Shown here: positions 1-64,000 of the stretch, one piece after another
Layout: every line of letters starts with the position of its first letter
How positions within the stretch are numbered: position 1 is the first letter of the stretch
Assembly: GCF_005405925.1 (NCBI RefSeq)
Contig: NZ_BJHV01000001.1
Coordinates: 7,998,001-8,062,000 of the forward strand
Direction: 5' to 3'
Length of the DNA stretch: 64,000 nucleotides
Origin: Streptomyces antimycoticus
GTDB lineage: Bacteria > Actinomycetota > Actinomycetes > Streptomycetales > Streptomycetaceae
Position numbers and translations under genes: made by a program
Notes under the pieces: model-generated
Told to the model about the DNA's origin: nothing
Seen by the model: the letters and a program-made list of their open reading frames with translations, nothing else
The model's database searches: none

Positions 1-710
1 TGCCAGCCGGGCGTGATCACGTCGGGGTTGGTCAGTCGCGTGCCGTCGGCCTGGACGCGGGTCTTGTTCAGGGCGTAGATCCGCGGCCACTTCAGCGGAT
101 CCCCGAGGTGGGTTTCAGCGATGTCCCACAGGGTGTCGCCTTCCACCACGGTGTACTCCACACAGCGGGGCTGGGCGCTGCCTACTACTCGCGTCCGCGG
201 GCGTCCGTCCTCCACCGGTCCCGGATGGGCAGGAGTCGTCGAGGCGACATCGGCGCGCAAGCCCCCAGCCGGGGTGTGTTGGTGAGCATGCGCGGCCGAG
301 GGCCGCCAGAGGCTGATCAGGGCGAGTACGAGTGTGCCCACGCACACTGCGGCGAACGCGCGTCGCAGGGGCAGGGTGTCCACATGCGTCGCATGGGCCG
401 TTTGGTCGCGCAGCAGCCTCGGCAGATGAGCCGCGTACCAGGCGGTTTCCTTCAGGATGGAGTAAGCGAAGGCGGCCCAGCACACCCAGCCCACCATCGA
501 CAGCAGGTCGACCATCACGAGATCGGTGACGGGCTCCGTCAGCCGGTCACCCAGGTTCCGCCACGAGCCGATACGGTCGGGCCACGGCACTTCGGCCGCC
601 TGCCAGAGGACGTACGGCATGCCGCCCAGGAGGGCGAGGATGACGGCGCTGGTGCCGGTGGCCGTGACGGCGGCGCGTAGCCGCGCCCGCCACGAGGATC
701 GGTGGGCCAT
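1..710 (-). CDS. LysM-domain membrane protein of the Tad locus (3' end beyond window)
   Basis: The start is ATG at 710 (MAHRSSWRARLRAAV); the frame is open to the left edge, so only the first ~236 residues are seen. Three hydrophobic stretches (roughly residues 17-40, 60-85 and 112-130) suggest an N-terminal membrane anchor. They are followed near residue 185 by a LysM core (YTVVEGDTLWDIAETHLGDP), a fold that binds peptidoglycan-type glycans. In Streptomyces Tad loci a long LysM protein, often with a SARP/BTAD-type C-terminus, commonly follows the TadE-like genes; the C-terminus is not visible here, so that part is inference. It lies 34 bp after the TadG-like gene and probably ends the pilus operon. 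A role tying the pilus to the cell wall is plausible but unproven. Confidence 0.8.
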   Translation of the reverse strand, partial: MAHRSSWRARLRAAVTATGTSAVILALLGGMPYVLWQAAEVPWPDRIGSWRNLGDRLTEPVTDLVMVDLLSMVGWVCWAAFAYSILKETAWYAAHLPRLLRDQTAHATHVDTLPLRRAFAAVCVGTLVLALISLWRPSAAHAHQHTPAGGLRADVASTTPAHPGPVEDGRPRTRVVGSAQPRCVEYTVVEGDTLWDIAETHLGDPLKWPRIYALNKTRVQADGTRLTNPDVITPGW

Positions 711-744
711 ACGCGGATTCGCCCCTCTTCAGCTTCACGTAGCG

Positions 745-1188
745 CTACGGGTTGGCGCGTTCGGCGCGCACGGTGGCACGGGCCGTGACGGTCAACGTGC
801 GTACGCCGATCACCCGCAGGATTTGAGCGCGCTGGTGGTGGGTGACCCACACAGTGACCTCATCGCCGCGCACCGTGGCCCTGCCAGCGTCACCGGTGGC
901 AGCGACGTATGAAGTGGCGGCCCGGATGGCTTTGCCATTCGAAAGCCGGATGTCATCCGCGCTGCGGAGTCGGCCGATATCGAGTTGCTGGGCACCGGTC
1001 CGGGCCGCCTCCTGCGCTACGTCCAGCGCGCGGGCCTTTCCGGCCAGAGCCAGTCCGCCATCGACGACGATCCCGGCGAACAGCCACAGCGCCGCCACCA
1101 CGCCGATCATAAACGCGGTGACCTGACCCCGGTCTCTATTCGTCGCCACCGTCTCGCGGACACATCTCAAGGGCGCTGAGGGTTTCAC
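745..1188 (-). CDS. TadG/TadE-like pilus-assembly pseudopilin
   Basis: About 147 residues with the Flp-pilus-assembly TadE/G-like signature near the N-terminus: a short charged leader (NRDRGQ), then one long hydrophobic helix (VTAFMIGVVAALWLFAGIVV) followed by DGGLALAGKARALDVAQEAA. The rest is a small periplasmic-type domain. I chose GTG at 1188 because it overlaps the stop of the upstream gene as GTGA, the coupling used along this operon; an internal GTG about 36 bp downstream is the alternative. TadE/TadG proteins are minor pseudopilins placed at the membrane with the Flp pilus. This is the third of three such genes in a row. Confidence 0.82.
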   Translation of the reverse strand: MKPSAPLRCVRETVATNRDRGQVTAFMIGVVAALWLFAGIVVDGGLALAGKARALDVAQEAARTGAQQLDIGRLRSADDIRLSNGKAIRAATSYVAATGDAGRATVRGDEVTVWVTHHQRAQILRVIGVRTLTVTARATVRAERANP

Positions 1189-1619
1189 CGTGCGCTCCGG
1201 TGCACGTCCACCGGGGAGGAGGCGGTGCCGCTCACCCTCACCCGGCCCGGCATGCCGGTGTGGGTGAGGCGGTGAAGTGCGACAGTACAGGTGACCTTCG
1301 CGGTGACGGTGCCCCCCGGCTGGAGTCCGCTGGTGATGAGCGCGACCGTGGGGTGCGAGCATCCAGCCCCCGCGTGATGGAGCGCGGCCTGAGCGGCGCG
1401 CCGCGCGCCGGTGCGGGCGGCGGCTTCGGTGCGGGCGAGGGAGGCTGCCCGGGCGGCCTGGTGAGCGGTGTCCGCCACGACGAGTCGGGCGTCGGCCAGA
1501 CGCCCCAAAGCGACGACCGTCATAAGAACGAGCAGGAGCAGCGGGGTGACCAGGACGAGTTCCACGGCAGCCGAACCGCGATCCGCCGAGGACGGGGCAG
1601 CGCTCGTTCCCTCGTTCAC
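1185..1619 (-). CDS. TadE-like pseudopilin
   Basis: A 144-residue protein with the TadE pattern: a short leader containing DRGSAAVELVLVTP, in which a glutamate follows the small-residue cleavage region, then a hydrophobic helix (LLLLVLMTVVALGRLADA). Four cysteines lie in the extracytoplasmic half. The GTG start at 1619 overlaps the preceding stop by 4 bp and its own stop overlaps the next start, so the three TadE/G genes are translationally coupled. Expected location is the cytoplasmic membrane, as a minor component of the Flp pilus machine. Confidence 0.86.
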   Translation of the reverse strand: MNEGTSAAPSSADRGSAAVELVLVTPLLLLVLMTVVALGRLADARLVVADTAHQAARAASLARTEAAARTGARRAAQAALHHAGAGCSHPTVALITSGLQPGGTVTAKVTCTVALHRLTHTGMPGRVRVSGTASSPVDVHRSAR

Positions 1620-2032
1620 GCGTGCTCTCCTGCGGGGGTGGTGATGCGCTCGACCGCACCCGAGGCCGTGCCGCTGGCCGTCAGATGCAAGCCCGGCAGA
1701 ACCGGCATCACCCTCCCCTGCACACGCACCACAGCTTGCGTGGCGGTACGGCGGACCGTTACCGACGGGGCGGTGAGGACACGGCTGCCGAGCTGGGTCA
1801 GGCTGCGAACGCCTCGCGCGTGGCCGTCTGCCGCGCTGCCGTGCTGTACCCGTGCGGCGGCCAGGGCGTGTTCGGCCGCGTACTGGGCGATGTGCCTGGC
1901 GTGCCAGGCCAGCGCGAACTGGACGATCAGCAACGCGAGCATCAGCAACGCCGGAACGACGACCACCAGCTGGGTGGTCACGGTGCCGCGGTCGCCCCGG
2001 AATCCGCGCGGTACGCGCAACAGATGGTTCAC
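1616..2032 (-). CDS. TadE-like pseudopilin
   Basis: A 138-residue protein starting at GTG 2032, 4 bp after the TAA stop of the Flp pilin gene. The leader (RGDRGTVTTQLVVVVPALL) enters a single transmembrane helix, then HARHIAQYAAEHALAAARV, which matches the TadE family helix after the membrane span. The remainder is a small beta-rich exported domain with no recognisable catalytic motif. Position between the major pilin and two further TadE/G genes supports a structural role in pilus assembly. Confidence 0.86.
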   Translation of the reverse strand: MNHLLRVPRGFRGDRGTVTTQLVVVVPALLMLALLIVQFALAWHARHIAQYAAEHALAAARVQHGSAADGHARGVRSLTQLGSRVLTAPSVTVRRTATQAVVRVQGRVMPVLPGLHLTASGTASGAVERITTPAGEHA

Positions 2033-2036
2033 CGGC

Positions 2037-2237
2037 TTATCCCAGGTCGATGGAGTGGGCCTTGGCGAGGACCTTGGCGACGATGATGCCGACCACGGTG
2101 AGGGCGAGGACGGTCAGCAGCGCGGTGACCACGATGGTTTCGGTGGTGTAGCCCGCGTCACCGCGGGCATGGCGGCGAACCAGGGCGGTGTGGTTGCGCA
2201 GTGTGGCGGCAATTGCTTGCAGGCGTGGGTGGAGCAT
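2037..2237 (-). CDS. Flp-type prepilin (major pilin candidate)
   Basis: A small protein (66 residues) with a long basic leader, then GDAG|YTTETIVVTALL: Gly before the predicted prepilin-peptidase cut and Glu at mature position 5, followed by a hydrophobic helix. This is the layout of Flp pilins, which form the Tad pilus fibre after cleavage by a TadV-type peptidase; no peptidase gene is visible in the window. An SD-like GGAG precedes the start. TTG at 2240 is an alternative start directly before ATG 2237. The mature part is only about 40 residues, typical of actinobacterial Flp proteins. Confidence 0.85.
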   Translation of the reverse strand: MLHPRLQAIAATLRNHTALVRRHARGDAGYTTETIVVTALLTVLALTVVGIIVAKVLAKAHSIDLG

Positions 2238-2295
2238 CAAGAGCGTTCTCCAAAACGTCCGAAGGCGTACAGCGGGGTGATTGAGGGCATGCTCG

Positions 2296-3195
2296 TCAGC
2301 TCACCGCGAGGACGTGCACGAGGGCGGGATAGCCGATGAGGATCAGAAACGCGGCGAAGAGAAGCACGACGGGCAGGGACATCTGCTCGGTGGCCGCCTG
2401 GGCTGCCCCGTCGGCTTCCGAGAGTCGGCGGCGTCGCATGGCGCGTGCTTTCGCGGCCAGGGAAGCACGGACTTTGGCGCCCTCGGTGCCGGCCAGACTG
2501 AGCGTGGCGGCGAGTTCCGTCAGATCACTGACCTGCAGGTTTTGTCCGAGGTCGCCCAGGTGCTGCCAGGGGCTGGTCCGGGTGAGCTGGGCAACATGCA
2601 AGGCATGGCGCAGTTTGGATGCGGCCCAGCCGTGGGGTGCCTGGACGGCGTCGGCCAGGGCCTGCTGCACGCCGGCTCCGCCAGCCAGAGAAATTACCGT
2701 CAGGTCCAGGATCAGGGTGAGAGTGTGCCGCATCTGGCGTCGGCGTTCGGCTGCCGCCTTGCGCATCGCGATGTCCGGGAGAAAGAACAGCACTCCCGCG
2801 AACACGAGTGATCCGGCCAGCGGCATCCACCAGCCCACGTCGGCACCGGTGCCCACGCGGGCCAGGGCGACCGCGATCCACGGTGTGGCCAGACCGGTGG
2901 CAGTGCAGGTCGCCTTGCCCGCCAGGTGCTTGTCCACATCCCGCCCGCAGGTGGCAAGATCGGCGCGTAGAGAAGCGGTGGGGAAACCGAGCGCCCGCAC
3001 CAGCGGTACGGCCCTACGACCGAGGCGTGTTGCCCACTCCGTCTCCTCGTCCGGTGCGATCGCATCGGCCCGCTTCGGGGACGTCGCGTCGAGAGCGGCC
3101 ATCACGTCCGCAAGCGCGGGCCGCGGTGGGCGCAGACCGTAGGCGAGTGCGACCAGTCCGGCGCCGAACACACTCCCCAGCACGACGGTGATCAT
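2296..3195 (-). CDS. tadC: TadC-like type II secretion F-family membrane protein
   Basis: The 299-residue product carries a T2SSF domain in its second half (LTLILDLTVISLAGGAGVQQALADAV) and several membrane helices (N-terminus, residues ~120-150, C-terminal LPVVLLFAAFLILIGYPALV). TadB and TadC are paired inner-membrane platform proteins working with the TadA ATPase. The ATG at 3195 overlaps the TadB stop by 4 bp, so the pair is translationally coupled. A 58-bp spacer separates it from the pilin gene. The B-versus-C assignment rests on gene order rather than any unique motif. Confidence 0.88.
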   Translation of the reverse strand: MITVVLGSVFGAGLVALAYGLRPPRPALADVMAALDATSPKRADAIAPDEETEWATRLGRRAVPLVRALGFPTASLRADLATCGRDVDKHLAGKATCTATGLATPWIAVALARVGTGADVGWWMPLAGSLVFAGVLFFLPDIAMRKAAAERRRQMRHTLTLILDLTVISLAGGAGVQQALADAVQAPHGWAASKLRHALHVAQLTRTSPWQHLGDLGQNLQVSDLTELAATLSLAGTEGAKVRASLAAKARAMRRRRLSEADGAAQAATEQMSLPVVLLFAAFLILIGYPALVHVLAVS

Positions 3196-4103
3196 CGTGT
3201 CCTCCCCGTGTCGTTCGTGGCTTCGGCGGGGTGGTGGCCGATGAGGCGAACGGGTTCGTGTACACGGCCGATAGCGGACAGCCAGGTGAAGGAGGCCGCG
3301 AACAGGGCACCGACGACGGCCAGGACCAGCTGGCCCGTCAGGGTGTTGAAGGGGTCCAGATAGGGTCGGTTGAAGACGGTCAAGCCAACAGCCATGCCGA
3401 GGGTGACGGCAACCGTGACGCGGACGCCGGTGCGGATGCTGGCGCGGCCCGCGTCGATGCGCTGGCGCATGGCCACCTGTTCGCGCACCGAGTCGGCCAG
3501 CTCTCCCAGCAGGGCGGCGAGCTGGCTGGCTTGCCGTTCGGCGGCCATCACCAAAGCGGCGACCACGACATCGGCGAGCGGGTCGTCCGCGTCGTCAGCG
3601 AAGGTCCGCAAGGCAGCGGGCAACGGCCGGCCGGAGCGGACCGATAGGGCCAAGGCGCTCAGCTCTCGCCGCAGAGCTGTGGGCGCGATGTCGGTAGTGG
3701 TCAGGACAGCCTGCTCCAGCCCTGCCGCCGCGGAGAGGGTGTCGCGCAGCATCTCCGTCCACAGCGCGAGCGCTTCCAGCCGCTCCGTCCGCGCAACCGC
3801 TGCCCGATCGCGGCCGAGCAGACCGGGGAGGGTCAGAAGCGCCGCGGTGGTCAGTACCGCTGCCACGGGCCATCTCGTCAGGGCTCCAGCCATCACCCCC
3901 GCCACCACGGCGGCGGTAAGGCGGCGCTGGTTCCACTCCGCGGGAAGGCGACGGGCCAAACGCCGCCCCCACCCTGCCCCCGATCCTTCGGAGACGGGCC
4001 GACGGAGCACGCCACAGATGATCAGGAGGAGGCCGGTGCCGAAGGCGACGCCGAGAACGGCGGCGATGGCACCTGCGGTGTCGCCCAGCCTCGTTGGAGT
4101 CAT
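3192..4103 (-). CDS. tadB: TadB-like type II secretion F-family membrane protein
   Basis: A protein of about 303 residues with an N-terminal hydrophobic segment, a central T2SSF domain (LEALALWTEMLRDTLSAAAGLEQA ... LSVRSGRPLPAAL) and two C-terminal membrane helices (VTVAVTLGMAVGLTVF; GQLVLAVVGALFAAS). I chose ATG at 4103, which overlaps the TadA stop as ATGA, over an in-frame start 15 bp upstream. As a platform protein it should couple ATP hydrolysis by TadA to pilin extrusion in the cytoplasmic membrane. Confidence 0.88.
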   Translation of the reverse strand: MTPTRLGDTAGAIAAVLGVAFGTGLLLIICGVLRRPVSEGSGAGWGRRLARRLPAEWNQRRLTAAVVAGVMAGALTRWPVAAVLTTAALLTLPGLLGRDRAAVARTERLEALALWTEMLRDTLSAAAGLEQAVLTTTDIAPTALRRELSALALSVRSGRPLPAALRTFADDADDPLADVVVAALVMAAERQASQLAALLGELADSVREQVAMRQRIDAGRASIRTGVRVTVAVTLGMAVGLTVFNRPYLDPFNTLTGQLVLAVVGALFAASFTWLSAIGRVHEPVRLIGHHPAEATNDTGRTR

Positions 4104-5443
4104 TGTTCGGCTCCCCACCAGGTGAAGCCCGCCGCTTCAGTGTCCAGTCCGGCATCGATCAGGTCCTGGAGCGTCTCAGCCCGAAAAGGTGTCGCCCGGA
4201 CCGCGCGGCCGTCGGGTCCGGGCCGGTAGATCTCGTTCGAGACCAGCTGCGCACCGTCGGCGTCGACGACCTCGCGTACGGAATCGATCACGCGTTTCCC
4301 CGTCGTGTCCCATCCCAGATGTACGACGAAGTGGACGGCGGAGGCCACCAACAGGTTGATGGCCTCCAGCGACAGCCTCTCGGGAGCCTGGGCGGCGTAC
4401 GCGGCGAGCTTGGTGAACACCCCTCGGGAGGTCGAGGCGTGGATGGTGGACAGCGAGCCGTCGTTGCCCTGGCTCATGGCGTTGCACATCGGGATGACCT
4501 CGCTGCCGCGGATCTCGCCGACGATCACACGGTCCGGTGACATCCGCAGTCCCCACCGCACCAGTTCCGCCTGGTCGATGGCGCCTTGGCCCTCAATGTT
4601 GGGTTCCCGGGCCTGCATGGCCACAACGTTGGGATGGGCGGCCGTATCGGTGTTGAGGCCGAGCTCGAAAGTGTCCTCGATGGTGATCAGCCGCTCGGTC
4701 GGCGGGATCTGCGAGGCGAAGGCCCTCAGCACGGTGGTCTTCCCGACGTTGGTGCCACCGCCGATGATGATGTTCTTCCGAGCCCGCACAAGCGCTGAGA
4801 GGAAACCGGCCATGGCCTCATCACATGCTCCGAGGCGCACCAGGTCGTCCATGGACGCGGCAGGGAACCGATGGCGGCGTACTGACAACGAAACGCGGCC
4901 GGTCACGGCCATCACCGCGAACAGTCGAGACCCGTCGGGGAGCTGGAGATTCAGCCGGGGTACGCCGCGGTCGAAGCGGCGTTCCTCGCCATCCACGCTC
5001 GCGGCCAGGGTGCGTACCAGTTCGATCAGTTCGGTGTCCGAAGCCGCCACCGGGGAACCTGACTGCCAGGTGCCGTCCGCACGGCGGATCCACACCGCAT
5101 CGCACCCGTTGACACAGATGTTCTCGATCGTCTCATCTGCCAGCAGCCGCTCCAGCGTGCCGCTGCCGAACAGCGCATCCATCACAGCCTGCGCGATACG
5201 TTGCTCCGCCGCGCGGCCCATTGCACCACTGCCCCGGGCGAGGGCGACGCGGGCCAGTGACGCGAGCTCCTCGTCTACCAAGCGCCCCACCGTCGCGCGG
5301 CGCTGGGTCTCGGTCTCCGGCGGTAGCCCCGCGGCTTCTCGCTCATCGGCGTAGTGGGCCAGGCGGGCTACTACGCGCTGGCGTACCTCTGCGGCCGGCT
5401 CGTGCTCCTCGCCGCGGCTCTGCTGGACCAGTGTGTTGTTCAT
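4100..5443 (-). CDS. tadA: TadA/CpaF-type secretion ATPase
   Basis: The 447-residue length is usual for CpaF. The Walker A motif (GGGTNVGKTTVLR) lies near residue 230, the Asp box (LITIEDTFEL) near 250, and the MSPDRVIVGEIRG Walker B/His-box region near 300, followed by MSQGNDGSLSTIHAS. All motifs needed for ATP hydrolysis look intact. This hexameric cytoplasmic ATPase powers Flp pilus assembly. It overlaps both neighbours by 4 bp (ATGA). It is the best-conserved gene of the locus and anchors the Tad identification. Confidence 0.95.
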   Translation of the reverse strand: MNNTLVQQSRGEEHEPAAEVRQRVVARLAHYADEREAAGLPPETETQRRATVGRLVDEELASLARVALARGSGAMGRAAEQRIAQAVMDALFGSGTLERLLADETIENICVNGCDAVWIRRADGTWQSGSPVAASDTELIELVRTLAASVDGEERRFDRGVPRLNLQLPDGSRLFAVMAVTGRVSLSVRRHRFPAASMDDLVRLGACDEAMAGFLSALVRARKNIIIGGGTNVGKTTVLRAFASQIPPTERLITIEDTFELGLNTDTAAHPNVVAMQAREPNIEGQGAIDQAELVRWGLRMSPDRVIVGEIRGSEVIPMCNAMSQGNDGSLSTIHASTSRGVFTKLAAYAAQAPERLSLEAINLLVASAVHFVVHLGWDTTGKRVIDSVREVVDADGAQLVSNEIYRPGPDGRAVRATPFRAETLQDLIDAGLDTEAAGFTWWGAEQ

Positions 5444-6282
5444 GATGCGGACTCCTTCGGCGCCAGGCCCGCCGCTCGACGGAGGTGCCCGCCGGGGGGT
5501 GGCACGGCGCCCAGCCCCGCGAGATCACCACTCAGCCCCTTCGTCACCACCTCGTCGGTGCCGCTCAGCTGCCGTGCGGCAGCCCCCGCAGCCGCCATCA
5601 ACGGCGATGCCCTCCACCCCCTGGCCCGCAGCGCCGAACGAGCGCGCCCGGCCAGAACGTCAGCCGCCTTGGGGTCCCAGGGCAGGAAGATCACGCGGCC
5701 CACACCGAGCGTCGCGGTGATCTCCCCTGCCGCGTACGGGCACGGACCCACCACAGCCAGCACGTACCGCTCCACGCGCGGCCCGGCTTCCGAAAAGTGA
5801 GCGTATGCATGCGCCAACGCGTCCGCCCCTCCCCGGGACACCAACACCACCGCCTCAGCTGCCCCCACCACACCCGAGGCGTCGTCGCCGATGCGGCCCA
5901 TATCCAGCAGAACTGTTCCCCGGTCGCTCTCATCTCCTCGCAGCACACGCTGCCCCGGGCCGGCCACCAAACGCACCGCCTCCCCACACGCCCCGCCACC
6001 CGCCGGTGAAGCCACCACACGGACCCCGAACGGCAGGTCCGTAGCCGCGGCCAGGAGCGAACCCGGCTGCTCCTGGCGGGCGGAGGTGGCCACGTCCAAC
6101 AGCCCCGGCGTGTGCGGACACCCGAACCGGACCGCGAGATCCCCGCCCGAAACGTCAGCCTCGACCACCACCGGCCGCACCCCGTGATCCGCCCGGTCCG
6201 GCCACACAGCCGCCAGCGCCAGAACGGTCGTCGTCACCCCCGGCGCGCCTTTGACCGACCCCACCGTGATCAGGCGCCTCAC
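5440..6282 (-). CDS. TadZ/CpaE-like MinD-family ATPase
   Basis: A 280-residue P-loop protein of the MinD/ParA type. The N-terminal motif is SVKGAPGVTTTVLALA, a deviant Walker A in which the usual GK is replaced by GV, while the upstream signature Lys (VKG) is kept. VVVEADVSGGDLAVRFG resembles the following switch region. TadZ/CpaE proteins mark the pole or membrane site where the Tad machine is built. The GTG start at 6282 overlaps the SAF-domain gene as GTGA and the stop overlaps tadA. Whether ATP is hydrolysed with this altered P-loop cannot be judged from sequence. Confidence 0.85.
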   Translation of the reverse strand: MRRLITVGSVKGAPGVTTTVLALAAVWPDRADHGVRPVVVEADVSGGDLAVRFGCPHTPGLLDVATSARQEQPGSLLAAATDLPFGVRVVASPAGGGACGEAVRLVAGPGQRVLRGDESDRGTVLLDMGRIGDDASGVVGAAEAVVLVSRGGADALAHAYAHFSEAGPRVERYVLAVVGPCPYAAGEITATLGVGRVIFLPWDPKAADVLAGRARSALRARGWRASPLMAAAGAAARQLSGTDEVVTKGLSGDLAGLGAVPPPGGHLRRAAGLAPKESAS

Positions 6283-6983
6283 GGCGCCTCCCGCCCCTCG
6301 GCGGGGAGCACCACCACACGTGGGTGCTCCAACCCAGCGGCCCGCCGTACCGCCCCCGTCTCCACCAGGACCGTCACCACTCGCGGACCACCTGGAGAGT
6401 CAGCAGTCTTCGCGGCGGTCACCGTCCCCACGACAGGAGCGACATCCTCCTTCTCCTCGCCGGCCCTGCCTGCGGACCCGCCCGGGCCCTCCAGCACCGC
6501 CACTCGGTCACCTCGCACCACCTCGGGCGACGCATTGCCCACCTCGATGGCGAAGGCCACCTCCGACTGCCCCCGTGGCGGAAAGTCCCGGGCGCCTCCG
6601 AACTGTCCCGGTGCCAACAACGACCCGGCCACCAGTGGCACTTTGGCCCGCTGCCCCAGCACCCTCGCCCGGTCCGCCGCCAACACCACGCCAGTCCCGG
6701 ATGCCACCTCCGCCTGACGCAGATCATCCGCGGCGAGAACGTGCCCAACCGGCACATCCCGTGCCAGCACCAACACCTTCTCCCGCCCCCCAACCGCTGA
6801 AGCGACCATCACGAAACCAACCGCAGAGACAACCACCGTCCCCACGCCTGCCCACACCCATCCCGGTCTGCGCCGCACCCCGCCGGTCGCCGCGATCGGC
6901 CGCTGCTGCGGATCAGACCGGCGCGCACCCGGCAGACCAGTACCCGCGCCTCGGGGGCGCGAAGGTGACATAGAGGCACCCAC
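6279..6983 (-). CDS. SAF-domain (CpaB/RcpC-like) pilus protein
   Basis: A 234-residue protein with one N-terminal membrane helix (VWAGVGTVVVSAVGFVMVAS, ~45-65), followed by a SAF domain beginning VLVLARDVPVGHVLAADDL (~72-135) and containing the AGSLLAPGQF element. CpaB/RcpC proteins place SAF folds in the envelope and associate with the Flp secretion channel. The GTG start at 6983 has an SD-like CGGAG about 6 bp upstream; an internal ATG at 6971 lacks one. It is coupled to the TadZ-like gene by a 4-bp overlap, in the usual Streptomyces Tad gene order. Confidence 0.84.
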   Translation of the reverse strand: MGASMSPSRPRGAGTGLPGARRSDPQQRPIAATGGVRRRPGWVWAGVGTVVVSAVGFVMVASAVGGREKVLVLARDVPVGHVLAADDLRQAEVASGTGVVLAADRARVLGQRAKVPLVAGSLLAPGQFGGARDFPPRGQSEVAFAIEVGNASPEVVRGDRVAVLEGPGGSAGRAGEEKEDVAPVVGTVTAAKTADSPGGPRVVTVLVETGAVRRAAGLEHPRVVVLPAEGREAP

Positions 6984-7063
6984 AAATCACTCCGGAAGAG
7001 AAAGAAAACGAACTGATTGGCATCGGCATGCATTCCGACAGACCCCATGTACCGGCCGTGGCA

Positions 7064-7909
7064 TCAGCGCACGACGACAGCCTGCACCTCATCGACCGCA
7101 AGTGGCCTCTCGGCGGCTATCACCAGCCCTGGCACCCGCCCCGTCTGTCCGCCGCCATGCCACTCGACATCCCACAACACCCGGACCGACACCTTGAACG
7201 CCCGGCTCGGCTCGTCCGAAGACGACCTCCGGTAGGTATAACCACAATCAGGCGACGGCCGATCTGGCCGGAACCCTCCCGAGTACTCCGTCCCAGGTCC
7301 GGTGCACGTGACACCGCCACCCTCACCCATCGACCACGTCGCCTGACGCGGCCGAGCCGTCGCCGTCACCCTCAAACCTGGCACCACAGCGGTCTCCGTC
7401 ACCGGCCCCCACGTACCGTGCTCCACCCACATCCACGTGGGCACGCCCACCACTTGCACGAAATCCTCATCCGGACTCGTCCGAATCGCAGGCTTCGGCA
7501 GTTGCAAACTCTCCACCGCTCGCCGAGCGACAACCGCTACCGGCACCTTCTGGTGATGCTTCCGCTTGGTCCTTTTCGGCTTTCCACCGTCAAAACGCGG
7601 CAAGATCCCCAAGCCACCACCGAGTCCGTACTCCCACCCGTCCGACGTTACCGTCGGCGACTCGACGGAAGAACTCCGCCTATGCTGCAAGGCACTGCTT
7701 CGGGAATGGGCCATGCCCTCCCTGCTCACGCCAACCGTACGTCTGCCACGACTTTCGGCACGCACTTTGCACCCGCCGGCCGCGCAACTCACACCGCCAA
7801 AGATGCCTCGTCCGTCATCAGCTTGCGCGAACGGCCCGGTCACCATGACATCCAAGACGCCAAGCAGTGAAGCGATGGTCCAAACGCCAACGCGTCGCGC
7901 GGTCAACAT
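7064..7909 (-). CDS. Exported protein of unknown function, Tad operon
   Basis: A 281-residue protein with an N-terminal hydrophobic segment and a plausible signal-peptidase site after PFAQA, so it is probably secreted or surface-bound. The middle has a strongly basic run (GGKPKRTKRKHHQK), and the C-terminal half contains pairs of Cys (VTCTGPGTEY ... DCGYTYRR) that could form a disulphide. No enzymatic motif is evident. It overlaps the lipoprotein gene upstream by 7 bp and is separated from the SAF gene by 80 bp, so it probably belongs to the pilus operon. A surface or pilus-associated role is inference from position only. Confidence 0.7.
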   Translation of the reverse strand: MLTARRVGVWTIASLLGVLDVMVTGPFAQADDGRGIFGGVSCAAGGCKVRAESRGRRTVGVSREGMAHSRSSALQHRRSSSVESPTVTSDGWEYGLGGGLGILPRFDGGKPKRTKRKHHQKVPVAVVARRAVESLQLPKPAIRTSPDEDFVQVVGVPTWMWVEHGTWGPVTETAVVPGLRVTATARPRQATWSMGEGGGVTCTGPGTEYSGGFRPDRPSPDCGYTYRRSSSDEPSRAFKVSVRVLWDVEWHGGGQTGRVPGLVIAAERPLAVDEVQAVVVR

Positions 7910-8442
7910 GTTCCGGCGTCATGCATGTAGAGATACGAGACCTTCCACACGGAGCCCTTACGCAGCACCGTAGCGTCAGCCCTGAAATGGCTGCCCGGAA
8001 CGTCGTTCTTCAGCTTTCCGTCAAGCCCGTACTGAAGCCAATCGGTGCCATCCACACAGTCTCGCAGTTTCACCTGCTGAGCGGCAGCCGTGACGACCTC
8101 AGGATTAACATGCAACGTTCCCTTGACGACGACCTTCTCCGCCTTGGCCTTCTTCAAGCCGTACTTCATCAGTTCCAGGGCTCCGCCTGTCGCGTGGTCA
8201 TCCAACAGCGGAGAGCCTGCATCGGATGTGGTCGATGCCGCGGCCAGGTCCCGCCACATCGCACGGTAGGCCGCTCGGGCATCACCCTCGGGCCCATGAG
8301 CGATGTACGAGGAACTGTTCGAGGTCGAGACTGAGGGCTCACGCTTGGTTGGTGGTGTGCCATCCGAACTCGTTCCCGAACAACCGATCGCGCATAAGTT
8401 GGCAACCACGGTGGCTACAGGAAGAATCCAGCGCCTTGTCAT
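7903..8442 (-). CDS. Putative lipoprotein, first gene of the Tad operon
   Basis: A 179-residue protein starting at ATG 8442 (MTRRWILP). The signal sequence ends in a lipobox-like LCAIGC, predicting a lipid-modified Cys near residue 21, followed by a Ser/Thr-rich linker typical of actinobacterial lipoproteins. The folded part begins AAYRAMWRDLAAASTTSD and resembles small exported Streptomyces proteins with an NTF2-like appearance; two conserved-looking Cys (LRDCVDGTDW and the last residue) may pair. Function is unknown. It is the most upstream gene before a 335-bp gap, so the Tad promoter may lie in 8443-8600. Confidence 0.72.
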   Translation of the reverse strand: MTRRWILPVATVVANLCAIGCSGTSSDGTPPTKREPSVSTSNSSSYIAHGPEGDARAAYRAMWRDLAAASTTSDAGSPLLDDHATGGALELMKYGLKKAKAEKVVVKGTLHVNPEVVTAAAQQVKLRDCVDGTDWLQYGLDGKLKNDVPGSHFRADATVLRKGSVWKVSYLYMHDAGTC

Positions 8443-8777
8443 ATGTTCAAGATTCCACACAGGCCCCCACCTTCCATTCAACAGCGAAGCAGAGAGTAGC
8501 AGGCCGATTGCTCCAGGCTTCGCAGATTCCCGTGCCGACGCGACATCAATCCCAGCAGGCAGTGGACCCGCCGCCGCTGCGCAACTAAGACAATCGCATT
8601 GACGTCTGAGGTGATATTGCGGCCGCACTTACGGTTTGTGGTTCACGCTCAGGTAATACCTAGGCGCGGCCGCACGCAGAACTTGAGTCTCCACGACAAA
8701 GTTCTTCTCGTGAACGCGTGCGACCGCGCTTGTCGTTGGATCAGATTGCGAGGGGCCTCTTTCGCCGTCGAGGTGCT
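8443..8777. other. Intergenic region upstream of the Tad operon
   Basis: There is no credible gene in this stretch. It lies between the start of the lipoprotein gene and the stop of the RsbW-like ATPase gene, both on the minus strand. GC content is visibly lower than in the flanking coding DNA, as expected where the Tad operon promoter would sit, but I could not assign -35/-10 boxes with confidence. Confidence 0.5.
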
Positions 8778-9215
8778 TCAGTCCTCAGATGCGGTAGAAA
8801 TTGCCATCCAGGCGACCTTGGTCTCACTCTCCGACAGGCGGAATCCCCATCGGCCACGAGCAAACGCCTCCACGATCTGCAAACCCCGCCCTCGTTCCGG
8901 CAGCTCCGTATCAGCCTCCACCCCGCCGTTACGAAATGAGGGCAACGCCGGTAGAAGCGGATCGCTGTCTTCGATCTCGAAGACAAACGAGGGGCCCTTG
9001 CGAAGGAGGCGCATCTCGTACGGACCGTGCGCATGCTCCAAGGCGTTGGCCGTGAGCTCCCATGCCGCCATCGCCGCATCACTGGCGGCCTGCTCCGGGA
9101 TCTCTAGTTCGCGCAGTGCGCACCGTAGCGCAACGCGAATACGTGTAGCGACACTGTGGGTTCTGTCGTTCCAGTGCCAAATCAGCACCTGGCTGCCGTC
9201 CCTCATCTGTGTCAC
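8778..9215 (-). CDS. RsbW-like ATP-binding protein (HATPase_c_2)
   Basis: A 145-residue GHKL-fold protein. The N-box is visible (AAMAAWELTANALEHA) and the G1/G2 region follows (FVFEIEDSDPLLP ... LPERGRGLQIVEAFARGRWG). This is the single-domain anti-sigma-factor kinase/ATPase family, numerous in Streptomyces and often regulating sigma factors or development. GTG at 9215 is preceded by GAGGGG at suitable spacing; ATG at 9206 is an alternative. No sigma factor or antagonist lies beside it, so its partner is unknown. The second member of the family in this window is at 12447-12863. Confidence 0.85.
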   Translation of the reverse strand: MTQMRDGSQVLIWHWNDRTHSVATRIRVALRCALRELEIPEQAASDAAMAAWELTANALEHAHGPYEMRLLRKGPSFVFEIEDSDPLLPALPSFRNGGVEADTELPERGRGLQIVEAFARGRWGFRLSESETKVAWMAISTASED

Positions 9216-9534
9216 GGCCGCACCCCTCGCGTAGGGAGGCTGTTGGCATTTCTCGGCGCAGTGCGTGTAGTGCGTGCGTCGCTTGGCTGGAGTGTTCCGA
9301 TAGCGAAAAGGGTTGCGGTCATGCAGATCCCTCCGAATGGTTTCGAGAATGGAACGCGACCACGACACCGCAATCCGACCCGAGAGCGAAATAACCCCGT
9401 GGAGTGAACTTTTTCTCTGACGATGCTTGGCGGCATTCTTCGATGGAACGCCCAAGGGAAAACGCCAGTCGAATGTGATGAAGTCCTGGACTTCCTGCTT
9501 CTCGAAGCAGCGTGAGGGTGCTACTTCTATTGAC
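9216..9534. other. Intergenic region, no gene seen
   Basis: A relatively AT-richer stretch between the RsbW-like ATPase gene and the end of the broken NB-ARC gene. The open frames crossing it are short and have no family resemblance. It probably contains the promoter of the minus-strand ATPase gene and the 3' end of the NB-ARC transcript. Confidence 0.45.
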
Positions 9535-11469
9535 CTACTCCGCCAATTTGCGGAGTCGTTGACGCACCCGTTCCGCGTCGCGCAGATTGATGAGCTCGTA
9601 CTGCTCGAGGGAAGTCTTGTAGAACCGGCTGGCGCGGGAGACATGACCCTGTTCTTCGGCGGCCTGTCCCAGCATTTCCAGTGTCCGGGCAATCCACCTG
9701 GGGGACCTGATCTCGCCGTCACCAAGGTTCGCCCGCATCCGATGGGCCCGGATCAGGAAGCCCTTGGCATCATCAGCTCGGCCCATCGCGTACTGAGTAG
9801 AGCCCAGTTCGTAGAGGACCTGGGCTTGCACGCGTTGATCGCGCGCGGCGTCGGCCACTGGAGCGCAGTCCCACTCCCCAGGTGTTGAGCAGGACGCGCT
9901 CGGGCTCCAAGGCGTGGCATCGGCTGGCGGCCCGGCACGCGATCGCGTGTGCCTCTTCCCACAGGAGGTAGTTGTGGTGGCTGCGCCACCAGGGCCACAT
10001 CGCGCGCACGAGCTGCCAGACCATGTTGTCCGTCCCGGAGGCGTCAGCAATGCGAACTCCCAGCATCAGGTTCTCGTGCTGGAAATCGAGCCAGGTCTGG
10101 GCTTCCACGTCACTGGTGAACGGAAGCTGAGCGAGAGGATGGACGTAGTCGCGAGCCAGTCGGCAGTGGCTGGGGGAGCCGTTGTTCGGCAGCCGTGGCC
10201 GAGGCCAGGTACCAATCGAGCAAACGCCGGCGCCACCCCGTCCCTGGCTGAGTCCACACGGGCTTGGCCGACGGCGTGGTCGCGAACAGCATCGTGGAAC
10301 TTGTAGATGGGGCCGCGGCACGGCTGGTGGCCGAGTTCTTCGAGTGGCCGCGCAGACGCGAGGGAGCACGAAGACTGCCGCGATCATGTCGGCGTCGAAG
10401 TCGACGACGGCGAGCGACACGGACAGCCGGTACACGCGGGCGGCATCGGCGTCCAGAGCCTCGCACGCGCTGTCCAGTGCCATGAACCGACTCGGTTGAT
10501 CGGGGGTGGGCTGGACGCCCGGCCATGAGTCGTTCATGTCTTCGTTCCTCCGGGTGGAGTGGGGGGTGGCCAGGCGTGTGGCAGTGACGCTCATTGCCAG
10601 CGGAATGCCGACCGTCCGCGCCGCCAACTGCCGAACTTGGGATTCGGTCAGCTGTCGCGCTCCGAGGCAGCGCGTCAGAAGTTGTTGGGCGGCTGCCGGA
10701 CCGAGCGGGGGAAGGCGGCAAAAGGTCGCGCCGTCCTGGACGAGCGGGAGCAGCACGTCTCGGCTGGTGACTACCACCACATGCCCCTGACCCCGGGGAG
10801 AAGCGCGCGTACGTGGTCGGCACGCACCGCCTTGTCGACCAGCAGGGAGATCGGCTGGCGCTCAGCCGTGATGGATCTCCACCACACGGCCAGCTCCTCC
10901 GCATCGCCACACAGCTCGCCCGGCCACGTGGCTCGCAACAGGCGGCCCAGTGTTTCGGCCATGGTGGCCTGGCCCTTCGGCGAGTAGCCTCGCCAGTCGA
11001 CCTGAAGCTGTCCGCCGGGGAACTCATCGCTCAGGTCGTGCAGCAAACGTGTGGCGAACGCCGTCTTGCCCACGCCCGCGACACCGCCGATCGAGATAAT
11101 GCGTGCGGAGTCGCGCGGCTGATCAGCCAGCCGCCTGGTCATCTCCCTGAGCATCCTCGTGCGGTCCGTGAAGGTAGCGGGCACCGGACGGAGCTGATGC
11201 GGGACTGGCAGATGCAGCTGACGGTTCGTATGGATATTGATCATCTGGAGGTTACGAGCTTGAACGCTGGTCTCCACGGTCGGGTGTCCGTTGAGAGTGT
11301 TCGCTGTGGACGTCCGGTCGTCCCTCGCAGGTGGGATGGCATGGGGCAAGGTGTGGCTCTCCTGGTTGACGAGGGAAGGCCAAGGCAAGGTTGTGGCCAA
11401 AGCGGTTGAGGTACCGGGCTCGGTCGCCGCCTTCGGCGTGACCATCGAAGACGGCGACCGGGGGCGCAT
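9535..11469 (-). pseudogene. Frameshifted NB-ARC/TPR (AfsR-like) regulator
   Basis: The pieces of one STAND ATPase are spread over several frames. The first segment (to ~10785) has the domain entry VPATFTDRTRMLREM, Walker A (IISIGGVAGVGKTAFA) and LLVDKAVRADHVRALLPG. The next gives HVVVVTSRDVLL and PLGPAAAQQLLTRCLGAR. Others give LEELGHQ, YKFHDAVRDHAV, LLDWYLASATAAEQRL and RLARDYVHPL, then TPR-like helices (VLYELGSTQYAMGRADDAKG) to the stop at 9535. Frame changes fall at or near ~10784, ~10361, ~10236, ~10173 and ~9877, nearly all in G/C runs. Family members are soluble regulators that oligomerise on ATP binding. The protein is non-functional as read, but sequence error could explain the breaks. 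The start is uncertain; GTG at 11277 is an alternative to 11469. Confidence 0.8.
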
Positions 11470-11684
11470 GCTGCGGGGGTCAGCGGCGACTCTCTTTCAC
11501 CTCACCGAGGAGAAGGAGACCCGGCGGTATCGTCCCCAGTGCGTAACGCGACGGCGGCCGACCGGCCTTGATGCCGCTCAGAGCGACGGGCTATTGCGTC
11601 CCTTGCAGCCTTCCCGCTCAGGGAACGGCGAGTACCGAGGGCGCCGGTCACGGCCCACTCGAGGTGGACGTCGTGGTGTTTGGG

Positions 11685-12035
11685 CTACTGCACTCCGCCC
11701 GTATAGAAACCCTCGCAGGCATCTGCTAAGGGAAGGACAGAGACGAGGTGAGCTCTCCATCTCCAACAACCTTCGGGGGTACTCACCTCAAAGGCGTAGG
11801 GTCGTCCGCTCCGCAATTCACGGACCGCGATCCCCTCACCACGGTGGTCACCGAGCCAGGCCCAGGCGGCACAGAACGAATCACGATCAAGAGCAGGCAC
11901 AACCTCACGGACTGCCTGGCGCATCCACGCGAGCGCCCGGCCCGGAAGAGGGGTCGTTATCCCGCTCACCACGGCGTTCTCAACCGAATACCCCGCATAG
12001 TCCACGTGGCACCAGAAGGCACGGGGCAAGGTCAC
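11685..12035 (-). CDS. Unknown small protein, second of a coupled pair
   Basis: A 116-residue protein with no recognised domain. It starts at GTG 12035 with GAGGAGG about 8 bp upstream and overlaps the previous stop by 4 bp (GTGA), so it is translated with the 12032-12445 gene. The sequence is rich in Trp and aromatic residues (HVDYAGYSVENAVVSG, PEGCWRWRAHLVSVLPLADA), with no signal peptide or membrane helix. Its place behind an RsbW-like ATPase suggests a regulatory module, but no function can be assigned. Confidence 0.62.
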   Translation of the reverse strand: MTLPRAFWCHVDYAGYSVENAVVSGITTPLPGRALAWMRQAVREVVPALDRDSFCAAWAWLGDHRGEGIAVRELRSGRPYAFEVSTPEGCWRWRAHLVSVLPLADACEGFYTGGVQ

Positions 12036-12445
12036 ATCGACCGCCTCCTCGGCAGCCGCGCCGCTCGGTCGGGTCGGATGACCAGGTGGGCACTCGCGGG
12101 AAGGTAGACCGGGCAGGCTGAGAACTCGTAGGTGGTGTCACCTTCGTCAACCAGATGGAGATACATCGCCCCCTCGGACAGACAAGCGATGGCCTGGTCC
12201 ATCGCCCACCTGTCCTTCAGCCATTCAAAGCCGCGTCGAGTGGCAGCTAGCTGGTGCATGCGCCAAGCCGCCCGCCGCACCCGGATACGGAGCCGGGCAA
12301 CAGCTCGCGCTGGAGTGTCCGCGGGCGTGCCGCCGAACTGGAAACCCTGCAGTTCTCCCCACGCGGAGTGGAAGGCGATGACTTCGATCCAGTAGCTGTG
12401 GGCGTGGCCTAGAGGAAGTACGTGGCACCCGTGTGCATCTGTCAT
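12032..12445 (-). CDS. Unknown protein in RsbW-like operon
   Basis: About 137 residues starting at ATG 12445 (MTDAHGCHVLPLGHAHSYW), one base after the stop of the ATP-binding protein gene. It is mainly alpha-helical in appearance in the middle (ARAVARLRIRVRRAAWRMHQ) and ends in a basic tail. No catalytic motif, signal peptide or membrane segment is visible. Tight packing between the ATPase and the 116-residue protein indicates a three-gene operon. Similar short proteins accompany ATPase/XRE/DUF397 groups in Streptomyces, but I do not recognise the family. Confidence 0.65.
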   Translation of the reverse strand: MTDAHGCHVLPLGHAHSYWIEVIAFHSAWGELQGFQFGGTPADTPARAVARLRIRVRRAAWRMHQLAATRRGFEWLKDRWAMDQAIACLSEGAMYLHLVDEGDTTYEFSACPVYLPASAHLVIRPDRAARLPRRRSM

Positions 12446-12446
12446 G

Positions 12447-12863
12447 TCACGCCCCCTGCGGGATCGCATGGTCACTGACCTCGAACCACACGTCCTTGCC
12501 GTCGCTGTTGAGCGTGGCGCCCCAGGCGTCGGCCAGGTTTTCCAGGACAACCATCCCGCGTCCGTTCTCGGCGCTCCAGTCCGGCTCACGGAGCACTGGC
12601 AGCTCGGTACTGGTGTCGCTGACGATGGCCCGTACACCTGCGATCTCGCGTTGGAGGGTGAGGACACAACGCGGGGTCGGCGCGTGTTTGTCGACGTTGG
12701 TCAGCAGCTCGTGCACGCACAGTGTCACGGCTTCTTCCAACTGACCGAAGCCCCACATCCGGACGCGCATACCAACGATCCGACGTATGGCCACGAGCGT
12801 CCGCGGGTGGACGGACAGCTCCTGCCGATACTCCCTGGCCTCTGCCTCTGCCATGACCATCAT
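12447..12863 (-). CDS. RsbW-like ATP-binding protein (HATPase_c_2)
   Basis: A single-domain GHKL ATPase (about 138 residues) with N-box LEEAVTLCVHELLTNVDKHA and later motifs VRAIVSDTSTELP and ENGRGMVVLENLADAWG. I chose ATG at 12863 because GGAGGAG lies just upstream; two further ATG codons follow within 9 bp. It is divergent from a DUF5753 XRE regulator gene that is followed by a DUF397 gene, the arrangement of whiJ/abaA-type loci in Streptomyces. There such ATPases are thought to act with the DNA-binding protein in developmental or antibiotic control. Confidence 0.87.
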   Translation of the reverse strand: MMVMAEAEAREYRQELSVHPRTLVAIRRIVGMRVRMWGFGQLEEAVTLCVHELLTNVDKHAPTPRCVLTLQREIAGVRAIVSDTSTELPVLREPDWSAENGRGMVVLENLADAWGATLNSDGKDVWFEVSDHAIPQGA

Positions 12864-12986
12864 GGCTCCTCCAGCGCCCTGAGCAGCGCATCGCGAACGG
12901 TCCTGACGCTCCGCAACTCCTTGAGCGCCATGCGTGAACACGTAACAGAGTGGACCTACCTATGATTCATTTGCAACCTCGTAGAA

Positions 12987-13000
12987 CTCCAAAGTTGGAG
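12987..13000. promoter_or_regulatory. Perfect palindrome between divergent regulators
   Basis: CTCCAA-AG-TTGGAG is a perfect 6-bp inverted repeat in the AT-richer gap between the divergent ATPase gene (start 12863) and XRE gene (start 13096). A second, weaker inverted repeat (TGCGC...GCGCA, 13055-13073) lies closer to the XRE start. The position suggests an operator for autoregulation by the XRE protein. This is inference; no promoter boxes were assigned. Confidence 0.45.
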
Positions 13001-13095
13001 ATCTGCAAAACTGGGTCAGTCCGTTGGCATATGACAATCGCTGGGGAGGTCATGTGCGCCAAACTGGTGCGCAACCCGTCTGCAAAGGAGCCACG

Positions 13096-13959
13096 TTGGG
13101 AAGCCACCCACGACCGACCGTGAGACGCAGGAGGCTCGGCAGTGAGCTCAAACGGCTACGCGAAGCGGCCGGCATCAAGATGGAACAAGCGGGCGAAGCG
13201 ATCGATGGCGACAAGTCCAAAATCTCCCGGCAGGAGAATGGTCGTCAGGGCATCAGCAGGCTCGAGATCAATGCCTTGCTCAAGCTCTACGGAGTTGAGG
13301 ACGAGAGGCTGAAGATCGCGCTGACGACGTTGGCCCGGGAGGGCCGACGCAAGGGGTGGTGGGCGCAGTACGGCGACATACTCCCTGAGCGCTTCCAAGA
13401 GCATTTGAGCATCGAGTCCGACGCGGCTCGCATGCTCGTCTTCCAGCCGCTCCTTGTCCCCGGGCTGCTCCAGACGCGTGAGTACGCCCAGGAGTCCATC
13501 CGGGGTGTCGAGAAGTCGGCTTCCGAGGAGCAGGTCGAGTCATACCTCTCCGTACGCATGGCGCGGCAAGAGATTCTCCACAAGGACAACCCGCCGCAGG
13601 TCGTCTGCCTGCTCGACGAAGCCGCACTGCGGCGCAGCATCGGTGGTCCGGGCGTCATGGCGGCCCAGCTTCGGAAGCTGATCGAGTTGAATGCCCCTCC
13701 GCGGCTGTCCATCCAGGTCATCCCGTTCAGCCAGGGCTGGCATGCCGGGCTGGACGGCGCGTTCACCATCTTCTCGTATCCGGACCCGATGGATCTGGAC
13801 GTTGTCAGCTTGGGGTACCTCGACGGCTTGCTCTATCTGGAGGAAGATGACGCTGTCGAACGGTACAAGCTAGCTTTTGATCAACTTCGGGCGAGCGCCC
13901 TACCGTCACGACAATCGATGGCGCTCATCTCGCAAGTGGCCAGTGATCTGATCAGTTAG
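13096..13959 (+). CDS. XRE-family regulator with DUF5753 domain (WhiJ-like)
   Basis: A protein of about 287 residues. The N-terminal HTH (LGSELKRLREAAGIKMEQAG ... KSKISRQENGRQGISR, ~14-65) is followed by the DUF5753 effector region (MLVFQPLLVPGLLQTREYAQ ... LSIQVIPFSQGWHAGLDGAF). I chose TTG at 13096 because AAAGGAG sits 5 bp upstream; earlier in-frame starts (13024, 13054) lack this. It is followed 16 bp later by a DUF397 gene, the standard pair in which the small protein modulates the DNA-binding protein. Likely autoregulated from the palindrome region upstream. Confidence 0.9.
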   Translation: MGSHPRPTVRRRRLGSELKRLREAAGIKMEQAGEAIDGDKSKISRQENGRQGISRLEINALLKLYGVEDERLKIALTTLAREGRRKGWWAQYGDILPERFQEHLSIESDAARMLVFQPLLVPGLLQTREYAQESIRGVEKSASEEQVESYLSVRMARQEILHKDNPPQVVCLLDEAALRRSIGGPGVMAAQLRKLIELNAPPRLSIQVIPFSQGWHAGLDGAFTIFSYPDPMDLDVVSLGYLDGLLYLEEDDAVERYKLAFDQLRASALPSRQSMALISQVASDLIS

Positions 13960-13975
13960 AGGCAGGTACACCAAG

Positions 13976-14179
13976 ATGATGCGGCACGATCTCCCCGTCG
14001 ACCGGTGGCGGAAGTCTTCATACAGCCCCGACAACGGGGGGCAATGCATCGAAACCCAGACCACCGCCGATGCCCTGGTTGCCGTCGGCGACAGCAAGAA
14101 CCGTGCCATGGGAGCCCACACCTTCAGCCCAGCCACATGGCGGGAGTTCATCACCGCGATACGAAGCGGCACCCTCTGA
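13976..14179 (+). CDS. DUF397 protein, partner of the XRE regulator
   Basis: A 67-residue protein with the hallmark WRKSSYSPDNGGQCIETQ near the N-terminus and FSPATWREFITAIRSGTL at the C-terminus, covering the whole DUF397 family. In WhiJ-type pairs the DUF397 protein relieves or modulates repression by the neighbouring XRE protein. The gap of 16 bp and the same strand imply co-transcription with the 13096-13959 gene. Confidence 0.92.
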   Translation: MMRHDLPVDRWRKSSYSPDNGGQCIETQTTADALVAVGDSKNRAMGAHTFSPATWREFITAIRSGTL

Positions 14180-14289
14180 GGTGTCTGCTGACGCACAGGA
14201 TAAGAGCGCCCTGTACTCGCTCGACCTGAACTGCGGGCCCTGAGCACCGGGTTTCCCCACCCGGAACGGTTCGCAGAGATGGGCCCGAC

Positions 14290-14387
14290 CGCGAAGCTCC
14301 CCACCGCCATGCGACGGGGGTCAGCCGCCGTGCAGTCTCCGCGCCGAGACCTCTGGTGGCTCCGGTGACGAGTGCTGTCCTCGTACG
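14290..14387 (-). pseudogene. N-terminal remnant of a short-chain dehydrogenase
   Basis: Translation of the minus strand gives RTRTALVTGATRGLGAETAR, the Rossmann TGxxxGxG start of an SDR oxidoreductase, then the match fades within about 15 residues. No clear start codon and no remainder of the ~250-residue enzyme are present. It faces away from the XRE remnant at 14487, the usual layout of MmyB-like regulator/SDR pairs, so both are probably leftovers of one deleted pair. Confidence 0.55.
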
Positions 14388-14486
14388 GCCAGCCTCGGCA
14401 CCGGGACGACGGACAGGAAGTGCCCGGCCCTTCCTGGGAACGGCAGTACCAGGCTGCGCCCGCGACGCCCGCCGGATACTGGGGCG

Positions 14487-14821
14487 ATGAGCGACAGCCT
14501 GGACAACGAACTCGGCGCGGCGCTGCGCCGCTGGCGGGACCGGCTGGATCCGACGGCGGTCGGCCTCCGCGCCGGGCCCCGGGGCTGCGCCGCGAGGAGG
14601 TGGCGCTGCTCGCCGGGGTGTCCATCGACTACGTCGTCCGCCTGGAGCAGGAGCGGGCCACCGCGCCGTCGGCGCAGATCGTGACCGCCCTCGCCCGGGC
14701 GCTGAGACTGTCGGAACCGGAGTGCCACCATCTGTTCCGGCTGGCCGGGCAGGCGCCGTACCACCCGCCAGCCTGCGTCGGACATCTGGATAGGGTCGCG
14801 GTACCCGAGCTGGAGAGGTAG
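14487..14821 (+). pseudogene. Truncated, frameshifted XRE (MmyB-like) regulator
   Basis: It begins MSDSLDNELGAALRRWRDRL at ATG 14487. After about 25 residues the homology moves to another frame: APGLRREEVALLAGVSIDYV, then VRLEQERATAPSAQIVTALA and ECHHLFRLAGQAPYHPPACV. This is the HTH of MmyB-like regulators. The reading changes by one base in the GC-rich run near 14555-14575. The C-terminal ligand-like domain (another ~170 residues) is absent, so this is a real truncation even if the frameshift were a sequence error. Confidence 0.7.
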
Positions 14822-14825
14822 CCGC

Positions 14826-15152
14826 ATGGACCCCGAGATCGTGATCGCGCAGACGACCAGTGACAACGAAGATCAGGCGAAGGCTCTCGCCCGAGGCGCG
14901 GTTGAGAGCAAGCTGGCAGCGGGCGTTCACATCGATGCGCCCATCACCGCCTTCTACTGGTGGAAGGGGAAGGTCGAAGCGGCACAGGAGTGGCGGATCT
15001 CGTACATGACGTCGGCGGACCGCCTGCCGGCACTGGAGGCGTGGCTGCACGAGAAGCACCCGTATGACGTCCCCCAGTGGGTCACGCTGCCCGTGACCGG
15101 AGGGTCGGAGGCGTACCTGTCCTGGGTGGTCGACGAGACGCACCCGCGGTAG
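14826..15152 (+). CDS. cutA: CutA1-type divalent-cation tolerance protein
   Basis: The 108-residue product covers the complete CutA1 family. Signatures are VIAQTTSDNEDQAKALARGA, ITAFYWWKGKVEAAQEW and HPYDVPQWVTLPVTGGSEAY. CutA1 proteins are trimeric ferredoxin-like cytoplasmic proteins linked to copper and divalent-metal tolerance; the biochemical role is not settled. The gene starts at ATG 14826 just after the XRE remnant and converges with the XRE-TPR regulator gene, whose stop is 48 bp downstream. No obvious terminator hairpin lies between them. Confidence 0.92.
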   Translation: MDPEIVIAQTTSDNEDQAKALARGAVESKLAAGVHIDAPITAFYWWKGKVEAAQEWRISYMTSADRLPALEAWLHEKHPYDVPQWVTLPVTGGSEAYLSWVVDETHPR

Positions 15153-15200
15153 GACACGCCACCAAGCGTCTGGCCCTCAGCGAGGCTGCTTCGGGACGGC

Positions 15201-16445
15201 TCACGACGCGAACGCCAATAGGTGGCTGGCGAGTTCGTGCTCCGTGTCGGGGAGCCAGGCAGCGATGCTCTGCGCCCGCTGACGTCCCATGGTGTTCGGC
15301 TTGGACTCCGCTGCCGCTGCGAATTGGTGCGCGACGTAGACCCCGCGGTCTACGTCGCCGCCGCGCAGAAGGGCAGACGCCAAGTCTCCGAGGACAACCA
15401 CTCCGGAGTCGGGCAGTTCCTTGCCGAGGCGCTCGACCGCGGAGTCGGCTGTGACCGTCAGCTCTTGGCGCTTGAGTTCGCCGTACACCGAGAGCGTCAG
15501 TGAGTCCATCCGGTACGGCGTCACGAAGCGGACCCACGCCTGCTCGCTCGTATGGTCGGCGAAGTCGTAAGCGAATCGCGCTTGCTCCAGGGCGCGGAGA
15601 GCGCCGGCATCGTCCCCGGATTGAGCCGCTTCCTCCGCATACCGTCCCAAGGCCCACGCTGCAGCGGTTGCGTTGCCGCGCCCGCGCACATCCTGAGCTG
15701 CCTGTGACAGCATCTCCAGCGCCTTGGTTGCGGTGGCGGCACCGTAGCTCGCGTAGCCCAGTGCCAAGGCGCGCAGAGGAGGGTGCCCGGCCTTCTTCGC
15801 GCACTCCGAGGTCACCCTGTAATAGGCGGCAGCCTTATCGTGCTCCCCGAGATCCCAGGCGAGCCACCCGGCAAGAGCTGCGGTTTCCCCCGCCGCAATG
15901 GTCAGCGCTCGCTCGTGGGTGCTGGCACGGGGAAGGGCCGCGGTGATCGCGTCCAGGTGTGACTCGACCCGATTCTGTAGACTGCGTGCGCTTTCGCTCA
16001 GCTCGTCCACATGCAACCGGGCCGCATGCTCGATGAGCACGCCCGCCGACTCGGGATCGATCCTGGCTCCCTTGCTGAGTGCGTAGGCGAGTCGGCCCCA
16101 TGGCTCAGCAGCCGCAGCTGCGCCGACGGCGGCCCCTCCCAGCAGCGTTCGGCGCTTCACGTCGTCCAGGTCCTCCCCTTCAGCCTCGTCCCTCTTTCGC
16201 CGCCTGACGCGGGCGGCCTTCGCCTCGCGCAGCAGTGGCTCTAACGGGACCCCGCAGGCCACGGCGATATGCCCCAGTGTGTGGTTCGTAGGGACGTTTT
16301 CACCATTCTCATACCGACTTACCTCCCGGCGGGTCACCGTCGCCCGGCCGGACGCCGCGTTGATCGCATCCGCCTGCTCGTCCTGCGATCGGTCCGCGTT
16401 ACGGCGCAGCTGACGGAGTAGCTCGGCGAACGGATCGGCTGCCAT
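15201..16445 (-). CDS. XRE-family regulator with helical-repeat C-terminus
   Basis: A 414-residue protein. Its N-terminal HTH (FAELLRQLRRNADRSQDEQA ... VTRREVSRYENGENVPTNHT) covers residues ~5-70. A basic linker (RVRRRKRDEAEGEDLDDVKR) is followed by RRTLLGGAAVGAAAAAEP and an alpha-helical TPR-like region (~130-400; for example AAAWALGRYAEEAAQSGDDA). Such proteins act as DNA-binding regulators whose repeat domain binds a peptide or partner. It is divergent from the 15-gene nucleoside-like cluster starting at 16909 and is the best candidate for its local regulator. Its own upstream region carries repeated GGGGAAA motifs. Confidence 0.83.
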   Translation of the reverse strand: MAADPFAELLRQLRRNADRSQDEQADAINAASGRATVTRREVSRYENGENVPTNHTLGHIAVACGVPLEPLLREAKAARVRRRKRDEAEGEDLDDVKRRTLLGGAAVGAAAAAEPWGRLAYALSKGARIDPESAGVLIEHAARLHVDELSESARSLQNRVESHLDAITAALPRASTHERALTIAAGETAALAGWLAWDLGEHDKAAAYYRVTSECAKKAGHPPLRALALGYASYGAATATKALEMLSQAAQDVRGRGNATAAAWALGRYAEEAAQSGDDAGALRALEQARFAYDFADHTSEQAWVRFVTPYRMDSLTLSVYGELKRQELTVTADSAVERLGKELPDSGVVVLGDLASALLRGGDVDRGVYVAHQFAAAAESKPNTMGRQRAQSIAAWLPDTEHELASHLLAFAS

Positions 16446-16464
16446 GAGTCTGACCTCTATCGGT

Positions 16465-16539
16465 GGGGGAAAGCCAATCCTCTCTCCAACTCCCCTCTGA
16501 TTTCCCCCTTGACAAAGATTTCCCCCCTCAGGTTTCCCC
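16465..16539. promoter_or_regulatory. Repeated GGGGAAA-type motifs upstream of XRE-TPR gene
   Basis: TTTCCCC occurs at 16501, 16519 and 16533 (reverse complement GGGGAAA), plus one inverted GGGGGAAA at 16465-16472, all within 75 bp directly upstream of the minus-strand XRE-TPR start at 16445. TTGACA at 16509-16514 lies among them on the plus strand, without a convincing -10 box. Clustered repeats at this position suggest an operator array; which protein binds is unknown. Confidence 0.45.
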
Positions 16540-16908
16540 TGTTACGGATGGCGAGGCCGCGGTGCGATGGGCACATGACCACGCACCGGGCAGCATCGTC
16601 GCCCCGACCTGAGAGGGATGACGGCGGGGCCACCGCCGTCAGCAGCGCACCCGCTGGGTGTTCACCCCGGCCGTGCTGCGGCAGAACGCGGAGAACTTCA
16701 TGAAGGGGCCTACGGCCCGCAAGGCGTGGGCCCTGTCCCGCCACGGACGTGCTCTGCAGCCCCGAGGCCGGCACGACCGCATGCACGTGGCGCTGTTCAA
16801 TGCCGCGTTCGAGGAGGTCGGCGGCCCGGATCAGTACCCCCGAGTGCGAACTCGAACCGGGTTCGGCCCTCTGAGGCGCGACAGCCACCCCTGACGAGAA
16901 GGACGATC
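16540..16908. other. Leader region of the nucleoside-like cluster
   Basis: A 369-bp gap between the repeat region and the first cluster gene. One plus-strand frame (GTG 16658 to 16894; FTPAVLRQNAENFMKGPTAR ... RMHVALFNAAFEEVGGP) looks protein-like but matches no family I know. It may be a short unknown gene or remnant. The cluster promoter is presumably here. Confidence 0.35.
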
Positions 16909-17616
16909 ATGACCGTTCCCGCTCCGGAATCACCACCGGCTCCGCCCACACCCAGCATCACAGCCAGCGACAGCACGTCATGCGCACTTCTTCTCGACCT
17001 CGACGGCGTCCTGCTCGACACCCGTCCGGTGATGCGGAAGGCGTGGCGGAAGGTCCAAGAGCTTCACCGCATCACCCTTCCGTTTCACGACTATGAGCGC
17101 CACCTGGGGCGCGAATTCGGCGACATCATGCAGCGACTGGGTGTGACCGACGCCGAGGCAGTCCGCCGGACGTACGAAACGGAATCCGTCGGCGCCGCAC
17201 ACCTCGCGCAGGAATTCACTGGCATCGTCGAAATGCTCCACGCCTTCGTGGCCGCCGACTGGCGGCTGGGTGTGGTGACGTCGAAGCACGTCGATCGCGC
17301 GGCACCGCTCCTCGCGCGCCTCGGATGTCCCTTCGCGACCATCCGTACCCCCGCGGGGGCGGGCCGGACGAAGCCAGCCCCAGACCCGCTCCTCCTCGCC
17401 CTGGTCGACCTCGGAGTCGATCCCGCCGCAGCCGTGTACGTGGGGGACATGGCGGTAGACCAGGAATCGGCCGCCCGCGCCGGGGTCGCCTACATCCACG
17501 CTGGGTGGGGATACGGGCAGCCCGCCTCTCCCGCACCCGAGACTGCCGCTTCGCCCAAGGAACTGCTGCGCCTTCTCCGCCCCGCCGAGCAGCTCGTCGA
17601 GGGGAGCATGGTGTGA
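16909..17616 (+). CDS. HAD-superfamily phosphatase
   Basis: A 235-residue protein with HAD motif I (LLLDLDGVLLDT, nucleophile Asp near residue 29), motif II (LGVVTSK), motif III Lys (TKPAPDPLL) and motif IV (YVGDMAVDQESAA). The helical cap between motifs I and II indicates a subfamily I, phosphoglycolate-phosphatase-like enzyme. Start ATG 16909 with GAAGGAC upstream. It probably dephosphorylates a sugar phosphate or nucleotide intermediate of the cluster; substrate unknown. It overlaps the next gene by 4 bp (GTGA) and appears to be the first gene of the plus-strand operon. Confidence 0.88.
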   Translation: MTVPAPESPPAPPTPSITASDSTSCALLLDLDGVLLDTRPVMRKAWRKVQELHRITLPFHDYERHLGREFGDIMQRLGVTDAEAVRRTYETESVGAAHLAQEFTGIVEMLHAFVAADWRLGVVTSKHVDRAAPLLARLGCPFATIRTPAGAGRTKPAPDPLLLALVDLGVDPAAAVYVGDMAVDQESAARAGVAYIHAGWGYGQPASPAPETAASPKELLRLLRPAEQLVEGSMV

Positions 17617-17972
17617 GTGCCCGCACGACTGGTGGTCTGGGCCTGGTCCGCTCCGCCTTCGCCAGGAAGCCAACGTGGGCTCTCGTCGGTAGCGGCGCGC
17701 TGGCGCACGCAAGAACCGACCACATCCACACTGCGGAACTGGAAGCCACGGCCGTCGACCGGCAGGTGCTGCGCGCTTGCGTCGAGGACGTCATGGCTTC
17801 CCTGGATCGCCATGGCGCCTCGCTCGCCTCCACTCCTGGCGGAGCCGGGTGGCTCCACGTCCAGCATGTTCCCGTGCGGCGCTTCGTTGCCGAGATCGTG
17901 CGCAAGCTCCTGGCGCTGAACGCCTGGGAGCCGTTCGCTTCGGCGCCGGGGCCCCTCGCTCTGGCCCCGTAG
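17613..17972 (+). CDS. Unknown small protein in nucleoside-like cluster
   Basis: A 119-residue protein starting at GTG 17613 (GTGA overlap with the HAD gene). It has no signal peptide or membrane helix and no recognised domain. Features are VGSGALAHARTDHIHTAELE, an acidic helix, and LHVQHVPVRRFVAEIVRKLL. Short spacing on both sides (9 bp to the glycosyltransferase gene) places it in the operon. Function unknown. Confidence 0.65.
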   Translation: MSARTTGGLGLVRSAFARKPTWALVGSGALAHARTDHIHTAELEATAVDRQVLRACVEDVMASLDRHGASLASTPGGAGWLHVQHVPVRRFVAEIVRKLLALNAWEPFASAPGPLALAP

Positions 17973-17981
17973 GAGGGGCTC

Positions 17982-19460
17982 GTGGGACTGCGTTCGAGCA
18001 GCTCGCGGGAGTACCTGGCCTACACCGTGACCTGGTCCGGCATCGCGTACCTGCTCGGGGCCGCGGCACCGCACAACCCGACCCGCTCCGCCCAGCTACG
18101 CAACCGCGCCCGGGTAGGGGCGGCGAACACGGAGCCGAGCCCACTCCCCGCGGACGTGCGAAGGCAGGACGTCTTGGCGCTGTCCTGGACCTCCCGGCAC
18201 GCTGCCACGCTGATGCCGGTTCTCGCCGAACTGGCGCGCGACGGACAGACGAGTCTTCTGCTTGATCTCGCCACCGATGCCGCAGAGCGGTGCTCCGCGG
18301 GATCGGTCACAGGCATCGAACTGCGCTCGGCGCCGAGTGACCTCTTCACCCTCTCCGGCACCGCCGAGGGCCTACGCCTGTCTGACGACGAGCACGTAGT
18401 CCACGTGGAAGGCCACGATGTTCAACTCGCGCGGCTGGTGCGGCTCTTGTCCGTGCTGCTCGAAACCAGCGGGGGCTGCACGCAGCCGTCGTGGCGGACC
18501 CTGGTGCGGGCGGAGAGTTGGCTCGACGACATGCTGTCGACAGCCCGGCCGCACACCGTCCTCCTGAGTAACGACACCAGCCCCCTCGGCGCGCTGGCCG
18601 CGCACGCCGCCGAGCGACACGGCGCGAATTCGGTGCACGTCCAGCACGGGGCGTGGACGGCGGAATCGGCAGCCTGGCCGGCCCTGCACAGCCGCGACAT
18701 CATCGTCATGGGCGAACGAGACCTCACTCTGGGACGAGCGTGGGTGCGCCACCCCGACGCTGAGGTGCACGTACTCGGACAGCCCCGCTTCGACGTACTC
18801 GCCGGTCTGGGCCGCGAGGCACAGCGGCGGTACCTGGAGAAGCTGCTGGCTCTGGGTAGCCGCCGCGCGCCCGCCCGGATAGCGGTGTGGGCCTGCCAGC
18901 CGTTCAGCCCGGATCACCTCAAGTCCCAGGCGGACCTTCTCCTGGACAGCCTTGGTGAGGCGGACGGCGACTGGGGTCTCGTCATAGCTCCACACCCGGC
19001 GCAGGGTGCCGATGCCTTCACCTCTCTTTTGAAACGGGATGGCGGGCCGCTCGTTGCCGTGGCCGATCCCCGGGTCGGTGCGCGAGGCTGCCTCGCCGGC
19101 GCTGACGCCCTGGCGAGCGCGTACTCGACGTGCGGGATCGAAGCCGCGCTGCTCGGGGTCCCGGTCCTCGAAATCGGCCCGCCGGGTGAACGCACGCTGG
19201 ACCTGGCCGGTCACGGTCTCGCGACCCGCTGCCTTGACGCCGGTGGCGTCGCCGAAGCGCTTTCCGCACTGCGTGAACCGCGTACGCCCATCCCGCAGAC
19301 GGCCCTGGACGCGGTGTGCCGGTGGCGCGGCGACAGCGCGGCTCGGATCGCTCGCCTCATCACCGACCGCGCCGCATCCGCCAAAGGGTCGTGCAATTCC
19401 ATCCACCAAGATGCGGGCGCCTCTGCGTCGCCCCAGGACGAAGGAGTATCCGTCCGATGA
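17982..19460 (+). CDS. GT-B-fold glycosyltransferase-like protein
   Basis: A 492-residue protein resembling capsule/teichoic-acid type transferases and the UDP-GlcNAc epimerase-like GT-B fold. TVLLSNDTSPLGALAAHAAE is followed by NSVHVQHGAWTAESAAW, the HGA/HG motif near residue 220. Later come the second Rossmann domain (LVIAPHPAQGADAF, a His-Pro motif) and a typical C-terminal nucleotide-site region (ASAYSTCGIEAALLGVPVLE, then IGPPGE). No membrane helix. The start is GTG 17982. It probably transfers a sugar or polyol phosphate from an activated donor; neither donor nor acceptor can be named. It overlaps the thymidylate-synthase-like gene by 4 bp (ATGA). Confidence 0.78.
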   Translation: MGLRSSSSREYLAYTVTWSGIAYLLGAAAPHNPTRSAQLRNRARVGAANTEPSPLPADVRRQDVLALSWTSRHAATLMPVLAELARDGQTSLLLDLATDAAERCSAGSVTGIELRSAPSDLFTLSGTAEGLRLSDDEHVVHVEGHDVQLARLVRLLSVLLETSGGCTQPSWRTLVRAESWLDDMLSTARPHTVLLSNDTSPLGALAAHAAERHGANSVHVQHGAWTAESAAWPALHSRDIIVMGERDLTLGRAWVRHPDAEVHVLGQPRFDVLAGLGREAQRRYLEKLLALGSRRAPARIAVWACQPFSPDHLKSQADLLLDSLGEADGDWGLVIAPHPAQGADAFTSLLKRDGGPLVAVADPRVGARGCLAGADALASAYSTCGIEAALLGVPVLEIGPPGERTLDLAGHGLATRCLDAGGVAEALSALREPRTPIPQTALDAVCRWRGDSAARIARLITDRAASAKGSCNSIHQDAGASASPQDEGVSVR

Positions 19461-20407
19461 CACGCCTCACCGCCGACAGCATGGCCGAGCTGTTCTCCGG
19501 CGCCGTCACGCTGGCCAAGTCCGGCGAAAAGGTCAGCCCCCGGGGCATGGCCACCCGCGAAGTCCGTGACGTGCACCTGCTGCTCACCCGGCCGCGCGCC
19601 CGCCTGCTCTACGCACCGCCGGCCCGAATCGTGAACCCGGCCTTCGCGGTCGCCGAGACGGTTTGGCACCTGTCCGGATCCGACGCCGCGTGGATCTTCG
19701 ACTACAACGACCGGCTGCGGCAGTTCGCCGACGACGGCGTCCTCCTCGGTGCGTACGGACCCAGGATGCGGAACTGGGCCGGCAAGGTGGACCAGCTGGC
19801 CCGCGTCGTGGAGATCCTCAGGGAGGACCCCGACTCCCGGCGAGCCCTGATCCAGCTCTACGACCCGGCCCAGGACGCCGCAGGGCACAAGGACGTGCCC
19901 TGCACCCTCGGGTTCCGGTTCCACCTGCGAGCCGGCCGCCTGCACATGGCGACCATGATGCGCGGCCAGGACGTGTGGATCGGCATGCCGTACGACGTGT
20001 TCTTCTACACCGTGCTGCACGAGCTGGTCGCCGGGTGGCTCGACGCGGAGCTGGGCGAGTTCCACCTGCACGTCGGCTCGCTGCACATCTACGACGAACA
20101 CGTCGAGCAGGCCGAGCTACTGACCTCGCTCGCGGCGAGCCCGCACATGCCCGACCTGCGAACGCCCTGGACGGGCTTCGCCAGCCTGCTCGACCAGGTC
20201 GAGGCCCGCGACGTGACCGGCCACCCCGGCTGGGACGCGATGGCCGAGACGCTGCGCAGTTACCGGCTGTGGAAGGACGGCAAGCGCGAGCAGGCGTGGC
20301 GGGCGGCCGACAGGATCGACGGACCCCTCGGCCAGGCCCTCACCGCCTGGTACGGAGAACTGAAGCGGCGCTCGGCCAAGCGCGACGCGACGGCCGGGGC
20401 AAGGTGA
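19457..20407 (+). CDS. Thymidylate-synthase-fold pyrimidine-nucleotide C5-modifying enzyme (cytosine-type)
   Basis: A 316-residue member of the thymidylate synthase (TS) family. The catalytic Cys lies in KDVPCTLGFRF (C149) and the substrate loop in MRGQDVWIGMPYDVFFYTVL. The residue matching E. coli TS Asn177 is Asp180, exactly 31 residues after the Cys, the same spacing as C146/N177 in TS and C148/D179 in phage T4 dCMP hydroxymethylase. Asp here selects cytosine in dCMP hydroxymethylase and in MilA (CMP hydroxymethylase of mildiomycin synthesis). The phosphate-loop RS of TS is RG here. A C5 methyl- or hydroxymethyl-transfer to CMP/dCMP using methylene-tetrahydrofolate is therefore predicted. 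Coupled by 4-bp overlaps to both neighbours. Confidence 0.85.
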   Translation: MTRLTADSMAELFSGAVTLAKSGEKVSPRGMATREVRDVHLLLTRPRARLLYAPPARIVNPAFAVAETVWHLSGSDAAWIFDYNDRLRQFADDGVLLGAYGPRMRNWAGKVDQLARVVEILREDPDSRRALIQLYDPAQDAAGHKDVPCTLGFRFHLRAGRLHMATMMRGQDVWIGMPYDVFFYTVLHELVAGWLDAELGEFHLHVGSLHIYDEHVEQAELLTSLAASPHMPDLRTPWTGFASLLDQVEARDVTGHPGWDAMAETLRSYRLWKDGKREQAWRAADRIDGPLGQALTAWYGELKRRSAKRDATAGAR

Positions 20408-22134
20408 CCGCCGCCATGAAGCGCACACCTTCCGTCGTCCTCGGCCTGTGCTCGTACACCCACGACTCGTCGGCCGCCCTTCTCGTGGACGGTGAACTCG
20501 TCGGCTTCGTCGAGGAGGAGCGCCTCTCCGAGCACAAGCACACCAAGCTCTACCCGGCCCACGCCGTGGGGTGGCTCCTCGACCACGCCAAGCTGAGCGC
20601 CGACGACGTGGACGCCGTCGCCTACAACTTCCAGCCCTCCCGCTACCTCGCCGAGTCGCCCGCCGCCCTGCGGATGGCGCTCTCGCCGACGACGCGCGAC
20701 CGGAGCTTGGCCCGTGCCCACGGGTTCGCCAAGGTGGCCGTGCGTACCCGGCAGCGGCTGCGTGTCCTCGGCAGCCAATTCCCGTCTGCCCACGTCACCC
20801 CGGTCCTGCACCACCGCGCCCACCAGCTCACCGCCTTCGCCGCCTCCGGCTGGGAGGAAGCCGCCGTGCTCGTGGTCGACAGCCTTGGCGAGCGGCAGAC
20901 CACCACCATCGCCCGCGGCTACGGCACTCATCGCCCCCGCGCCCGGACCCTGGAAGCGATCAACGACCCGGCCTCCCTGGGGTACGTGTACGGCGCCGTC
21001 ACCGAGCACCTGGGCTGGCGGCGGGGCGACGAGGAAGGCACCGTCATGGCACTGGCCGCCCTCGGCGACCCAGCCCGCTTCCGCCACCTATTCGCGAGGG
21101 CCGTCCGCACCACGGCAACAGGCTTCCACATCGACCCCGGCTACTTCCCCACACGCACCCTCACATCGGGATACCAGAGGACATCACGGCGGTTCGTCAC
21201 CGAGACCTGCCCCGAGCGGCACCCGAGCGAACCGCTCACGGACCTCCACCGAGATCTGGCGGCTGCCCTCCAGGAGCGGACCGAGCAGGTGATGGTGCAC
21301 CTCGCCCGCCGCGCCCGTGTGCTCAGTGGCTCCCGACGCCTGTGCGTGGGAGGCGGTGTCGCCACGAACTGCGTGAGCATCGGGAAGATCATCGAGTCCG
21401 GCATCTTCGACGAGGTATTCGTACCGCCCGCCCCTGGTGACGCCGGTACCGCGATCGGCGCCGCCCTCGCCGTGCACGTCGACCGGCGCAACCCTCGCCC
21501 GGTCGCCGGCGTCGCCCGCAGCTGCTACCTCGGCCCCTCCTACGAGGACCAGCCCCTCGACCTCACCCCCTGGCCCGGCCTCCACCAGAAAACTCTGGGC
21601 ATCGAGACCGCCGAGTTCCTCGCCGACCAGCTGGCCCACGGCACGATCGCCGGATTGTTCCAGGGTGCTGTCGAAGCCGGGCCGCGCGCCCTGGGCAATC
21701 GCTCGATCCTCGCCTCCCCGCTGGAGCCCGGCGTCGTCGAGCGCCTGAACGCCACCGTGAAGTTCCGCGAACCGTTCCGGCCCTTCGCCCCCATGGTCCC
21801 AGCCGAGCGCGCCGACGAGTTCTTCACCCTCGGCCAGCAGGCACCGTACATGTCCATGGCCTCCGGCGTGACGGACAAGACGCGCGAACGTGTGCCAGCC
21901 ATCGTGCACGCCAACGACACCTCCCGCCTGCAGACCGTCACCAGGTCGCAGAACCCCTTCATGCACGAGGTCCTGACCGCCTTCGGCCGCCGGACCGGCG
22001 TGCCCGTGCTGATCAACACCTCCCTCAACGTCAAGGGCAAGCCGATCTGCGGGACACCCGAGATGGCCCTGGACTGCCTGGCCAACTCCGGACTCGACGC
22101 CCTGCTCCTCGAAGGGCGGTGGATCACCAAGTGA
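20404..22134 (+). CDS. NodU/TobZ-family O-carbamoyltransferase
   Basis: About 576 residues, the usual length. The N-terminal Kae1-like domain has SYTHDSSAALLVDGE and VLHHRAHQLTAFAA (the His cluster that binds metal/carbamoyl adenylate). The C-terminal domain has VEAGPRALGNRSILASP, FRPFAPMV and LINTSLNVKGKPICGTPEMA. These enzymes use carbamoyl phosphate and ATP to carbamoylate a hydroxyl, as in tobramycin, novobiocin and cephamycin tailoring. The start is GTG 20404 (GTGA overlap with the TS-like gene); ATG 20416 is possible. It implies that the product of this cluster bears a carbamoyl ester. Confidence 0.93.
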   Translation: MTAAMKRTPSVVLGLCSYTHDSSAALLVDGELVGFVEEERLSEHKHTKLYPAHAVGWLLDHAKLSADDVDAVAYNFQPSRYLAESPAALRMALSPTTRDRSLARAHGFAKVAVRTRQRLRVLGSQFPSAHVTPVLHHRAHQLTAFAASGWEEAAVLVVDSLGERQTTTIARGYGTHRPRARTLEAINDPASLGYVYGAVTEHLGWRRGDEEGTVMALAALGDPARFRHLFARAVRTTATGFHIDPGYFPTRTLTSGYQRTSRRFVTETCPERHPSEPLTDLHRDLAAALQERTEQVMVHLARRARVLSGSRRLCVGGGVATNCVSIGKIIESGIFDEVFVPPAPGDAGTAIGAALAVHVDRRNPRPVAGVARSCYLGPSYEDQPLDLTPWPGLHQKTLGIETAEFLADQLAHGTIAGLFQGAVEAGPRALGNRSILASPLEPGVVERLNATVKFREPFRPFAPMVPAERADEFFTLGQQAPYMSMASGVTDKTRERVPAIVHANDTSRLQTVTRSQNPFMHEVLTAFGRRTGVPVLINTSLNVKGKPICGTPEMALDCLANSGLDALLLEGRWITK

Positions 22135-23183
22135 AGATCGGATACAGCTTCTGGGGCTTCCTCGGCAACGGGGTCACCAACACCCCGGACGGGGGCCGCA
22201 GCCACCGCCGCCCCTTCATCGACGCCCTCAGCGCCCGTGGGCACAACATCGTCTTCCTCCAGGCCGACCGCGACCGCCTCGAAGCCGGCGACGACCTCGG
22301 CGACGTATACACCTTCGACGACGGCACCCCCGGCATCGACGTCCTGTTCCTGGAATGGCGCTGGGCGATCCCCGGCCGCAACACCACGGTCTGTGGGACC
22401 GAGGGGCACACCTGCGACCTCCACCGTCAGGCCCAGCTCATCAACCACTACACGGTGCGGCACCGTACGCCTACCGTGATCTGGGACAAGGACCGCACAC
22501 TGCGGGCCGAGAGCGTGTGGCGACGTTCGGCCCACACCCTCGTCTGCGAGGCCGCGCTCGCCCCGACCCACGGCGCATGCTCCCTACTCTTCCCCGTAGC
22601 CGAGGACCTCATCGCCCTGGCGGACCCCGTGGCCCTCGCGGCACAGCGGCGGGACCTCGTGCTCGGCTACGTGGGCAACCAGTACGACCGCGACGAGCCC
22701 TTCGAGCGCTTCTTCGCCCCGGCTGCCGCCCGCGTCGATCACCTGGTCGCCGGGAAATGGACGAAGACCGACCGCTGGCCGCACGTCCGCTTCGTGGGCC
22801 GAATCCCGTTCGAGGCCGCCGTCGGCGTCTACGGCCGGTCTCTGGCCACAGTGCTCATGCTGCCCGAGCGGTACGCCGCCGTCGGGCAGATGACCCAGCG
22901 CATCTTCGAGGCCGTGCTTGCCGGGTGCCTGCCGCTGGCCCCGGCGGACATCCGCTTCGCCGACCGGTTCGTCCCGCAGGAGCTGGTCGTGCGCTCCGGC
23001 CGAGACGTGCTCGAACGCCTCTCCTACCTCCGCGAGATCGCCGGCACCCAGCAGCACGCCGACCTGATCGCCGCGTGCGTGGACCGTCTGCGCCTGTTCG
23101 GCCTGAGCAAGCAGGTCGACACCCTGGAATCCGTCCTGCACGGGCTCGTCGGGACCACCGCGACCGAGCGGGGAGCTGCCTGA
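22131..23183 (+). CDS. Glycosyltransferase (CgeB-like GT-B family)
   Basis: A 350-residue protein starting at GTG 22131, overlapping the carbamoyltransferase stop (GTGA). It opens with KIGYSFWGFLGNGVTNTPDG, a glycosyltransferase N-terminal Rossmann domain. The second half has LVLGYVGNQYDRDEPFERFF, HVRFVGRIPFEAAVGVYGRS and RYAAVGQMTQRIFEAVLAGC, with LPLAPA following: the donor-site pattern of CgeB-like family-1 transferases. No membrane helix. The likely job is attaching a sugar made by the epimerase or KdsB branch of the cluster; specificity unknown. Confidence 0.75.
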   Translation: MKIGYSFWGFLGNGVTNTPDGGRSHRRPFIDALSARGHNIVFLQADRDRLEAGDDLGDVYTFDDGTPGIDVLFLEWRWAIPGRNTTVCGTEGHTCDLHRQAQLINHYTVRHRTPTVIWDKDRTLRAESVWRRSAHTLVCEAALAPTHGACSLLFPVAEDLIALADPVALAAQRRDLVLGYVGNQYDRDEPFERFFAPAAARVDHLVAGKWTKTDRWPHVRFVGRIPFEAAVGVYGRSLATVLMLPERYAAVGQMTQRIFEAVLAGCLPLAPADIRFADRFVPQELVVRSGRDVLERLSYLREIAGTQQHADLIAACVDRLRLFGLSKQVDTLESVLHGLVGTTATERGAA

Positions 23184-23279
23184 TGCAGACCGCTCGACAG
23201 GCCACGGCACCTGGATCATCCAATCGTGTTCGGGAGGATGGGCCCGCCGGACACCCGAACCTCTCTACGCTGGAGCACC

Positions 23280-23789
23280 ATGAAGAAGGTCGCCATCGTC
23301 GGCTGCGGAGGCAGCGGCAAATCCCACGTGGCCCGCGAACTGGGCATGATCCTCGACGCCCCGGTGACGCATCTGGACGCCGCGTTCTACGACGACGAGT
23401 GGAACGCGCTGCCCATGGACAAGTTCACCGAAGTGCAGCGCGAGCTGGTCGCGCAGCCGCGGTGGGTGATCGACGGCAACTACAACTCGACGCTGCAGGT
23501 GCGGCTCGAAGCCTGCGACACGGTGGTCCTGATGGACGTGTCGACGGTAGCGGCGCTGTACGGGATCTTCTCCCGGCAGATCCGGCACGGAGCCGGGCAC
23601 AAGGGCAACGGGGTGCACAACCGCATCCACTGGGGCGTGATCAAGTACGTCGCCACGTACCGGCGCAAGATGCGGCCCCGCGTGATGGCGAAGATCGAGA
23701 AGTTTGGCTCCGGAGCGGACGTGGTGCTGCTGGCCAACCGGCGCCAGACGCGCCGCTGGCTGCGGAAGGTGGCCGCCGAGCAGTCCTGA
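23280..23789 (+). CDS. P-loop kinase-like protein (FlaR/adenylate-kinase-like)
   Basis: A 169-residue protein. Walker A is VAIVGCGGSGKSHVAREL at residues ~4-21, followed by HLDAAFYDDEWNALP, WVIDGNYNSTLQVRL and VVLMDVSTV. This matches the small DNA-topology-modulation/FlaR-like P-loop family, whose members resemble nucleoside/nucleotide kinases. The start is ATG 23280 after GGAG. It follows a 96-bp gap after the glycosyltransferase gene, so an internal promoter is possible. In this setting a small-molecule kinase role is attractive but unproven. Confidence 0.82.
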   Translation: MKKVAIVGCGGSGKSHVARELGMILDAPVTHLDAAFYDDEWNALPMDKFTEVQRELVAQPRWVIDGNYNSTLQVRLEACDTVVLMDVSTVAALYGIFSRQIRHGAGHKGNGVHNRIHWGVIKYVATYRRKMRPRVMAKIEKFGSGADVVLLANRRQTRRWLRKVAAEQS

Positions 23790-23820
23790 ACGGCCCGCGC
23801 CCCCGGACAGGGGGTGCGGC

Positions 23821-24669
23821 ATGAACGAGCCCAACCCGTTCCTGGACCCCGCCCAGCAGCAGGAGTTGTATGGGCATGCCTCGCGGCTGGCCGGGCGGAC
23901 CAGCGCCCTGATGCGCGCGAAGACCTCCGGCCACCCCGTGCCCGAGACGATCGTCAGCCTGGTGCAGACCCACCACCCGCAGCCTGACCGGCTCGGCGTG
24001 GTGCTCGACATCGGCTGCGGTCGCGGCACGAGCAGCCTCGTCATCGCCGAGCAGCTCCGGCCGCAGCGCGTCGTCGGCCTGGACGCCGCCCCCTCCCTGC
24101 TGGCCCATGCCCGCGAGCGCGCCCAGGACCTGGCCGACATCACGGTGGACTTCTTCGAAGGCGACTTCCACGACCTTCCGCTGCCCGCCGGGTCATGCGA
24201 CGTTGCCGTCGCCGCGTTCTGCCTCTACCACTCGCAGCACCCCGAGGACGTCATCGCGCAGATCGCCAGGGTCCTCGCCCCTGGGGGCCTGGCCGTGCTC
24301 GTCACCAAGAGCCTCGACAGCTACCAGGAGATGGATCAGTTGGTCGCCTCCGCTGGCCTCGACCTGCGGGCCGACCAGCACGAGAGCCTCTACACCGCAG
24401 CCCACAGCGGCAACCTCGCCGACCTGGCCGCCTCCTCGCTCGACGTGATCGCCGTCCTGGACGAGGAGCACGCCTTCACCTTCGACGGCCACGACCACAC
24501 GGCGCAGTACCTGGCCACCAACCCCAAGTACGACCTCGCGCCCGGCCTGTACGGCAACCCCGGAGCCTTGGCCGCGACCCTGCACGAATTCCTTCCCAAC
24601 CAGCCACTCACCACCCGGTCCCGCATCACCTTCGTCGTCGCCCAGTCGAACGAAGGGCGGCCGGCATGA
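23821..24669 (+). CDS. SAM-dependent methyltransferase (class I)
   Basis: The 282-residue product has motif I VLDIGCGRGTSSLVIAEQL (~60-78), the acidic end of beta-2 (VVGLDAAPSLLAHARE), motif ...FFEGDFHDLPLPAGSCDVAV and post-motif HPEDVIAQIARVLAPGGLAV. A complete Rossmann methyltransferase with a helical insertion near residue 170-230. Start ATG 23821. It overlaps the phosphotransferase gene by 4 bp (ATGA). Probably an O- or N-methylation of the cluster product; substrate unknown. Confidence 0.88.
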   Translation: MNEPNPFLDPAQQQELYGHASRLAGRTSALMRAKTSGHPVPETIVSLVQTHHPQPDRLGVVLDIGCGRGTSSLVIAEQLRPQRVVGLDAAPSLLAHARERAQDLADITVDFFEGDFHDLPLPAGSCDVAVAAFCLYHSQHPEDVIAQIARVLAPGGLAVLVTKSLDSYQEMDQLVASAGLDLRADQHESLYTAAHSGNLADLAASSLDVIAVLDEEHAFTFDGHDHTAQYLATNPKYDLAPGLYGNPGALAATLHEFLPNQPLTTRSRITFVVAQSNEGRPA

Positions 24670-25427
24670 GCCTCACGCCGTTCACCAAGCACTACGCGAC
24701 ACCGGAGCGCGCGGCGAGGGCTGTGCGCCACTACCGGTGGATCAACGAACACGCAAAGCCGCTGCAGCAGCCGGCCCTCCGCACCATCGGGCCGACCAGC
24801 CTGACGTTCGAACGGATCGAGGGCCGCCCCGTACGCCCCGCGGATCTCCCGCGCATGGCGGAACTGCTGGGCCACGCCCACGGTGCCGCCTGGGCCAGCG
24901 ACCTGCAGTCCGCGTCGCTGGGCACCCCGCACCGCTTCCAGGACGGCACGACGTTCGACGACTACCTCGACCTCCGGGAGATCGCGCTCCGGCGTCGCCA
25001 CGAGCAGGGCTACCTGCCGAACAAGGTGACCTTGTACGCGATGCTCGGCCTGCTGGAAGAGACCGCCCAGGGGCCGTTCGCCTTCTACAAGGACAGCAAC
25101 CCGCGGAACTTCATCATCACCAGCACGCAGGACATCGTCACCATCGACACCGACGACCTGTCCCTCGCCCCGATGGGATACGACCTCGCCAAGCTCATCG
25201 CGACGCTCCACCTGACATACGGACCACTCACGGACCAAGCCGTCAACGCTGCCCTGCTCGCGTACAACGCAGCGGCCGGAAGCCACAACGCCCGGCTCGG
25301 CACCACAGACCGCGAACGACTCGGCGACTTCCTGACCCTGCACGCCGTCCTGACCGCGCCATACGTCGGGCGCAACGGTTACCGCTACAGCTGGCCGGTC
25401 CGCTCCCACCTCCGAGGAGCCTCATGA
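24666..25427 (+). CDS. APH-family phosphotransferase
   Basis: A 253-residue protein with a reduced aminoglycoside-phosphotransferase-like kinase fold: the substrate loop FYKDSNPRNFIITSTQ (in place of the usual HGDLxxxN) and VTIDTDDLSLAPMGYDLAKL (metal-binding Asp region). The N-terminal lobe is short, with LTFERIEGRPVRPADLPRMA. The catalytic-loop His is replaced by Lys/Asp, so the exact chemistry is uncertain. It is coupled to both neighbours by ATGA overlaps. It may phosphorylate a pathway intermediate or provide self-protection. Confidence 0.78.
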   Translation: MSLTPFTKHYATPERAARAVRHYRWINEHAKPLQQPALRTIGPTSLTFERIEGRPVRPADLPRMAELLGHAHGAAWASDLQSASLGTPHRFQDGTTFDDYLDLREIALRRRHEQGYLPNKVTLYAMLGLLEETAQGPFAFYKDSNPRNFIITSTQDIVTIDTDDLSLAPMGYDLAKLIATLHLTYGPLTDQAVNAALLAYNAAAGSHNARLGTTDRERLGDFLTLHAVLTAPYVGRNGYRYSWPVRSHLRGAS

Positions 25428-26080
25428 TCACCACTGAACTCGTCTTCGTACGGCACGGCCAGGCCCAGTGCAACGCCGACGGCGTTGTCGGGGGTCCGCG
25501 CACCTGCACCGGCCTGACCAACCTCGGGTACGCGCAGGCTGAACAGGCCGCACGCCGCCTGGCTACCGAACACCTGATGAAGCCCTTCGACGTGGTCTTT
25601 GCGGGCCCGCGGATCCGTCTTGTCCAGACCGGCGAGATCATCGCCCAGACGCTGCAGATCCCAGTGCACCACGACGATCGTCTCGACGGCCCGGTCCACG
25701 GCGATGCCGACGGCAAACCTTGGGATGCGGTGAAGACGGCCGCCAACGGCGGACCGCATGCGCATCCCGACACTCCCTGGGCCGCTGGCTCCGACACCTG
25801 GAACGGGTTCCTGAAGCGCGCCAGCAGGAACCTGAGCCAGCTCATCGGGGAGAACCAGGGGAAGCGCATCGTGTTCGCGGCCCACGGGGAGACGGTTATC
25901 ACCGCACACACTCTGCTCCTCGGTATCCCGATCGGCTCACCGGCGGGCTTCACCCACAACCACGCCTCCATCACCCGCTGGCAGCACCACCGCAACCGCC
26001 TGGGCCAGACCCGCTGGATGATCGACCGGCACAACGACACCGAGCACCTCAGTCTCCTCACGCCGGAGCCGACTCCGTGA
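25424..26080 (+). CDS. Histidine phosphatase (phosphoglycerate-mutase-like)
   Basis: A 218-residue protein with the catalytic RHG motif at the N-terminus (LVFVRHGQAQCNADGVVGGP), FAGPRIRLVQTGEIIAQTLQ (second Arg) and the C-terminal IVFAAHGETVITAH motif (second His). This is the branch-1 histidine phosphatase fold, acting through a phospho-His. ATG 25424 overlaps the upstream stop. Together with the HAD phosphatase and NUDIX enzyme it gives the cluster three phosphate-removing enzymes, fitting a nucleotide-derived product. Confidence 0.9.
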   Translation: MITTELVFVRHGQAQCNADGVVGGPRTCTGLTNLGYAQAEQAARRLATEHLMKPFDVVFAGPRIRLVQTGEIIAQTLQIPVHHDDRLDGPVHGDADGKPWDAVKTAANGGPHAHPDTPWAAGSDTWNGFLKRASRNLSQLIGENQGKRIVFAAHGETVITAHTLLLGIPIGSPAGFTHNHASITRWQHHRNRLGQTRWMIDRHNDTEHLSLLTPEPTP

Positions 26081-26913
26081 TCGCGACATCGGACGACCCC
26101 CGGATCCGACTGGCGCACCACTTCCTCGGTGCAGTCGAGATCGCACCGGACCCCGTGCTTCCGCCTCGGGTCGTGCGTGTGGTGAGCGGCGACGGGCGTC
26201 ACTTCGTCGCCAAGCAGCACGCAGAGCGAGACCGGTACGCAGGGGAACTCCACGCCTACCGGGCATGGGTCACCCACCTGACCCGCCACGCGCCGAAGCT
26301 GGTCGGCCGTGACGACGCCACCCGCACCCTGCTGCTGACCGCCCGCACAGGCGATCGGGCGGACACTGCGGCCCCGGGCTCACCGGAGGAGGAACTGGCC
26401 CACCACGAGGCTGGCCACGTCCTCGGCAAGCTCCACCGGGCCACCGCCATGCCCCAGGGCGGCGCCGCCGGCGCAGCGCTCGCCGAGCGCTTCCAGAGCT
26501 GGATCGACCGGGCCGTCCACGCCGACCTGATCGACACGGCCGAGGAGAACCTGCTGAAGCACCACGCGGCCATCCTGGGAAACAGCGGCATGGACAGTGC
26601 GGTCTGCCATCTCGACTACCAGCCGCGCAACTGGCTTATAGGCGACACCTTCGGTGTCTGCGACTTCGAGCACATGCGACACGACGCCCGTGTCCGCGAC
26701 TTCGCACGGCTCGAATTCCGACGCTGGCAAGCCGCGCCCCACCTCCGTACGGCTTTCTTCGACGGCTACGGGCGTCCGCTAAACGACACCGAACGGCGCC
26801 TCCTGGAGTCCTTCGGCGCCATCGAGGCGGCCACGGCCCTGGTCAAGGGCCATCAGGAGAACGACCCCACCCTCAGCGAGCACGGCAGAACCGTCCTGTC
26901 CCGGCTCACCTGA
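26077..26913 (+). CDS. APH-family phosphotransferase
   Basis: A 278-residue kinase-like protein with a nucleotide-lobe Lys in HFVAKQHAERDRYAGELHAY and Brenner-type catalytic loop VCHLDYQPRNWLIGDT (D and N conserved), then FGVCDFEHMRHDARVRDFAR (metal Asp). These match the APH/choline-kinase superfamily well. The start is GTG 26077 (GTGA overlap). It differs from the first phosphotransferase of the cluster by its intact catalytic loop. The likely role is phosphorylation of an intermediate or of the product as self-resistance. Confidence 0.83.
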   Translation: MIATSDDPRIRLAHHFLGAVEIAPDPVLPPRVVRVVSGDGRHFVAKQHAERDRYAGELHAYRAWVTHLTRHAPKLVGRDDATRTLLLTARTGDRADTAAPGSPEEELAHHEAGHVLGKLHRATAMPQGGAAGAALAERFQSWIDRAVHADLIDTAEENLLKHHAAILGNSGMDSAVCHLDYQPRNWLIGDTFGVCDFEHMRHDARVRDFARLEFRRWQAAPHLRTAFFDGYGRPLNDTERRLLESFGAIEAATALVKGHQENDPTLSEHGRTVLSRLT

Positions 26914-26948
26914 CCTTCCTCTTCGACGACACCTCTCTGGAGATCCCC

Positions 26949-27947
26949 GTGCCGCAGCACGAGCAGCCCCCGATCACCGCTGCCCCCCGTCGGGCCGTGG
27001 TGACCGGCTCCGCCGGATTCATCGGCTCCCACCTCGCACACGCCCTCGTCCAGGCCGGTACCACCGTGATCGGCGTGGATCGCCGAGACTCGTCCACCGA
27101 CCCCACGGCCGCCGCCAACCTCGCTGCGCTGCGGGGGCTCCCGGGATACCACCACGTCACGGCCGACCTCCTCCACTGCGCGATCGACCCTCTCCTGATC
27201 GAGGCGGACGCGGTCTTCCACCTCGCCGGAATCCCCGGCGTACGGCCCTCCTGGGGACCGCAGTTCGGCGACTACCTCGCGTCCAACGTGCTGGCCACCC
27301 ACCGAGTCCTTGAAGCCTGCACCCGCATCAGTGTCCCCCGACTGGTCGTCGCCTCCTCCTCCAGCGTCTACGGTCCGACCGACGGCGGCGCGAGCCTTGA
27401 GGCCGACCGTCCGAAACCCGCCTCCCCTTACGCCGTGACCAAACTGGCCGAGGAACAGCTCTGCCTCGCCTACGCCGAGCGCCCCATCGGCCCCAGCGTT
27501 GTCGCCCTGCGGTACTTCACCGTCTACGGGCCCCGGCAGCGCGCCGACATGTTCACCCACCGCGCCCTGCAGGCCGCCCTGACCGGACAGCCGCTGCGTC
27601 TGTACGGAGACGGCCACCAGCGACGCGACTTCACCTACATCGACGACGTGGTCGCCGCCACGATCGCCGCCGCCGTCGTGCCGACCGCCCAGGGTGCCAT
27701 CAACGTCGGCGGCGGATCGAACGCATCGCTGCTGGACGTGATCAACATCGCCACCAGCCTCACCGGCCGCGACATCCAGCTCCACCAGGACCACGCACGC
27801 AACGGTGACGTCCTCCTCACCCGGGCCGACCCCAGCCGCGCCCGAGAAGTCCTCGGCTGGCAGCCGCGAGTCGACCTCCACCGCGGGCTGCGCGCCCACA
27901 TGCAGGCGCTGGCCGCCCAGGTTCCGGATTACAGCCGGGCCGCGTAG
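26949..27947 (+). CDS. NAD-dependent nucleotide-sugar epimerase/dehydratase
   Basis: The 332-residue product has the extended-SDR glycine motif VVTGSAGFIGSHLAHAL (~16-32), the VFHLAGIPGVRPSWG region, catalytic SSSSVYG and YAVTKLAEE (Ser/Tyr-xxx-Lys), and RYFTVYGPRQRADMF with the sugar-nucleotide-binding C-terminus. It resembles UDP-glucose/UDP-glucuronate 4-epimerases. Start GTG 26949 after CTGGAG. It probably makes an NDP-sugar used by one of the two glycosyltransferases. Confidence 0.9.
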   Translation: MPQHEQPPITAAPRRAVVTGSAGFIGSHLAHALVQAGTTVIGVDRRDSSTDPTAAANLAALRGLPGYHHVTADLLHCAIDPLLIEADAVFHLAGIPGVRPSWGPQFGDYLASNVLATHRVLEACTRISVPRLVVASSSSVYGPTDGGASLEADRPKPASPYAVTKLAEEQLCLAYAERPIGPSVVALRYFTVYGPRQRADMFTHRALQAALTGQPLRLYGDGHQRRDFTYIDDVVAATIAAAVVPTAQGAINVGGGSNASLLDVINIATSLTGRDIQLHQDHARNGDVLLTRADPSRAREVLGWQPRVDLHRGLRAHMQALAAQVPDYSRAA

Positions 27948-27978
27948 CCCTACGGCTCGGAACCCGAGAGGAGTGGTA

Positions 27979-29100
27979 ATGGAAAGTCCCGAGCGAGCGC
28001 GGCTGGACGCCTTCTTCCGGCAGATCACCGCGCAGTTCCCCGCCGGCGAGACGATCACGACGCTGGTCATCACGCACCTGCTCCCGGAAAGACCGGCATT
28101 CCTGCGCGCTATGGCAGCGGTGTCCACGGTCGGCGCCGTACTGCCCAAGCCCCGGTCGATCCATCAGCCGACCCTCGACGCCGTCCGTCGCACCCTCCCG
28201 GTCCACGACCTGACCCGGGAGGGGTTCACCGACGAGACGCAGGCCCTGGACTACCTGGAGGCCACGGCCGGCGGCCGGGACGTCGTCCTGGTGGACATCG
28301 GTGGGTACTTCGCGGCGAGCCTCGACACCCTCGTGAGCAAGTTCTCCGGCCGCATCCTCGGCGTCGTCGAGGACACCGAGAACGGTCACCAGCGGTACGC
28401 GGCCCTCGACTCCCTGCCGTGCCCGGTCGTGTCCGTGGCCCGCTCCCCGCTCAAGGACTGCGAGGACCACCTCGTCGGCCGGTCGATCGTGTTCTCCACC
28501 GACGCCCTCGTCCGCGCCCGTGGGGACATCCTGACCAGCCGCAACGCCTGCGTCATCGGCTTCGGCAAGGTCGGCCGCGCCATCGCCCAGACCCTTCGCG
28601 CCCAGGACCTGCGCGTCACCGTGTACGACAGCGATCCGGTCAAGCGGGTGCAGGCGCACTCCCTCGGCTTCCGCACCAGCGCGTCCACCACCGAGGCCGT
28701 GCACGACGCGGAACTCGTCCTGTGCGCCACCGGCAATCTCGCCCTTCGGCACGGAGACTTCGCAGCGTTGCGCAACGGCGCGTACCTCGGCTCGGTGACC
28801 TCCTCCGAGGACGAACTCGAACTCGGCAGCCTCCACGACCTCTACGAGCGCAGCCCAGTCGAAGCCCAGTTGACGCGATACGAGGTCACCGGCCACTACT
28901 TCTACGTTCTCGCCGACGGGGGTGCCGTCAACTTCGTACACGGCGCCGCCGTCGGCGCGTACATCCACCTCGTCCAGGCCGAGATACTCGCCGCCACCGC
29001 CGCACTCAGCCACACCCGCTTCCAGCCCGGACTGCACGAGATGCCGGCGGCCGACCGCAACACCATCGCCAGAACCTGGCTCCGCCACTTCGAAAGGTGA
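27979..29100 (+). CDS. S-adenosylhomocysteine-hydrolase-like NAD-binding protein
   Basis: A 373-residue protein. The NAD domain reads NACVIGFGKVGRAIAQTLRA ... VTVYDSDPVKRVQAHSLGF, as in S-adenosylhomocysteine hydrolase (SAHH), followed by AELVLCATGNLALRHGDFAA and a C-terminal ADGGAVNFVHGAAVGAYIHL. The SAHH GHP substrate signature is replaced (AAVGAY) and the N-terminal catalytic half is divergent and short, so it is unlikely to hydrolyse SAH. It may use tightly bound NAD to oxidise a nucleoside or sugar hydroxyl, by analogy with SAHH chemistry; that is inference. Start ATG 27979 behind GAGAGGAG. Confidence 0.75.
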   Translation: MESPERARLDAFFRQITAQFPAGETITTLVITHLLPERPAFLRAMAAVSTVGAVLPKPRSIHQPTLDAVRRTLPVHDLTREGFTDETQALDYLEATAGGRDVVLVDIGGYFAASLDTLVSKFSGRILGVVEDTENGHQRYAALDSLPCPVVSVARSPLKDCEDHLVGRSIVFSTDALVRARGDILTSRNACVIGFGKVGRAIAQTLRAQDLRVTVYDSDPVKRVQAHSLGFRTSASTTEAVHDAELVLCATGNLALRHGDFAALRNGAYLGSVTSSEDELELGSLHDLYERSPVEAQLTRYEVTGHYFYVLADGGAVNFVHGAAVGAYIHLVQAEILAATAALSHTRFQPGLHEMPAADRNTIARTWLRHFER

Positions 29101-29105
29101 CCCCG

Positions 29106-29657
29106 ATGCCTCCCTCCGTCGACCACGTCCGCTCTGTCACCGAGGCGTACCTCGCCCGCCACCCGGAGGAACGCGATTCCCTCACCCTGCTGTTCGCCGC
29201 GCTCGTCGGCACGGACGCCCCCACGAGCCGCAAGACGTACCCCGCCCACGTGACCTGCAGCGCCATCCTCATCGACGGCGACCGGCGCGTACTGCACATC
29301 GTGCACAAGGCGTCCGGGAAACTGCTGGCGCCCGGCGGGCACAACGAACCGGCTGACCGGCACCTGCGCGACGCCGCCCTGCGCGAACTGCACGAGGAGG
29401 CCGGCATCCCGCCCAGCGCCGTCGTCCCCCTCTCCGGCTACGAGGACGTTCCCCTCGACATCGACGTGCACACCATCGACGCGAACCCCTCGAAGGACGA
29501 GCCGACCCACCACCACGTGGACTTCCGCTGGGCCTTCCACCTCGGCGCAGAGCACGCGGTGACGCTCCAAGAAGAGGAGGTCGACGGCTACGAATGGCGG
29601 CCGTTCCCGAGTGCCGCTTCACCCACCGTCCGCGCCAAGCTCGCCCTGCTCACCTGA
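29106..29657 (+). CDS. NUDIX hydrolase
   Basis: About 183 residues. The Nudix region is GGHNEPADRHLRDAALREL followed by HEEAGI; the REx2EE core is kept, while the first Glu of the box (GX5E) is not at its usual place. Upstream VTCSAILIDGDRRVLHIVHK is the standard beta-sheet entry, and HHVDFRWAFHLG follows. I chose ATG 29106, which has AAAGG about 8 bp upstream; GTG 29097 overlaps the previous stop and is the alternative. It probably cleaves a nucleoside diphosphate linkage within this pathway or cleans up an activated sugar. Confidence 0.86.
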   Translation: MPPSVDHVRSVTEAYLARHPEERDSLTLLFAALVGTDAPTSRKTYPAHVTCSAILIDGDRRVLHIVHKASGKLLAPGGHNEPADRHLRDAALRELHEEAGIPPSAVVPLSGYEDVPLDIDVHTIDANPSKDEPTHHHVDFRWAFHLGAEHAVTLQEEEVDGYEWRPFPSAASPTVRAKLALLT

Positions 29658-29692
29658 AGTACCCACTCCGACCCGACCACCAGGAGGACGCC

Positions 29693-30559
29693 GTGGCCGC
29701 CACCACAGCCCAGCCGACCGGCGCCAAACCGCGCCGGCACATCGCCGTCATACCCTGCCGCTGGGGTGCTTCGCGTTTCCCCGGCAAACCACTGGCCGTC
29801 CTCGGCGACAAGCCGCTGCTCTGGCATGTCCACCAGCGCTGTCTGGAGGCCAAACGTCTCGACGGAGCTGTCGTGGCGACCGACGACGAACGCATCGAAG
29901 CGGCGTGCCGTCGACTGGGCATCGAGTGCATCCGTACTGGAGAGCACCTCACCGGCACCGATCGCGTCGCGGAGGTCGCCGAGCGCCTGCCGGCCGAGGC
30001 GTACATCAACGTCCAGGGCGACGAGCCGTTCATCTCGCCGACCGCCATCGACGACATCTCCGAGGCCCTGGAGTACAAGCCGCCGGGCACGCTCGCCGTG
30101 AACGCATATGCCGAGCTGCACGACCCGGGCGCCGTCCTCGACCACAACGTCGTCAAGGTCGTTGTCTCGGCCCAGAGCAAGGCTCTCTTGTTCTCGCGCC
30201 AGCCCATCCCCTACCCCAAAGGCGACCGCCCGAAGTACCTGCGCCAACTGGGTCTTTACGGCTTCACCGGCCCAGCTCTCCAGCACTTCCTACAGCTCCA
30301 GCAGGGACCCCTGGAGCGCGCCGAGGGAGTGGAGATGCTGCGCTTCGTCGAGCATGGCCACGCCGTACACATGGTTCCGGTCTTGGACGACGGTGTAGCG
30401 GTAGACACCCCGGAGGATCTGACGCGAGCCGAGCGCCTCTTCAACCAGTACGGCGGAGCAGTCCTCACGCGTGGCGCCGCAGGGCGGTCGCCTGCCGACG
30501 AAGAAGGCGCCGTCACCTACAGCGGCGACGTAGAGGTCATCCGCTCCATGGTGCGATGA
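29693..30559 (+). CDS. KdsB-type CMP-sugar synthetase (3-deoxy-ulosonate cytidylyltransferase-like)
   Basis: A 288-residue protein. Signatures are IAVIPCRWGASRFPGKPLAV (CTP/P-loop), GAVVATDDERIEAACR, HLTGTDRVAEVAERL, YINVQGDEPFISP and GVAVDTPEDLTRAERL, all typical of KdsB. KdsB joins CMP to Kdo for lipopolysaccharide in Gram-negatives, which Streptomyces lack, so another acid sugar or phosphorylated substrate is expected. Start GTG 29693 behind CAGGAGG. It is the last gene of the plus-strand cluster; the next stretch holds an amidase remnant on the other strand. Confidence 0.9.
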   Translation: MAATTAQPTGAKPRRHIAVIPCRWGASRFPGKPLAVLGDKPLLWHVHQRCLEAKRLDGAVVATDDERIEAACRRLGIECIRTGEHLTGTDRVAEVAERLPAEAYINVQGDEPFISPTAIDDISEALEYKPPGTLAVNAYAELHDPGAVLDHNVVKVVVSAQSKALLFSRQPIPYPKGDRPKYLRQLGLYGFTGPALQHFLQLQQGPLERAEGVEMLRFVEHGHAVHMVPVLDDGVAVDTPEDLTRAERLFNQYGGAVLTRGAAGRSPADEEGAVTYSGDVEVIRSMVR

Positions 30560-30850
30560 CGCCCTCGGCCGTCCCTCTGAGCAGGGGTGCCAGGCGCTCG
30601 GCCAGCGCGAGCAAGCTCAAGCTTCGGTCCGCATGGGCCGGGCCTACGAGCTGCGCACCGATCGGGAGGCCCTCGGCGCTGCGCGCAAAAGGCATGACCA
30701 AGCTGGGCAGACCGACGTGGCTGGTGAGATTGGCCCAGCCGGTCTGGTCGAAGAAGCTCTGTTCGACGCCTTCGACCGTGAGAGAACGGCTTCCGGCTGG
30801 GCGGTGCACATTCGCACAGCCCTCGATCTCGCTGACCGGCTGTTGGAACG
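30537..30850 (-). pseudogene. C-terminal remnant of an amidase-family enzyme
   Basis: The minus strand encodes RSLTVEGVEQSFFDQTGWAN, then LTSHVGLPSLVMPFARSAEG and LPIGAQLVGPAHADRSLSLL, the C-terminal end of the amidase signature family (GatA-like, ~450 residues when complete). The N-terminal two thirds with the Ser-Ser-Lys catalytic residues are missing, and the upstream DNA is occupied by the methyltransferase promoter region. It is a truncated leftover marking a junction between the nucleoside-like cluster and the following operon. Confidence 0.7.
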
Positions 30851-30946
30851 GCATCATCGCCCGGCGCATGCCCCGTTGCTGAGAGTGCTCATTTGGGTAG
30901 TCTGGCAAGTCGGGGCAGGGCGATTCATCAGGGTTGGGAGGCGTCG

Positions 30947-31741
30947 GTGCGGCGTGACATGGGGGAGCACTACCAGAATCTCGCCAGCACGTATGACGAC
31001 AACTGGGCCTATAGTCCGGACTTCGTGCAGTGGATGTCCGGACAGATCGCCTCGACTCTACGGCTGTCGGCGAACGACCGCATGGCGGACATCGGCTGTG
31101 GCACGGGCCTGTTCGCCGGCGGTATAGCGGAGGCCCTACGCCCACGCCACCCGGTGCTGTGCGTGGACCCTTCGGCGGCGATGCTTGATCAGCTTCCCTC
31201 GTCCCCCGCTCTGTCACCGCTCCGCGCCTCGGCCGAGGAGATCGCGGACCAGACGGTGCCCCTGCCCTATGAACGGCTGGACGCGATGTGGCTGAAGGAA
31301 TCGGTGCACCACGTCACCGACCCTGCCACCACACTCACGGGCCTGGCCCGGCTGCTGGCGCCCGGCGGTCGGCTGCTGGTGGCGATGTTGCCGACCACGA
31401 TCGACTACCCGCTGTTCGCCGAGGCCCTCAAGCGGTACGAAGAGCTCCAGCCCGACCCGGCCGTCATCGCCCGGCACCTTGCCGATGCGGGGCTCCGGGC
31501 CGAGCTGACCTTCGTGGAGCATGAGCTGCGCCTGGACAGGGAGCGCTACTTGTCCATGGTCAGGTCCCGGTACATGTCCGTGCTGTCGACCTTCAGCGAT
31601 GGGGAGCTCGACGCCGGGATCGAGGAGATCCGGGCCCGCTATCCGGGACCGGAGTTCGTCTTCCCCGATCGATTCGCGTTCGTCCTCGGTGTCCGCGACG
31701 ACTCCACTGGCGCCACCGAATCCGACGGAGGTGCGCGGTGA
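30947..31741 (+). CDS. SAM-dependent methyltransferase, first gene of the HEPN-NACHT operon
   Basis: A 264-residue class I methyltransferase: motif I MADIGCGTGLFAGGIAEAL (~50), VLCVDPSAAMLDQL, LDAMWLKESVHHVTDPATTL and LARLLAPGGRLLVAMLPTT. GTG at 30947 has GGGAGG 5 bp upstream; ATG at 30959 is the alternative. Its stop overlaps the GTG of the HEPN-NACHT gene (GTGA), so both are translated together. The substrate could be a small molecule, RNA or protein; nothing in the sequence decides. It opens a four-gene operon. Confidence 0.85.
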   Translation: MRRDMGEHYQNLASTYDDNWAYSPDFVQWMSGQIASTLRLSANDRMADIGCGTGLFAGGIAEALRPRHPVLCVDPSAAMLDQLPSSPALSPLRASAEEIADQTVPLPYERLDAMWLKESVHHVTDPATTLTGLARLLAPGGRLLVAMLPTTIDYPLFAEALKRYEELQPDPAVIARHLADAGLRAELTFVEHELRLDRERYLSMVRSRYMSVLSTFSDGELDAGIEEIRARYPGPEFVFPDRFAFVLGVRDDSTGATESDGGAR

Positions 31742-34455
31742 GCGCTCCGGTGGACGAGCGGCTACGCCGGTTACGGCACGAGCTGGACGATCACGCCCGG
31801 GTCGCGGAGCACCTCGGGATCGATCTGGAGCGGCCCTTACGGTCGCTGGACGACGGCTATCCGGAGAACGCCATCGCCCTGGTCGGCAAGATCACCGAGA
31901 AGCTGCTCAAGCAGCTGTGGCGCCACCATGAGGTGGCCGGCGACCCGTCCGGCCGCATGCTCAGCGAGCTGATCAAAGGCTGCCGCCCGCACATCCGCAG
32001 CACCACAGTCCTCGATGCGCTGACCGACATCCAGCGCCTGCGCAACCGCTCCACCCACGACGGCTACGAGATCGCCGAAGAAGACGGCCTGCTCGCCGTG
32101 CGCCGCCTGGTCGATGTGCTCGCCTGGTTCACCAGCACTGCCAGTCCCGCCCTGACCGGGAACGACCCGCGGATGCAACCTGAAGTCGCGCGCCGCGTGG
32201 AGTTCCTCGCGGGCCTCTACCTGACGCTGGGCTACCGGGTCTCCAAGCGCTTCGTTCTCTCCACCGAGACGGTCTACCAGCTGTTCTGCCGCGAATCCGG
32301 CGTGCGCCTGGAGTACGTGGAACTTCTGCTGTCCAAGGATGCCGCCGAGCTGCGCAACGTGCTGGAGACCACCGGCGGGGAACTGCTGAAGACCCGGCTG
32401 CCCAAGCTCACCCGGTTCGTCATCCTCGACGACGCGGTGGAACAGCTCCACCCTCTGCTGGGGCACGATTACCGGATCGTGGGCTACGAAGGCTTCATCG
32501 ACACCGTCGTCGACCTTCAGGCTCACTTGGCCTCCTGCGCCACGGCCGCGCCGGAGATGCCGCGCGAGCGTCGGCCCTTGCCCGGTGCCCTGCTCACCAC
32601 CGACCCGCACACCGGCGAATCCCGTATCACCGAGACGGAAGACGCCGAACAACTCCTGACCCGGCTCATGCAGGAGTCGGCCAACGTTCTGATCACCGGC
32701 AAGCCGGGAAGCGGCAAAAGCACCCTGCTGCGCGCCCTGGTCAACGACACCCCTGCTACGGCCCGCCGTTTCCGTTTCTACTTCGACCTCAGCCTGAAGC
32801 CCAAGGACGAGGCCTTCGCCGAATATGTGGCCCGCATGCTGGCACCCTGCGTGCCGGGCGAACGCGCCCGTGCCTTCGACCTGTTCCTGTACCTGATCCG
32901 CTCCGGTTCGGCTCTCTGTGTTCTGGACGCCGTCGACGAGGCCGTGGACGAGCCCAGCCCCGAGGGGTTCCTGCGTTTGTTCGCGGACCTGGCCTCGGTG
33001 CTGTCGGCCGAGTCCTGCGTCGTGCTCAGCTCCCGGGTCTCCTTCCTGGCCGATTCCCCGCAGATCCGGCGCCTGCTCGACTGCTCCAGCGCGATATCCG
33101 AGCAACTGGTCGAGCAGATGTACGCCAACGGCGTGGATCCGCAGCGCGTCCCCCGCTTCAGCATGCTGCGCCTGACGGACACACCGGCCGACCGCGAGCC
33201 CGCCTCGGACACCGGCGCCGCCGTCCTGTCCACGCCGCTGGCACGACGCCTCCAGAACGCCCTGGACATTGCGGGGACCCCAACGGTCGCCGAGCTGATC
33301 GGCACCCACATCGACCACGCCCTCGCCGACGCCGGACTCGCCCACCTCGCCCCGGCCCTCGTTGATACGTGCGGCCGGGCCTTCCTGGAAGACCGCACCG
33401 TCTTCCCCCTGCTCGAACTGCACAACGCACTCGGACCGCAAGCCTTCGACGGCGGCCGGATCACTCCCGAGGACTTCCGCCTGATCCCGCTGTTCCGCCC
33501 CGCCGGCCCCCAGGCACTGGCCTTCATCCACTCCGCCTACCAGGAGCTGCTCGCCGCCCGCTACCTCAGCACCCCGGACGGCCGCGAACAGGCAGCCGAG
33601 CTGCCCGGAGCCCCCTACCTCACGGAACAAGTCCGCGCCTTCCTCGCCGCACACCCCACCGCCAACGCACACCCCGCACTAGCCGAGGACTGTGTGCTCC
33701 ACCCCGGGGTGTACCTCGTCGGCCCAGCCGAACGGCTGCTGCTGCGCCGCGTCCACCACCCGATCCGATTCGACCGCTACCCGGTCACCGTCGCCCGCTA
33801 CCGACCCTTCCTCCAGGCCCTGCGACCCGACGGAACCTCACCGTGGGACCACCCCGACCAGCCGCCCGGCACCACCCACGCGCCCTGGACCGAGCGGCTG
33901 CGCGCCCCGGACTACTACGACGACCCCCGCTTTGACGACCACCCGGCCATCTGCGTCAGTTGGTGGGCCGCGTACTCCTTCGCCGCTTTCGAAGGCAAGC
34001 GTCTGCCCACCTCCCTGGAATGGGAAGCCGCCGCCCGTGGAACCGACGGTCGCCTCTTCCCCTGGGGCGATACCCCCGACCTCGACGCGGTGAACTGCGC
34101 CGATACCTGGGCCGGCCGCCCCCTGGTCACCTACCAGGCATGCAAAGAAGAATTCGACCGCGGCGGCTTGGGCCACGCCTGGGTCACCCCGGTCGACGCC
34201 CGTCCCGCCAACCGTTCCCCCTACGGGATCGCCGACATGGTCGGCAACGTCTGGGAGTGGACCTCCACCAGCGTGGGCGATCCGGACGAGGCCGTCATCT
34301 GCGGTGGCGCCTTCGACAATCCTCTACGCGCTGTCCAGGCCAGTGCCAAGGGCCTGTTCCGCCGCTCCCGAGCCAGCAACGCCGTCGGATTCCGCTGCGT
34401 CACCGAGCTGTCTCCCACCATCGGTGACGACGTGAAGGAGGACCCGCAGCCATGA
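31738..34455 (+). CDS. HEPN-NACHT NTPase with C-terminal formylglycine-enzyme (C-type lectin) fold
   Basis: The product has 905 residues and three parts. An N-terminal helical domain (~1-140) carries RNRSTH at 102-107, the HEPN ribonuclease motif (R-N-x3-H). A NACHT ATPase follows, with Walker A GKPGSGKST (321-329) and Walker B LDAVDE (396-401). The C-terminus (~655-895) is a SUMF1/formylglycine-generating-enzyme fold (RLPTSLEWEAAARGTDGRLF, GNVWEWTSTS). The cysteine pair that does catalysis in Streptomyces formylglycine enzyme is absent (CGGAFDNPLRAVQASAKG), so this domain more likely senses a ligand. The layout effector-switch-sensor matches bacterial NLR-like defence proteins. Coupled by 4-bp overlaps on both sides. 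Confidence 0.85.
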   Translation: MSAPVDERLRRLRHELDDHARVAEHLGIDLERPLRSLDDGYPENAIALVGKITEKLLKQLWRHHEVAGDPSGRMLSELIKGCRPHIRSTTVLDALTDIQRLRNRSTHDGYEIAEEDGLLAVRRLVDVLAWFTSTASPALTGNDPRMQPEVARRVEFLAGLYLTLGYRVSKRFVLSTETVYQLFCRESGVRLEYVELLLSKDAAELRNVLETTGGELLKTRLPKLTRFVILDDAVEQLHPLLGHDYRIVGYEGFIDTVVDLQAHLASCATAAPEMPRERRPLPGALLTTDPHTGESRITETEDAEQLLTRLMQESANVLITGKPGSGKSTLLRALVNDTPATARRFRFYFDLSLKPKDEAFAEYVARMLAPCVPGERARAFDLFLYLIRSGSALCVLDAVDEAVDEPSPEGFLRLFADLASVLSAESCVVLSSRVSFLADSPQIRRLLDCSSAISEQLVEQMYANGVDPQRVPRFSMLRLTDTPADREPASDTGAAVLSTPLARRLQNALDIAGTPTVAELIGTHIDHALADAGLAHLAPALVDTCGRAFLEDRTVFPLLELHNALGPQAFDGGRITPEDFRLIPLFRPAGPQALAFIHSAYQELLAARYLSTPDGREQAAELPGAPYLTEQVRAFLAAHPTANAHPALAEDCVLHPGVYLVGPAERLLLRRVHHPIRFDRYPVTVARYRPFLQALRPDGTSPWDHPDQPPGTTHAPWTERLRAPDYYDDPRFDDHPAICVSWWAAYSFAAFEGKRLPTSLEWEAAARGTDGRLFPWGDTPDLDAVNCADTWAGRPLVTYQACKEEFDRGGLGHAWVTPVDARPANRSPYGIADMVGNVWEWTSTSVGDPDEAVICGGAFDNPLRAVQASAKGLFRRSRASNAVGFRCVTELSPTIGDDVKEDPQP

Positions 34456-34745
34456 CGGCAGACCGCCAACAGAAGTTCGCCTCCGCCGGGGCTCCCCGAT
34501 TCGGACGCGTCGTCGACCGCCGCCCCCACGGTGGCGGCATCCACGGCCGCGCCAGCAGCTACATCGTCCAGGACGACGAAGACGGCCGCCACTACACCTT
34601 CGACTACACCCACATCGTCACCGAAGGATTCCGCACCCTGCACACCGGCGAACGCGTCCGCTTCCACATCGCCGCCCATGACACCTGGCGCGCCGAATTC
34701 GTCATCCGGCTCAACCAGCCCTCCCCGGAGGCGTTCTACGAGTGA
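34452..34745 (+). CDS. Cold-shock-domain-like small protein
   Basis: A 97-residue protein. FGRVVDRRPHGGGIHGRASS, YIVQDDEDGRHYTFDYTHIV and GFRTLHTGERVRFHI match the beta strands and C-terminal loop of the cold-shock/OB fold (compare the usual GFRTLxxGxxVxF). The RNP1 and RNP2 motifs are altered, and there is an insertion between strands. Such a protein could bind RNA or DNA. It is coupled to the HEPN-NACHT gene (ATGA) and to the CorA-like gene (GTGA), so it should be made in step with them. A part as nucleic-acid adaptor or antitoxin-like brake on the HEPN domain is speculation. Confidence 0.7.
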   Translation: MTADRQQKFASAGAPRFGRVVDRRPHGGGIHGRASSYIVQDDEDGRHYTFDYTHIVTEGFRTLHTGERVRFHIAAHDTWRAEFVIRLNQPSPEAFYE

Positions 34746-36067
34746 GGCGCACGCGCACCGCCCCCACCGGCGCACGCCAGATCATCGCCGTCATCCTGCC
34801 CGCACGCCTACCCGCCGACCCACCCTGGCCCGAAGGCCCCCTGCCCTTCACCCACGGCGTCCGCACCACCACCACCGACACCCGCCGCACCTACTTCACT
34901 CCGGCCGCCGCCAGCGTCCTCTACGGCACCCCCGACCGCCCCACCCGTTGGCACCGGCAGGTCCGTCATGCCCACGGCTCCACCACCATCGACGGCATAG
35001 AACTCCTGCGTACCCCCACCGAGGACGACCCCGATCGTGCCCTGGCGGTCCTCCACCTGACCATCACCGGCCCGGAACTTCTCGACACCCTCCGCTCCCT
35101 CGCCCACCGCCCCGGCACCACCCCACCGTTCGAGATCACCGGCCCCGTCGTCACCGCCCTTTTGCAGGACCACGCCCACACCAGGCCGAACACACTCCTC
35201 GAAGGGCACGTCACCGTCGAGACCGACGCCCTTCCCTACACCGTCACCCTGCTCACCCCCGGCCGACGGCCCCTGCCTCGTCTCAACCGCGGCCGGGACC
35301 ACCGCCACTGGCCCGCGGCCCAACAATGGCTCTGGGCACTCGCCTCCCGCACCAACCCCGACGACTACCCACCCGACCCCGCCACCGTTCCCCAACTCAC
35401 CGCCGGTGCCCTGCGCATCTCAGCCGACTGGAGCGCGCTCGTCCTCCGCCAGGGCGCGGCATTCATCGGCCACCGCCGCGACCACGGGCCCGCCGACCCG
35501 TTCTACGGCTACGCCGAACTCCACATGCGCAGCATCTACCTCGACGCCCTCCTGTTCGGCATGATCCAGCGCGCCCACATCGACCACCTCACCGAAGACC
35601 TCGCCCAGGTCTTCACCGGCCCCGGCGAAGCCAACCGCCTCGCCGACCTCGAACGCCGGATCGCCCACTTCCGCAGCACCTACTGGCGCCAGCACCTCAC
35701 CACCCACGGCACCGCCAACGACCTCCTCATGGCCTACCAGTATCAGTACCGCCTCTCCGACCGCTTCACCGAAATCCTTGCCGAAGCCGCCGACCACAAC
35801 CGGCTCATCCAGACCCAGGAAAACCAGCAGATCAGCGGCGCCCTCGGCATCCTCACCATTCTGGGTCTGCCCCTGGGCACCGCCCTGGGCGCACTCCAAG
35901 TCCTCGGCGACCAGAACCCCTGGCACCTCCTCACCGCCACCACCGGCGCCCTCGCCGCCACCGCCGCACTCCTCACCACCCGCTACGGCCGCCTCGTCCT
36001 CACCTCACTCCGAGGTCGTCCCCTGACGGATTCGCGACAACTGACTCGCGGTCACCGGGACTGCTGA
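34742..36067 (+). CDS. CorA-like membrane protein with large cytoplasmic domain
   Basis: A 441-residue protein. Residues ~1-375 are soluble and end in long helices (RLADLERRIAHFRSTYWRQH ... RFTEILAEAADHNRLIQTQE). Two C-terminal transmembrane helices follow: ALGILTILGLPLGTALGALQ and LLTATTGALAATAALLTTRY. This is the topology of CorA-type channels, without the GMN signature at the first helix. In a conflict setting CorA-like proteins can act as membrane effectors. The gene is the last of the four-gene operon; a 313-bp gap follows. Confidence 0.72.
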   Translation: MRRTRTAPTGARQIIAVILPARLPADPPWPEGPLPFTHGVRTTTTDTRRTYFTPAAASVLYGTPDRPTRWHRQVRHAHGSTTIDGIELLRTPTEDDPDRALAVLHLTITGPELLDTLRSLAHRPGTTPPFEITGPVVTALLQDHAHTRPNTLLEGHVTVETDALPYTVTLLTPGRRPLPRLNRGRDHRHWPAAQQWLWALASRTNPDDYPPDPATVPQLTAGALRISADWSALVLRQGAAFIGHRRDHGPADPFYGYAELHMRSIYLDALLFGMIQRAHIDHLTEDLAQVFTGPGEANRLADLERRIAHFRSTYWRQHLTTHGTANDLLMAYQYQYRLSDRFTEILAEAADHNRLIQTQENQQISGALGILTILGLPLGTALGALQVLGDQNPWHLLTATTGALAATAALLTTRYGRLVLTSLRGRPLTDSRQLTRGHRDC

Positions 36068-36380
36068 GTGCCGCGAACTCCTGTTGTCGGAGCTTCGCCA
36101 TACGCTGGATCCTGCGCAGACGGTGCCGCACGTACAGCATCTTGTGCCGCGGAACGACGCAAGACGGGATGGACGGGTACGTGCTGGCCCAGAGCCCTGA
36201 TACGCGTCCCGATCCGACTCGGGCGAAGGGGGCCGGATCGAATCGTGCCACGCCCAACCGCGTTGCGGGCGAAACGCGTTGCACGAGAGGATGTTCGAGG
36301 CGCAGGAGACATCACTGCGACGAGCGCAGATCGCGATAAACGGTTATCAAACGGCACGCGAGGCATCCGGGGGAAGATGC
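36068..36380. other. Intergenic region before the type VII locus
   Basis: No credible gene. The octamer CGCGTTGC occurs twice 16 bp apart (36259 and 36275), and CGATCC...GGATCG forms a 6-bp inverted repeat with a ~19-base loop near 36210-36240. GC content drops before 36380. The promoter of the secretion operon is probably within the last 120 bp, but boxes could not be assigned. Confidence 0.45.
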
Positions 36381-36713
36381 ATGAAGTTCGACATGGGAAG
36401 CACGACTCTGTCGACTCTCGGGAAGAGCACGACGGGGTCCAGTGACGACCTGGGGGCGCTGATCCGGCTGCTGATCGCCGCCGCGGAGCCACTGGAGGGG
36501 AAATTCAACGGCGCCGGCAAGGTGGCGTTCGACTCGTTCAAGCTCCGCGCTGATGAGATCTCGGCCGCGCTGAACGGTTCTCTGCAGTCCATCCTGGGCG
36601 GGCAGTCGGGCATGGATACCGCGTTCGCCACGGGTGATCAGGAGCAGGAGGACAACGCCCATCAGCACATCGCTGGTGCCAATTTTGAGGCCGCCCGCTT
36701 CTCCGGGCGGTAG
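36381..36713 (+). CDS. WXG100-like/ESX-type small protein
   Basis: A 110-residue, mostly helical protein with a central small-residue stretch (EPLEGKFNGAGKVAFDSFKL ... SAALNGSLQSILGG) suggesting a helical hairpin like ESX substrates, although the WXG turn itself is not present (FNG instead). ATG 36381 follows GGGGGAAG. It precedes a second short helical protein by 13 bp, as in paired ESX heterodimers secreted by EccC-dependent systems. It probably serves as a substrate or structural partner of the type VII machine encoded downstream. Confidence 0.75.
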   Translation: MKFDMGSTTLSTLGKSTTGSSDDLGALIRLLIAAAEPLEGKFNGAGKVAFDSFKLRADEISAALNGSLQSILGGQSGMDTAFATGDQEQEDNAHQHIAGANFEAARFSGR

Positions 36714-36726
36714 AGGGGGATTCCCG

Positions 36727-37038
36727 ATGGGGCAGAGCCAGGACCGTAACTCTTACGACGTGGGCGCCTCGGTGGAGGTGCAGGGCAGCCTGCAGGGGAT
36801 TATCGGCCAACTTGAGCGGGTCCTCGCCGACCGGGACCGCGCGGTGAAGGCCGCGATGGCCGACTTCACCGCTGATGGCGTCTCGGACGAGTACCACGGC
36901 AAGGAGGTCCGCTGGAACCGTGCGGCGGCCGAGGTGCGGGAGATCATCCGCCTGGTGCGATCGACGCTGGAGAAGAACGACGGCACCGCTCAGTCGACAC
37001 TGGCCAAGGCCAAATCCGCTGTGGACAACATCGGTTGA
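36727..37038 (+). CDS. ESX-type small helical protein, partner of 36381-36713
   Basis: A 103-residue protein with two long amphipathic helices (GSLQGIIGQLERVLADRDRA and NRAAAEVREIIRLVRSTLEK) joined by ADGVSDEYHGKEVRWN, close to the length and layout of ESX proteins. No signal peptide. ATG 36727 is 13 bp after the previous stop. The pair probably forms a helical heterodimer exported through EccC. Confidence 0.75.
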   Translation: MGQSQDRNSYDVGASVEVQGSLQGIIGQLERVLADRDRAVKAAMADFTADGVSDEYHGKEVRWNRAAAEVREIIRLVRSTLEKNDGTAQSTLAKAKSAVDNIG

Positions 37039-37096
37039 TCCGAGCCTTGAGGACGCGGTGAGCAGGTGACGGGGCGGTAGCTGGGGGGATTGGGCA

Positions 37097-37486
37097 ATGT
37101 CCAAGTGGGACATCACCCCGTCCGGGGTCGAGTTCGTGACCTCGCTGGTGGGTGACGCGATAGACGACATCGACGCAGGCGTCAGGTCGTACGGGAAGCA
37201 CATGGAGAGCGCGGCCACATCGGCCGGCACCATCAGCGAGCCCATGTGCGGGGCGGCCATGACCGGCCCGGTCGGGGCGGCTCTGGCGCTGTTCGTCGAG
37301 AAGACCACGCGTGAGGCGCTGTTCATCGGGGCACGGGCGGCCCAGTCGGCGAACGGCGCTCGCGAGGCCACCGCGTATTACGTCGCCGGGCATCACCACA
37401 TGGCTGCCGATGCGCAGCACAAGGCCCTTGCGGCACCGAAGATCGACTTGCCGGGCGACGACAAACGGGGTGGCGGCCACAAGTGA
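37097..37486 (+). CDS. DUF6507-like protein of the type VII locus
   Basis: A 129-residue helical protein (WDITPSGVEFVTSLVGDAID ... AGVRSYGKHMESAATSAGTI). It resembles the short helical proteins that precede toxins in Streptomyces type VII loci (DUF6507 by recollection). The C-terminus is basic and His-rich. It overlaps the toxin gene by 4 bp (GTGA), so it may act as a secretion chaperone or co-secreted partner for the toxin. Confidence 0.7.
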   Translation: MSKWDITPSGVEFVTSLVGDAIDDIDAGVRSYGKHMESAATSAGTISEPMCGAAMTGPVGAALALFVEKTTREALFIGARAAQSANGAREATAYYVAGHHHMAADAQHKALAAPKIDLPGDDKRGGGHK

Positions 37487-39945
37487 AGATGATCGATCCG
37501 GCGAGCATTCCGGAGTTCACCGGCGATCTGGAGCAGCTGGACAAGGACGTCTCCGGGTTGCGCGGTGACGCGATCACCATCCGCGACGGCGGCATGCATG
37601 CGCATTCCCGCTTCCAGATGCTGGAGGGCTTCTACACAGCGCCGGAGGCGGGCCAGCTGTTTGCCTCCACATGGCCGGCGGCCGTGAAGGCCGACGCCTT
37701 CGCCGGCGACCTGGAGAAGGTGGCCGACGCGCTGGACACGTTCGCCTATGAGATCCGCCCGCTCGTCAAGCGGCTGAAGCAGCTCAAGGCAGATGCTTTC
37801 GCGTTCGTCGACAGTGTCGAGGGCGATGACGACTGGACCGAGGACGAAGGCAAAGTCGACCGTCATCAGCAACTGTGGGACGGCGTGAACGCTGCCGTAG
37901 CCGCCTTCCAGGAAGCCGAGCGCAAGGCTTCCACCACCATCTCCGGACTCGTGGGCGGTCCGAAATTCCTGGCGGACGACGGCAGCCACACCCGGAACCG
38001 CAAGAAGGTGATGTACGGCTACGACCTCGACAGCCTCGAACAAGGCAAGGAACTTCCCTGGGGCAGTCCGGTCAGCCAAACCTACGACGCACTGGACTTC
38101 GGCCACCATTTCAAGAGCTTCGTCTGGGACGGCCTGGTAGTCGACAACATCTGGGGCGGACTCAAGGGCCTCAAAACCCTCACCGGACTCGACGGTGGCG
38201 ACGCGGCCGGGAAGGCCTGGGGGCATCTCGGAGATGTCGTGGGCGGCATCGGCCAGTACACCATCAAGCCCTACGACGCGTTCATGGACTGGGCGTTCGG
38301 GGAGGATCAGGACAGCCCCGACGAGGCCCGGCAGAAGCAGGCCGCCAAGGACTTCGGCAAGTCCCTGGTCGCCTGGGACATGTGGAGCGAGAACCCCGCC
38401 CGTGCCTCGGCGACGGTGGTTTTCAATGGCCTCACCCTCGGCGCGGTCCCGGCCGCTCGCGTCATCAAGGGAGGCAAGGCAGGGGCGGCAGCCCAGGGCG
38501 CGGCCAAGATCGGCGAGTATCTCGACCCGCTCTCCGCAACCTTCAAGATGGGGGGCAAGGCCGCCAGTTCTCTGCCCAAGCTCTCTGAGCTCACGGCCAA
38601 CACTCGCGCCCTCGACAACGTCGCCGGCTCGAACCGCCTCCACAGCCACATTGAACTGTCGGACGGCTCCAGGGTCCGCATCGAGGACGGCGCGTTCATC
38701 CGCCTCGATGCCGACGGCAATCTTGTCCATGACACGCCGCGCCAGGAGCCACGGGCAGAGCAGCGGGCTTCCCAACACGAGGCCGCACCCGAACAGCGCG
38801 AACTCGCGGAGATCGGCGCGAACTCGCGGACACCCGGATCCCATGTCGGGCGCGGAGACTCCGCCAGCCCCACGCACGATGCCCCACCGTCCTCGAGGGG
38901 CAATGGATCAAGCGGCATCCCAGCTCGAAGGGGGATCACAGGCGGATTTGATGGCCTTGATGCTCCGAGGTCGTCGCATGCCGGCCTGAACGACGGCTCT
39001 GGCCCACATCACCCGGGCGGCTCGGACGCCCACGGCGAGGGACGGGGTGACCACAACGGCGGCGCCGACCGGGGCAAAGCCTTGACCGAACAAGAAAAGA
39101 TAGTACGTCGGCAAGTCGATCGCGCCAACAACGAGCCTGGATATTTCGAGAAATTCTACAAGAATAACGGCAACCGCATCAGGCTCTCCAGAGTAGACGA
39201 AAGCGGATTCACGCCCCCGCAGCTGGTATGGGACGCGCGGACGAAGAGCTGGATCGCCGCTTCCGATGCTCCACCGCCTCTTCCCGAGCGTTACATTGAC
39301 GGAGCCGACAGGACGGGGAATGCGGATTCCTTGTCAGGCTCTGAGGCCCTGAAGGACCTCGACAAAGCGGCTGCGAAGCGGCATTCGGCGATTAGCGCGG
39401 ACAAGACAGCCGAGGAAACTCTCCAGAAGGCAAAGGAAGCACTGGCGACACACGACTCCCTCTCCAACCGCAAGGCACTCGCTGCGGCACAGGCCGCACA
39501 CAGGCCGCTGCACAAGGCTATGTCGGATGCCGCTGAAAAGTACGGTGAGGCGATAGCCCAGCATCATGTAATCCCGGAGCGCTACCCCAAGGCCCAAAGG
39601 GAGGTACTCGACGGGCCCGCGAATGGCAACGATCAGTTTGACCAAGTATGGCGGCGCCATGATGGCGGTTACGTGGTGATAGAAGCAAAGAGTAACGTGA
39701 GAACGGAGCTAGGCGCCCGCAATCTGCCGAGTGGAAAGCGTGTGGCGCAGGGGACCAGGGAATATTTCGATGACATTCTCCGCGAGATGCGTGAACGCGG
39801 CAAGAAGAACCGTAATGAGCTCAGGCTGGCCGACGAGCTCGAAGATGCCCTCGATCAAGGCAAACTGGACTATATCCTTGTCAAGGGGAAAGTCAGTGGC
39901 GGCAAGTATGCTGGTTACCACATGCGGAAGTTCGACATAAGCTGA
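37483..39945 (+). CDS. Type VII secreted polymorphic toxin with restriction-endonuclease-like C-terminus
   Basis: An 820-residue protein. The N-terminal ~110 residues are helical (FTGDLEQLDKDVSGLRGDAI ... TFAYEIRPLVKRLKQLKADA), an ESX/LXG-like trafficking domain. The middle (~270-400) has Gly/Ala-rich hydrophobic segments, then a low-complexity Ser/Gly/His linker (~430-560) and a helical stretch. The last ~110 residues form the toxin tip: HHVIPERYPKAQ, FDQVWRRHDGGYVVIEAKSN (D720 ... E734-x-K736) and TREYFDDILREM, the PD-(D/E)XK nuclease pattern. The start is GTG 37483. It is followed by Imm49, as expected for a toxin-immunity pair. The predicted target is DNA or RNA of a competitor. Confidence 0.85.
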   Translation: MKMIDPASIPEFTGDLEQLDKDVSGLRGDAITIRDGGMHAHSRFQMLEGFYTAPEAGQLFASTWPAAVKADAFAGDLEKVADALDTFAYEIRPLVKRLKQLKADAFAFVDSVEGDDDWTEDEGKVDRHQQLWDGVNAAVAAFQEAERKASTTISGLVGGPKFLADDGSHTRNRKKVMYGYDLDSLEQGKELPWGSPVSQTYDALDFGHHFKSFVWDGLVVDNIWGGLKGLKTLTGLDGGDAAGKAWGHLGDVVGGIGQYTIKPYDAFMDWAFGEDQDSPDEARQKQAAKDFGKSLVAWDMWSENPARASATVVFNGLTLGAVPAARVIKGGKAGAAAQGAAKIGEYLDPLSATFKMGGKAASSLPKLSELTANTRALDNVAGSNRLHSHIELSDGSRVRIEDGAFIRLDADGNLVHDTPRQEPRAEQRASQHEAAPEQRELAEIGANSRTPGSHVGRGDSASPTHDAPPSSRGNGSSGIPARRGITGGFDGLDAPRSSHAGLNDGSGPHHPGGSDAHGEGRGDHNGGADRGKALTEQEKIVRRQVDRANNEPGYFEKFYKNNGNRIRLSRVDESGFTPPQLVWDARTKSWIAASDAPPPLPERYIDGADRTGNADSLSGSEALKDLDKAAAKRHSAISADKTAEETLQKAKEALATHDSLSNRKALAAAQAAHRPLHKAMSDAAEKYGEAIAQHHVIPERYPKAQREVLDGPANGNDQFDQVWRRHDGGYVVIEAKSNVRTELGARNLPSGKRVAQGTREYFDDILREMRERGKKNRNELRLADELEDALDQGKLDYILVKGKVSGGKYAGYHMRKFDIS

Positions 39946-39957
39946 CTGGAGAACGTA

Positions 39958-40818
39958 GTGGCTACGACGGTGCCTCGGCATGGCAACCCAGGTCCCGATG
40001 ACGAGGGCTATGCGCAGGACCTCGGCGAGGGGCTGGCCAAAACCATCTCGAGGCTGGAGCGATCGTCGCGCTGGTTCGGAGGCGCGCTCGACAAGTCCGT
40101 ACTCCATGTCCAGGCGCGTCTGGCCGTGGATCCCAGCGCGTCTGAAATCGAGACCTGGGAAGCCGTGGTCTCGGCGATGCAGGTGGGTTCTGCCGTCTTC
40201 GCCTCAGCGAGCGCTCCTGAGGGCACCGTGCAGTGCCGCATCAACCATGAGATGCGGACCCTGCCCGCCACCGGGCCACAACCGTACGCCGACGCTGGCA
40301 ATTGGCTGACAGCATTGTGGTTCGCCATCGTCTGTCGTGACCAGAAGCGCATGACCCAGCTCTGTGAGTTGTCCCTCGACTTGTTGCGTGCTTCGGGAGC
40401 GGAGTACGACGAGTACATCTACCACTGGGTGGACAGCCTGCAGACCTACTGGCTGGAGCGGCCGGGTTTGGTCGATAAGCTGGTAGCCGCGATCGAGAAC
40501 TCTGACCCGAGCGTGGCGCGGATCGCCACGCGAGAGCAGCTCAACAAGATTCTCTACCAGCCCATCAACCTCTTCCGCTGTTTCCTGCGCAAGGACCACG
40601 CCGCGTTCAACGACGCGCTTCAGGAGGCCCTGGAGCTGCACAAGTCGTACTGGACCGCCAACGAGGAGCGGGAAGAGAGTCCGGCCGGATATCTGGCCCT
40701 CGGTCCGCTTGCCATCACCTGTCTTGCCTACGACGCCGGATTTCCCATTGAGGTCGAATCAGACTACTTGCCCGAGCATCTGCTCCAGCGCGACTGGCTG
40801 GGCGAATTTCCGACGTGA
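39958..40818 (+). CDS. Imm49-family immunity protein
   Basis: A 286-residue, mainly helical cytoplasmic protein (DKSVLHVQARLAVDPSASEI ... AGNWLTALWFAIVCRDQKRM ... LQTYWLERPGLVDKLVAAIE), matching the Imm49 family by length and layout. It starts at GTG 39958, 12 bp after the toxin stop. Immunity proteins block the C-terminal domain of the cognate toxin to prevent self-killing; here that would be the nuclease at the end of the 37483-39945 product. Confidence 0.82.
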   Translation: MATTVPRHGNPGPDDEGYAQDLGEGLAKTISRLERSSRWFGGALDKSVLHVQARLAVDPSASEIETWEAVVSAMQVGSAVFASASAPEGTVQCRINHEMRTLPATGPQPYADAGNWLTALWFAIVCRDQKRMTQLCELSLDLLRASGAEYDEYIYHWVDSLQTYWLERPGLVDKLVAAIENSDPSVARIATREQLNKILYQPINLFRCFLRKDHAAFNDALQEALELHKSYWTANEEREESPAGYLALGPLAITCLAYDAGFPIEVESDYLPEHLLQRDWLGEFPT

Positions 40819-40852
40819 CGCACGCACACTCTGCAAGAGGTAGTGAACGACC

Positions 40853-41122
40853 ATGGCAGCACAGGACTATGACAGCCAATTGCTGGAATCGGTGTCGGTG
40901 CGGCGTCGGCGGTTGCGGGACGCCTTGTTGTTGGGAACGCAGCGGCAGCGGCGGTCTGTGGATGAGCGGCTGGGGAAGGTCGTTGCCGGGACGGTGATTG
41001 CCGGGGTGTTGTGTGCCGGATGCGTGGGCTGGTCGTTCATTTCGCATCGGGTCGCTGGGCAGAGCCCGTATGGGCCTTCGGTATCGTCGACCGCGCCATC
41101 CGTGGGGAGTTCGGCTCGATGA
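40853..41122 (+). CDS. Small single-pass membrane protein of the type VII locus
   Basis: An 89-residue protein with a basic N-terminal half (VSVRRRRLRDALLLGTQRQR) and one transmembrane helix (VVAGTVIAGVLCAGCVGWSF, ~43-62) followed by a Ser/Pro-rich tail outside. The topology is like the small N-in proteins coded next to EccD/EccC in Streptomyces and may substitute for a shortened EccB-like element, but no domain is recognisable. EccD begins 13 bp downstream. Confidence 0.7.
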   Translation: MAAQDYDSQLLESVSVRRRRLRDALLLGTQRQRRSVDERLGKVVAGTVIAGVLCAGCVGWSFISHRVAGQSPYGPSVSSTAPSVGSSAR

Positions 41123-41135
41123 TAGGTTCGAACGC

Positions 41136-42500
41136 GTGGTAGCAGCGGGGACGACAAGCGGTACGGAACTGAGTCGGGTCACTCTCGTCGGGGAGCGTCG
41201 GCGCATCGATCTCGTCCTTCCTTCCCAGGAACCGATCGGTCGGCTGCTGCCGGAAATTCTGCGGCTGCTGGGTGATCAGGTTGCGGCGCGGCCCTTGTCT
41301 CGGCATCTCGTGACGGCCAGTGGTTCGGCGTTGGCTCAGGACAGCACGTTGCTTTCGGCTGGGGTGCCGGATGGTGCGGTGCTGCGGCTGGTGCGTGTCG
41401 AGGACGCGCCGTCGGCGCCGGTGGTGCATGACGTCAGCGATGAGGTGGCGGAGGACCTTGGCCTGCGGGCGTGGCGCTGGCGCCCGGCGGCACGTCGGGT
41501 GTCGGCGGGGGTCGCCATGCTCGTGTGGGTGCTGACCGCCGGGTTGGTTGCTCGTGGTGAGTTCGCGTCGTCCTCCGTCATGTCCGTCTTGCTGCTCGCG
41601 GCGCTGGTGCTGGTTGTGGCGGGCGCGGTGGCTGGGCGTGCGGGGCATCGTGGGATGGCCACGGCGTTGATCGCCGCGGCGGGTGCGCTCGGTGTCCTGG
41701 GCGCGTGGACGTTGGCCGACGCGCAGGCGTGGTCGGGTGCGGCGCGGCTCGCCGGGACAGCAGGGGCCGTGGCGCTGACGCTGTTGCTCCTGGGGTGGGT
41801 TTCGCCGCTGGAGCGTGGTGGGCTGATCGGGGCCGGGGCGGTCGCGGTCATGGCCGTCGGCTGGGAAGTGGCCTTGGCGTTGCAGGGCGGTGGTGCGACG
41901 GCTGTGGAGCAGGCTCGTGTGGGAGCGGTTCTGGCGGTCGTGTCGGTCGTGGTGCTGAGTGTGGTGCCGCGGCTGGCGATGATGGCGTCGGGCTTGTCCG
42001 CACTGGACGACCGGCGCTTGGGTGGAACCTCCGTGAGCCGCCACGAAGTGGCTACGGCGTTGACGGCCACGCATCGCGGGCTGGCGCTCGCCACGCTCGT
42101 GGTATCCGTCTCGGCAGGCGCGGCCGGGTTCCTCGCACTGCGTTCGCCCACGGTGTGGACGGTCCTGCTGGCCGTGGTCGTGGCTGTGGTGGTGTCGCTG
42201 CGGGCCCGCGCTTTCCCGTTGACCGTCGAGGTCGTGGGCGTGCTGCTGGCCAGTGTGGTCGTGGTTTTGCGGTTGATCGTGGTGTGGGTGGAGCGTTCCT
42301 CGGCCTACGGGCCGCTGGCGGTGCTCGTCGGGCTCGCGGTCATCTCGCTCGGGGCTTTGGCGGTGCAGCCCGCCGAGCATGTTCGGGTGCGTCTGCGGCG
42401 TGCGGGGGATCTGGCCGAGTCGGCCGGGGTGTGTGCGTTGCTGCCGCTGTTGATCGGGGTGTTCGGGGTCTACGGGCGCCTGTTGGACACGTTCGCGTAG
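41136..42500 (+). CDS. eccD: EccD-type integral membrane protein
   Basis: A protein of about 454 residues. The N-terminal ~90 residues form a ubiquitin-like YukD domain (RRIDLVLPSQEPIGRLLPEI ... PLSRHLVTASGSALAQD ... GAVLRLVRV). Eleven or so membrane helices follow from ~130 to the C-terminus, as in EccD. GTG 41136 is the first plausible start after the upstream stop. EccD forms the central membrane vestibule of the type VII channel together with EccC. It is followed by an EspI-like ATPase. Confidence 0.9.
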   Translation: MVAAGTTSGTELSRVTLVGERRRIDLVLPSQEPIGRLLPEILRLLGDQVAARPLSRHLVTASGSALAQDSTLLSAGVPDGAVLRLVRVEDAPSAPVVHDVSDEVAEDLGLRAWRWRPAARRVSAGVAMLVWVLTAGLVARGEFASSSVMSVLLLAALVLVVAGAVAGRAGHRGMATALIAAAGALGVLGAWTLADAQAWSGAARLAGTAGAVALTLLLLGWVSPLERGGLIGAGAVAVMAVGWEVALALQGGGATAVEQARVGAVLAVVSVVVLSVVPRLAMMASGLSALDDRRLGGTSVSRHEVATALTATHRGLALATLVVSVSAGAAGFLALRSPTVWTVLLAVVVAVVVSLRARAFPLTVEVVGVLLASVVVVLRLIVVWVERSSAYGPLAVLVGLAVISLGALAVQPAEHVRVRLRRAGDLAESAGVCALLPLLIGVFGVYGRLLDTFA

Positions 42501-42510
42501 GGGTGGCGGC

Positions 42511-43665
42511 ATGTCTCAGGGAGACTGGCAGCAGGACGTGTTGCGGGAGCTGGGCCAGAGCCGAGCCGAGGAGAACCCGCAGAGGGGTTCCGCGGCGGTG
42601 CCGCCCGCCTCGGCATCGTTCTCGCCTTCGTCCGAACCTCCGGAGAATGCGGGGCCAGACTCCACCCGGACCGATGCCCCGGTTCCGGCGCCCGGATCAC
42701 GGCCAGCCGACAGCCGGGAACCCCGGGATCCGCAACTGCCTCTACGGACGCCGGAGTCCGCGCCGACCGTAGATCCCCGGCTGGCGGGCGCGTTGGGGCG
42801 TCCGCTGCACGGGGACTCAATGGCACGGCGGGCCCGCCGCTCCGTGCGCATGCTGGGGACCTCCGTGGCTCGGGAGGTCACGGAGGGCACCCGGCTGGCG
42901 CAGGAGGTGCAGCAGCCGGTGACCACCGGACGGGTGATCGCCGTAACGTCCATACGCGGTGGCGTGGGGAAGTCCACGGTGACGGCCTTGCTGAGCCGGA
43001 TCTTCAACCACTACCGGCGTGATCCGGTGCTCGCGTTGGAGGCGGACGCGGCTCTGGGCACGTTGCCGGTGCGGCTCGGCGCGGAGTCCGTGCGCTGGTC
43101 GTGCTCGGATCTGGCGCAGATTCTCACCCCCTCGATGCAGCTGACGGATGTCATCGGCTACCTGATGCCGGTGACCGACGGCGGCTGGCTGTTGCCCGCG
43201 AGTCAGGGGCGGGTGGGGGCACCGCTGGATGTCCGCACATACCGCACGGTGACGATGGCGCTGCGCCGGTATTTCGCGGTGACGGTGGTGGATTGCGAGA
43301 CGCTGCCGGGTGAGGTGGCGCGTACGGCGATGGACACCGCGCACGCCCGCGTGGTGGCCGCGCCGATGACCGCCGAGGGTGTGAACGGCACCCGCGTCGT
43401 CCTGGACTGGCTTGCCCAGTTGCCGCACGCGGCCCTGGCCAGCACGGTGGTGGCGCTCACGGCGAGTTCTCCCGACACGACACTTGATGTGCGGGCGGCG
43501 AGCGCGTACTTGCGGGAGACGGGAGCAGCGGTCGTACCCGTTCCATACGACCGCCATCTGGGCGGAGGAGGCCCCATTCTGAACACCATGCTGGGACGGG
43601 ACACCCGGGAGGCCGCCACCACGCTGGCCGCCGAAGTGATGCGGAGTGCGGTAAGGGTGCGGTGA
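42511..43665 (+). CDS. EspI-like MinD/ParA-family ATPase
   Basis: A 384-residue protein. A disordered Pro/Ser-rich N-terminus (~1-130) leads to a Walker A of the deviant type (VTSIRGGVGKSTVTALLSRI, ~146-165), PVLALEADAALGTLPVRLG and FAVTVVDCETLPGEVARTAM. This is the EspI family found in type VII loci, thought to regulate secretion or position the machine. ATG 42511, 10 bp after EccD. The P-loop looks intact, so ATP binding is likely. Confidence 0.87.
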   Translation: MSQGDWQQDVLRELGQSRAEENPQRGSAAVPPASASFSPSSEPPENAGPDSTRTDAPVPAPGSRPADSREPRDPQLPLRTPESAPTVDPRLAGALGRPLHGDSMARRARRSVRMLGTSVAREVTEGTRLAQEVQQPVTTGRVIAVTSIRGGVGKSTVTALLSRIFNHYRRDPVLALEADAALGTLPVRLGAESVRWSCSDLAQILTPSMQLTDVIGYLMPVTDGGWLLPASQGRVGAPLDVRTYRTVTMALRRYFAVTVVDCETLPGEVARTAMDTAHARVVAAPMTAEGVNGTRVVLDWLAQLPHAALASTVVALTASSPDTTLDVRAASAYLRETGAAVVPVPYDRHLGGGGPILNTMLGRDTREAATTLAAEVMRSAVRVR

Positions 43666-43672
43666 GGACGGA

Positions 43673-44047
43673 ATGACCCAGCGTGTGATCCACCGGCCCG
43701 CCCGCAGCACCCGGCCACTTCCCCCCGCCTCCCCGCGCACCGTAGAGCCACCGCCCAACCTCCCCGAAGGCAAGATCGGCAATGCGGCGACCACGATGCT
43801 TCCGCTGGCCGGCGTCATGAGCTCGGTCGTGATGATGACCGTGATCCGCAACAGCCAGTTCGCCGCGCTCGGTGCCATCGTCCTGGTCTTCGCCCTGTTG
43901 GGGCCGTTGCCCTCTTCTGGTCCCAGCGTGGCAAGGCGCAGCGCACGCGCCGCACGCAACGGGAACGGTACCTGGAGTACCTGGAAGAGCTCCGCGAGGA
44001 GTTCGGGCGACTGGAACGGGAGCGCCGTCAGGGCGCGCGGGTGCTGA
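43673..44047 (+). CDS. eccC: EccC N-terminal part (separated by a one-base frameshift)
   Basis: ATG 43673 opens the normal EccC N-terminus: HRPARSTRPLPPASPRTVEP, then PNLPEGKIGNAATTMLPLAG and two membrane helices (AGVMSSVVMMTVIRN; FAALGAIVLVFALL). At 43900-43903 the run GGGG changes the frame; with one more G the protein continues as GAVALFWSQRGKAQRTRRTQ into the 44041 frame. After that point the reading here (PLPSSGPSVARRSARAARNG ...) is meaningless. The complete protein would be about 1,335 residues. Confidence 0.82.
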   Translation: MTQRVIHRPARSTRPLPPASPRTVEPPPNLPEGKIGNAATTMLPLAGVMSSVVMMTVIRNSQFAALGAIVLVFALLGPLPSSGPSVARRSARAARNGNGTWSTWKSSARSSGDWNGSAVRARGC

Positions 44048-47000
44048 ATCCGCCGCCGGAGGCGCTGTACGACATCGTGCGGGATCCGGCGCGGCTGTGG
44101 GAGCGTCGTCGGCTGGACGAGGATTTCCTCCGGGTGCGGGTGGGCGTCGGCGAGGTTCCGGTGCAGGAGCTGACGGTGGGGCAGCACTCGGGCAGCGTTC
44201 TGACCCCGCCGGACCCGTTCATGCTGAACGAGGCCCGTGCGCTGCTGGGCCGCTTCGCCACCGCAACCGACTTTCCGCTCACGGTGCCGCTGGACCGGGC
44301 GGGCGATGTGTCGATCGTCGGCGACCGTGACGGCGTACTGCGCGTCGCACGAGCACTGCTGCTCCAGGCCGCCGTGGCCCACGCACCGGACAACCTCGCC
44401 GTGGGTCTCGCATTCCCCACGGAGCGGGAGGAAGACTGGTCCTGGGGCAAATGGCTGCCGCACGTGCTGGACACGGACGAGGGCGACGGGCCGGTGGCCG
44501 CCCGCCGTATCGCGGCAGGCCTGCCGCAGCTGTCCAAACTGCTGCTCACAGAATTGCGGCGCCGCGCCTCGTACGCCGCCGAGGTACGGCGCGGTCTGTC
44601 CGACCGGAACGCGCTGCAACTCACCAACCGACTCCTCGTGATCAGCGACGCATACGGGGAGGCGGCCTGTGAGCTGCCGCGCCCGGACGAGGCCGTCGCC
44701 CTGCGCGACATGGGCGTCACCGTGCTGCACCTGCTGGAGCGGCAAGTCCACGAGCCGGACCAGGTGAGTTTGCGCATCACCGTTGACGGAGAGCGGATCG
44801 AGGTCGAAGACCTGCGCACGCCGGAACCTACACGTTCCACAGGCACCGTGGACGCCGTCACGCTCCCGGGTACGGAAGGCCTGGTGCGCGAGCTCGCCCC
44901 GCTGAGGCTGTCGGCCACATCCACACGCGAGGGCACCCCCGTATCCGGGCCAGTGGACTTCCCCGAACTGCTCGGCATCGACGACCCGGCCATGCTGGAC
45001 CTGGACCGGCTGTGGGCGCCACGAGGCGAGCGGGCCTTCCTGCGCGTGCCGATCGGGCTCAGCGACCGCCACGAGCCCGTGCTCCTCGATGTGAAGGAGT
45101 CCTCGGAGCTGGGCATGGGGCCACACGGGCTGTGTGTGGGGGCCACCGGCTCCGGCAAGAGCGAGCTGCTGCGCACGCTCGTACTCGCCCTCGTCACCAC
45201 CCACCCGCCCGAGGACCTGGCGCTGGTGCTGGTCGACTACAAGGGCGGCGCCACCTTCGCGCCGTTCGACGATCTGCCGCATGTCGCCGGTGTGATCACG
45301 AACCTGGAGAACCAGGCCGGGCTGGTCGAGCGGGTGCACACGAGCCTGGCCGGAGAGGTCAAACGCCGCCAACAGGTACTCAAAGACGCCGGGAACGTCG
45401 CCGACATCGGCCACTACGCCGCGCTGCGCGCGACCCGACGGCCGGAGCTGGAGCCGCTTCCGCATCTGTTCGTGGTCATCGACGAGTTCGGCGAACTGCT
45501 CACCGCCAAGCCCGACTTCATCGACCTGTTCCTGTCGATCGGCCGCATCGGCCGGTCGATCGGCGTGCACCTGTTGCTGTCCAGCCAGCGCATCGAAGGC
45601 GGCAAGCTCAAAGGCCTGGACACCTACCTGTCCTACCGCCTGGGCCTGCGCACCTTCTCCGCCGACGAGAGTCGCACGGTCCTCGACACCACCGACGCCT
45701 TCCACCTCCCGCCGCTCCCGGGCTTCGGCTACCTCAAGGTCGACACCTCGACCTACGAGCGCTTCAAAGCGGGCTACGTCTCCGGCGGCTACCGCGGCCC
45801 ATCCCTGCGCAAGCCCAAGGACGACGAACCACTCGCCCTGCCGTACCCGACCTTCAACACCCATCAAGCCCCGGAGCACGCGGCCGCTCCCGAGCCGGAG
45901 AGCACCAAACGGGACACCGGGCCCACCGTGCTGTCGGTGATGGTCGACCAGCTGCGCGGAGCAGCGGAGCCGGTACGCCGCATCTGGCTGCCGCCACTGC
46001 CGGACACCATCACACTCGACACCGCGGCCGGACCAGTCCAGGCATCGGACCGCGGCCTGCATCTCACCAGCCGCCCAGACCCCATGCGGGTGCCGCTCGG
46101 TGTCCTCGACGACCCGGCCAGGCAGTGGCAGGACCAGTGGCTACTCGACCTGACCGTCGCGGGCGGGCACGCGGCCATCATCGGCGGTCCGCAGACCGGA
46201 AAAACCACCCTGCTGCGCACCCTCGCCCTGTCCCTCTCCCTGACCCACACCCCCCGTGAGGTCGCGGTTTACGGACTGGACCTGGCCGGCGGCGGGCTCA
46301 GCGCCCTCACCGACCTGCCGCACGTGGGCGGCATAGCCGGGCGCGCCGACCATGAACGGGCCACCCGCGCCGTCGCCGAAGTCCGCGCCATGCTGAACGA
46401 GCGCGAACAGCTCTTCCGCGAACACGGCATCGACTCCATCGCCCAACTCCGCGCCCTGCGCGCCCAGGGCCGACTGCCCGGACTCTCCTCCACCGACATC
46501 GTGCTGCTCATCGACGGCTTCGGCGCGCTGCGCGACGAATTCGCCGACCTCGAGGACGCCGTCACCGACCTGCTCAAGCGCGGCAGCGGCTACGGCATCC
46601 ACGTGGTAGCCGGGATGCTGCGCTGGAACGACGTACGCATCGCCACCCAGTCGATGTTCGGCACCCGCGTCGAACTGCGGCTGAACGACCCCGCCGACTC
46701 CAGCATCGACCGCAAACTCTCCGAAACCCTCAGCCCCGACACCCCGGGACGAGTCCTGACCGACGCCAAACTCTTCGCCCAGGTCGCCCTGCCCCGCATC
46801 GACGCCCACCCGGCAACGGGCGACCTCGTCGCCGCCCTCGAAGAGGCCGCACGCACGGTCCGCGCCACCTGGCACGGCGAACTCGCCGCCCCCGTACGCG
46901 TCCTGCCCACCCACCTGCCCTCCACGAAACTCCCCTCGCCCACCGCCGAGCCATCACGGATCCCCATCGGCCTCGACCAGGACGCCCTCGCCCCCGTACA

Positions 47001-47679
47001 CCTGGACCTCTTCGCCCACGACCAGCACCTGCTGATCCTCGGCGACAACGAATGCGGCAAGACCAATCTCCTACGGCTCATCACCCGGCAGCTCACCGAC
47101 CGCTACACGGCCGAGGAACTCGTCTTCGCCGTCTTCGACCCTCGCCGCGGGCTGCGCGGAGTCATCCCCGAGCCCTACCGAGGCGGCTACGCCCACAACG
47201 CCACCCTCTCCGCAGCCCTCACCACGGGCATCGCCAAGGAACTCGACAAGCGCCTCCCGGACGAAACGGTCGACCACGACGCACTCGCCGATGAGCCCTC
47301 CTTCAACGGCCCACGCATCGTCATCCTCGTCGACGACTACGACATCCTCACCACCGCAGGCCAACAGCCCCTGGCCGGCTTCCTGCCCTACGTCCCCTCC
47401 GCCCAGGACATCGGGCTGCACTTCGTCATCGCCCGCCGCACCGCCGGATCCTCCCGGGCCCTGTACGAGCCGCTGCTGACCACTGTGCGCGAGACCGGGA
47501 CCGCCGCCCTCGTCATGACCGGCGACCGCACCGAGGGCCAGCTCTTCCCCGGCCTCTACGCCTCGGCGCAACCGCCCGGCCGCGGCACCCTCGTCCGCCG
47601 TGGCCGCCAGCACCAGCTCATCCAGACCGCCCTCGCCCCCGAGGCCATCCCCGCTACCACCCCGGACGACGCCACGTGA
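44041..47679 (+). CDS. eccC: EccC ATPase body, three FtsK/SpoIIIE domains
   Basis: The long part of EccC (1,212 residues from the first start codon in this frame; the true frame enters from ~43904). Three P-loop ATPase domains: VGATGSGKSELLRT (~367) with VVIDEFGELL, GGPQTGKTTLLRT (~714) with VLLIDGFGAL, and GDNECGKTNLLR (~1001) with ILVDDYDIL. Fused EccCab proteins drive substrate export through EccD and bind C-terminal signals of ESX substrates. The stop overlaps the DUF6177 gene by 4 bp. The protein is non-functional unless the frameshift is a sequence error, which I think likely. Confidence 0.92.
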   Translation: MLNPPPEALYDIVRDPARLWERRRLDEDFLRVRVGVGEVPVQELTVGQHSGSVLTPPDPFMLNEARALLGRFATATDFPLTVPLDRAGDVSIVGDRDGVLRVARALLLQAAVAHAPDNLAVGLAFPTEREEDWSWGKWLPHVLDTDEGDGPVAARRIAAGLPQLSKLLLTELRRRASYAAEVRRGLSDRNALQLTNRLLVISDAYGEAACELPRPDEAVALRDMGVTVLHLLERQVHEPDQVSLRITVDGERIEVEDLRTPEPTRSTGTVDAVTLPGTEGLVRELAPLRLSATSTREGTPVSGPVDFPELLGIDDPAMLDLDRLWAPRGERAFLRVPIGLSDRHEPVLLDVKESSELGMGPHGLCVGATGSGKSELLRTLVLALVTTHPPEDLALVLVDYKGGATFAPFDDLPHVAGVITNLENQAGLVERVHTSLAGEVKRRQQVLKDAGNVADIGHYAALRATRRPELEPLPHLFVVIDEFGELLTAKPDFIDLFLSIGRIGRSIGVHLLLSSQRIEGGKLKGLDTYLSYRLGLRTFSADESRTVLDTTDAFHLPPLPGFGYLKVDTSTYERFKAGYVSGGYRGPSLRKPKDDEPLALPYPTFNTHQAPEHAAAPEPESTKRDTGPTVLSVMVDQLRGAAEPVRRIWLPPLPDTITLDTAAGPVQASDRGLHLTSRPDPMRVPLGVLDDPARQWQDQWLLDLTVAGGHAAIIGGPQTGKTTLLRTLALSLSLTHTPREVAVYGLDLAGGGLSALTDLPHVGGIAGRADHERATRAVAEVRAMLNEREQLFREHGIDSIAQLRALRAQGRLPGLSSTDIVLLIDGFGALRDEFADLEDAVTDLLKRGSGYGIHVVAGMLRWNDVRIATQSMFGTRVELRLNDPADSSIDRKLSETLSPDTPGRVLTDAKLFAQVALPRIDAHPATGDLVAALEEAARTVRATWHGELAAPVRVLPTHLPSTKLPSPTAEPSRIPIGLDQDALAPVHLDLFAHDQHLLILGDNECGKTNLLRLITRQLTDRYTAEELVFAVFDPRRGLRGVIPEPYRGGYAHNATLSAALTTGIAKELDKRLPDETVDHDALADEPSFNGPRIVILVDDYDILTTAGQQPLAGFLPYVPSAQDIGLHFVIARRTAGSSRALYEPLLTTVRETGTAALVMTGDRTEGQLFPGLYASAQPPGRGTLVRRGRQHQLIQTALAPEAIPATTPDDAT

Positions 47680-49082
47680 CCAAGGACGTCATCGCCCTCA
47701 CCCCGACCATGCCCGACGTACCCACCCTGCTGGCCGGGCTCTACGCGGGAGGCCCCGACATCCGCGTACGAACCGCCGCCGACGGCGCCGTCGTCCAACT
47801 CTGCACCCCGGACGGAAACACACTCGTCTCCATCGAAGCCCCCATCCTCATCCACACCCCCGGCGAACCAGCCCGCCTCCTCGGCACCGCAACCACTACC
47901 CCGGACACCCCCGTCTGGTGGACCGAAGCACGCGCCACCACCGCCATACCTGAGGCAGGACAACTCGCAGGCTCCTTCGCCGGACGCCTCACCACCGTCC
48001 TGGGCGGCACCACCTGGCCACCGGAAGCGGCAACCACCGAGGTCATCCCCCTCACCACCGACAACACAGCAACCCCAGTAAACGCACACCCAGCCATAGA
48101 CGTCCTCACTGACAAGACGGCGGTCGTCCTCCAGGACCGTCCCGTCATCCCCATGACCAGCTGGCTCTCCGACGCCCTGCGCACCGCCATCACCAGCGAC
48201 CGAGCCCTGCACATTGTCACCCCCAACACCGCCCGCCTCACCCTCCCCACCCGCAACGCCCTGGGCGGACACCCCCACCGCTGGGTCGTCCAAGACCCAC
48301 AAGACGGCTACTACGACGGCCTCTCCGGCGCCGTGCTGCGCTGGCAAAACGGCACCTTCACCCCCGCCCGCACCACATCCGGCACCACACCCGTCGCACC
48401 AGCCTTCACCAACACCACCGACACCGGCGACCGCCAACTCATCCTCGCCCTCCGCACCCGCCACCCCGCCGACGACCAACTCATCCTCGGCCGCGCTCTC
48501 GAAACCACCTGGCACCACCTCACCGGCACCCCACCCGCCGGATGGAGCACCGCAGAACCCGTCAACCTGCCCTGGTCCACCCGCCAACTAACCGACCTCG
48601 CCCGCAGGCGCGCACCCCAACCCACCTCACTGATCGCCATCGGCCACCCCAACCGCCCCGCACTCGCTACCATCCGCATCGCCCGCACCACCGCCGGAGT
48701 CGAAGAAGACTTCACCCTCACCCTCGGCTACGGCAAACACGAGCCCCCACCACTGGAAGCGATCCCCAGCCTCGCCGAGGCCCTCACCACCGCGAACCAC
48801 GGCCTGACCTCGATGCTCACCTCACTGCGTCACGCCCCACGCGACCTCACCATCCCCCCACACATCACGCCGCCCCCCAACCCCGTCGCCCTCACCCTCG
48901 GCCCCGATACCGTCCACGACATCGGCACCCACCACGCCCAGCACCCACCCCTCAACCTCGCCCCCACCCAACTCGGCCCCACCTCCCGCCCCGCCCTCCA
49001 CTACCCCCTCGGCGACGGCACCACCGACCAGACCTGGACCACCCTCAAACACCTCACCCAACACCTGCGCACGGGAACCTGA
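47676..49082 (+). CDS. DUF6177-like protein of the type VII locus
   Basis: A 468-residue soluble protein (no signal peptide or membrane helix) with Trp-containing motifs GGHPHRWVVQDPQDGYYDGL and PPAGWSTAEPVNLPWSTRQL. By context and recollection it corresponds to DUF6177, which accompanies EccC/EccD in Streptomyces; the function is unknown. The start is GTG 47676 overlapping the EccC stop. The C-terminus is unusually rich in Pro, His and Thr, partly a result of extreme GC bias. Confidence 0.75.
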   Translation: MTKDVIALTPTMPDVPTLLAGLYAGGPDIRVRTAADGAVVQLCTPDGNTLVSIEAPILIHTPGEPARLLGTATTTPDTPVWWTEARATTAIPEAGQLAGSFAGRLTTVLGGTTWPPEAATTEVIPLTTDNTATPVNAHPAIDVLTDKTAVVLQDRPVIPMTSWLSDALRTAITSDRALHIVTPNTARLTLPTRNALGGHPHRWVVQDPQDGYYDGLSGAVLRWQNGTFTPARTTSGTTPVAPAFTNTTDTGDRQLILALRTRHPADDQLILGRALETTWHHLTGTPPAGWSTAEPVNLPWSTRQLTDLARRRAPQPTSLIAIGHPNRPALATIRIARTTAGVEEDFTLTLGYGKHEPPPLEAIPSLAEALTTANHGLTSMLTSLRHAPRDLTIPPHITPPPNPVALTLGPDTVHDIGTHHAQHPPLNLAPTQLGPTSRPALHYPLGDGTTDQTWTTLKHLTQHLRTGT

Positions 49083-49130
49083 GCCGGGAATAGCGCGAAT
49101 TTGTGAGCGGAGCAGGAACCGGGGTGTAGG

Positions 49131-50102
49131 TCATCCCCGCTGGCCGGGTCGCCGTGTGTTCGCCCACGCGCGCACCGGCCGCGCATCCGGTCCCATCGGG
49201 TGACGGAAGGGGCGCAGCGGGTCGACCTCCGCCCACGGGGTGAGTGCCGCCGCCGGGTCTCCGCGCGGAGGCAACCAGGGGGCGAGCCGTTGCCACACCT
49301 CGCCCGCGTGGGCGGGGCGGTCGCGGGGGTTCTTGGAGAGAAGTTGGAGTACAAGTATTTCCAGGTCGCTGGGGGTGTCGGGGCGCAGTTCGCGCAGTGG
49401 CGTTGGCGGTTGGTCGAGGATGAGGCCGGGGAGCATCAACTCCGAGCGGTGCTCGAAGACGGGTTCGCCGACGAGCATCTTGTGTAGCAAGCACCCGAGT
49501 GCGTACAGGTCGGTGCGGTGGTCGACCTGTGTGCACTTCACCTGTTCCGGTGCCATGCACTCCAGGCTGCCCGGCCGCTCGCCGGTGGTGGTGAGTCTTG
49601 CGGTGTCGGGGTCGAGGAAGGCGGCGACGCCGAAGTCGAGGACCTTGACCACTCCGTCGGTGCGGATGATGACATTCCTGCCCTTGAGGTCGCGGTGGAC
49701 CACGTCGCGGGCATGAACGGAGCCGAGGACGGAGGCAATCTGTACGCCGACCGACGCGGTCTCCGCGATGGTCAACCGTTCCTGCTCGGCGATCCGGTCG
49801 TCGAGGTCGATACCCGTCACGTACTGCATGACGAGGTACCGGGTGCCCTTCTCCTCACCGAGGTCGTAGACCGTGGCGATGCCGGCGTGGTCGAGACGGG
49901 CGGCGGCCCTGGCCTCGCGCTGGAACCGCTCGGCGTCCCGGGCGCGCTGATTCTCGGTCAGGCCAGGGGCCACGTTCATCGTCTTGAGCGCGACGTCACG
50001 GCCGAGATGTTCGTCGTGGGCGAGCCAGACGACGCCCATTCCTCCCGAACCGATCTCCTGCTTGATCCGGTAGCGCTTGGCGATCACAGGTCCGATGTCC
50101 AT
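49131..50102 (-). CDS. Soluble Ser/Thr protein kinase
   Basis: A 323-residue Hanks-type kinase. Gly-loop EIGSGGMGVVWLAHDEHLGR, VAI-like VALKTMN (catalytic Lys), catalytic loop VHRDLKGRNVII, DFGVAAF (Mg-binding Asp) and activation segment GERPGSLECMAPEQ are all intact. There is no transmembrane helix or sensor domain after the kinase, unlike PknB; the C-terminus is a short basic tail. The ATG at 50102 starts the conserved IAKRYRIKQEIG region. It converges with the DUF6177 gene and diverges from the DISARM-like operon, so it may serve either or neither. Confidence 0.92.
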   Translation of the reverse strand: MDIGPVIAKRYRIKQEIGSGGMGVVWLAHDEHLGRDVALKTMNVAPGLTENQRARDAERFQREARAAARLDHAGIATVYDLGEEKGTRYLVMQYVTGIDLDDRIAEQERLTIAETASVGVQIASVLGSVHARDVVHRDLKGRNVIIRTDGVVKVLDFGVAAFLDPDTARLTTTGERPGSLECMAPEQVKCTQVDHRTDLYALGCLLHKMLVGEPVFEHRSELMLPGLILDQPPTPLRELRPDTPSDLEILVLQLLSKNPRDRPAHAGEVWQRLAPWLPPRGDPAAALTPWAEVDPLRPFRHPMGPDARPVRAWANTRRPGQRG

Positions 50103-50349
50103 ACGCGGTGAAACTCCGTCAGGTCCGTCTGGTCCGTGGCCCGATACGCCCGCCTGACGGGCGCCTCGGAAAGAGTGTGGCATGAGCACGGCCCGGATGC
50201 GGCTGAGATGACCGCGCCGAATGAATATTGACTGAGTTCACAGCGACATGATGTCATGTGCGTCGTACGATCAGTGCGAGTGCGGCGCACTGCGGCTGGC
50301 GGTTGACTACCGTGATGTCCGGACCGTGTCAGAAGCGAGTGGGGAATAC
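50103..50349. promoter_or_regulatory. Divergent promoter region, kinase / DISARM-like operon
   Basis: A 247-bp gap between divergent starts (kinase 50102 minus; helicase 50350 plus). It is AT-richer in 50210-50250 (GAATGAATATTGACTG). An in-frame ATG at 50248 would extend the helicase by 34 residues, but that stretch lacks family resemblance. Promoter boxes are not assignable with confidence. Confidence 0.4.
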
Positions 50350-53300
50350 GTGGACGTCTTCGAGGTGCACCGGCGGCTCATCCGGGACTACAAGGAGTAC
50401 ACCTCTGGCTCGGTGGTGATCGACGATCCGCGGATCGACGAGAAGGTGTCGAAATCGCTGGCCGACGGAGACCAGTGGCCCGACCCCTACCTCTCGCTCA
50501 ATCCGAGTTTCGCGCCCGGCGACTCCGTCGACGATCTCGCGGGCGAGTCGGGGCCGCTCCACCCGGAGTGCGCGAACATCTTCCGTACAGGCAAGGGGGA
50601 GCAGGGCGGCATTGTCCGCCCCATCCGCTTCCACCGGCACCAGCGGGAAGCAATCGAGGCAGCGCGGTCGAATGCGTCGTACGTCCTGACCACCGGCACC
50701 GGCTCCGGCAAGAGCCTCGGCTACATCGTGCCCATCGTCAACCGGGTGCTGCGCGAGAAGGAGTCCGGTGCGGCCCCCGGCATCAAGGCAATCATCGTCT
50801 ACCCCATGAACGCGCTGGCCAACAGCCAGGTGCGCGAGCTGGAGAAGTTCCTCACCGCCGGATACGGCAAAGGGAGCGGGCCGGTTACCTACGCCCGCTA
50901 CACCGGCCAGGAGAGCCAGGACGAGAAAGATGCCGTCCTTGCCTCGCCGCCGGACGTTCTGCTCACCAACTACGTGATGCTGGAGTTGATGCTCACCCGC
51001 CCCGGGGAGCGGATGAACCTTATCGGCCGAGCCAAGGGGCTGCGCTTCCTCGTCCTCGACGAACTGCACACCTACCGTGGACGACAGGGTGCCGACGTTG
51101 CCCTGCTGGTGCGGCGGGTGCGTGAGGCGTGCCAGTCGCCCGGCCTGCAGTGCGTGGGCACCTCCGCGACCATGGCCACCGGGGGCACTCCTGCATCGCG
51201 CCGCCGTGAGGTCGCCCGCGTCGCCTCGACCCTCTTCGACACGGAGATCTTGCCGGAGCGCGTCGTCGGCGAAACCCTCGTACGGGCAACCGGCGATGCC
51301 ATCCCGACGCAGGCCGAACTTGCCGCGTGCGTCAGGATGAACAACCCGCCCACAGAGTACGAGCAATTGGTCGCCGATCCCTTGGCTCGCTGGATCGAGA
51401 CGACCTTCGGGCTGGTCGAGACCGAGGACGAGGACGGCAGCAAGTTGCTGGTGCGCGCCGATCCGGTCACGATCGAGGACGCCGCCCGGCTCTTGCGCGG
51501 CGAAGCGTTCGACATCGAGGACGACGACCCCGAGGAGAAGTGGTACGCCGCCTGCGCGGAGGCCATCCGGAGCACGCTCCAAGCGGGTTCGCATGTCCGC
51601 AGCTCCGAGGGCGACCGTCCACTGTTCGCCTTCCGGCTCCACCAGTTCCTGTCCAAGGGCGGCTCCGTCTACGTCTCGCTGCAGCAGGAAAGCGACCGCC
51701 ACATCACCCGCACCTACCAGCAGCGCGTCCCGAACGCCCCCGAGAAGCTGCTGCTTCCGCTCTCCTTCTGCCGCGAGTGCGGGCAGGAGTACCTGACGGT
51801 GGCCCGCGAACGGCACGACGACGGCAGCATGCTGTTCCGCACCCGCGAGGACGAGGACGACGAACAGGGCTACCTCTACATCTCCTCCGCCAACCCCTGG
51901 CCCGAGAAGGTCGGGGACGCCATCGACCAGCGTCGTTTCCCCGACAGCTGGCTCACCTTCGACGACCGCAAAGGCGCACCGGTGCTCACCGCCAGCCGCC
52001 GGAAGCGGGCGCCCCAGCCGGTGTGGGTGCGCCCGGACGGCGTCGGCGGGGACAAGGCGAACGGCGGCCTGTACGCGGCCTACCTGCCAGCCCCGTTCCT
52101 CTTCTGTTTGGAGTGCGGGGTCGGCTACGAGCAGGTCAAGGAGCGGGACTTCGCCAAACTGATGACCCTCGACCAGGAGGGTCGCTCGACAGCCACCTCG
52201 GTCGTCAGTGCCTCGATCGTCCGTCATCTCAAGAGCCTTCCCGAGTCGGAACTCAGCGAGGACGCACGGAAGCTGCTCACCTTCGTCGACAACCGGCAGG
52301 ACGCAAGCCTGCAGTCGGGGCATTTCAACGACTTCGTCATGGTCACCCAGCTGCGCGGCGCCCTCTATCGGGCGATGGCCGCGGCCGGTGACAAGGGGCT
52401 GCGCTGGAAGCGGCTTGGCGAGGAGGTGGTGAAGAGCATGGGGTTGTCCCGCCACGAGTACGCGGCCAATCCGACGGAGGTAGAGTCGCTGGCGGAGGCC
52501 ACCCTCGAAGCGCTGGCCGCCATCGCTGAGTACCGCCTCTTCCTCGACCTGGAGCGCGGGTGGCGCGTCACGATGCCCAACCTGGAGCAGACTGGTCTAC
52601 TGGGCCTTGAGTACGCGGGTCTGGATGAGATCGCCGGGGACGAAGAGCGATGGCAGGCGGCGGCGGGCCCACTGCGGACCGCCACGCCCGCCGTCCGCAC
52701 TCATCTGTCCAAGATCTTGATGGACGAGCTGCGCCGCCAGCGGGCTGTGGACACCCCGTACTTCACCGAGGCCAAGTTCGCAGAGCTGCGTAAGGAGTCC
52801 GCCAAACTCAACGACGCCTGGGCGATCGCCGAAACCGAATCGGCGCCGCCACCGCCCGGCATCGCCGTCCCCCGGGCCGGGCGTCCGGGACGCACCGGCC
52901 GCGGCCGCAGTGAATTGAACCTCACCGGCCGAGGCGCCTTCGGCCGCCACGTCCGCAAGCCCTCTACCTTCCCCGAGTGGGGCCATGGTCTCTCCCTCGA
53001 CGAAGCCCAGGATGTGATCCGCGACCTGCTCGCCGTCCTGGCGGCCGGGGGTGTCCTGACCGAGGTGTCGCAGGGCCGGAACGAAGAACCCGGCTACCAG
53101 ATCAATCACACCGTGATCCGTTGGCACGCCCGCGACGACGAGCACGGCGCTGTGGACCGTCTGCGCCGCACCTACCGGGACGAGCGGGGTCCTCGGGTCA
53201 ACGGCTTCTTCAAGGGCCTCTACCAGAACATCGCCGCCACTTTCGCCGGGCTGCACGCCGCCGAGCACACGGCGCAGGTCCACCCCGAGCTGCGCGAGGA

Positions 53301-54690
53301 GCGCGAGGACCTGTTCGGCAAGGGCACTCGGCTACCGCTGCTCTACTGCTCACCGACCATGGAGCTCGGTGTCGACATCAAAAGCCTCAACGCGGTCAAT
53401 CTGCGCAATGTGCCGCCTACGCCGGCCAACTACTCCCAACGCTCGGGGCGCGCGGGCCGTAGCGGGCAGCCCGCGCTCGTCACCACGTACTGCGCCACCG
53501 GTAACAGCCACGACCAGTACTATTTCCGCCGACGCTGGCAGATGGTCGCAGGCGCCGTCGCGCCACCGCGCCTGGACCTGGGCAACGAGGACCTCCTCGC
53601 CTCTCACGTCCACGCGATCTGGCTGGCCGAGACCGGCCTCGAACTCGGCCGCTCCATGACCAAGCTGCTCGACTCCGACGGTAAGAACCCCCCGCTCACG
53701 GTGGTGCCGTCGGTGGCGGAGCAGATCGACAACCGGGACGCCCAGCGGCGCGCGCTGGTCCGGGCCCGTACTGTCCTGGCAGGGTGCCTTGATCTGCTCA
53801 GCTCCACCTCCTGGTGGCACGAGCAGTGGTTGGAGCAGACCGTCGCGGCCGCGCCGGGCAGCTTCCGCAAGGCATGCGGGCGTTGGACGACGCTCTTCCA
53901 GCGGGCCCTGGAGGAGCGGGAGATCCAGCACGACAACATCCTCAACCGCACCGCCACCGGCCGCTCAAAAGACCAGGCCAAGCGACGCCGCGCTCAAGCC
54001 GAGAGCCAGCTCGCCCTGCTCCGCAACGAGCAGGGCGGCGAGCGCAGCGTGATGTCTGACTTCTATCCCTACCGCTACTTCGCCTCCGAGGGCTTCCTGC
54101 CCGGCTACTCCTTCCCCCGCCTGCCGCTCGCCGCGTATATCCCGGGCACCGGCCGCACCAGCCGCGGCTACGACGGTGACTATCTGCAGCGGTCCCGGTT
54201 CATCGCGATCCGTGAGTTCGGCCCCGGCGCGCTGATCTACCACGAGGGGAGCCGCTACAAGGTGGACCGTGTACAGCTGCCGCCGGACACCGCCGGCGAG
54301 CTGACCACCGAGAGCGCCAAGGTCTGCGGGCGCTGTGGTTATCTGTCCCCGGAGTACCTCCGGGAGGACATCTGTCACGGCTGCGAGAGCACCCTCGGTG
54401 ACGCGCGGACCGGACTGCTGCACCTGCACACCGTCTTCACGCACCGCCGCGACCGGATCTCCTCCGACGAGGAGGAGCGCCAGCGCACCGGCTACCAGGT
54501 GGAGATCTCCTACCGCTTCAAGAAGCACGAGGACGGTCGGGATGGCTCGCTGCGGGCCACGGCGCGGGCCGCCTCCGGCCGGAGCCTCGCGGAGCTCGCG
54601 TACGGAGACAGCGCCACCGTGCGGCTCACCAACCTGGGCTACCGCCGGTCCGTCGCCAAGGGGAGATCGGCTTCTGGATGGACCCGGTGA
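50350..54690 (+). CDS. DISARM-like DEAD/DEAH helicase, main part
   Basis: About 1,446 residues as read. I place the start at GTG 50350 (DVFEVHRRLIRDYKEYT), the usual beginning of DrmA-like helicases, rather than ATG 50248. Walker A is VLTTGTGSGKSLGYIVP (~112-128), motif II LVLDELHTYRGRQGAD, and the helicase C-terminal half is METLG-like (SPTMELGVDIKSLNAVNLRN; QRSGRAGRSGQP). Cys pairs form zinc ribbons (CRECGQEYL, CLECGVGYEQ, CGRCGYLSPEYLREDICHGC). At 54660-54663 the run GGGG breaks the frame just before the DUF1998 domain, which continues in 54678-55283. First gene of a defence triplet. Confidence 0.88.
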   Translation: MDVFEVHRRLIRDYKEYTSGSVVIDDPRIDEKVSKSLADGDQWPDPYLSLNPSFAPGDSVDDLAGESGPLHPECANIFRTGKGEQGGIVRPIRFHRHQREAIEAARSNASYVLTTGTGSGKSLGYIVPIVNRVLREKESGAAPGIKAIIVYPMNALANSQVRELEKFLTAGYGKGSGPVTYARYTGQESQDEKDAVLASPPDVLLTNYVMLELMLTRPGERMNLIGRAKGLRFLVLDELHTYRGRQGADVALLVRRVREACQSPGLQCVGTSATMATGGTPASRRREVARVASTLFDTEILPERVVGETLVRATGDAIPTQAELAACVRMNNPPTEYEQLVADPLARWIETTFGLVETEDEDGSKLLVRADPVTIEDAARLLRGEAFDIEDDDPEEKWYAACAEAIRSTLQAGSHVRSSEGDRPLFAFRLHQFLSKGGSVYVSLQQESDRHITRTYQQRVPNAPEKLLLPLSFCRECGQEYLTVARERHDDGSMLFRTREDEDDEQGYLYISSANPWPEKVGDAIDQRRFPDSWLTFDDRKGAPVLTASRRKRAPQPVWVRPDGVGGDKANGGLYAAYLPAPFLFCLECGVGYEQVKERDFAKLMTLDQEGRSTATSVVSASIVRHLKSLPESELSEDARKLLTFVDNRQDASLQSGHFNDFVMVTQLRGALYRAMAAAGDKGLRWKRLGEEVVKSMGLSRHEYAANPTEVESLAEATLEALAAIAEYRLFLDLERGWRVTMPNLEQTGLLGLEYAGLDEIAGDEERWQAAAGPLRTATPAVRTHLSKILMDELRRQRAVDTPYFTEAKFAELRKESAKLNDAWAIAETESAPPPPGIAVPRAGRPGRTGRGRSELNLTGRGAFGRHVRKPSTFPEWGHGLSLDEAQDVIRDLLAVLAAGGVLTEVSQGRNEEPGYQINHTVIRWHARDDEHGAVDRLRRTYRDERGPRVNGFFKGLYQNIAATFAGLHAAEHTAQVHPELREEREDLFGKGTRLPLLYCSPTMELGVDIKSLNAVNLRNVPPTPANYSQRSGRAGRSGQPALVTTYCATGNSHDQYYFRRRWQMVAGAVAPPRLDLGNEDLLASHVHAIWLAETGLELGRSMTKLLDSDGKNPPLTVVPSVAEQIDNRDAQRRALVRARTVLAGCLDLLSSTSWWHEQWLEQTVAAAPGSFRKACGRWTTLFQRALEEREIQHDNILNRTATGRSKDQAKRRRAQAESQLALLRNEQGGERSVMSDFYPYRYFASEGFLPGYSFPRLPLAAYIPGTGRTSRGYDGDYLQRSRFIAIREFGPGALIYHEGSRYKVDRVQLPPDTAGELTTESAKVCGRCGYLSPEYLREDICHGCESTLGDARTGLLHLHTVFTHRRDRISSDEEERQRTGYQVEISYRFKKHEDGRDGSLRATARAASGRSLAELAYGDSATVRLTNLGYRRSVAKGRSASGWTR

Positions 54691-55283
54691 CCGGGCAGTG
54701 GCTCGCGGGTCCCACCTCCAAGCCGGGCGGGGCGGGACCCGGCCGGGAGACGCCCGAGGAACAGGAGGGCCTCGCGGACGCCGAGAAGGTGAACCGTAAG
54801 GTCCCCGTGATCCCGTATGTGGAGGACACCCGGAACATCCTTGTTGTCAAGCTGGCCGAGCCGGTGGAGCGGGACACCGCCGTCACCCTCCAGTACGCCC
54901 TGGAGCGGGGCATCGAGGCGGAGTTCCAGCTGGAGGACTCCGAGCTCGACACCGAGGAGCTGCCGCCCTACGAGGGGCCGCGTGAACGGCTGTTGTTCGT
55001 CGAGAGCGCCGAGGGCGGTGCGGGGGTGCTGCGGCGCCTCCAGGCCGAGCCGGAGGCACTGGCCCGCGCCGCGCGCAAGGCCCTGGAGATCGCCCACTTT
55101 GACCAGTTGGGACGCGACCGGGGCGCGGAGAAGCAGAATGGCGACCCGTGCGAGAAGGGCTGCTACGACTGTCTGCTCTCCTTCGGCAACCAGCGCCATC
55201 ACCGTGCGATCGACCGCAACTTGGTGGCCGAGCTGTTGCAGGCCTTCGCGGGTGGATCGGTCGGCGAGAGCACCCCGGCCTGA
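54678..55283 (+). CDS. DUF1998/MZB domain of the DISARM-like helicase (frameshifted piece)
   Basis: About 201 residues containing the DUF1998 signature RERLLFVESAEGGAGVLRRL and the zinc-binding CEKGCYDCLLSFGNQRHH. It is the direct continuation of the helicase: one extra G in the 54660-54663 run would join GYRRSVAKG to EIGFWMDPVTGQW. The ATG at 54678 is internal and probably not a real start. A second frame change near 55274-55280 (CCCCGG) separates it from the nuclease domain. Confidence 0.82.
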   Translation: MDPVTGQWLAGPTSKPGGAGPGRETPEEQEGLADAEKVNRKVPVIPYVEDTRNILVVKLAEPVERDTAVTLQYALERGIEAEFQLEDSELDTEELPPYEGPRERLLFVESAEGGAGVLRRLQAEPEALARAARKALEIAHFDQLGRDRGAEKQNGDPCEKGCYDCLLSFGNQRHHRAIDRNLVAELLQAFAGGSVGESTPA

Positions 55284-55630
55284 CCCGGGACGAGCACGCC
55301 GTCTCGCTCACGGAAGGCGCCGACTCCCGCCTGGAGAAGCGCTTCGTCGACTACCTCACATCGCACGGCCACCGGCTGCCCGATCACCAGCAGGTCAAGG
55401 TGAACGCGGCCCTGTCCAAGCCTGACTTCGTGTACGACACGGGGTTCGGGCCGGTCGCGGTCTTTGTCGACGGCCCGCACCACGATCACTCCGACATCGC
55501 TCTCCGCGACGAGGAGGCCGCCGAGCGGCTGAAGGAGATCGGCTGGGATGTGATCCGTGTCCGCTACGACGACGACTGGTCGAAGAAGGTCGCCGAGTAC
55601 CCTCAGGTATTCGGAGAACCACGCCGTTGA
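55271..55630 (+). CDS. C-terminal nuclease-like domain of the DISARM-like helicase (frameshifted piece)
   Basis: The frame reads HPGLTRDEHAVSLTEGADSR, then LEKRFVDYLTSHGHRLPDHQ, KPDFVYDTGFGPVAVFVDGP and HHDHSDIALRDEEAAERLKE, ending GWDVIRVRYDDDW. This is a Vsr/DUF559-like PD-(D/E)XK nuclease fold (D in PDF; VDGPHHD). One extra base near 55278 would fuse it to the DUF1998 part. Related actinobacterial helicases carry the same C-terminal domain. No independent start with a ribosome-binding site is seen. Confidence 0.75.
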   Translation, partial: HPGLTRDEHAVSLTEGADSRLEKRFVDYLTSHGHRLPDHQQVKVNAALSKPDFVYDTGFGPVAVFVDGPHHDHSDIALRDEEAAERLKEIGWDVIRVRYDDDWSKKVAEYPQVFGEPRR

Positions 55631-55837
55631 AGCCATGCCGGGCGCCCGCTTCAGCCCGGTTCTGCCAGGCGGGGTGCATGCTCGCGCCGTTCATGCGGGG
55701 CCTCCACCCGCTGTGACCGCCCGGTTACAGCAGGCGCCCCGTGACGTCGGACCCTGCCACGCCGTCCCCCTGTCCGCTCCGTCGCTCCGATGCCCCATCC
55801 GATCGCCCGCTCACGACATCCGCCCCGGAAGGCCCGT

Positions 55838-58789
55838 ATGACCACCGCCGCCCAGTCGGTCTCCACGTACGCCGTTGGCTCCCTCGTCCACGTCCGGGGC
55901 CGCGAGTGGGTAGTGCTGCCCGACTCCACCCCGGAGCTGCTCGTACTGCGCCCGCTGGGCGGGGCCGATGTCGACATCGCGGGTGTACTGCCCGGCCTGG
56001 AGACCGTGGTGCCCGCCACGTTCGCCCCGCCCACCCCCTCCGACCTCGGCGACCAGCACACCGCGGGGCTGCTGCGCACCGCCCTGCGCATCGGCTTCCG
56101 GGCCGGGGCAGGGCCCTTCCGGTCGCTGGCGTCGATCGCCGTGGACCCGCGCCCGTACCAGCTGGTGCCGCTCATGATGGCGTTGCGCCAGGACACAGTG
56201 CGCCTGCTGATTGCGGACGACGTGGGCATCGGCAAGACCGTGGAATCCGGCCTGATCGCCGCCGAGCTGCTCGCCCAGGGCGATGCCCGCGGCCTTGTGG
56301 TGCTCTGTTCTCCCGCACTAGCCGAGCAGTGGCGGGCTGAGCTCCACGGCAAGTTCGGTATCGACGCCCGCCTTGTGCTCCCCGCCACCATCGGCCGCCT
56401 GGAGCGCGAGACGCCGTACGGGCAATCGGTGTTCCGCCCGGACGGCACGTACGTCGTGTCCACGGACTTCATCAAGTCGCCCCGGCACCGCGAGGACTTC
56501 CTGCGCAACTGCCCCGACCTGGTGATCGTCGACGAGGCGCACACCTGCGTCGCGGACTCGACGGCCCGCGCCTCGGCCCGCACCTCGCAGCAGAGGTACG
56601 GGCTGCTGCGCGCTCTCGCCGACGACAGCGCCCGGCACCTGCTCCTGGTCACGGCTACTCCGCACAGCGGCAAGGAAGAACCCTTCCGTCGGCTGCTCGG
56701 GCTGCTCGACCCGCGCCTGGCCACGGTCAGCTTCGACACCCGTGCGGGCCGTGAACTGCTCGCCCAGTTCTTTGTGCAGCGCCGCCGGGCCGACATCCGC
56801 GAGGACTTCCAGGACGGCGCGCATTTCCCGTCCACCCGGGACTCCGCCGAGGTCTCCTACGCCCTGCACCGCGACTACCGCAGGCTGCTCGGCGAGGTCC
56901 TGGCGTACGCCCGGGAAACCGTACGCTCCGCCGACGGGGCGCTCCAGCAGCGCCAGCGCTGGTGGTCGACGCTGGCCCTGCTGCGCACCCTGTCCTCCTC
57001 GCCCGCGGCCGCCGTGCGCTCGCTGCACACCCGGGCGGGCGTCCAGGAGGCGGACACGCCCGACGAGGTCGACCGTACCGGCGAGTTGACCGTGTCCGAC
57101 CCGGCCGACAGCGACACGACGCAGTCCGCGGACGAGGTCCCCGGCACCCTGCTACCGACCTCAGCCGCTGCCGACGGCGACGCGATAGACGAGGAGGAGC
57201 GGGCCCGCTTGGTGGCCATGGCGGAGGCCGCGATGAAGCTCGCAGGACCCACCCGTGACACCAAGCTGAAGAAGCTGGTCGCGACGGTCACCGACCTCTT
57301 GGACGCCGGCTACCGGCCGATCGTCTTCTGCCGCTACATCGCGACCTCCGACTATGTGGCCGACCACCTGGAGAAGACGTTCAACAAGAGGGGGGTGGAG
57401 CATCCGGTGGCAGTCGCCTCAGTCACCGGCGAGCTCTCTCCCGACATGCGTCGCACCCGCATCGCCGAGCTGACCGGCCCCGACGAGAACGGCGATCCGG
57501 CGCCCGAGCGTCGTGTCTTGGTGGCCACCGACTGTTTGTCCGAGGGCGTCAACCTCCAGGAGTCCTTCGACGCCGTCGTCCACTACGACCTGGCGTGGAA
57601 CCCGACCCGGCACGAGCAGCGCGAGGGCCGGGTGGACCGCTTCGGGCAGCGCACCGACACCGTCAAGGCGCTCACCCTGTACGGGGCGGACAATCCCGTC
57701 GACGACATCGTCCTGAAGGTGTTGCTGCGCAAGCACGAGCGCATCCGCCGGGCCACCGGAATCTCCGTCCCCGTGCCACAGCAGGCCGAAAGCGCCATGC
57801 AGGCGGTCTTCGAGGAACTGATCCTGCGCGGCGAGACCCCCGCCTTCGAGCAGGAAAGCCTCTTCGAGCGGGAACAGGCGCAGGCTTTCGAGCAGTTGGA
57901 GATCGCCTGGGAGTCCTCCGCCGAGCGTGAGAAGGCCTCCCGCTCCCGCTACGCCCAGAACACCATCAAGAAGGAGGAGGTCGCCGCCGAGGTCGCCGAA
58001 ATCCGTGCCGCGCTGGGCACCGGCGAGGAGGTCAGGGAGTTCACCCGCCGCGCCCTCGATGCCCTGCGCGGCATGCCCGCCGACCGCAAGCAGGGCGGCT
58101 TCACCGCGCACGCCGACGCCCTGCCGCAGGGGCTGCGGGACGCCGTCACCGCTGCGCTCGGCCCCCGCCATCCGCGCCCGGTCGTCTTCCACGACGCGCC
58201 GAGCGCCCCGCGCGGCGAGGTGGCCCTCACCCGCACCGACCCGGTGGTGGCCGCCACCGCACGCTTCGTCCTGGACGCCGCCCTGGACGACAAGTTCCCG
58301 GCCTGGCAGCGCCCGGCCCGCCGCTGTGGCGTGGTCCGTACGGCCGCCGTCGCGCGGCCCACCACCATGCTGCTCGTCCGCCACCGCTTCCGGCTGAACC
58401 TGCCGACCCGTGACGGCACAGTACGCACCCAGCTCGCCGAGGACGCCCGGGTGGTCGCATTCCACGGGAGGCCCGAGGCGCCCCATTGGCTGGCGGAGGA
58501 GGAGGCCCTGGCCCTCCTTCAGGCCCGCGCCAAGGGCAACTCCGATCCCGGGTTCGCCACCGACCACATCACGGAGATTCTCGCCGCCCTCGACACCGGC
58601 CTGATGAGCGAACTGCGCACCCGGTCCGCCGCCGCGGCGAAGGATCTGGAGGCCGCGCACCACCGCGTCCGCACCGCCTCCAAGGCCCGGCTTGCGGGCC
58701 TGAAGGTCACGCCGCAAGGCGATCCTGACGTCCTCGGCGTCTTCCTTTACCGCCCGGCCGCCACGATCCAGCTGGGAGCGGACGCATGA
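55838..58789 (+). CDS. SNF2-family helicase (DrmD-like)
   Basis: A 983-residue protein. Helicase motifs are DDVGIGKTVESGLIAAELLA (motif I, ~130), VIVDEAHTCV (II), LLLVTATPHSGKEEPF (III), LVATDCLSEGVNLQESFDAV (V) and QREGRVDRFGQRTD (VI). The N-terminus (SLVHVRGREWVVLPDSTPEL) is the small domain common in this family. SNF2 enzymes translocate on double-stranded DNA; DrmD is the SNF2 component of class 1 DISARM. ATG 55838; its stop overlaps the methyltransferase gene (ATGA). Confidence 0.9.
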   Translation: MTTAAQSVSTYAVGSLVHVRGREWVVLPDSTPELLVLRPLGGADVDIAGVLPGLETVVPATFAPPTPSDLGDQHTAGLLRTALRIGFRAGAGPFRSLASIAVDPRPYQLVPLMMALRQDTVRLLIADDVGIGKTVESGLIAAELLAQGDARGLVVLCSPALAEQWRAELHGKFGIDARLVLPATIGRLERETPYGQSVFRPDGTYVVSTDFIKSPRHREDFLRNCPDLVIVDEAHTCVADSTARASARTSQQRYGLLRALADDSARHLLLVTATPHSGKEEPFRRLLGLLDPRLATVSFDTRAGRELLAQFFVQRRRADIREDFQDGAHFPSTRDSAEVSYALHRDYRRLLGEVLAYARETVRSADGALQQRQRWWSTLALLRTLSSSPAAAVRSLHTRAGVQEADTPDEVDRTGELTVSDPADSDTTQSADEVPGTLLPTSAAADGDAIDEEERARLVAMAEAAMKLAGPTRDTKLKKLVATVTDLLDAGYRPIVFCRYIATSDYVADHLEKTFNKRGVEHPVAVASVTGELSPDMRRTRIAELTGPDENGDPAPERRVLVATDCLSEGVNLQESFDAVVHYDLAWNPTRHEQREGRVDRFGQRTDTVKALTLYGADNPVDDIVLKVLLRKHERIRRATGISVPVPQQAESAMQAVFEELILRGETPAFEQESLFEREQAQAFEQLEIAWESSAEREKASRSRYAQNTIKKEEVAAEVAEIRAALGTGEEVREFTRRALDALRGMPADRKQGGFTAHADALPQGLRDAVTAALGPRHPRPVVFHDAPSAPRGEVALTRTDPVVAATARFVLDAALDDKFPAWQRPARRCGVVRTAAVARPTTMLLVRHRFRLNLPTRDGTVRTQLAEDARVVAFHGRPEAPHWLAEEEALALLQARAKGNSDPGFATDHITEILAALDTGLMSELRTRSAAAAKDLEAAHHRVRTASKARLAGLKVTPQGDPDVLGVFLYRPAATIQLGADA

Positions 58790-61700
58790 GCCTCGCCAGG
58801 ACCATGGTCACCGACACCGTAGCCACCGTCGGCGGCTTGCTCCCGTACGACCTCCTTGTCCGGATCAAGGAGGGCAAGGAGCAGTCGGGAGCCAAGCCCG
58901 CCGACTACCGGCTCTTCGCCAAGGGCGAGTCCGTCCGGGACGCCGCCGAGCGCTCCTGGGGCTATCTGCGCGGCGTCTGGGCCGCCTACCAGGACGCGCT
59001 CGCCCGCGACGGTGCGGATACGGACCCAGGGGTGCACGCGATCGGTCTCACCACCGAGCGCTGGCTGCTGCCCCTCTTCGAGCAGCTCGGCTTCGGCACG
59101 CTCTCCGCCGTTCCGGGGCCGGGCCTGCCCGCCCACGACCGGGCGAAGGACTTCCCCGTCAGCCACGCCTGGGCGCATCTGCCGGTGCACCTCACCGGCT
59201 GGAACGTTCCCTTGGACCCGCGCACTCCCGAGGTGGCCCCACAGGCCCCGCAGTCCATGGTCCAGGAGTACCTCAACCGCTCCGGAGAGAAGACCCTGTG
59301 GGGCCTCCTCTCCAACGGCCGCCAGCTACGGCTGCTGCGCGAGTCCGCTTCGCTGACCGGCGCCGCGTTTATCGAGTTCGACCTCCAGGCGATCTTCGAG
59401 GGAAACCGCTCCGACGACTTCGTGCTGCTGTGGCGGCTGCTGCACCGCACCCGCTTCGAGGGCGCACCTGCCGCCTCCTGCCCGCTGGAGAAGTGGCGCA
59501 CCGAGGCCATCGACTCCGGCACCCGCGCCCTGAAGGAGCTCCGCAAGGGTGTCGAGACGGCGCTCACCGTGATCGGCAGCGGGCTCATCGCCCACCCCGA
59601 CAACACGGCCCTGCGCGAGGCACTCCGTACTCGCTGCACCACGGTCCGCGACCTCCACCCTGCCCTGCTCCGTCTCGTCTACCGGCTGCTCTTCCTCTTT
59701 GTCACCGAGGACCGAGGCGTGCTCCTGGACCCGGAAGCCTCCGACGACCGTCGCACCACATACGAGAAGTACTTCTCCACGGCCCGGTTGCGTCGCCTGG
59801 CCCGTCGCACCGGTACCCCCCACGGCGATCAGTGGGCCGCCCTAAACCTCGTCATCAAGGGCCTCGGCAAGCCCGGCGGCCGCCCTGAGCTGGGACTGCC
59901 CGCGCTCGGCGGTCTCTTCGAACCGACCGACGCCGACCGCCGGCTCGACGGCCTCAGCCTTACCAACCAGTCCCTGTACGAGGCGGTGAGGGCCCTCGCG
60001 GTCATCTTCGACACCAAACTGGGCCGTCCTCGTAAGGTCGACTATCGGCACCTGGGCGCCGACGAGCTCGGCTCGGTCTACGAGTCCCTGCTCGAACTCG
60101 AACCCCGGCAGGACGACGACGGCGCCTACGTCCTGAAGAAGCTGGAGGGCAACGACCGCAAGACCTCCGGCTCCTACTACACCCCCTCCCCGCTGATCGA
60201 CTGCCTCCTCGACTCCGCCCTGGATCCGGTGATCGACCGGGCGGTCCGCTCAGCCGTCACCAAGGACGAGCGCGAGGCGGCGCTGCTCGCCCTCACCGTC
60301 TGCGACCCGGCCTGCGGCAGCGGCCACTTCCTCGTCGCCGCCGCCCGCCGGATCGCCCGGCGGCTCGCGGAGATCCGTACCGACGACCCGGAGCCGGGCG
60401 CCGAGGACGTACGGCATGCCCTGCGCGATGTCATCGCCCGATGCGTGTACGGTGTCGACCTCAATCCGATGGCCGTCGAACTGGCCAAGGTCTCATTGTG
60501 GATCGAGGCCATGGATCCGGGCCGCCCGCTCACCTTCCTCGACGCGCACATCAAGCACGGCAACGGGCTGCTCGGTACGACACCCAAGCTGCTCGCGGGC
60601 GGCCTGCCCGACGAGGCGTTCAAGGTCCTGGAGGGGGACGAGTCCAAGCAAGTCAGGAACCTGAAGGCTCGCAACGCGAGCGAGCGGGAACGGTGGCTCG
60701 CGGCGCTGCGCCGGGGCGAGAACCAGGACGCGCTCTTCTCCGAAGAGCATGCCCTTGCCGTATCCAACGCGAGCCTGAGCGAGGCGACGTCGGCGATTAC
60801 GGACGCTTCGTCGATGGAATTTGAGGACGTGCAGGGTCAGGCCCAGGCCTACCATGAGCTGACCACCTCCAAGGACTACGTCCAGGCCCTCAGGCTCGCC
60901 GATGCCTGGTGCGCGGCGTTCGTGTGGAAGAAGACCGAGCGGACCTCACCGCCCGCCCTCACCACGAACTCCCTGCTCGCCCTGCACGCCGCCGAGGGCG
61001 ACACCGACGCCGCAGTCGACGCCGACGCGAAACTGCCGCACGGCACGGTGGGTACGGTGCGGCTGCTGCGCGAGGAGTACCGCTTCTTCCACTGGCACCT
61101 GGAGTTCCCCGAGGTGTTCCGGGCGCCGGCCGACGCGGCGGCGCCGGGTGTGGACGAAAGGACGGGGTGGAAGGGCGGGTTCAGCTGTGTGCTGGGGAAT
61201 CCGCCGTGGGAGCGGGTCAAGCTTCAGGAGCAGGAGTTCTTCGCCACCCGAGACGAGCGGATCGCCACAGCCGCGAACAAGGCGGCCCGCGAGCGTCGCA
61301 TCGACGCGCTCGCGGTGAGCGAGGAGGAGTCCGACCGGGCGCTGCACGCCGAGTTCATCGCCGCACGCCGCCTCTCCGAGGGGGTCAGCCATCTGCTGCG
61401 CGACTCGGGACGCTTCCCGCTCGCCGGGCGCGGCGATGTCAACACGTACGCGGTCTTCGCCGAGGCCGCATCCCTCGGCATCGCCCCTTGCGGGCGCTTG
61501 GGCCTCGTCCTGCCGACGGGTATCGCCACCGACGCGACGACCGCGCCGTTCTTCTCCGACCTGGTGCGCACCTCCCGGCTTGCGTCCTTCCTGGACTTCG
61601 AGAACGAGGCGTTCATCCTCAGCAGAGACGTGCACCACTCAGTCCGTTTCGCACTGCTGACGGTCACCGGTCGAGGCGAGCGCGTGGACCGGGCGTCCTT

Positions 61701-62943
61701 CGCGTTCGGCACCCGGCACATGGAGGACCTCGATGAGCGGCGCTTCGCCATGCCGCCGGAGGAGATCCTCCTGGTCAATCCCAACACAGGTACTCTGCCA
61801 GTGTTCCGCACCCGTCGCGACGCGGAGATCACCCTCGGGATCTACCGGAGGGTTCCCGTCCTCAAGCGTGAGCCGGACGCGGAGGGGAAGGGCGCCACGG
61901 ACCCATGGGGCCTGACCTTCATGACCATGTTCCACATGTCCAACGACTCGTACCTGTTCCGGAGCAAGGCAGAGCTGGAGAGGGAGGGTTGGAAGCTGAA
62001 GGGGAACATCTTTACCCACCCCTCCGAGGACCAGCGTTATCTCCCCCTGTACGAAGCGAAGATGCTCCACCACTTCGACCACCGGCTCGGCACGTACGAG
62101 GGGCAGACGCAGGCCCAAGCCAACGTGGGCACGCTGCCGCGGGTGACGGCAGAGCAGCACGACGACCCGGACTTCGCGCCGCTGCCGCGGTATTGGGTGC
62201 CGGAGTCCGACGTGGACTCCGGTAAGCGGGAGAAGAAGGGGAACCGGATCATGTGGCCGGGGGTGGCGTCGCGGCTCTCGGAGCGAGAGTGGGGGAACGG
62301 GTGGCTGATGGGGTGGCGGGACATCGCTCGGTCTACGGATACCCGGACGGTGATCGGTACGCCGTTGCCTGCGCATGGCGTCGGCCATAAGTTCCCTCTG
62401 ATGTTCGTCACGGCGGGGGCCGCGGCGTTGAGCGGAGTCCTGGCTTCGTACGTCTTCGACTACGTTGCTCGGCAGAAGGTCGCAGGAACCTCGATGACGT
62501 ACGGCTACGTCATGCAGTTCCCGGTGCCGGCGCCGGATGCCGTCTTGCCCTTTACGACAGGTGACGGGACGGACTTGGTCGACTGGCTCACGCTTCGCGT
62601 GCTGGAACTCTCGTATACGTCACGAGATATGGCCGCTTTTGCCGAGGACCACGGGGGCGAAGGTGCCCCGTTCCGCTGGGACGCAGGACGCCGCGAGCTG
62701 CTACGCGCGGAGCTGGATGCCGCACTTTTCCATGGGTATGGGCTCGGCCGTGATGACGTGGACTACGTGATGGAGACGTTCCCCACGGTCAAGAAGCGCG
62801 AGGAGGCTGTATGCGGCACCTACCGCACCAAGGCCCTCATCCTCGACGCCTACGACCGGATGGAAGAGGCTCGCGTCACCGGCGGCGCGTACCAGACGCT
62901 GCTGGACCCGCCGCCGGGCAAGGGACCTCGCCACGATGCTTGA
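58786..62943 (+). CDS. Eco57I/PglX-type adenine-N6 DNA methyltransferase (DrmMI-like)
   Basis: A 1,385-residue protein. SAM motif I [20 protein letters not shown] (~505), [20 protein letters not shown], and catalytic motif IV [19 protein letters not shown] (~805) are intact, as in N6-adenine methylases with NPPW. The N-terminal ~480 residues and C-terminal ~400 residues are large helical/target-recognition regions like those of PglX and DrmMI. In DISARM and BREX, such an enzyme marks host DNA so that unmodified phage DNA is attacked. It overlaps the SNF2 gene by 4 bp and ends the triplet. Confidence 0.9.
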   Translation: [1385 protein letters not shown]

Positions 62944-62997
62944 GCGGGGAGGCAGCGGGCGGGGCGGTGAGGTCAACCGACCCCGCCCGAGGCCGCG

Positions 62998-63402
62998 ATG
63001 AGCCCGGCCCATATGCCAGGGGAGAACGCGAGCTGCGGGCCGTCGGATCACGCAGACCCGCTACCGCGCGACCCTGCCCTCCGGCCGTGCCGCCATCGTG
63101 TACCACCGCACCACAGATACTGCTGCATGGCCAGGTGCGCGGACGAGAGGCGGGCTCAGTCCCGCTCGAGGAGGCGGAGATCCGGGTCGAGGTCACCGAC
63201 GCCCGCGGCGACCGCCTGCCGGTGAAGTGTCCGGGTGAGGGTGGTGAGTCGGGGCGCGGACTGCTTCTCGTAGAGCCTCTGGCCGACGACTGGGCCGTGC
63301 GGCCACAAGGCCCCGACGGGAAGACGGTGTGGAATATGCGCTACCGGCAACGACGGGAATTCATGTGTAAACTTAGTCAACACTCAGTCGGTGGCAGGTC
63401 TT
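62998..63402 (+). pseudogene. Remnant of an RsbW-like ATP-binding protein (low confidence)
   Basis: In the second half of this stretch one frame reads VPLEEAEIRVEVTDARGDRL and then ESGRGLLLVEPLADDWAVRP ... GKTVWNMR, the G1/G2 boxes and C-terminus of single-domain GHKL ATPases. The N-box half is missing or scrambled, and the preceding sequence (TQTRYRATLPSGRAAIVYHR in another frame) does not join it. I take this as a decayed gene between the methyltransferase and the UvrD-like gene. Confidence 0.5.
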
Positions 63403-63422
63403 GACGAGGGGGCGGGGCTGGC

Positions 63423-64000
63423 ATGCCGCAGATCGCGATCACAAACACCTTCTGGCAGGGGGTGGACCGGCTGGACAAGCCGGCCCGCGCCCGGGTCCAC
63501 AAGGCCATGGAGAAGTTTCAGCAGCTCACGATCCACCAACTGCACGCGGACAAGGGGCTTCATCTGGAGTCCGTGGTCAGCTCGCGCGACCCGCGCATGC
63601 GCACGATCCGGGTCGACGACGGGGTGCGTATCGTTCTGCTCGCCCCCGACGACGCCAGCGACCTCTTCGTCTTCGTGCACGTCGTTCCGCACGACAAGGC
63701 GTACTCCTGGGCCAAGCGGCGGCTCTACACGGTCAACGCCGTGACCCGCTGCCTCGAGGTGCGCGACCTTACCGCGATGGAGCAGATCACCCCGCTGTTC
63801 GCGCAGGAGGCCGAGGCCGCGCCCCAGCTCCTCTTCGCCGCCTGGTCGGACACCGCGCTCAGGCATCTCGGCGTCGACGATGTGACCCTTCGCGCCGCGC
63901 GTACCATCACGGGCAAGGCGCAGCTGGAAGCGTTCGGTTCGCTGATGCCGGAGGACCAGTTCGAGGCGCTCTGGCTGCTCGCCGAGGGTTTCAAGGCCGA
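63423..64000 (+). CDS. UvrD-type helicase with RelE/ParE-like N-terminus (3' end beyond window)
   Basis: Only the first ~192 residues are in view. They start MPQIAITNTFWQGVDRLDKP and contain a ~95-residue RelE/ParE-like fold (LHLESVVSSRDPRMRTIRVD, VHVVPHDKAYSWAKRR), then a helical linker (EQITPLFAQEAEAAPQLLFA). This N-terminal layout is familiar from long Streptomyces UvrD-helicase proteins; the helicase itself would lie beyond the right edge, so its presence is inference. ATG 63423. It follows the DISARM-like operon on the same strand after a 480-bp gap. Confidence 0.7.
   Translation, partial: MPQIAITNTFWQGVDRLDKPARARVHKAMEKFQQLTIHQLHADKGLHLESVVSSRDPRMRTIRVDDGVRIVLLAPDDASDLFVFVHVVPHDKAYSWAKRRLYTVNAVTRCLEVRDLTAMEQITPLFAQEAEAAPQLLFAAWSDTALRHLGVDDVTLRAARTITGKAQLEAFGSLMPEDQFEALWLLAEGFKA

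Follow-up and report, generated by a model that had tools for sequence, protein, structure and literature searches.

Organization of the operon

The window, the whole 64,000-nucleotide stretch of Streptomyces antimycoticus DNA that was analysed, holds a unit of four genes, MT, HNF, CSD and COR, which spans positions 30947-36067 with all four open reading frames (ORFs) open and on the + strand. The genes and the main domains of HNF are listed below.

30947..31741, + strand: MT, class I SAM-dependent methyltransferase, 264 aa (Pfam Methyltransf_11, 6e-14; gene 1 in 18 full copies)
31738..34455, + strand: HNF, 905 aa, in the order HEPN, alpha/beta linker, NACHT, helical stretch, FGE/C-type-lectin fold (Pfam, Foldseek and motifs in 63 rows)
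31738..32157, + strand: HEPN domain of HNF, residues 1-140, with the Rx4H motif R102-H107 (DUF4145, model, Foldseek, alignment)
32635..33162, + strand: NACHT core of HNF, residues ~300-475, with P-loop 321-329, Walker B VLDAVDE and SSR (Pfam, alignment)
33685..34413, + strand: FGE/C-type-lectin-fold domain of HNF, residues ~650-892, without the catalytic Cys pair (Pfam PF03781; SUMF2 structure match)
34452..34745, + strand: CSD, cold-shock/OB-like small protein, 97 aa (weak Pfam matches; 152 homologues)
34742..36067, + strand: COR, CorA-like protein, 441 aa, with a soluble N-terminal domain and C-terminal membrane helices (PADLOC CorA; AlphaFold, Foldseek, VIA-align)

The sequence-only reading of this locus had all four genes joined by 4-bp overlaps, GTGA at 31738, ATGA at 34452 and GTGA at 34742, and these were confirmed on the ORFs. 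The 4-nt overlaps recur among 18 full copies of the operon at the MT-HNF joint in 16/18, at HNF-CSD in 17/18 and at CSD-COR in 9/18, which is more than chance, the copies sharing descent and hence not being independent observations. Directly upstream of the operon lies a short antisense ORF (30537-30857), by eye the remnant of an amidase C-terminus, preceded at 19457-30559 by genes for what by eye are thymidylate-synthase-, carbamoyltransferase- and sugar-nucleotide-type proteins; this gene set may be a cluster for a natural product or a modified nucleoside.

Domain architecture of HNF

Three alignments, A1, A2 and A3, were made from 62, 58 and 49 of the 120 matches listed, picked by hand to spread identity, with the window protein added to each; A1 is the HNF alignment, with 63 rows. 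The HEPN motif RNRSTH and the P-loop GKPGSGKST had been placed at residues 102-107 and 321-329 of HNF and were found there. The HEPN motif is intact in 63/63 rows, as RNRSTH in 53, RNRSSH in 6 and RNRSAH in 4, such that every row carries the Rx4-6H pattern with a polar residue after the R that marks HEPN RNases. Against the HEPN family DUF4145 (cut-off 23.1 bits), HNF of the window scored 17.0, P0028 24.4 and two distant homologues 12.4 and 19.9. Foldseek matched the HNF model to the HEPN structure 2hsb with probability 1.00, a TM score of 0.71 over the target and E 0.02, the HEPN part being mostly at pLDDT 70-89 in an AlphaFold model with an overall pLDDT of 62.0. Motif and structure match together bear out the HEPN domain proposed from sequence. 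The linker that follows (residues 141-270) is alpha/beta, with a model confidence of 36-70 and no firm identity.

The NACHT domain was likewise upheld, with a Pfam match above cut-off (PF05729, 4.1e-8) and with G326, K327 and S328 of Walker A, the acidic residues D397, D400 and E401 of Walker B and S431, S432 and R433 of the SSR motif all invariant in the 63 rows of A1, as is the P-loop pattern G-x-x-G-S-G-K-S. The structure matches are weaker, Foldseek returning NOD2, NLRP3 and NLRP9 with probability 0.47-0.98 and E 0.03 and up from a modelled core with pLDDT <50; the NACHT part is poorly modelled, falling below pLDDT 50 at residues 367-497.

The C-terminal domain has the fold of formylglycine-generating enzyme, SUMF2 and CalU17, as had been proposed, with a Pfam match to FGE-sulfatase above cut-off (PF03781, 2.3e-33) and a Foldseek match to CalU17/FGE at 8e-6. 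Its best single-sequence match in the PDB is SUMF2, which we take to be a non-catalytic paralogue. Formylglycine-generating enzymes carry a catalytic cysteine pair near the C-terminus, whereas HNF lacks this pair and has D860-N861-P862 at the site, invariant in all 63 rows, suggesting that its FGE domain is apparently non-catalytic.

Mean pairwise identity among the HNF rows is 0.85 in the HEPN domain, 0.74 in the linker, 0.80 in the NACHT domain, 0.59 in the post-NACHT stretch, 0.77 in the FGE domain and 0.45 in a short spacer, so that the fast-changing part is the post-NACHT helical stretch, with the short spacer, and not the lectin-like tail. A search of the window's own genome for the reverse transcriptase of a diversity-generating retroelement (DGR) gave 0 RVT_1 matches, and the control gave matches in 3/14. 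A hypervariable sensor fed by a DGR was therefore rejected, RVT_1 being absent from the genome and the FGE domain being without excess variation. Two candidates for a swap of the C-terminal sensor were also rejected, P0012 because it ends at residue 641 and P0014 because, as a fused copy, it follows HNF over 43-684 and then continues in another reading frame.

The partner proteins CSD, MT and COR

Cold-shock domain proteins are marked by the CSD fold and by RNP motifs. CSD matches the Pfam families CSDE1 (4e-5) and CSD (0.007), both below cut-off (top match 24.1 bits against 27), and the family retains an F-x-Y...IVTEGFRT block. Relatives of MT at 47-50% identity lie outside the operon in four genomes (L087-L090), which indicates that the MT family is not specific to defence; two of these four adjoin genes that by eye are ECF-transporter-like.

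COR has no Pfam match at E 0.1 and a PDB profile search with it gave 0 matches. Three PADLOC 'CorA' models match it at 8e-9, 1.2e-7 and 1.2e-5, all within residues 225-402 in the C-terminal half. The AlphaFold prediction for COR (pLDDT 73.9) places an alpha/beta domain at the N-terminus, a long helix at 338-388 and a second helix at 393-411, which is the layout of the CorA superfamily, in which a long stalk helix runs into TM1 and a short loop leads to TM2. CorA proteins occupy the top seven Foldseek rows (best E 4.4e-3, none <0.001), VIA-align scored ZntB at 8.2 and CorA at 7.9, values that helical models can reach by chance, and the fold of MRS2 is matched besides those of CorA and ZntB. In the CorA superfamily a GMN motif follows TM1; it is absent from the COR consensus, which reads LQVLGDxxP at that place. 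The earlier assignment of COR as CorA-like is thus supported by the PADLOC and structure matches, with the GMN motif absent.

COR is not tied to HNF, as 23/32 COR-bearing Streptomycetaceae genomes lack both an HNF N-terminus and a strong match to CSD. Solitary COR genes without MT, HNF or CSD beside them were seen at L047-L049, L051, L052 and L054-L062 (genus g7 and others), many at one conserved chromosomal place. In a COR tree of 46 rows, from which L069-L071, L083 and L084 were excluded, the operon CORs are scattered with many solo CORs nested among them, such that the operon label needs 6 changes, a pattern that would fit an old operon from which COR was sometimes left behind.

A distant COR (32-36% identity) heads a second operon at L064-L067 and L093-L096, in which it is followed by a 600-aa protein, a Cys-rich KH protein and a 660-aa vWA-type protein. 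In the L065 member the 600-aa protein has no Pfam match and the KH domain was confirmed, while by eye the 660-aa protein of L093 and L095 is of vWA type with a DxSxS motif. A gap of 3-92 nt follows COR and the two later joints are 4-nt overlaps. This operon looks like a separate conflict system with the same membrane module. KH and cold-shock domains are among the effector-side domains described for vWA ternary systems (Kaur et al., 2020; PMC7159879).

Distribution and co-inheritance

A check set beforehand was whether the four-gene neighbourhood is kept across actinobacteria, and it was found in 18 copies with the same gene order in three families, with COR identity down to ~41%. No frame break is visible in 16/18 full copies, the exceptions being L081, in which MT is split over two frames, and L001, in which CSD departs from its usual frame close to the end; both were retained in the 18-copy counts. 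Stops flagged in HNF of L039 and MT of L080 sit at the end of the gene, judging from ORF and stop positions. Pairwise protein distances correlate between the four genes (Mantel r 0.811-0.971, 0/2000 permutations), showing co-inheritance of the four genes by a statistic that ignores shared descent.

The operon is rare. Among 297 Streptomycetaceae genomes, COR was found in 32 (weak matches included; four are of the KH-operon type), CSD in 12 (nine strong, E 1.5e-31 or better, and three weak) and the HNF N-terminus in eight, in one of which (G276) it is a stray fragment from a broken copy. COR adjoins the HNF N-terminus in 8/8 and strong CSD in 9/9 of these cases, and all four genes occur in 7/297 genomes (G000, G146, G103, G255, G192, G200 and G270), with broken copies in G080 and G276. 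Further full copies are those of S. samsunensis (L001), S. coffeae (L002) and S. mirabilis (L086), the last being the one copy found on a plasmid, ~4 kb from the end of a linear plasmid. Deletions were seen in the broken or altered copies (L042, L043, L075, L081 and L001), and one interrupted copy has a stray HEPN piece downstream.

Across the class sample, 16/394 genomes carry COR, 13 of them outside Streptomycetaceae, of which eight hold all four genes in order, one is partial (L075) and four have only COR or a COR piece. At phylum level 1/396 genomes has an HNF N-terminus, that of the window itself, a count from a one-protein query of a thin sample and so no proof of absence outside the class. 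The named HNF homologues among the 120 matches listed are actinobacterial. A COR query against phages gave no match.

Genomic surroundings

Most genes flanking the Streptomycetaceae copies differ from copy to copy. The flanks of 19 operon loci (99 proteins), including the three broken copies L042, L043 and L075 and with the window and L001 outside the set, were compared with the flanks of solo-COR loci (103 of 150 proteins, 14/19 loci), a control that is not independent because many of its loci represent one syntenic clade. At E 1e-20 PADLOC matched 66 families in the operon flanks (99 proteins) against 10 in the control flanks (103 proteins), a tally that overstates the contrast since seven proteins yield ~60 of the operon-side family matches. 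The matches include a type IIG restriction-modification protein (4.6e-292) beside the broken copy L043, a DNA cytosine methylase (2e-105) at L046, a DruE-like protein (3e-181) at L079, Cas3e (8e-217) and Cas8e (5e-124) of a type I-E CRISPR system at L080, a weak DruE piece (1.7e-22) at L077 and a RecD-like helicase at L045. Type III CRISPR loci with a CorA effector have cas10 and a phosphodiesterase or lyase gene next to corA; cas genes in the operon flanks are of type I-E and at one locus, among the 25 of 66 matched families listed. The control matches, by name SspA/DndA, Cas12f-type, subtilase and mad-type, were read on that basis as generic enzymes plus a transposon nuclease. A clear defence neighbour adjoins 4/19 operon loci, compared to 0/14 control loci among the families listed for these (one-sided p 0.095), a modest and suggestive association with defence islands. 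Defence genes thus lie beside the operon at some copies.

Outside the 4/19 count, and 14 kb downstream of the operon, the window itself carries a DpdE/DruE/DrmMI-like set at 50350-62943. It comprises a DruE-like protein (50350-54690), an MZB/DruE-like tail (54678-55283), a DpdE-like protein (55838-58789, E 0) and a DrmMI-like protein (58786-62943), and reads as a putative hybrid of Druantia, Dpd and DISARM parts. Nearer the operon (36381-49082) is a type VII-secretion-like cluster with small proteins of WXG type and an 820-aa protein that resembles a toxin, both judged by eye; two of its proteins that were checked had no Pfam match and an FtsK/EccC-type ATPase lies at 44041-47679.

Relation to known systems

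In PADLOC-DB, searched at E up to 0.1, the matches of the four genes were all weak or partial (mad2, mad8, CorA and others), with none for CSD, and no description of the MT-HNF-CSD-COR combination was recognised in searches of the open-licence literature. In Avs/bNACHT antiphage proteins a NACHT switch sits between the sensor and an N-terminal effector; HNF shares this arrangement and differs from them in its effector, sensor and operon partners. The sequence-only reading had supposed that no system of this exact composition is described, which held within that literature, but both halves of HNF have published precedents.

In the counter-invader systems that join a STAND NTPase to a formylglycine-generating-enzyme-like FGS domain, the N-termini include TIR, DRHyd, calcineurin, peptidase- or kinase-type domains and EADs (Kaur et al., 2021; PMC8195603). 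HNF resembles these in having a NACHT-type STAND NTPase and FGE/FGS in one chain, an exchangeable N-terminal effector and hosts among multicellular bacteria. It differs from the examples named in section 7 of that paper by its HEPN N-terminus, from the often, though not always, DGR-diversified FGS domains by its conserved FGE domain in a genome without a DGR reverse transcriptase, and from these systems by its three further coupled genes, MT, CSD and COR (PMC8195603). NACHT-CLec proteins that are DGR targets have been treated as antigen sensors (PMC10907252). Proteins with an N-terminal HEPN domain of the Rx4-6H type and a STAND NTPase, some with a C-terminal cold-shock-like OB fold, have been described, and DUF4145 has been counted among the HEPN families (Anantharaman et al., 2013; PMC3710099). 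HNF and CSD share with them the HEPN domain, the NTPase and the cold-shock-type putative RNA binder; unlike in those proteins, the cold-shock-like part is a separate gene, CSD, and the C-terminus of HNF is FGE (PMC3710099). The operon is a variation on the published STAND-FGS and HEPN-STAND(-cold-shock) themes. Other new NACHT and HEPN systems have also been named (PMC13092281).

CorA of type III CRISPR systems is a SAM-AMP-binding membrane effector and is required for immunity by the Cmr system of B. fragilis (Chi et al., 2023; PMC10600005). COR is like it, as it is described there, in combining a soluble N-terminal domain with CorA-like membrane helices in a defence setting, but it belongs to a four-gene unit without cas10 and its HMM matches are confined to residues 225-402.

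Proposed function and alternatives

The view of the locus taken from sequence alone stood as regards one unit with HEPN, NACHT and FGE domains and a CorA-like COR, but COR proved not to be bound to HNF and MT to have relatives outside the operon. With a little better than even confidence, we regard the operon as a mobile NLR-like abortive-infection system with HEPN as its main effector, CSD as its RNA-binding partner and COR as a second or membrane arm. As to trigger, order of events and outcome, we infer that the FGE/lectin-fold C-terminus of HNF, alone or with CSD, would meet an infection cue, on which the ATP-bound NACHT domains would oligomerise and bring HEPN domains into pairs that would cut RNA, such that the cell stops. 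Some other HEPN-STAND proteins have a cold-shock domain fused to them; CSD, as the counterpart encoded by a gene of its own, may give or guide the RNA, and its role as a trans-acting RNA binder is suggested by that fused precedent and by the weak match of its fold. COR in the membrane would act as a second effector or as an anchor, a second arm being suggested by its CorA-like fold and gene coupling and weakened by its occurrence alone. MT might tune the system, its place as a modulator being a guess, and the idea that SAM connects MT with CorA-type effectors is no more than a lead.

The main effector might instead be COR, acting as a channel of CorA type that a signal opens, as proposed for type III CRISPR CorA, with HEPN mainly making or trimming RNA that CSD passes on. 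The three PADLOC CorA models, the CorA/ZntB/MRS2 folds, the recurrence of COR in the operon with KH and vWA-like proteins and the need for CorA in B. fragilis Cmr immunity (PMC10600005) all speak for this arrangement, which we consider rather unlikely. The operon could also have no part in phage defence and serve filamentous actinobacteria as an RNA-based switch for cell death under stress or in development, in keeping with the named HNF homologues among the 120 listed all being actinobacterial, the FGE domain being conserved and not diversified, COR having become, in one clade, a lone gene at a conserved position of the chromosome and clear defence neighbours being seen at only 4/19 loci. Its patchy spread, differing Streptomycetaceae flanks, broken copies and the copy at a linear plasmid end suit mobile defence better, and we hold such a switch to be improbable.

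A small-molecule pathway of the EgtB/EgtD type, in which an FGE-fold enzyme and a SAM methyltransferase would do the chemistry and the other domains would be regulatory, would explain why MT adjoins an FGE-fold domain, and databases do name HNF a 'SUMF1/EgtB/PvdO family nonheme iron enzyme'; the 47-50% relatives of MT outside the operon, two of them by eye beside transporter genes, point the same way. Against this the FGE domain lacks the cysteine pair of the enzymes and has the invariant D-N-P in its place, it is fused to a NACHT switch and a HEPN domain, and no recurring biosynthetic gene was recognised in the clustered Streptomycetaceae flanks, making such a pathway very improbable.

Returning to the favoured reading of an abortive-infection system, a bolder form of it, which is speculative and on present evidence doubtful, would be a two-armed bacterial NLR in which HNF both cuts RNA and gates the CorA-type COR via an RNA-binding adaptor, while the methyltransferase-fold protein would provide or take away a SAM-linked signal. 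In that case COR would be a general non-CRISPR membrane module in at least two RNA-linked conflict systems, that of NACHT/HEPN/CSD and that of KH/vWA-like proteins (L064-L067).

Three immune themes for which separate descriptions were found come together in the operon: an NLR-type switch, a HEPN RNase that has a partner of cold-shock type, and a membrane protein resembling CorA. Since the four genes are inherited together, the whole unit is testable at once. It provides a defined case in which to ask whether CorA-like proteins are membrane effectors outside CRISPR and which signals are recognised by the FGE/lectin-fold tails of NLR-like proteins in bacteria.
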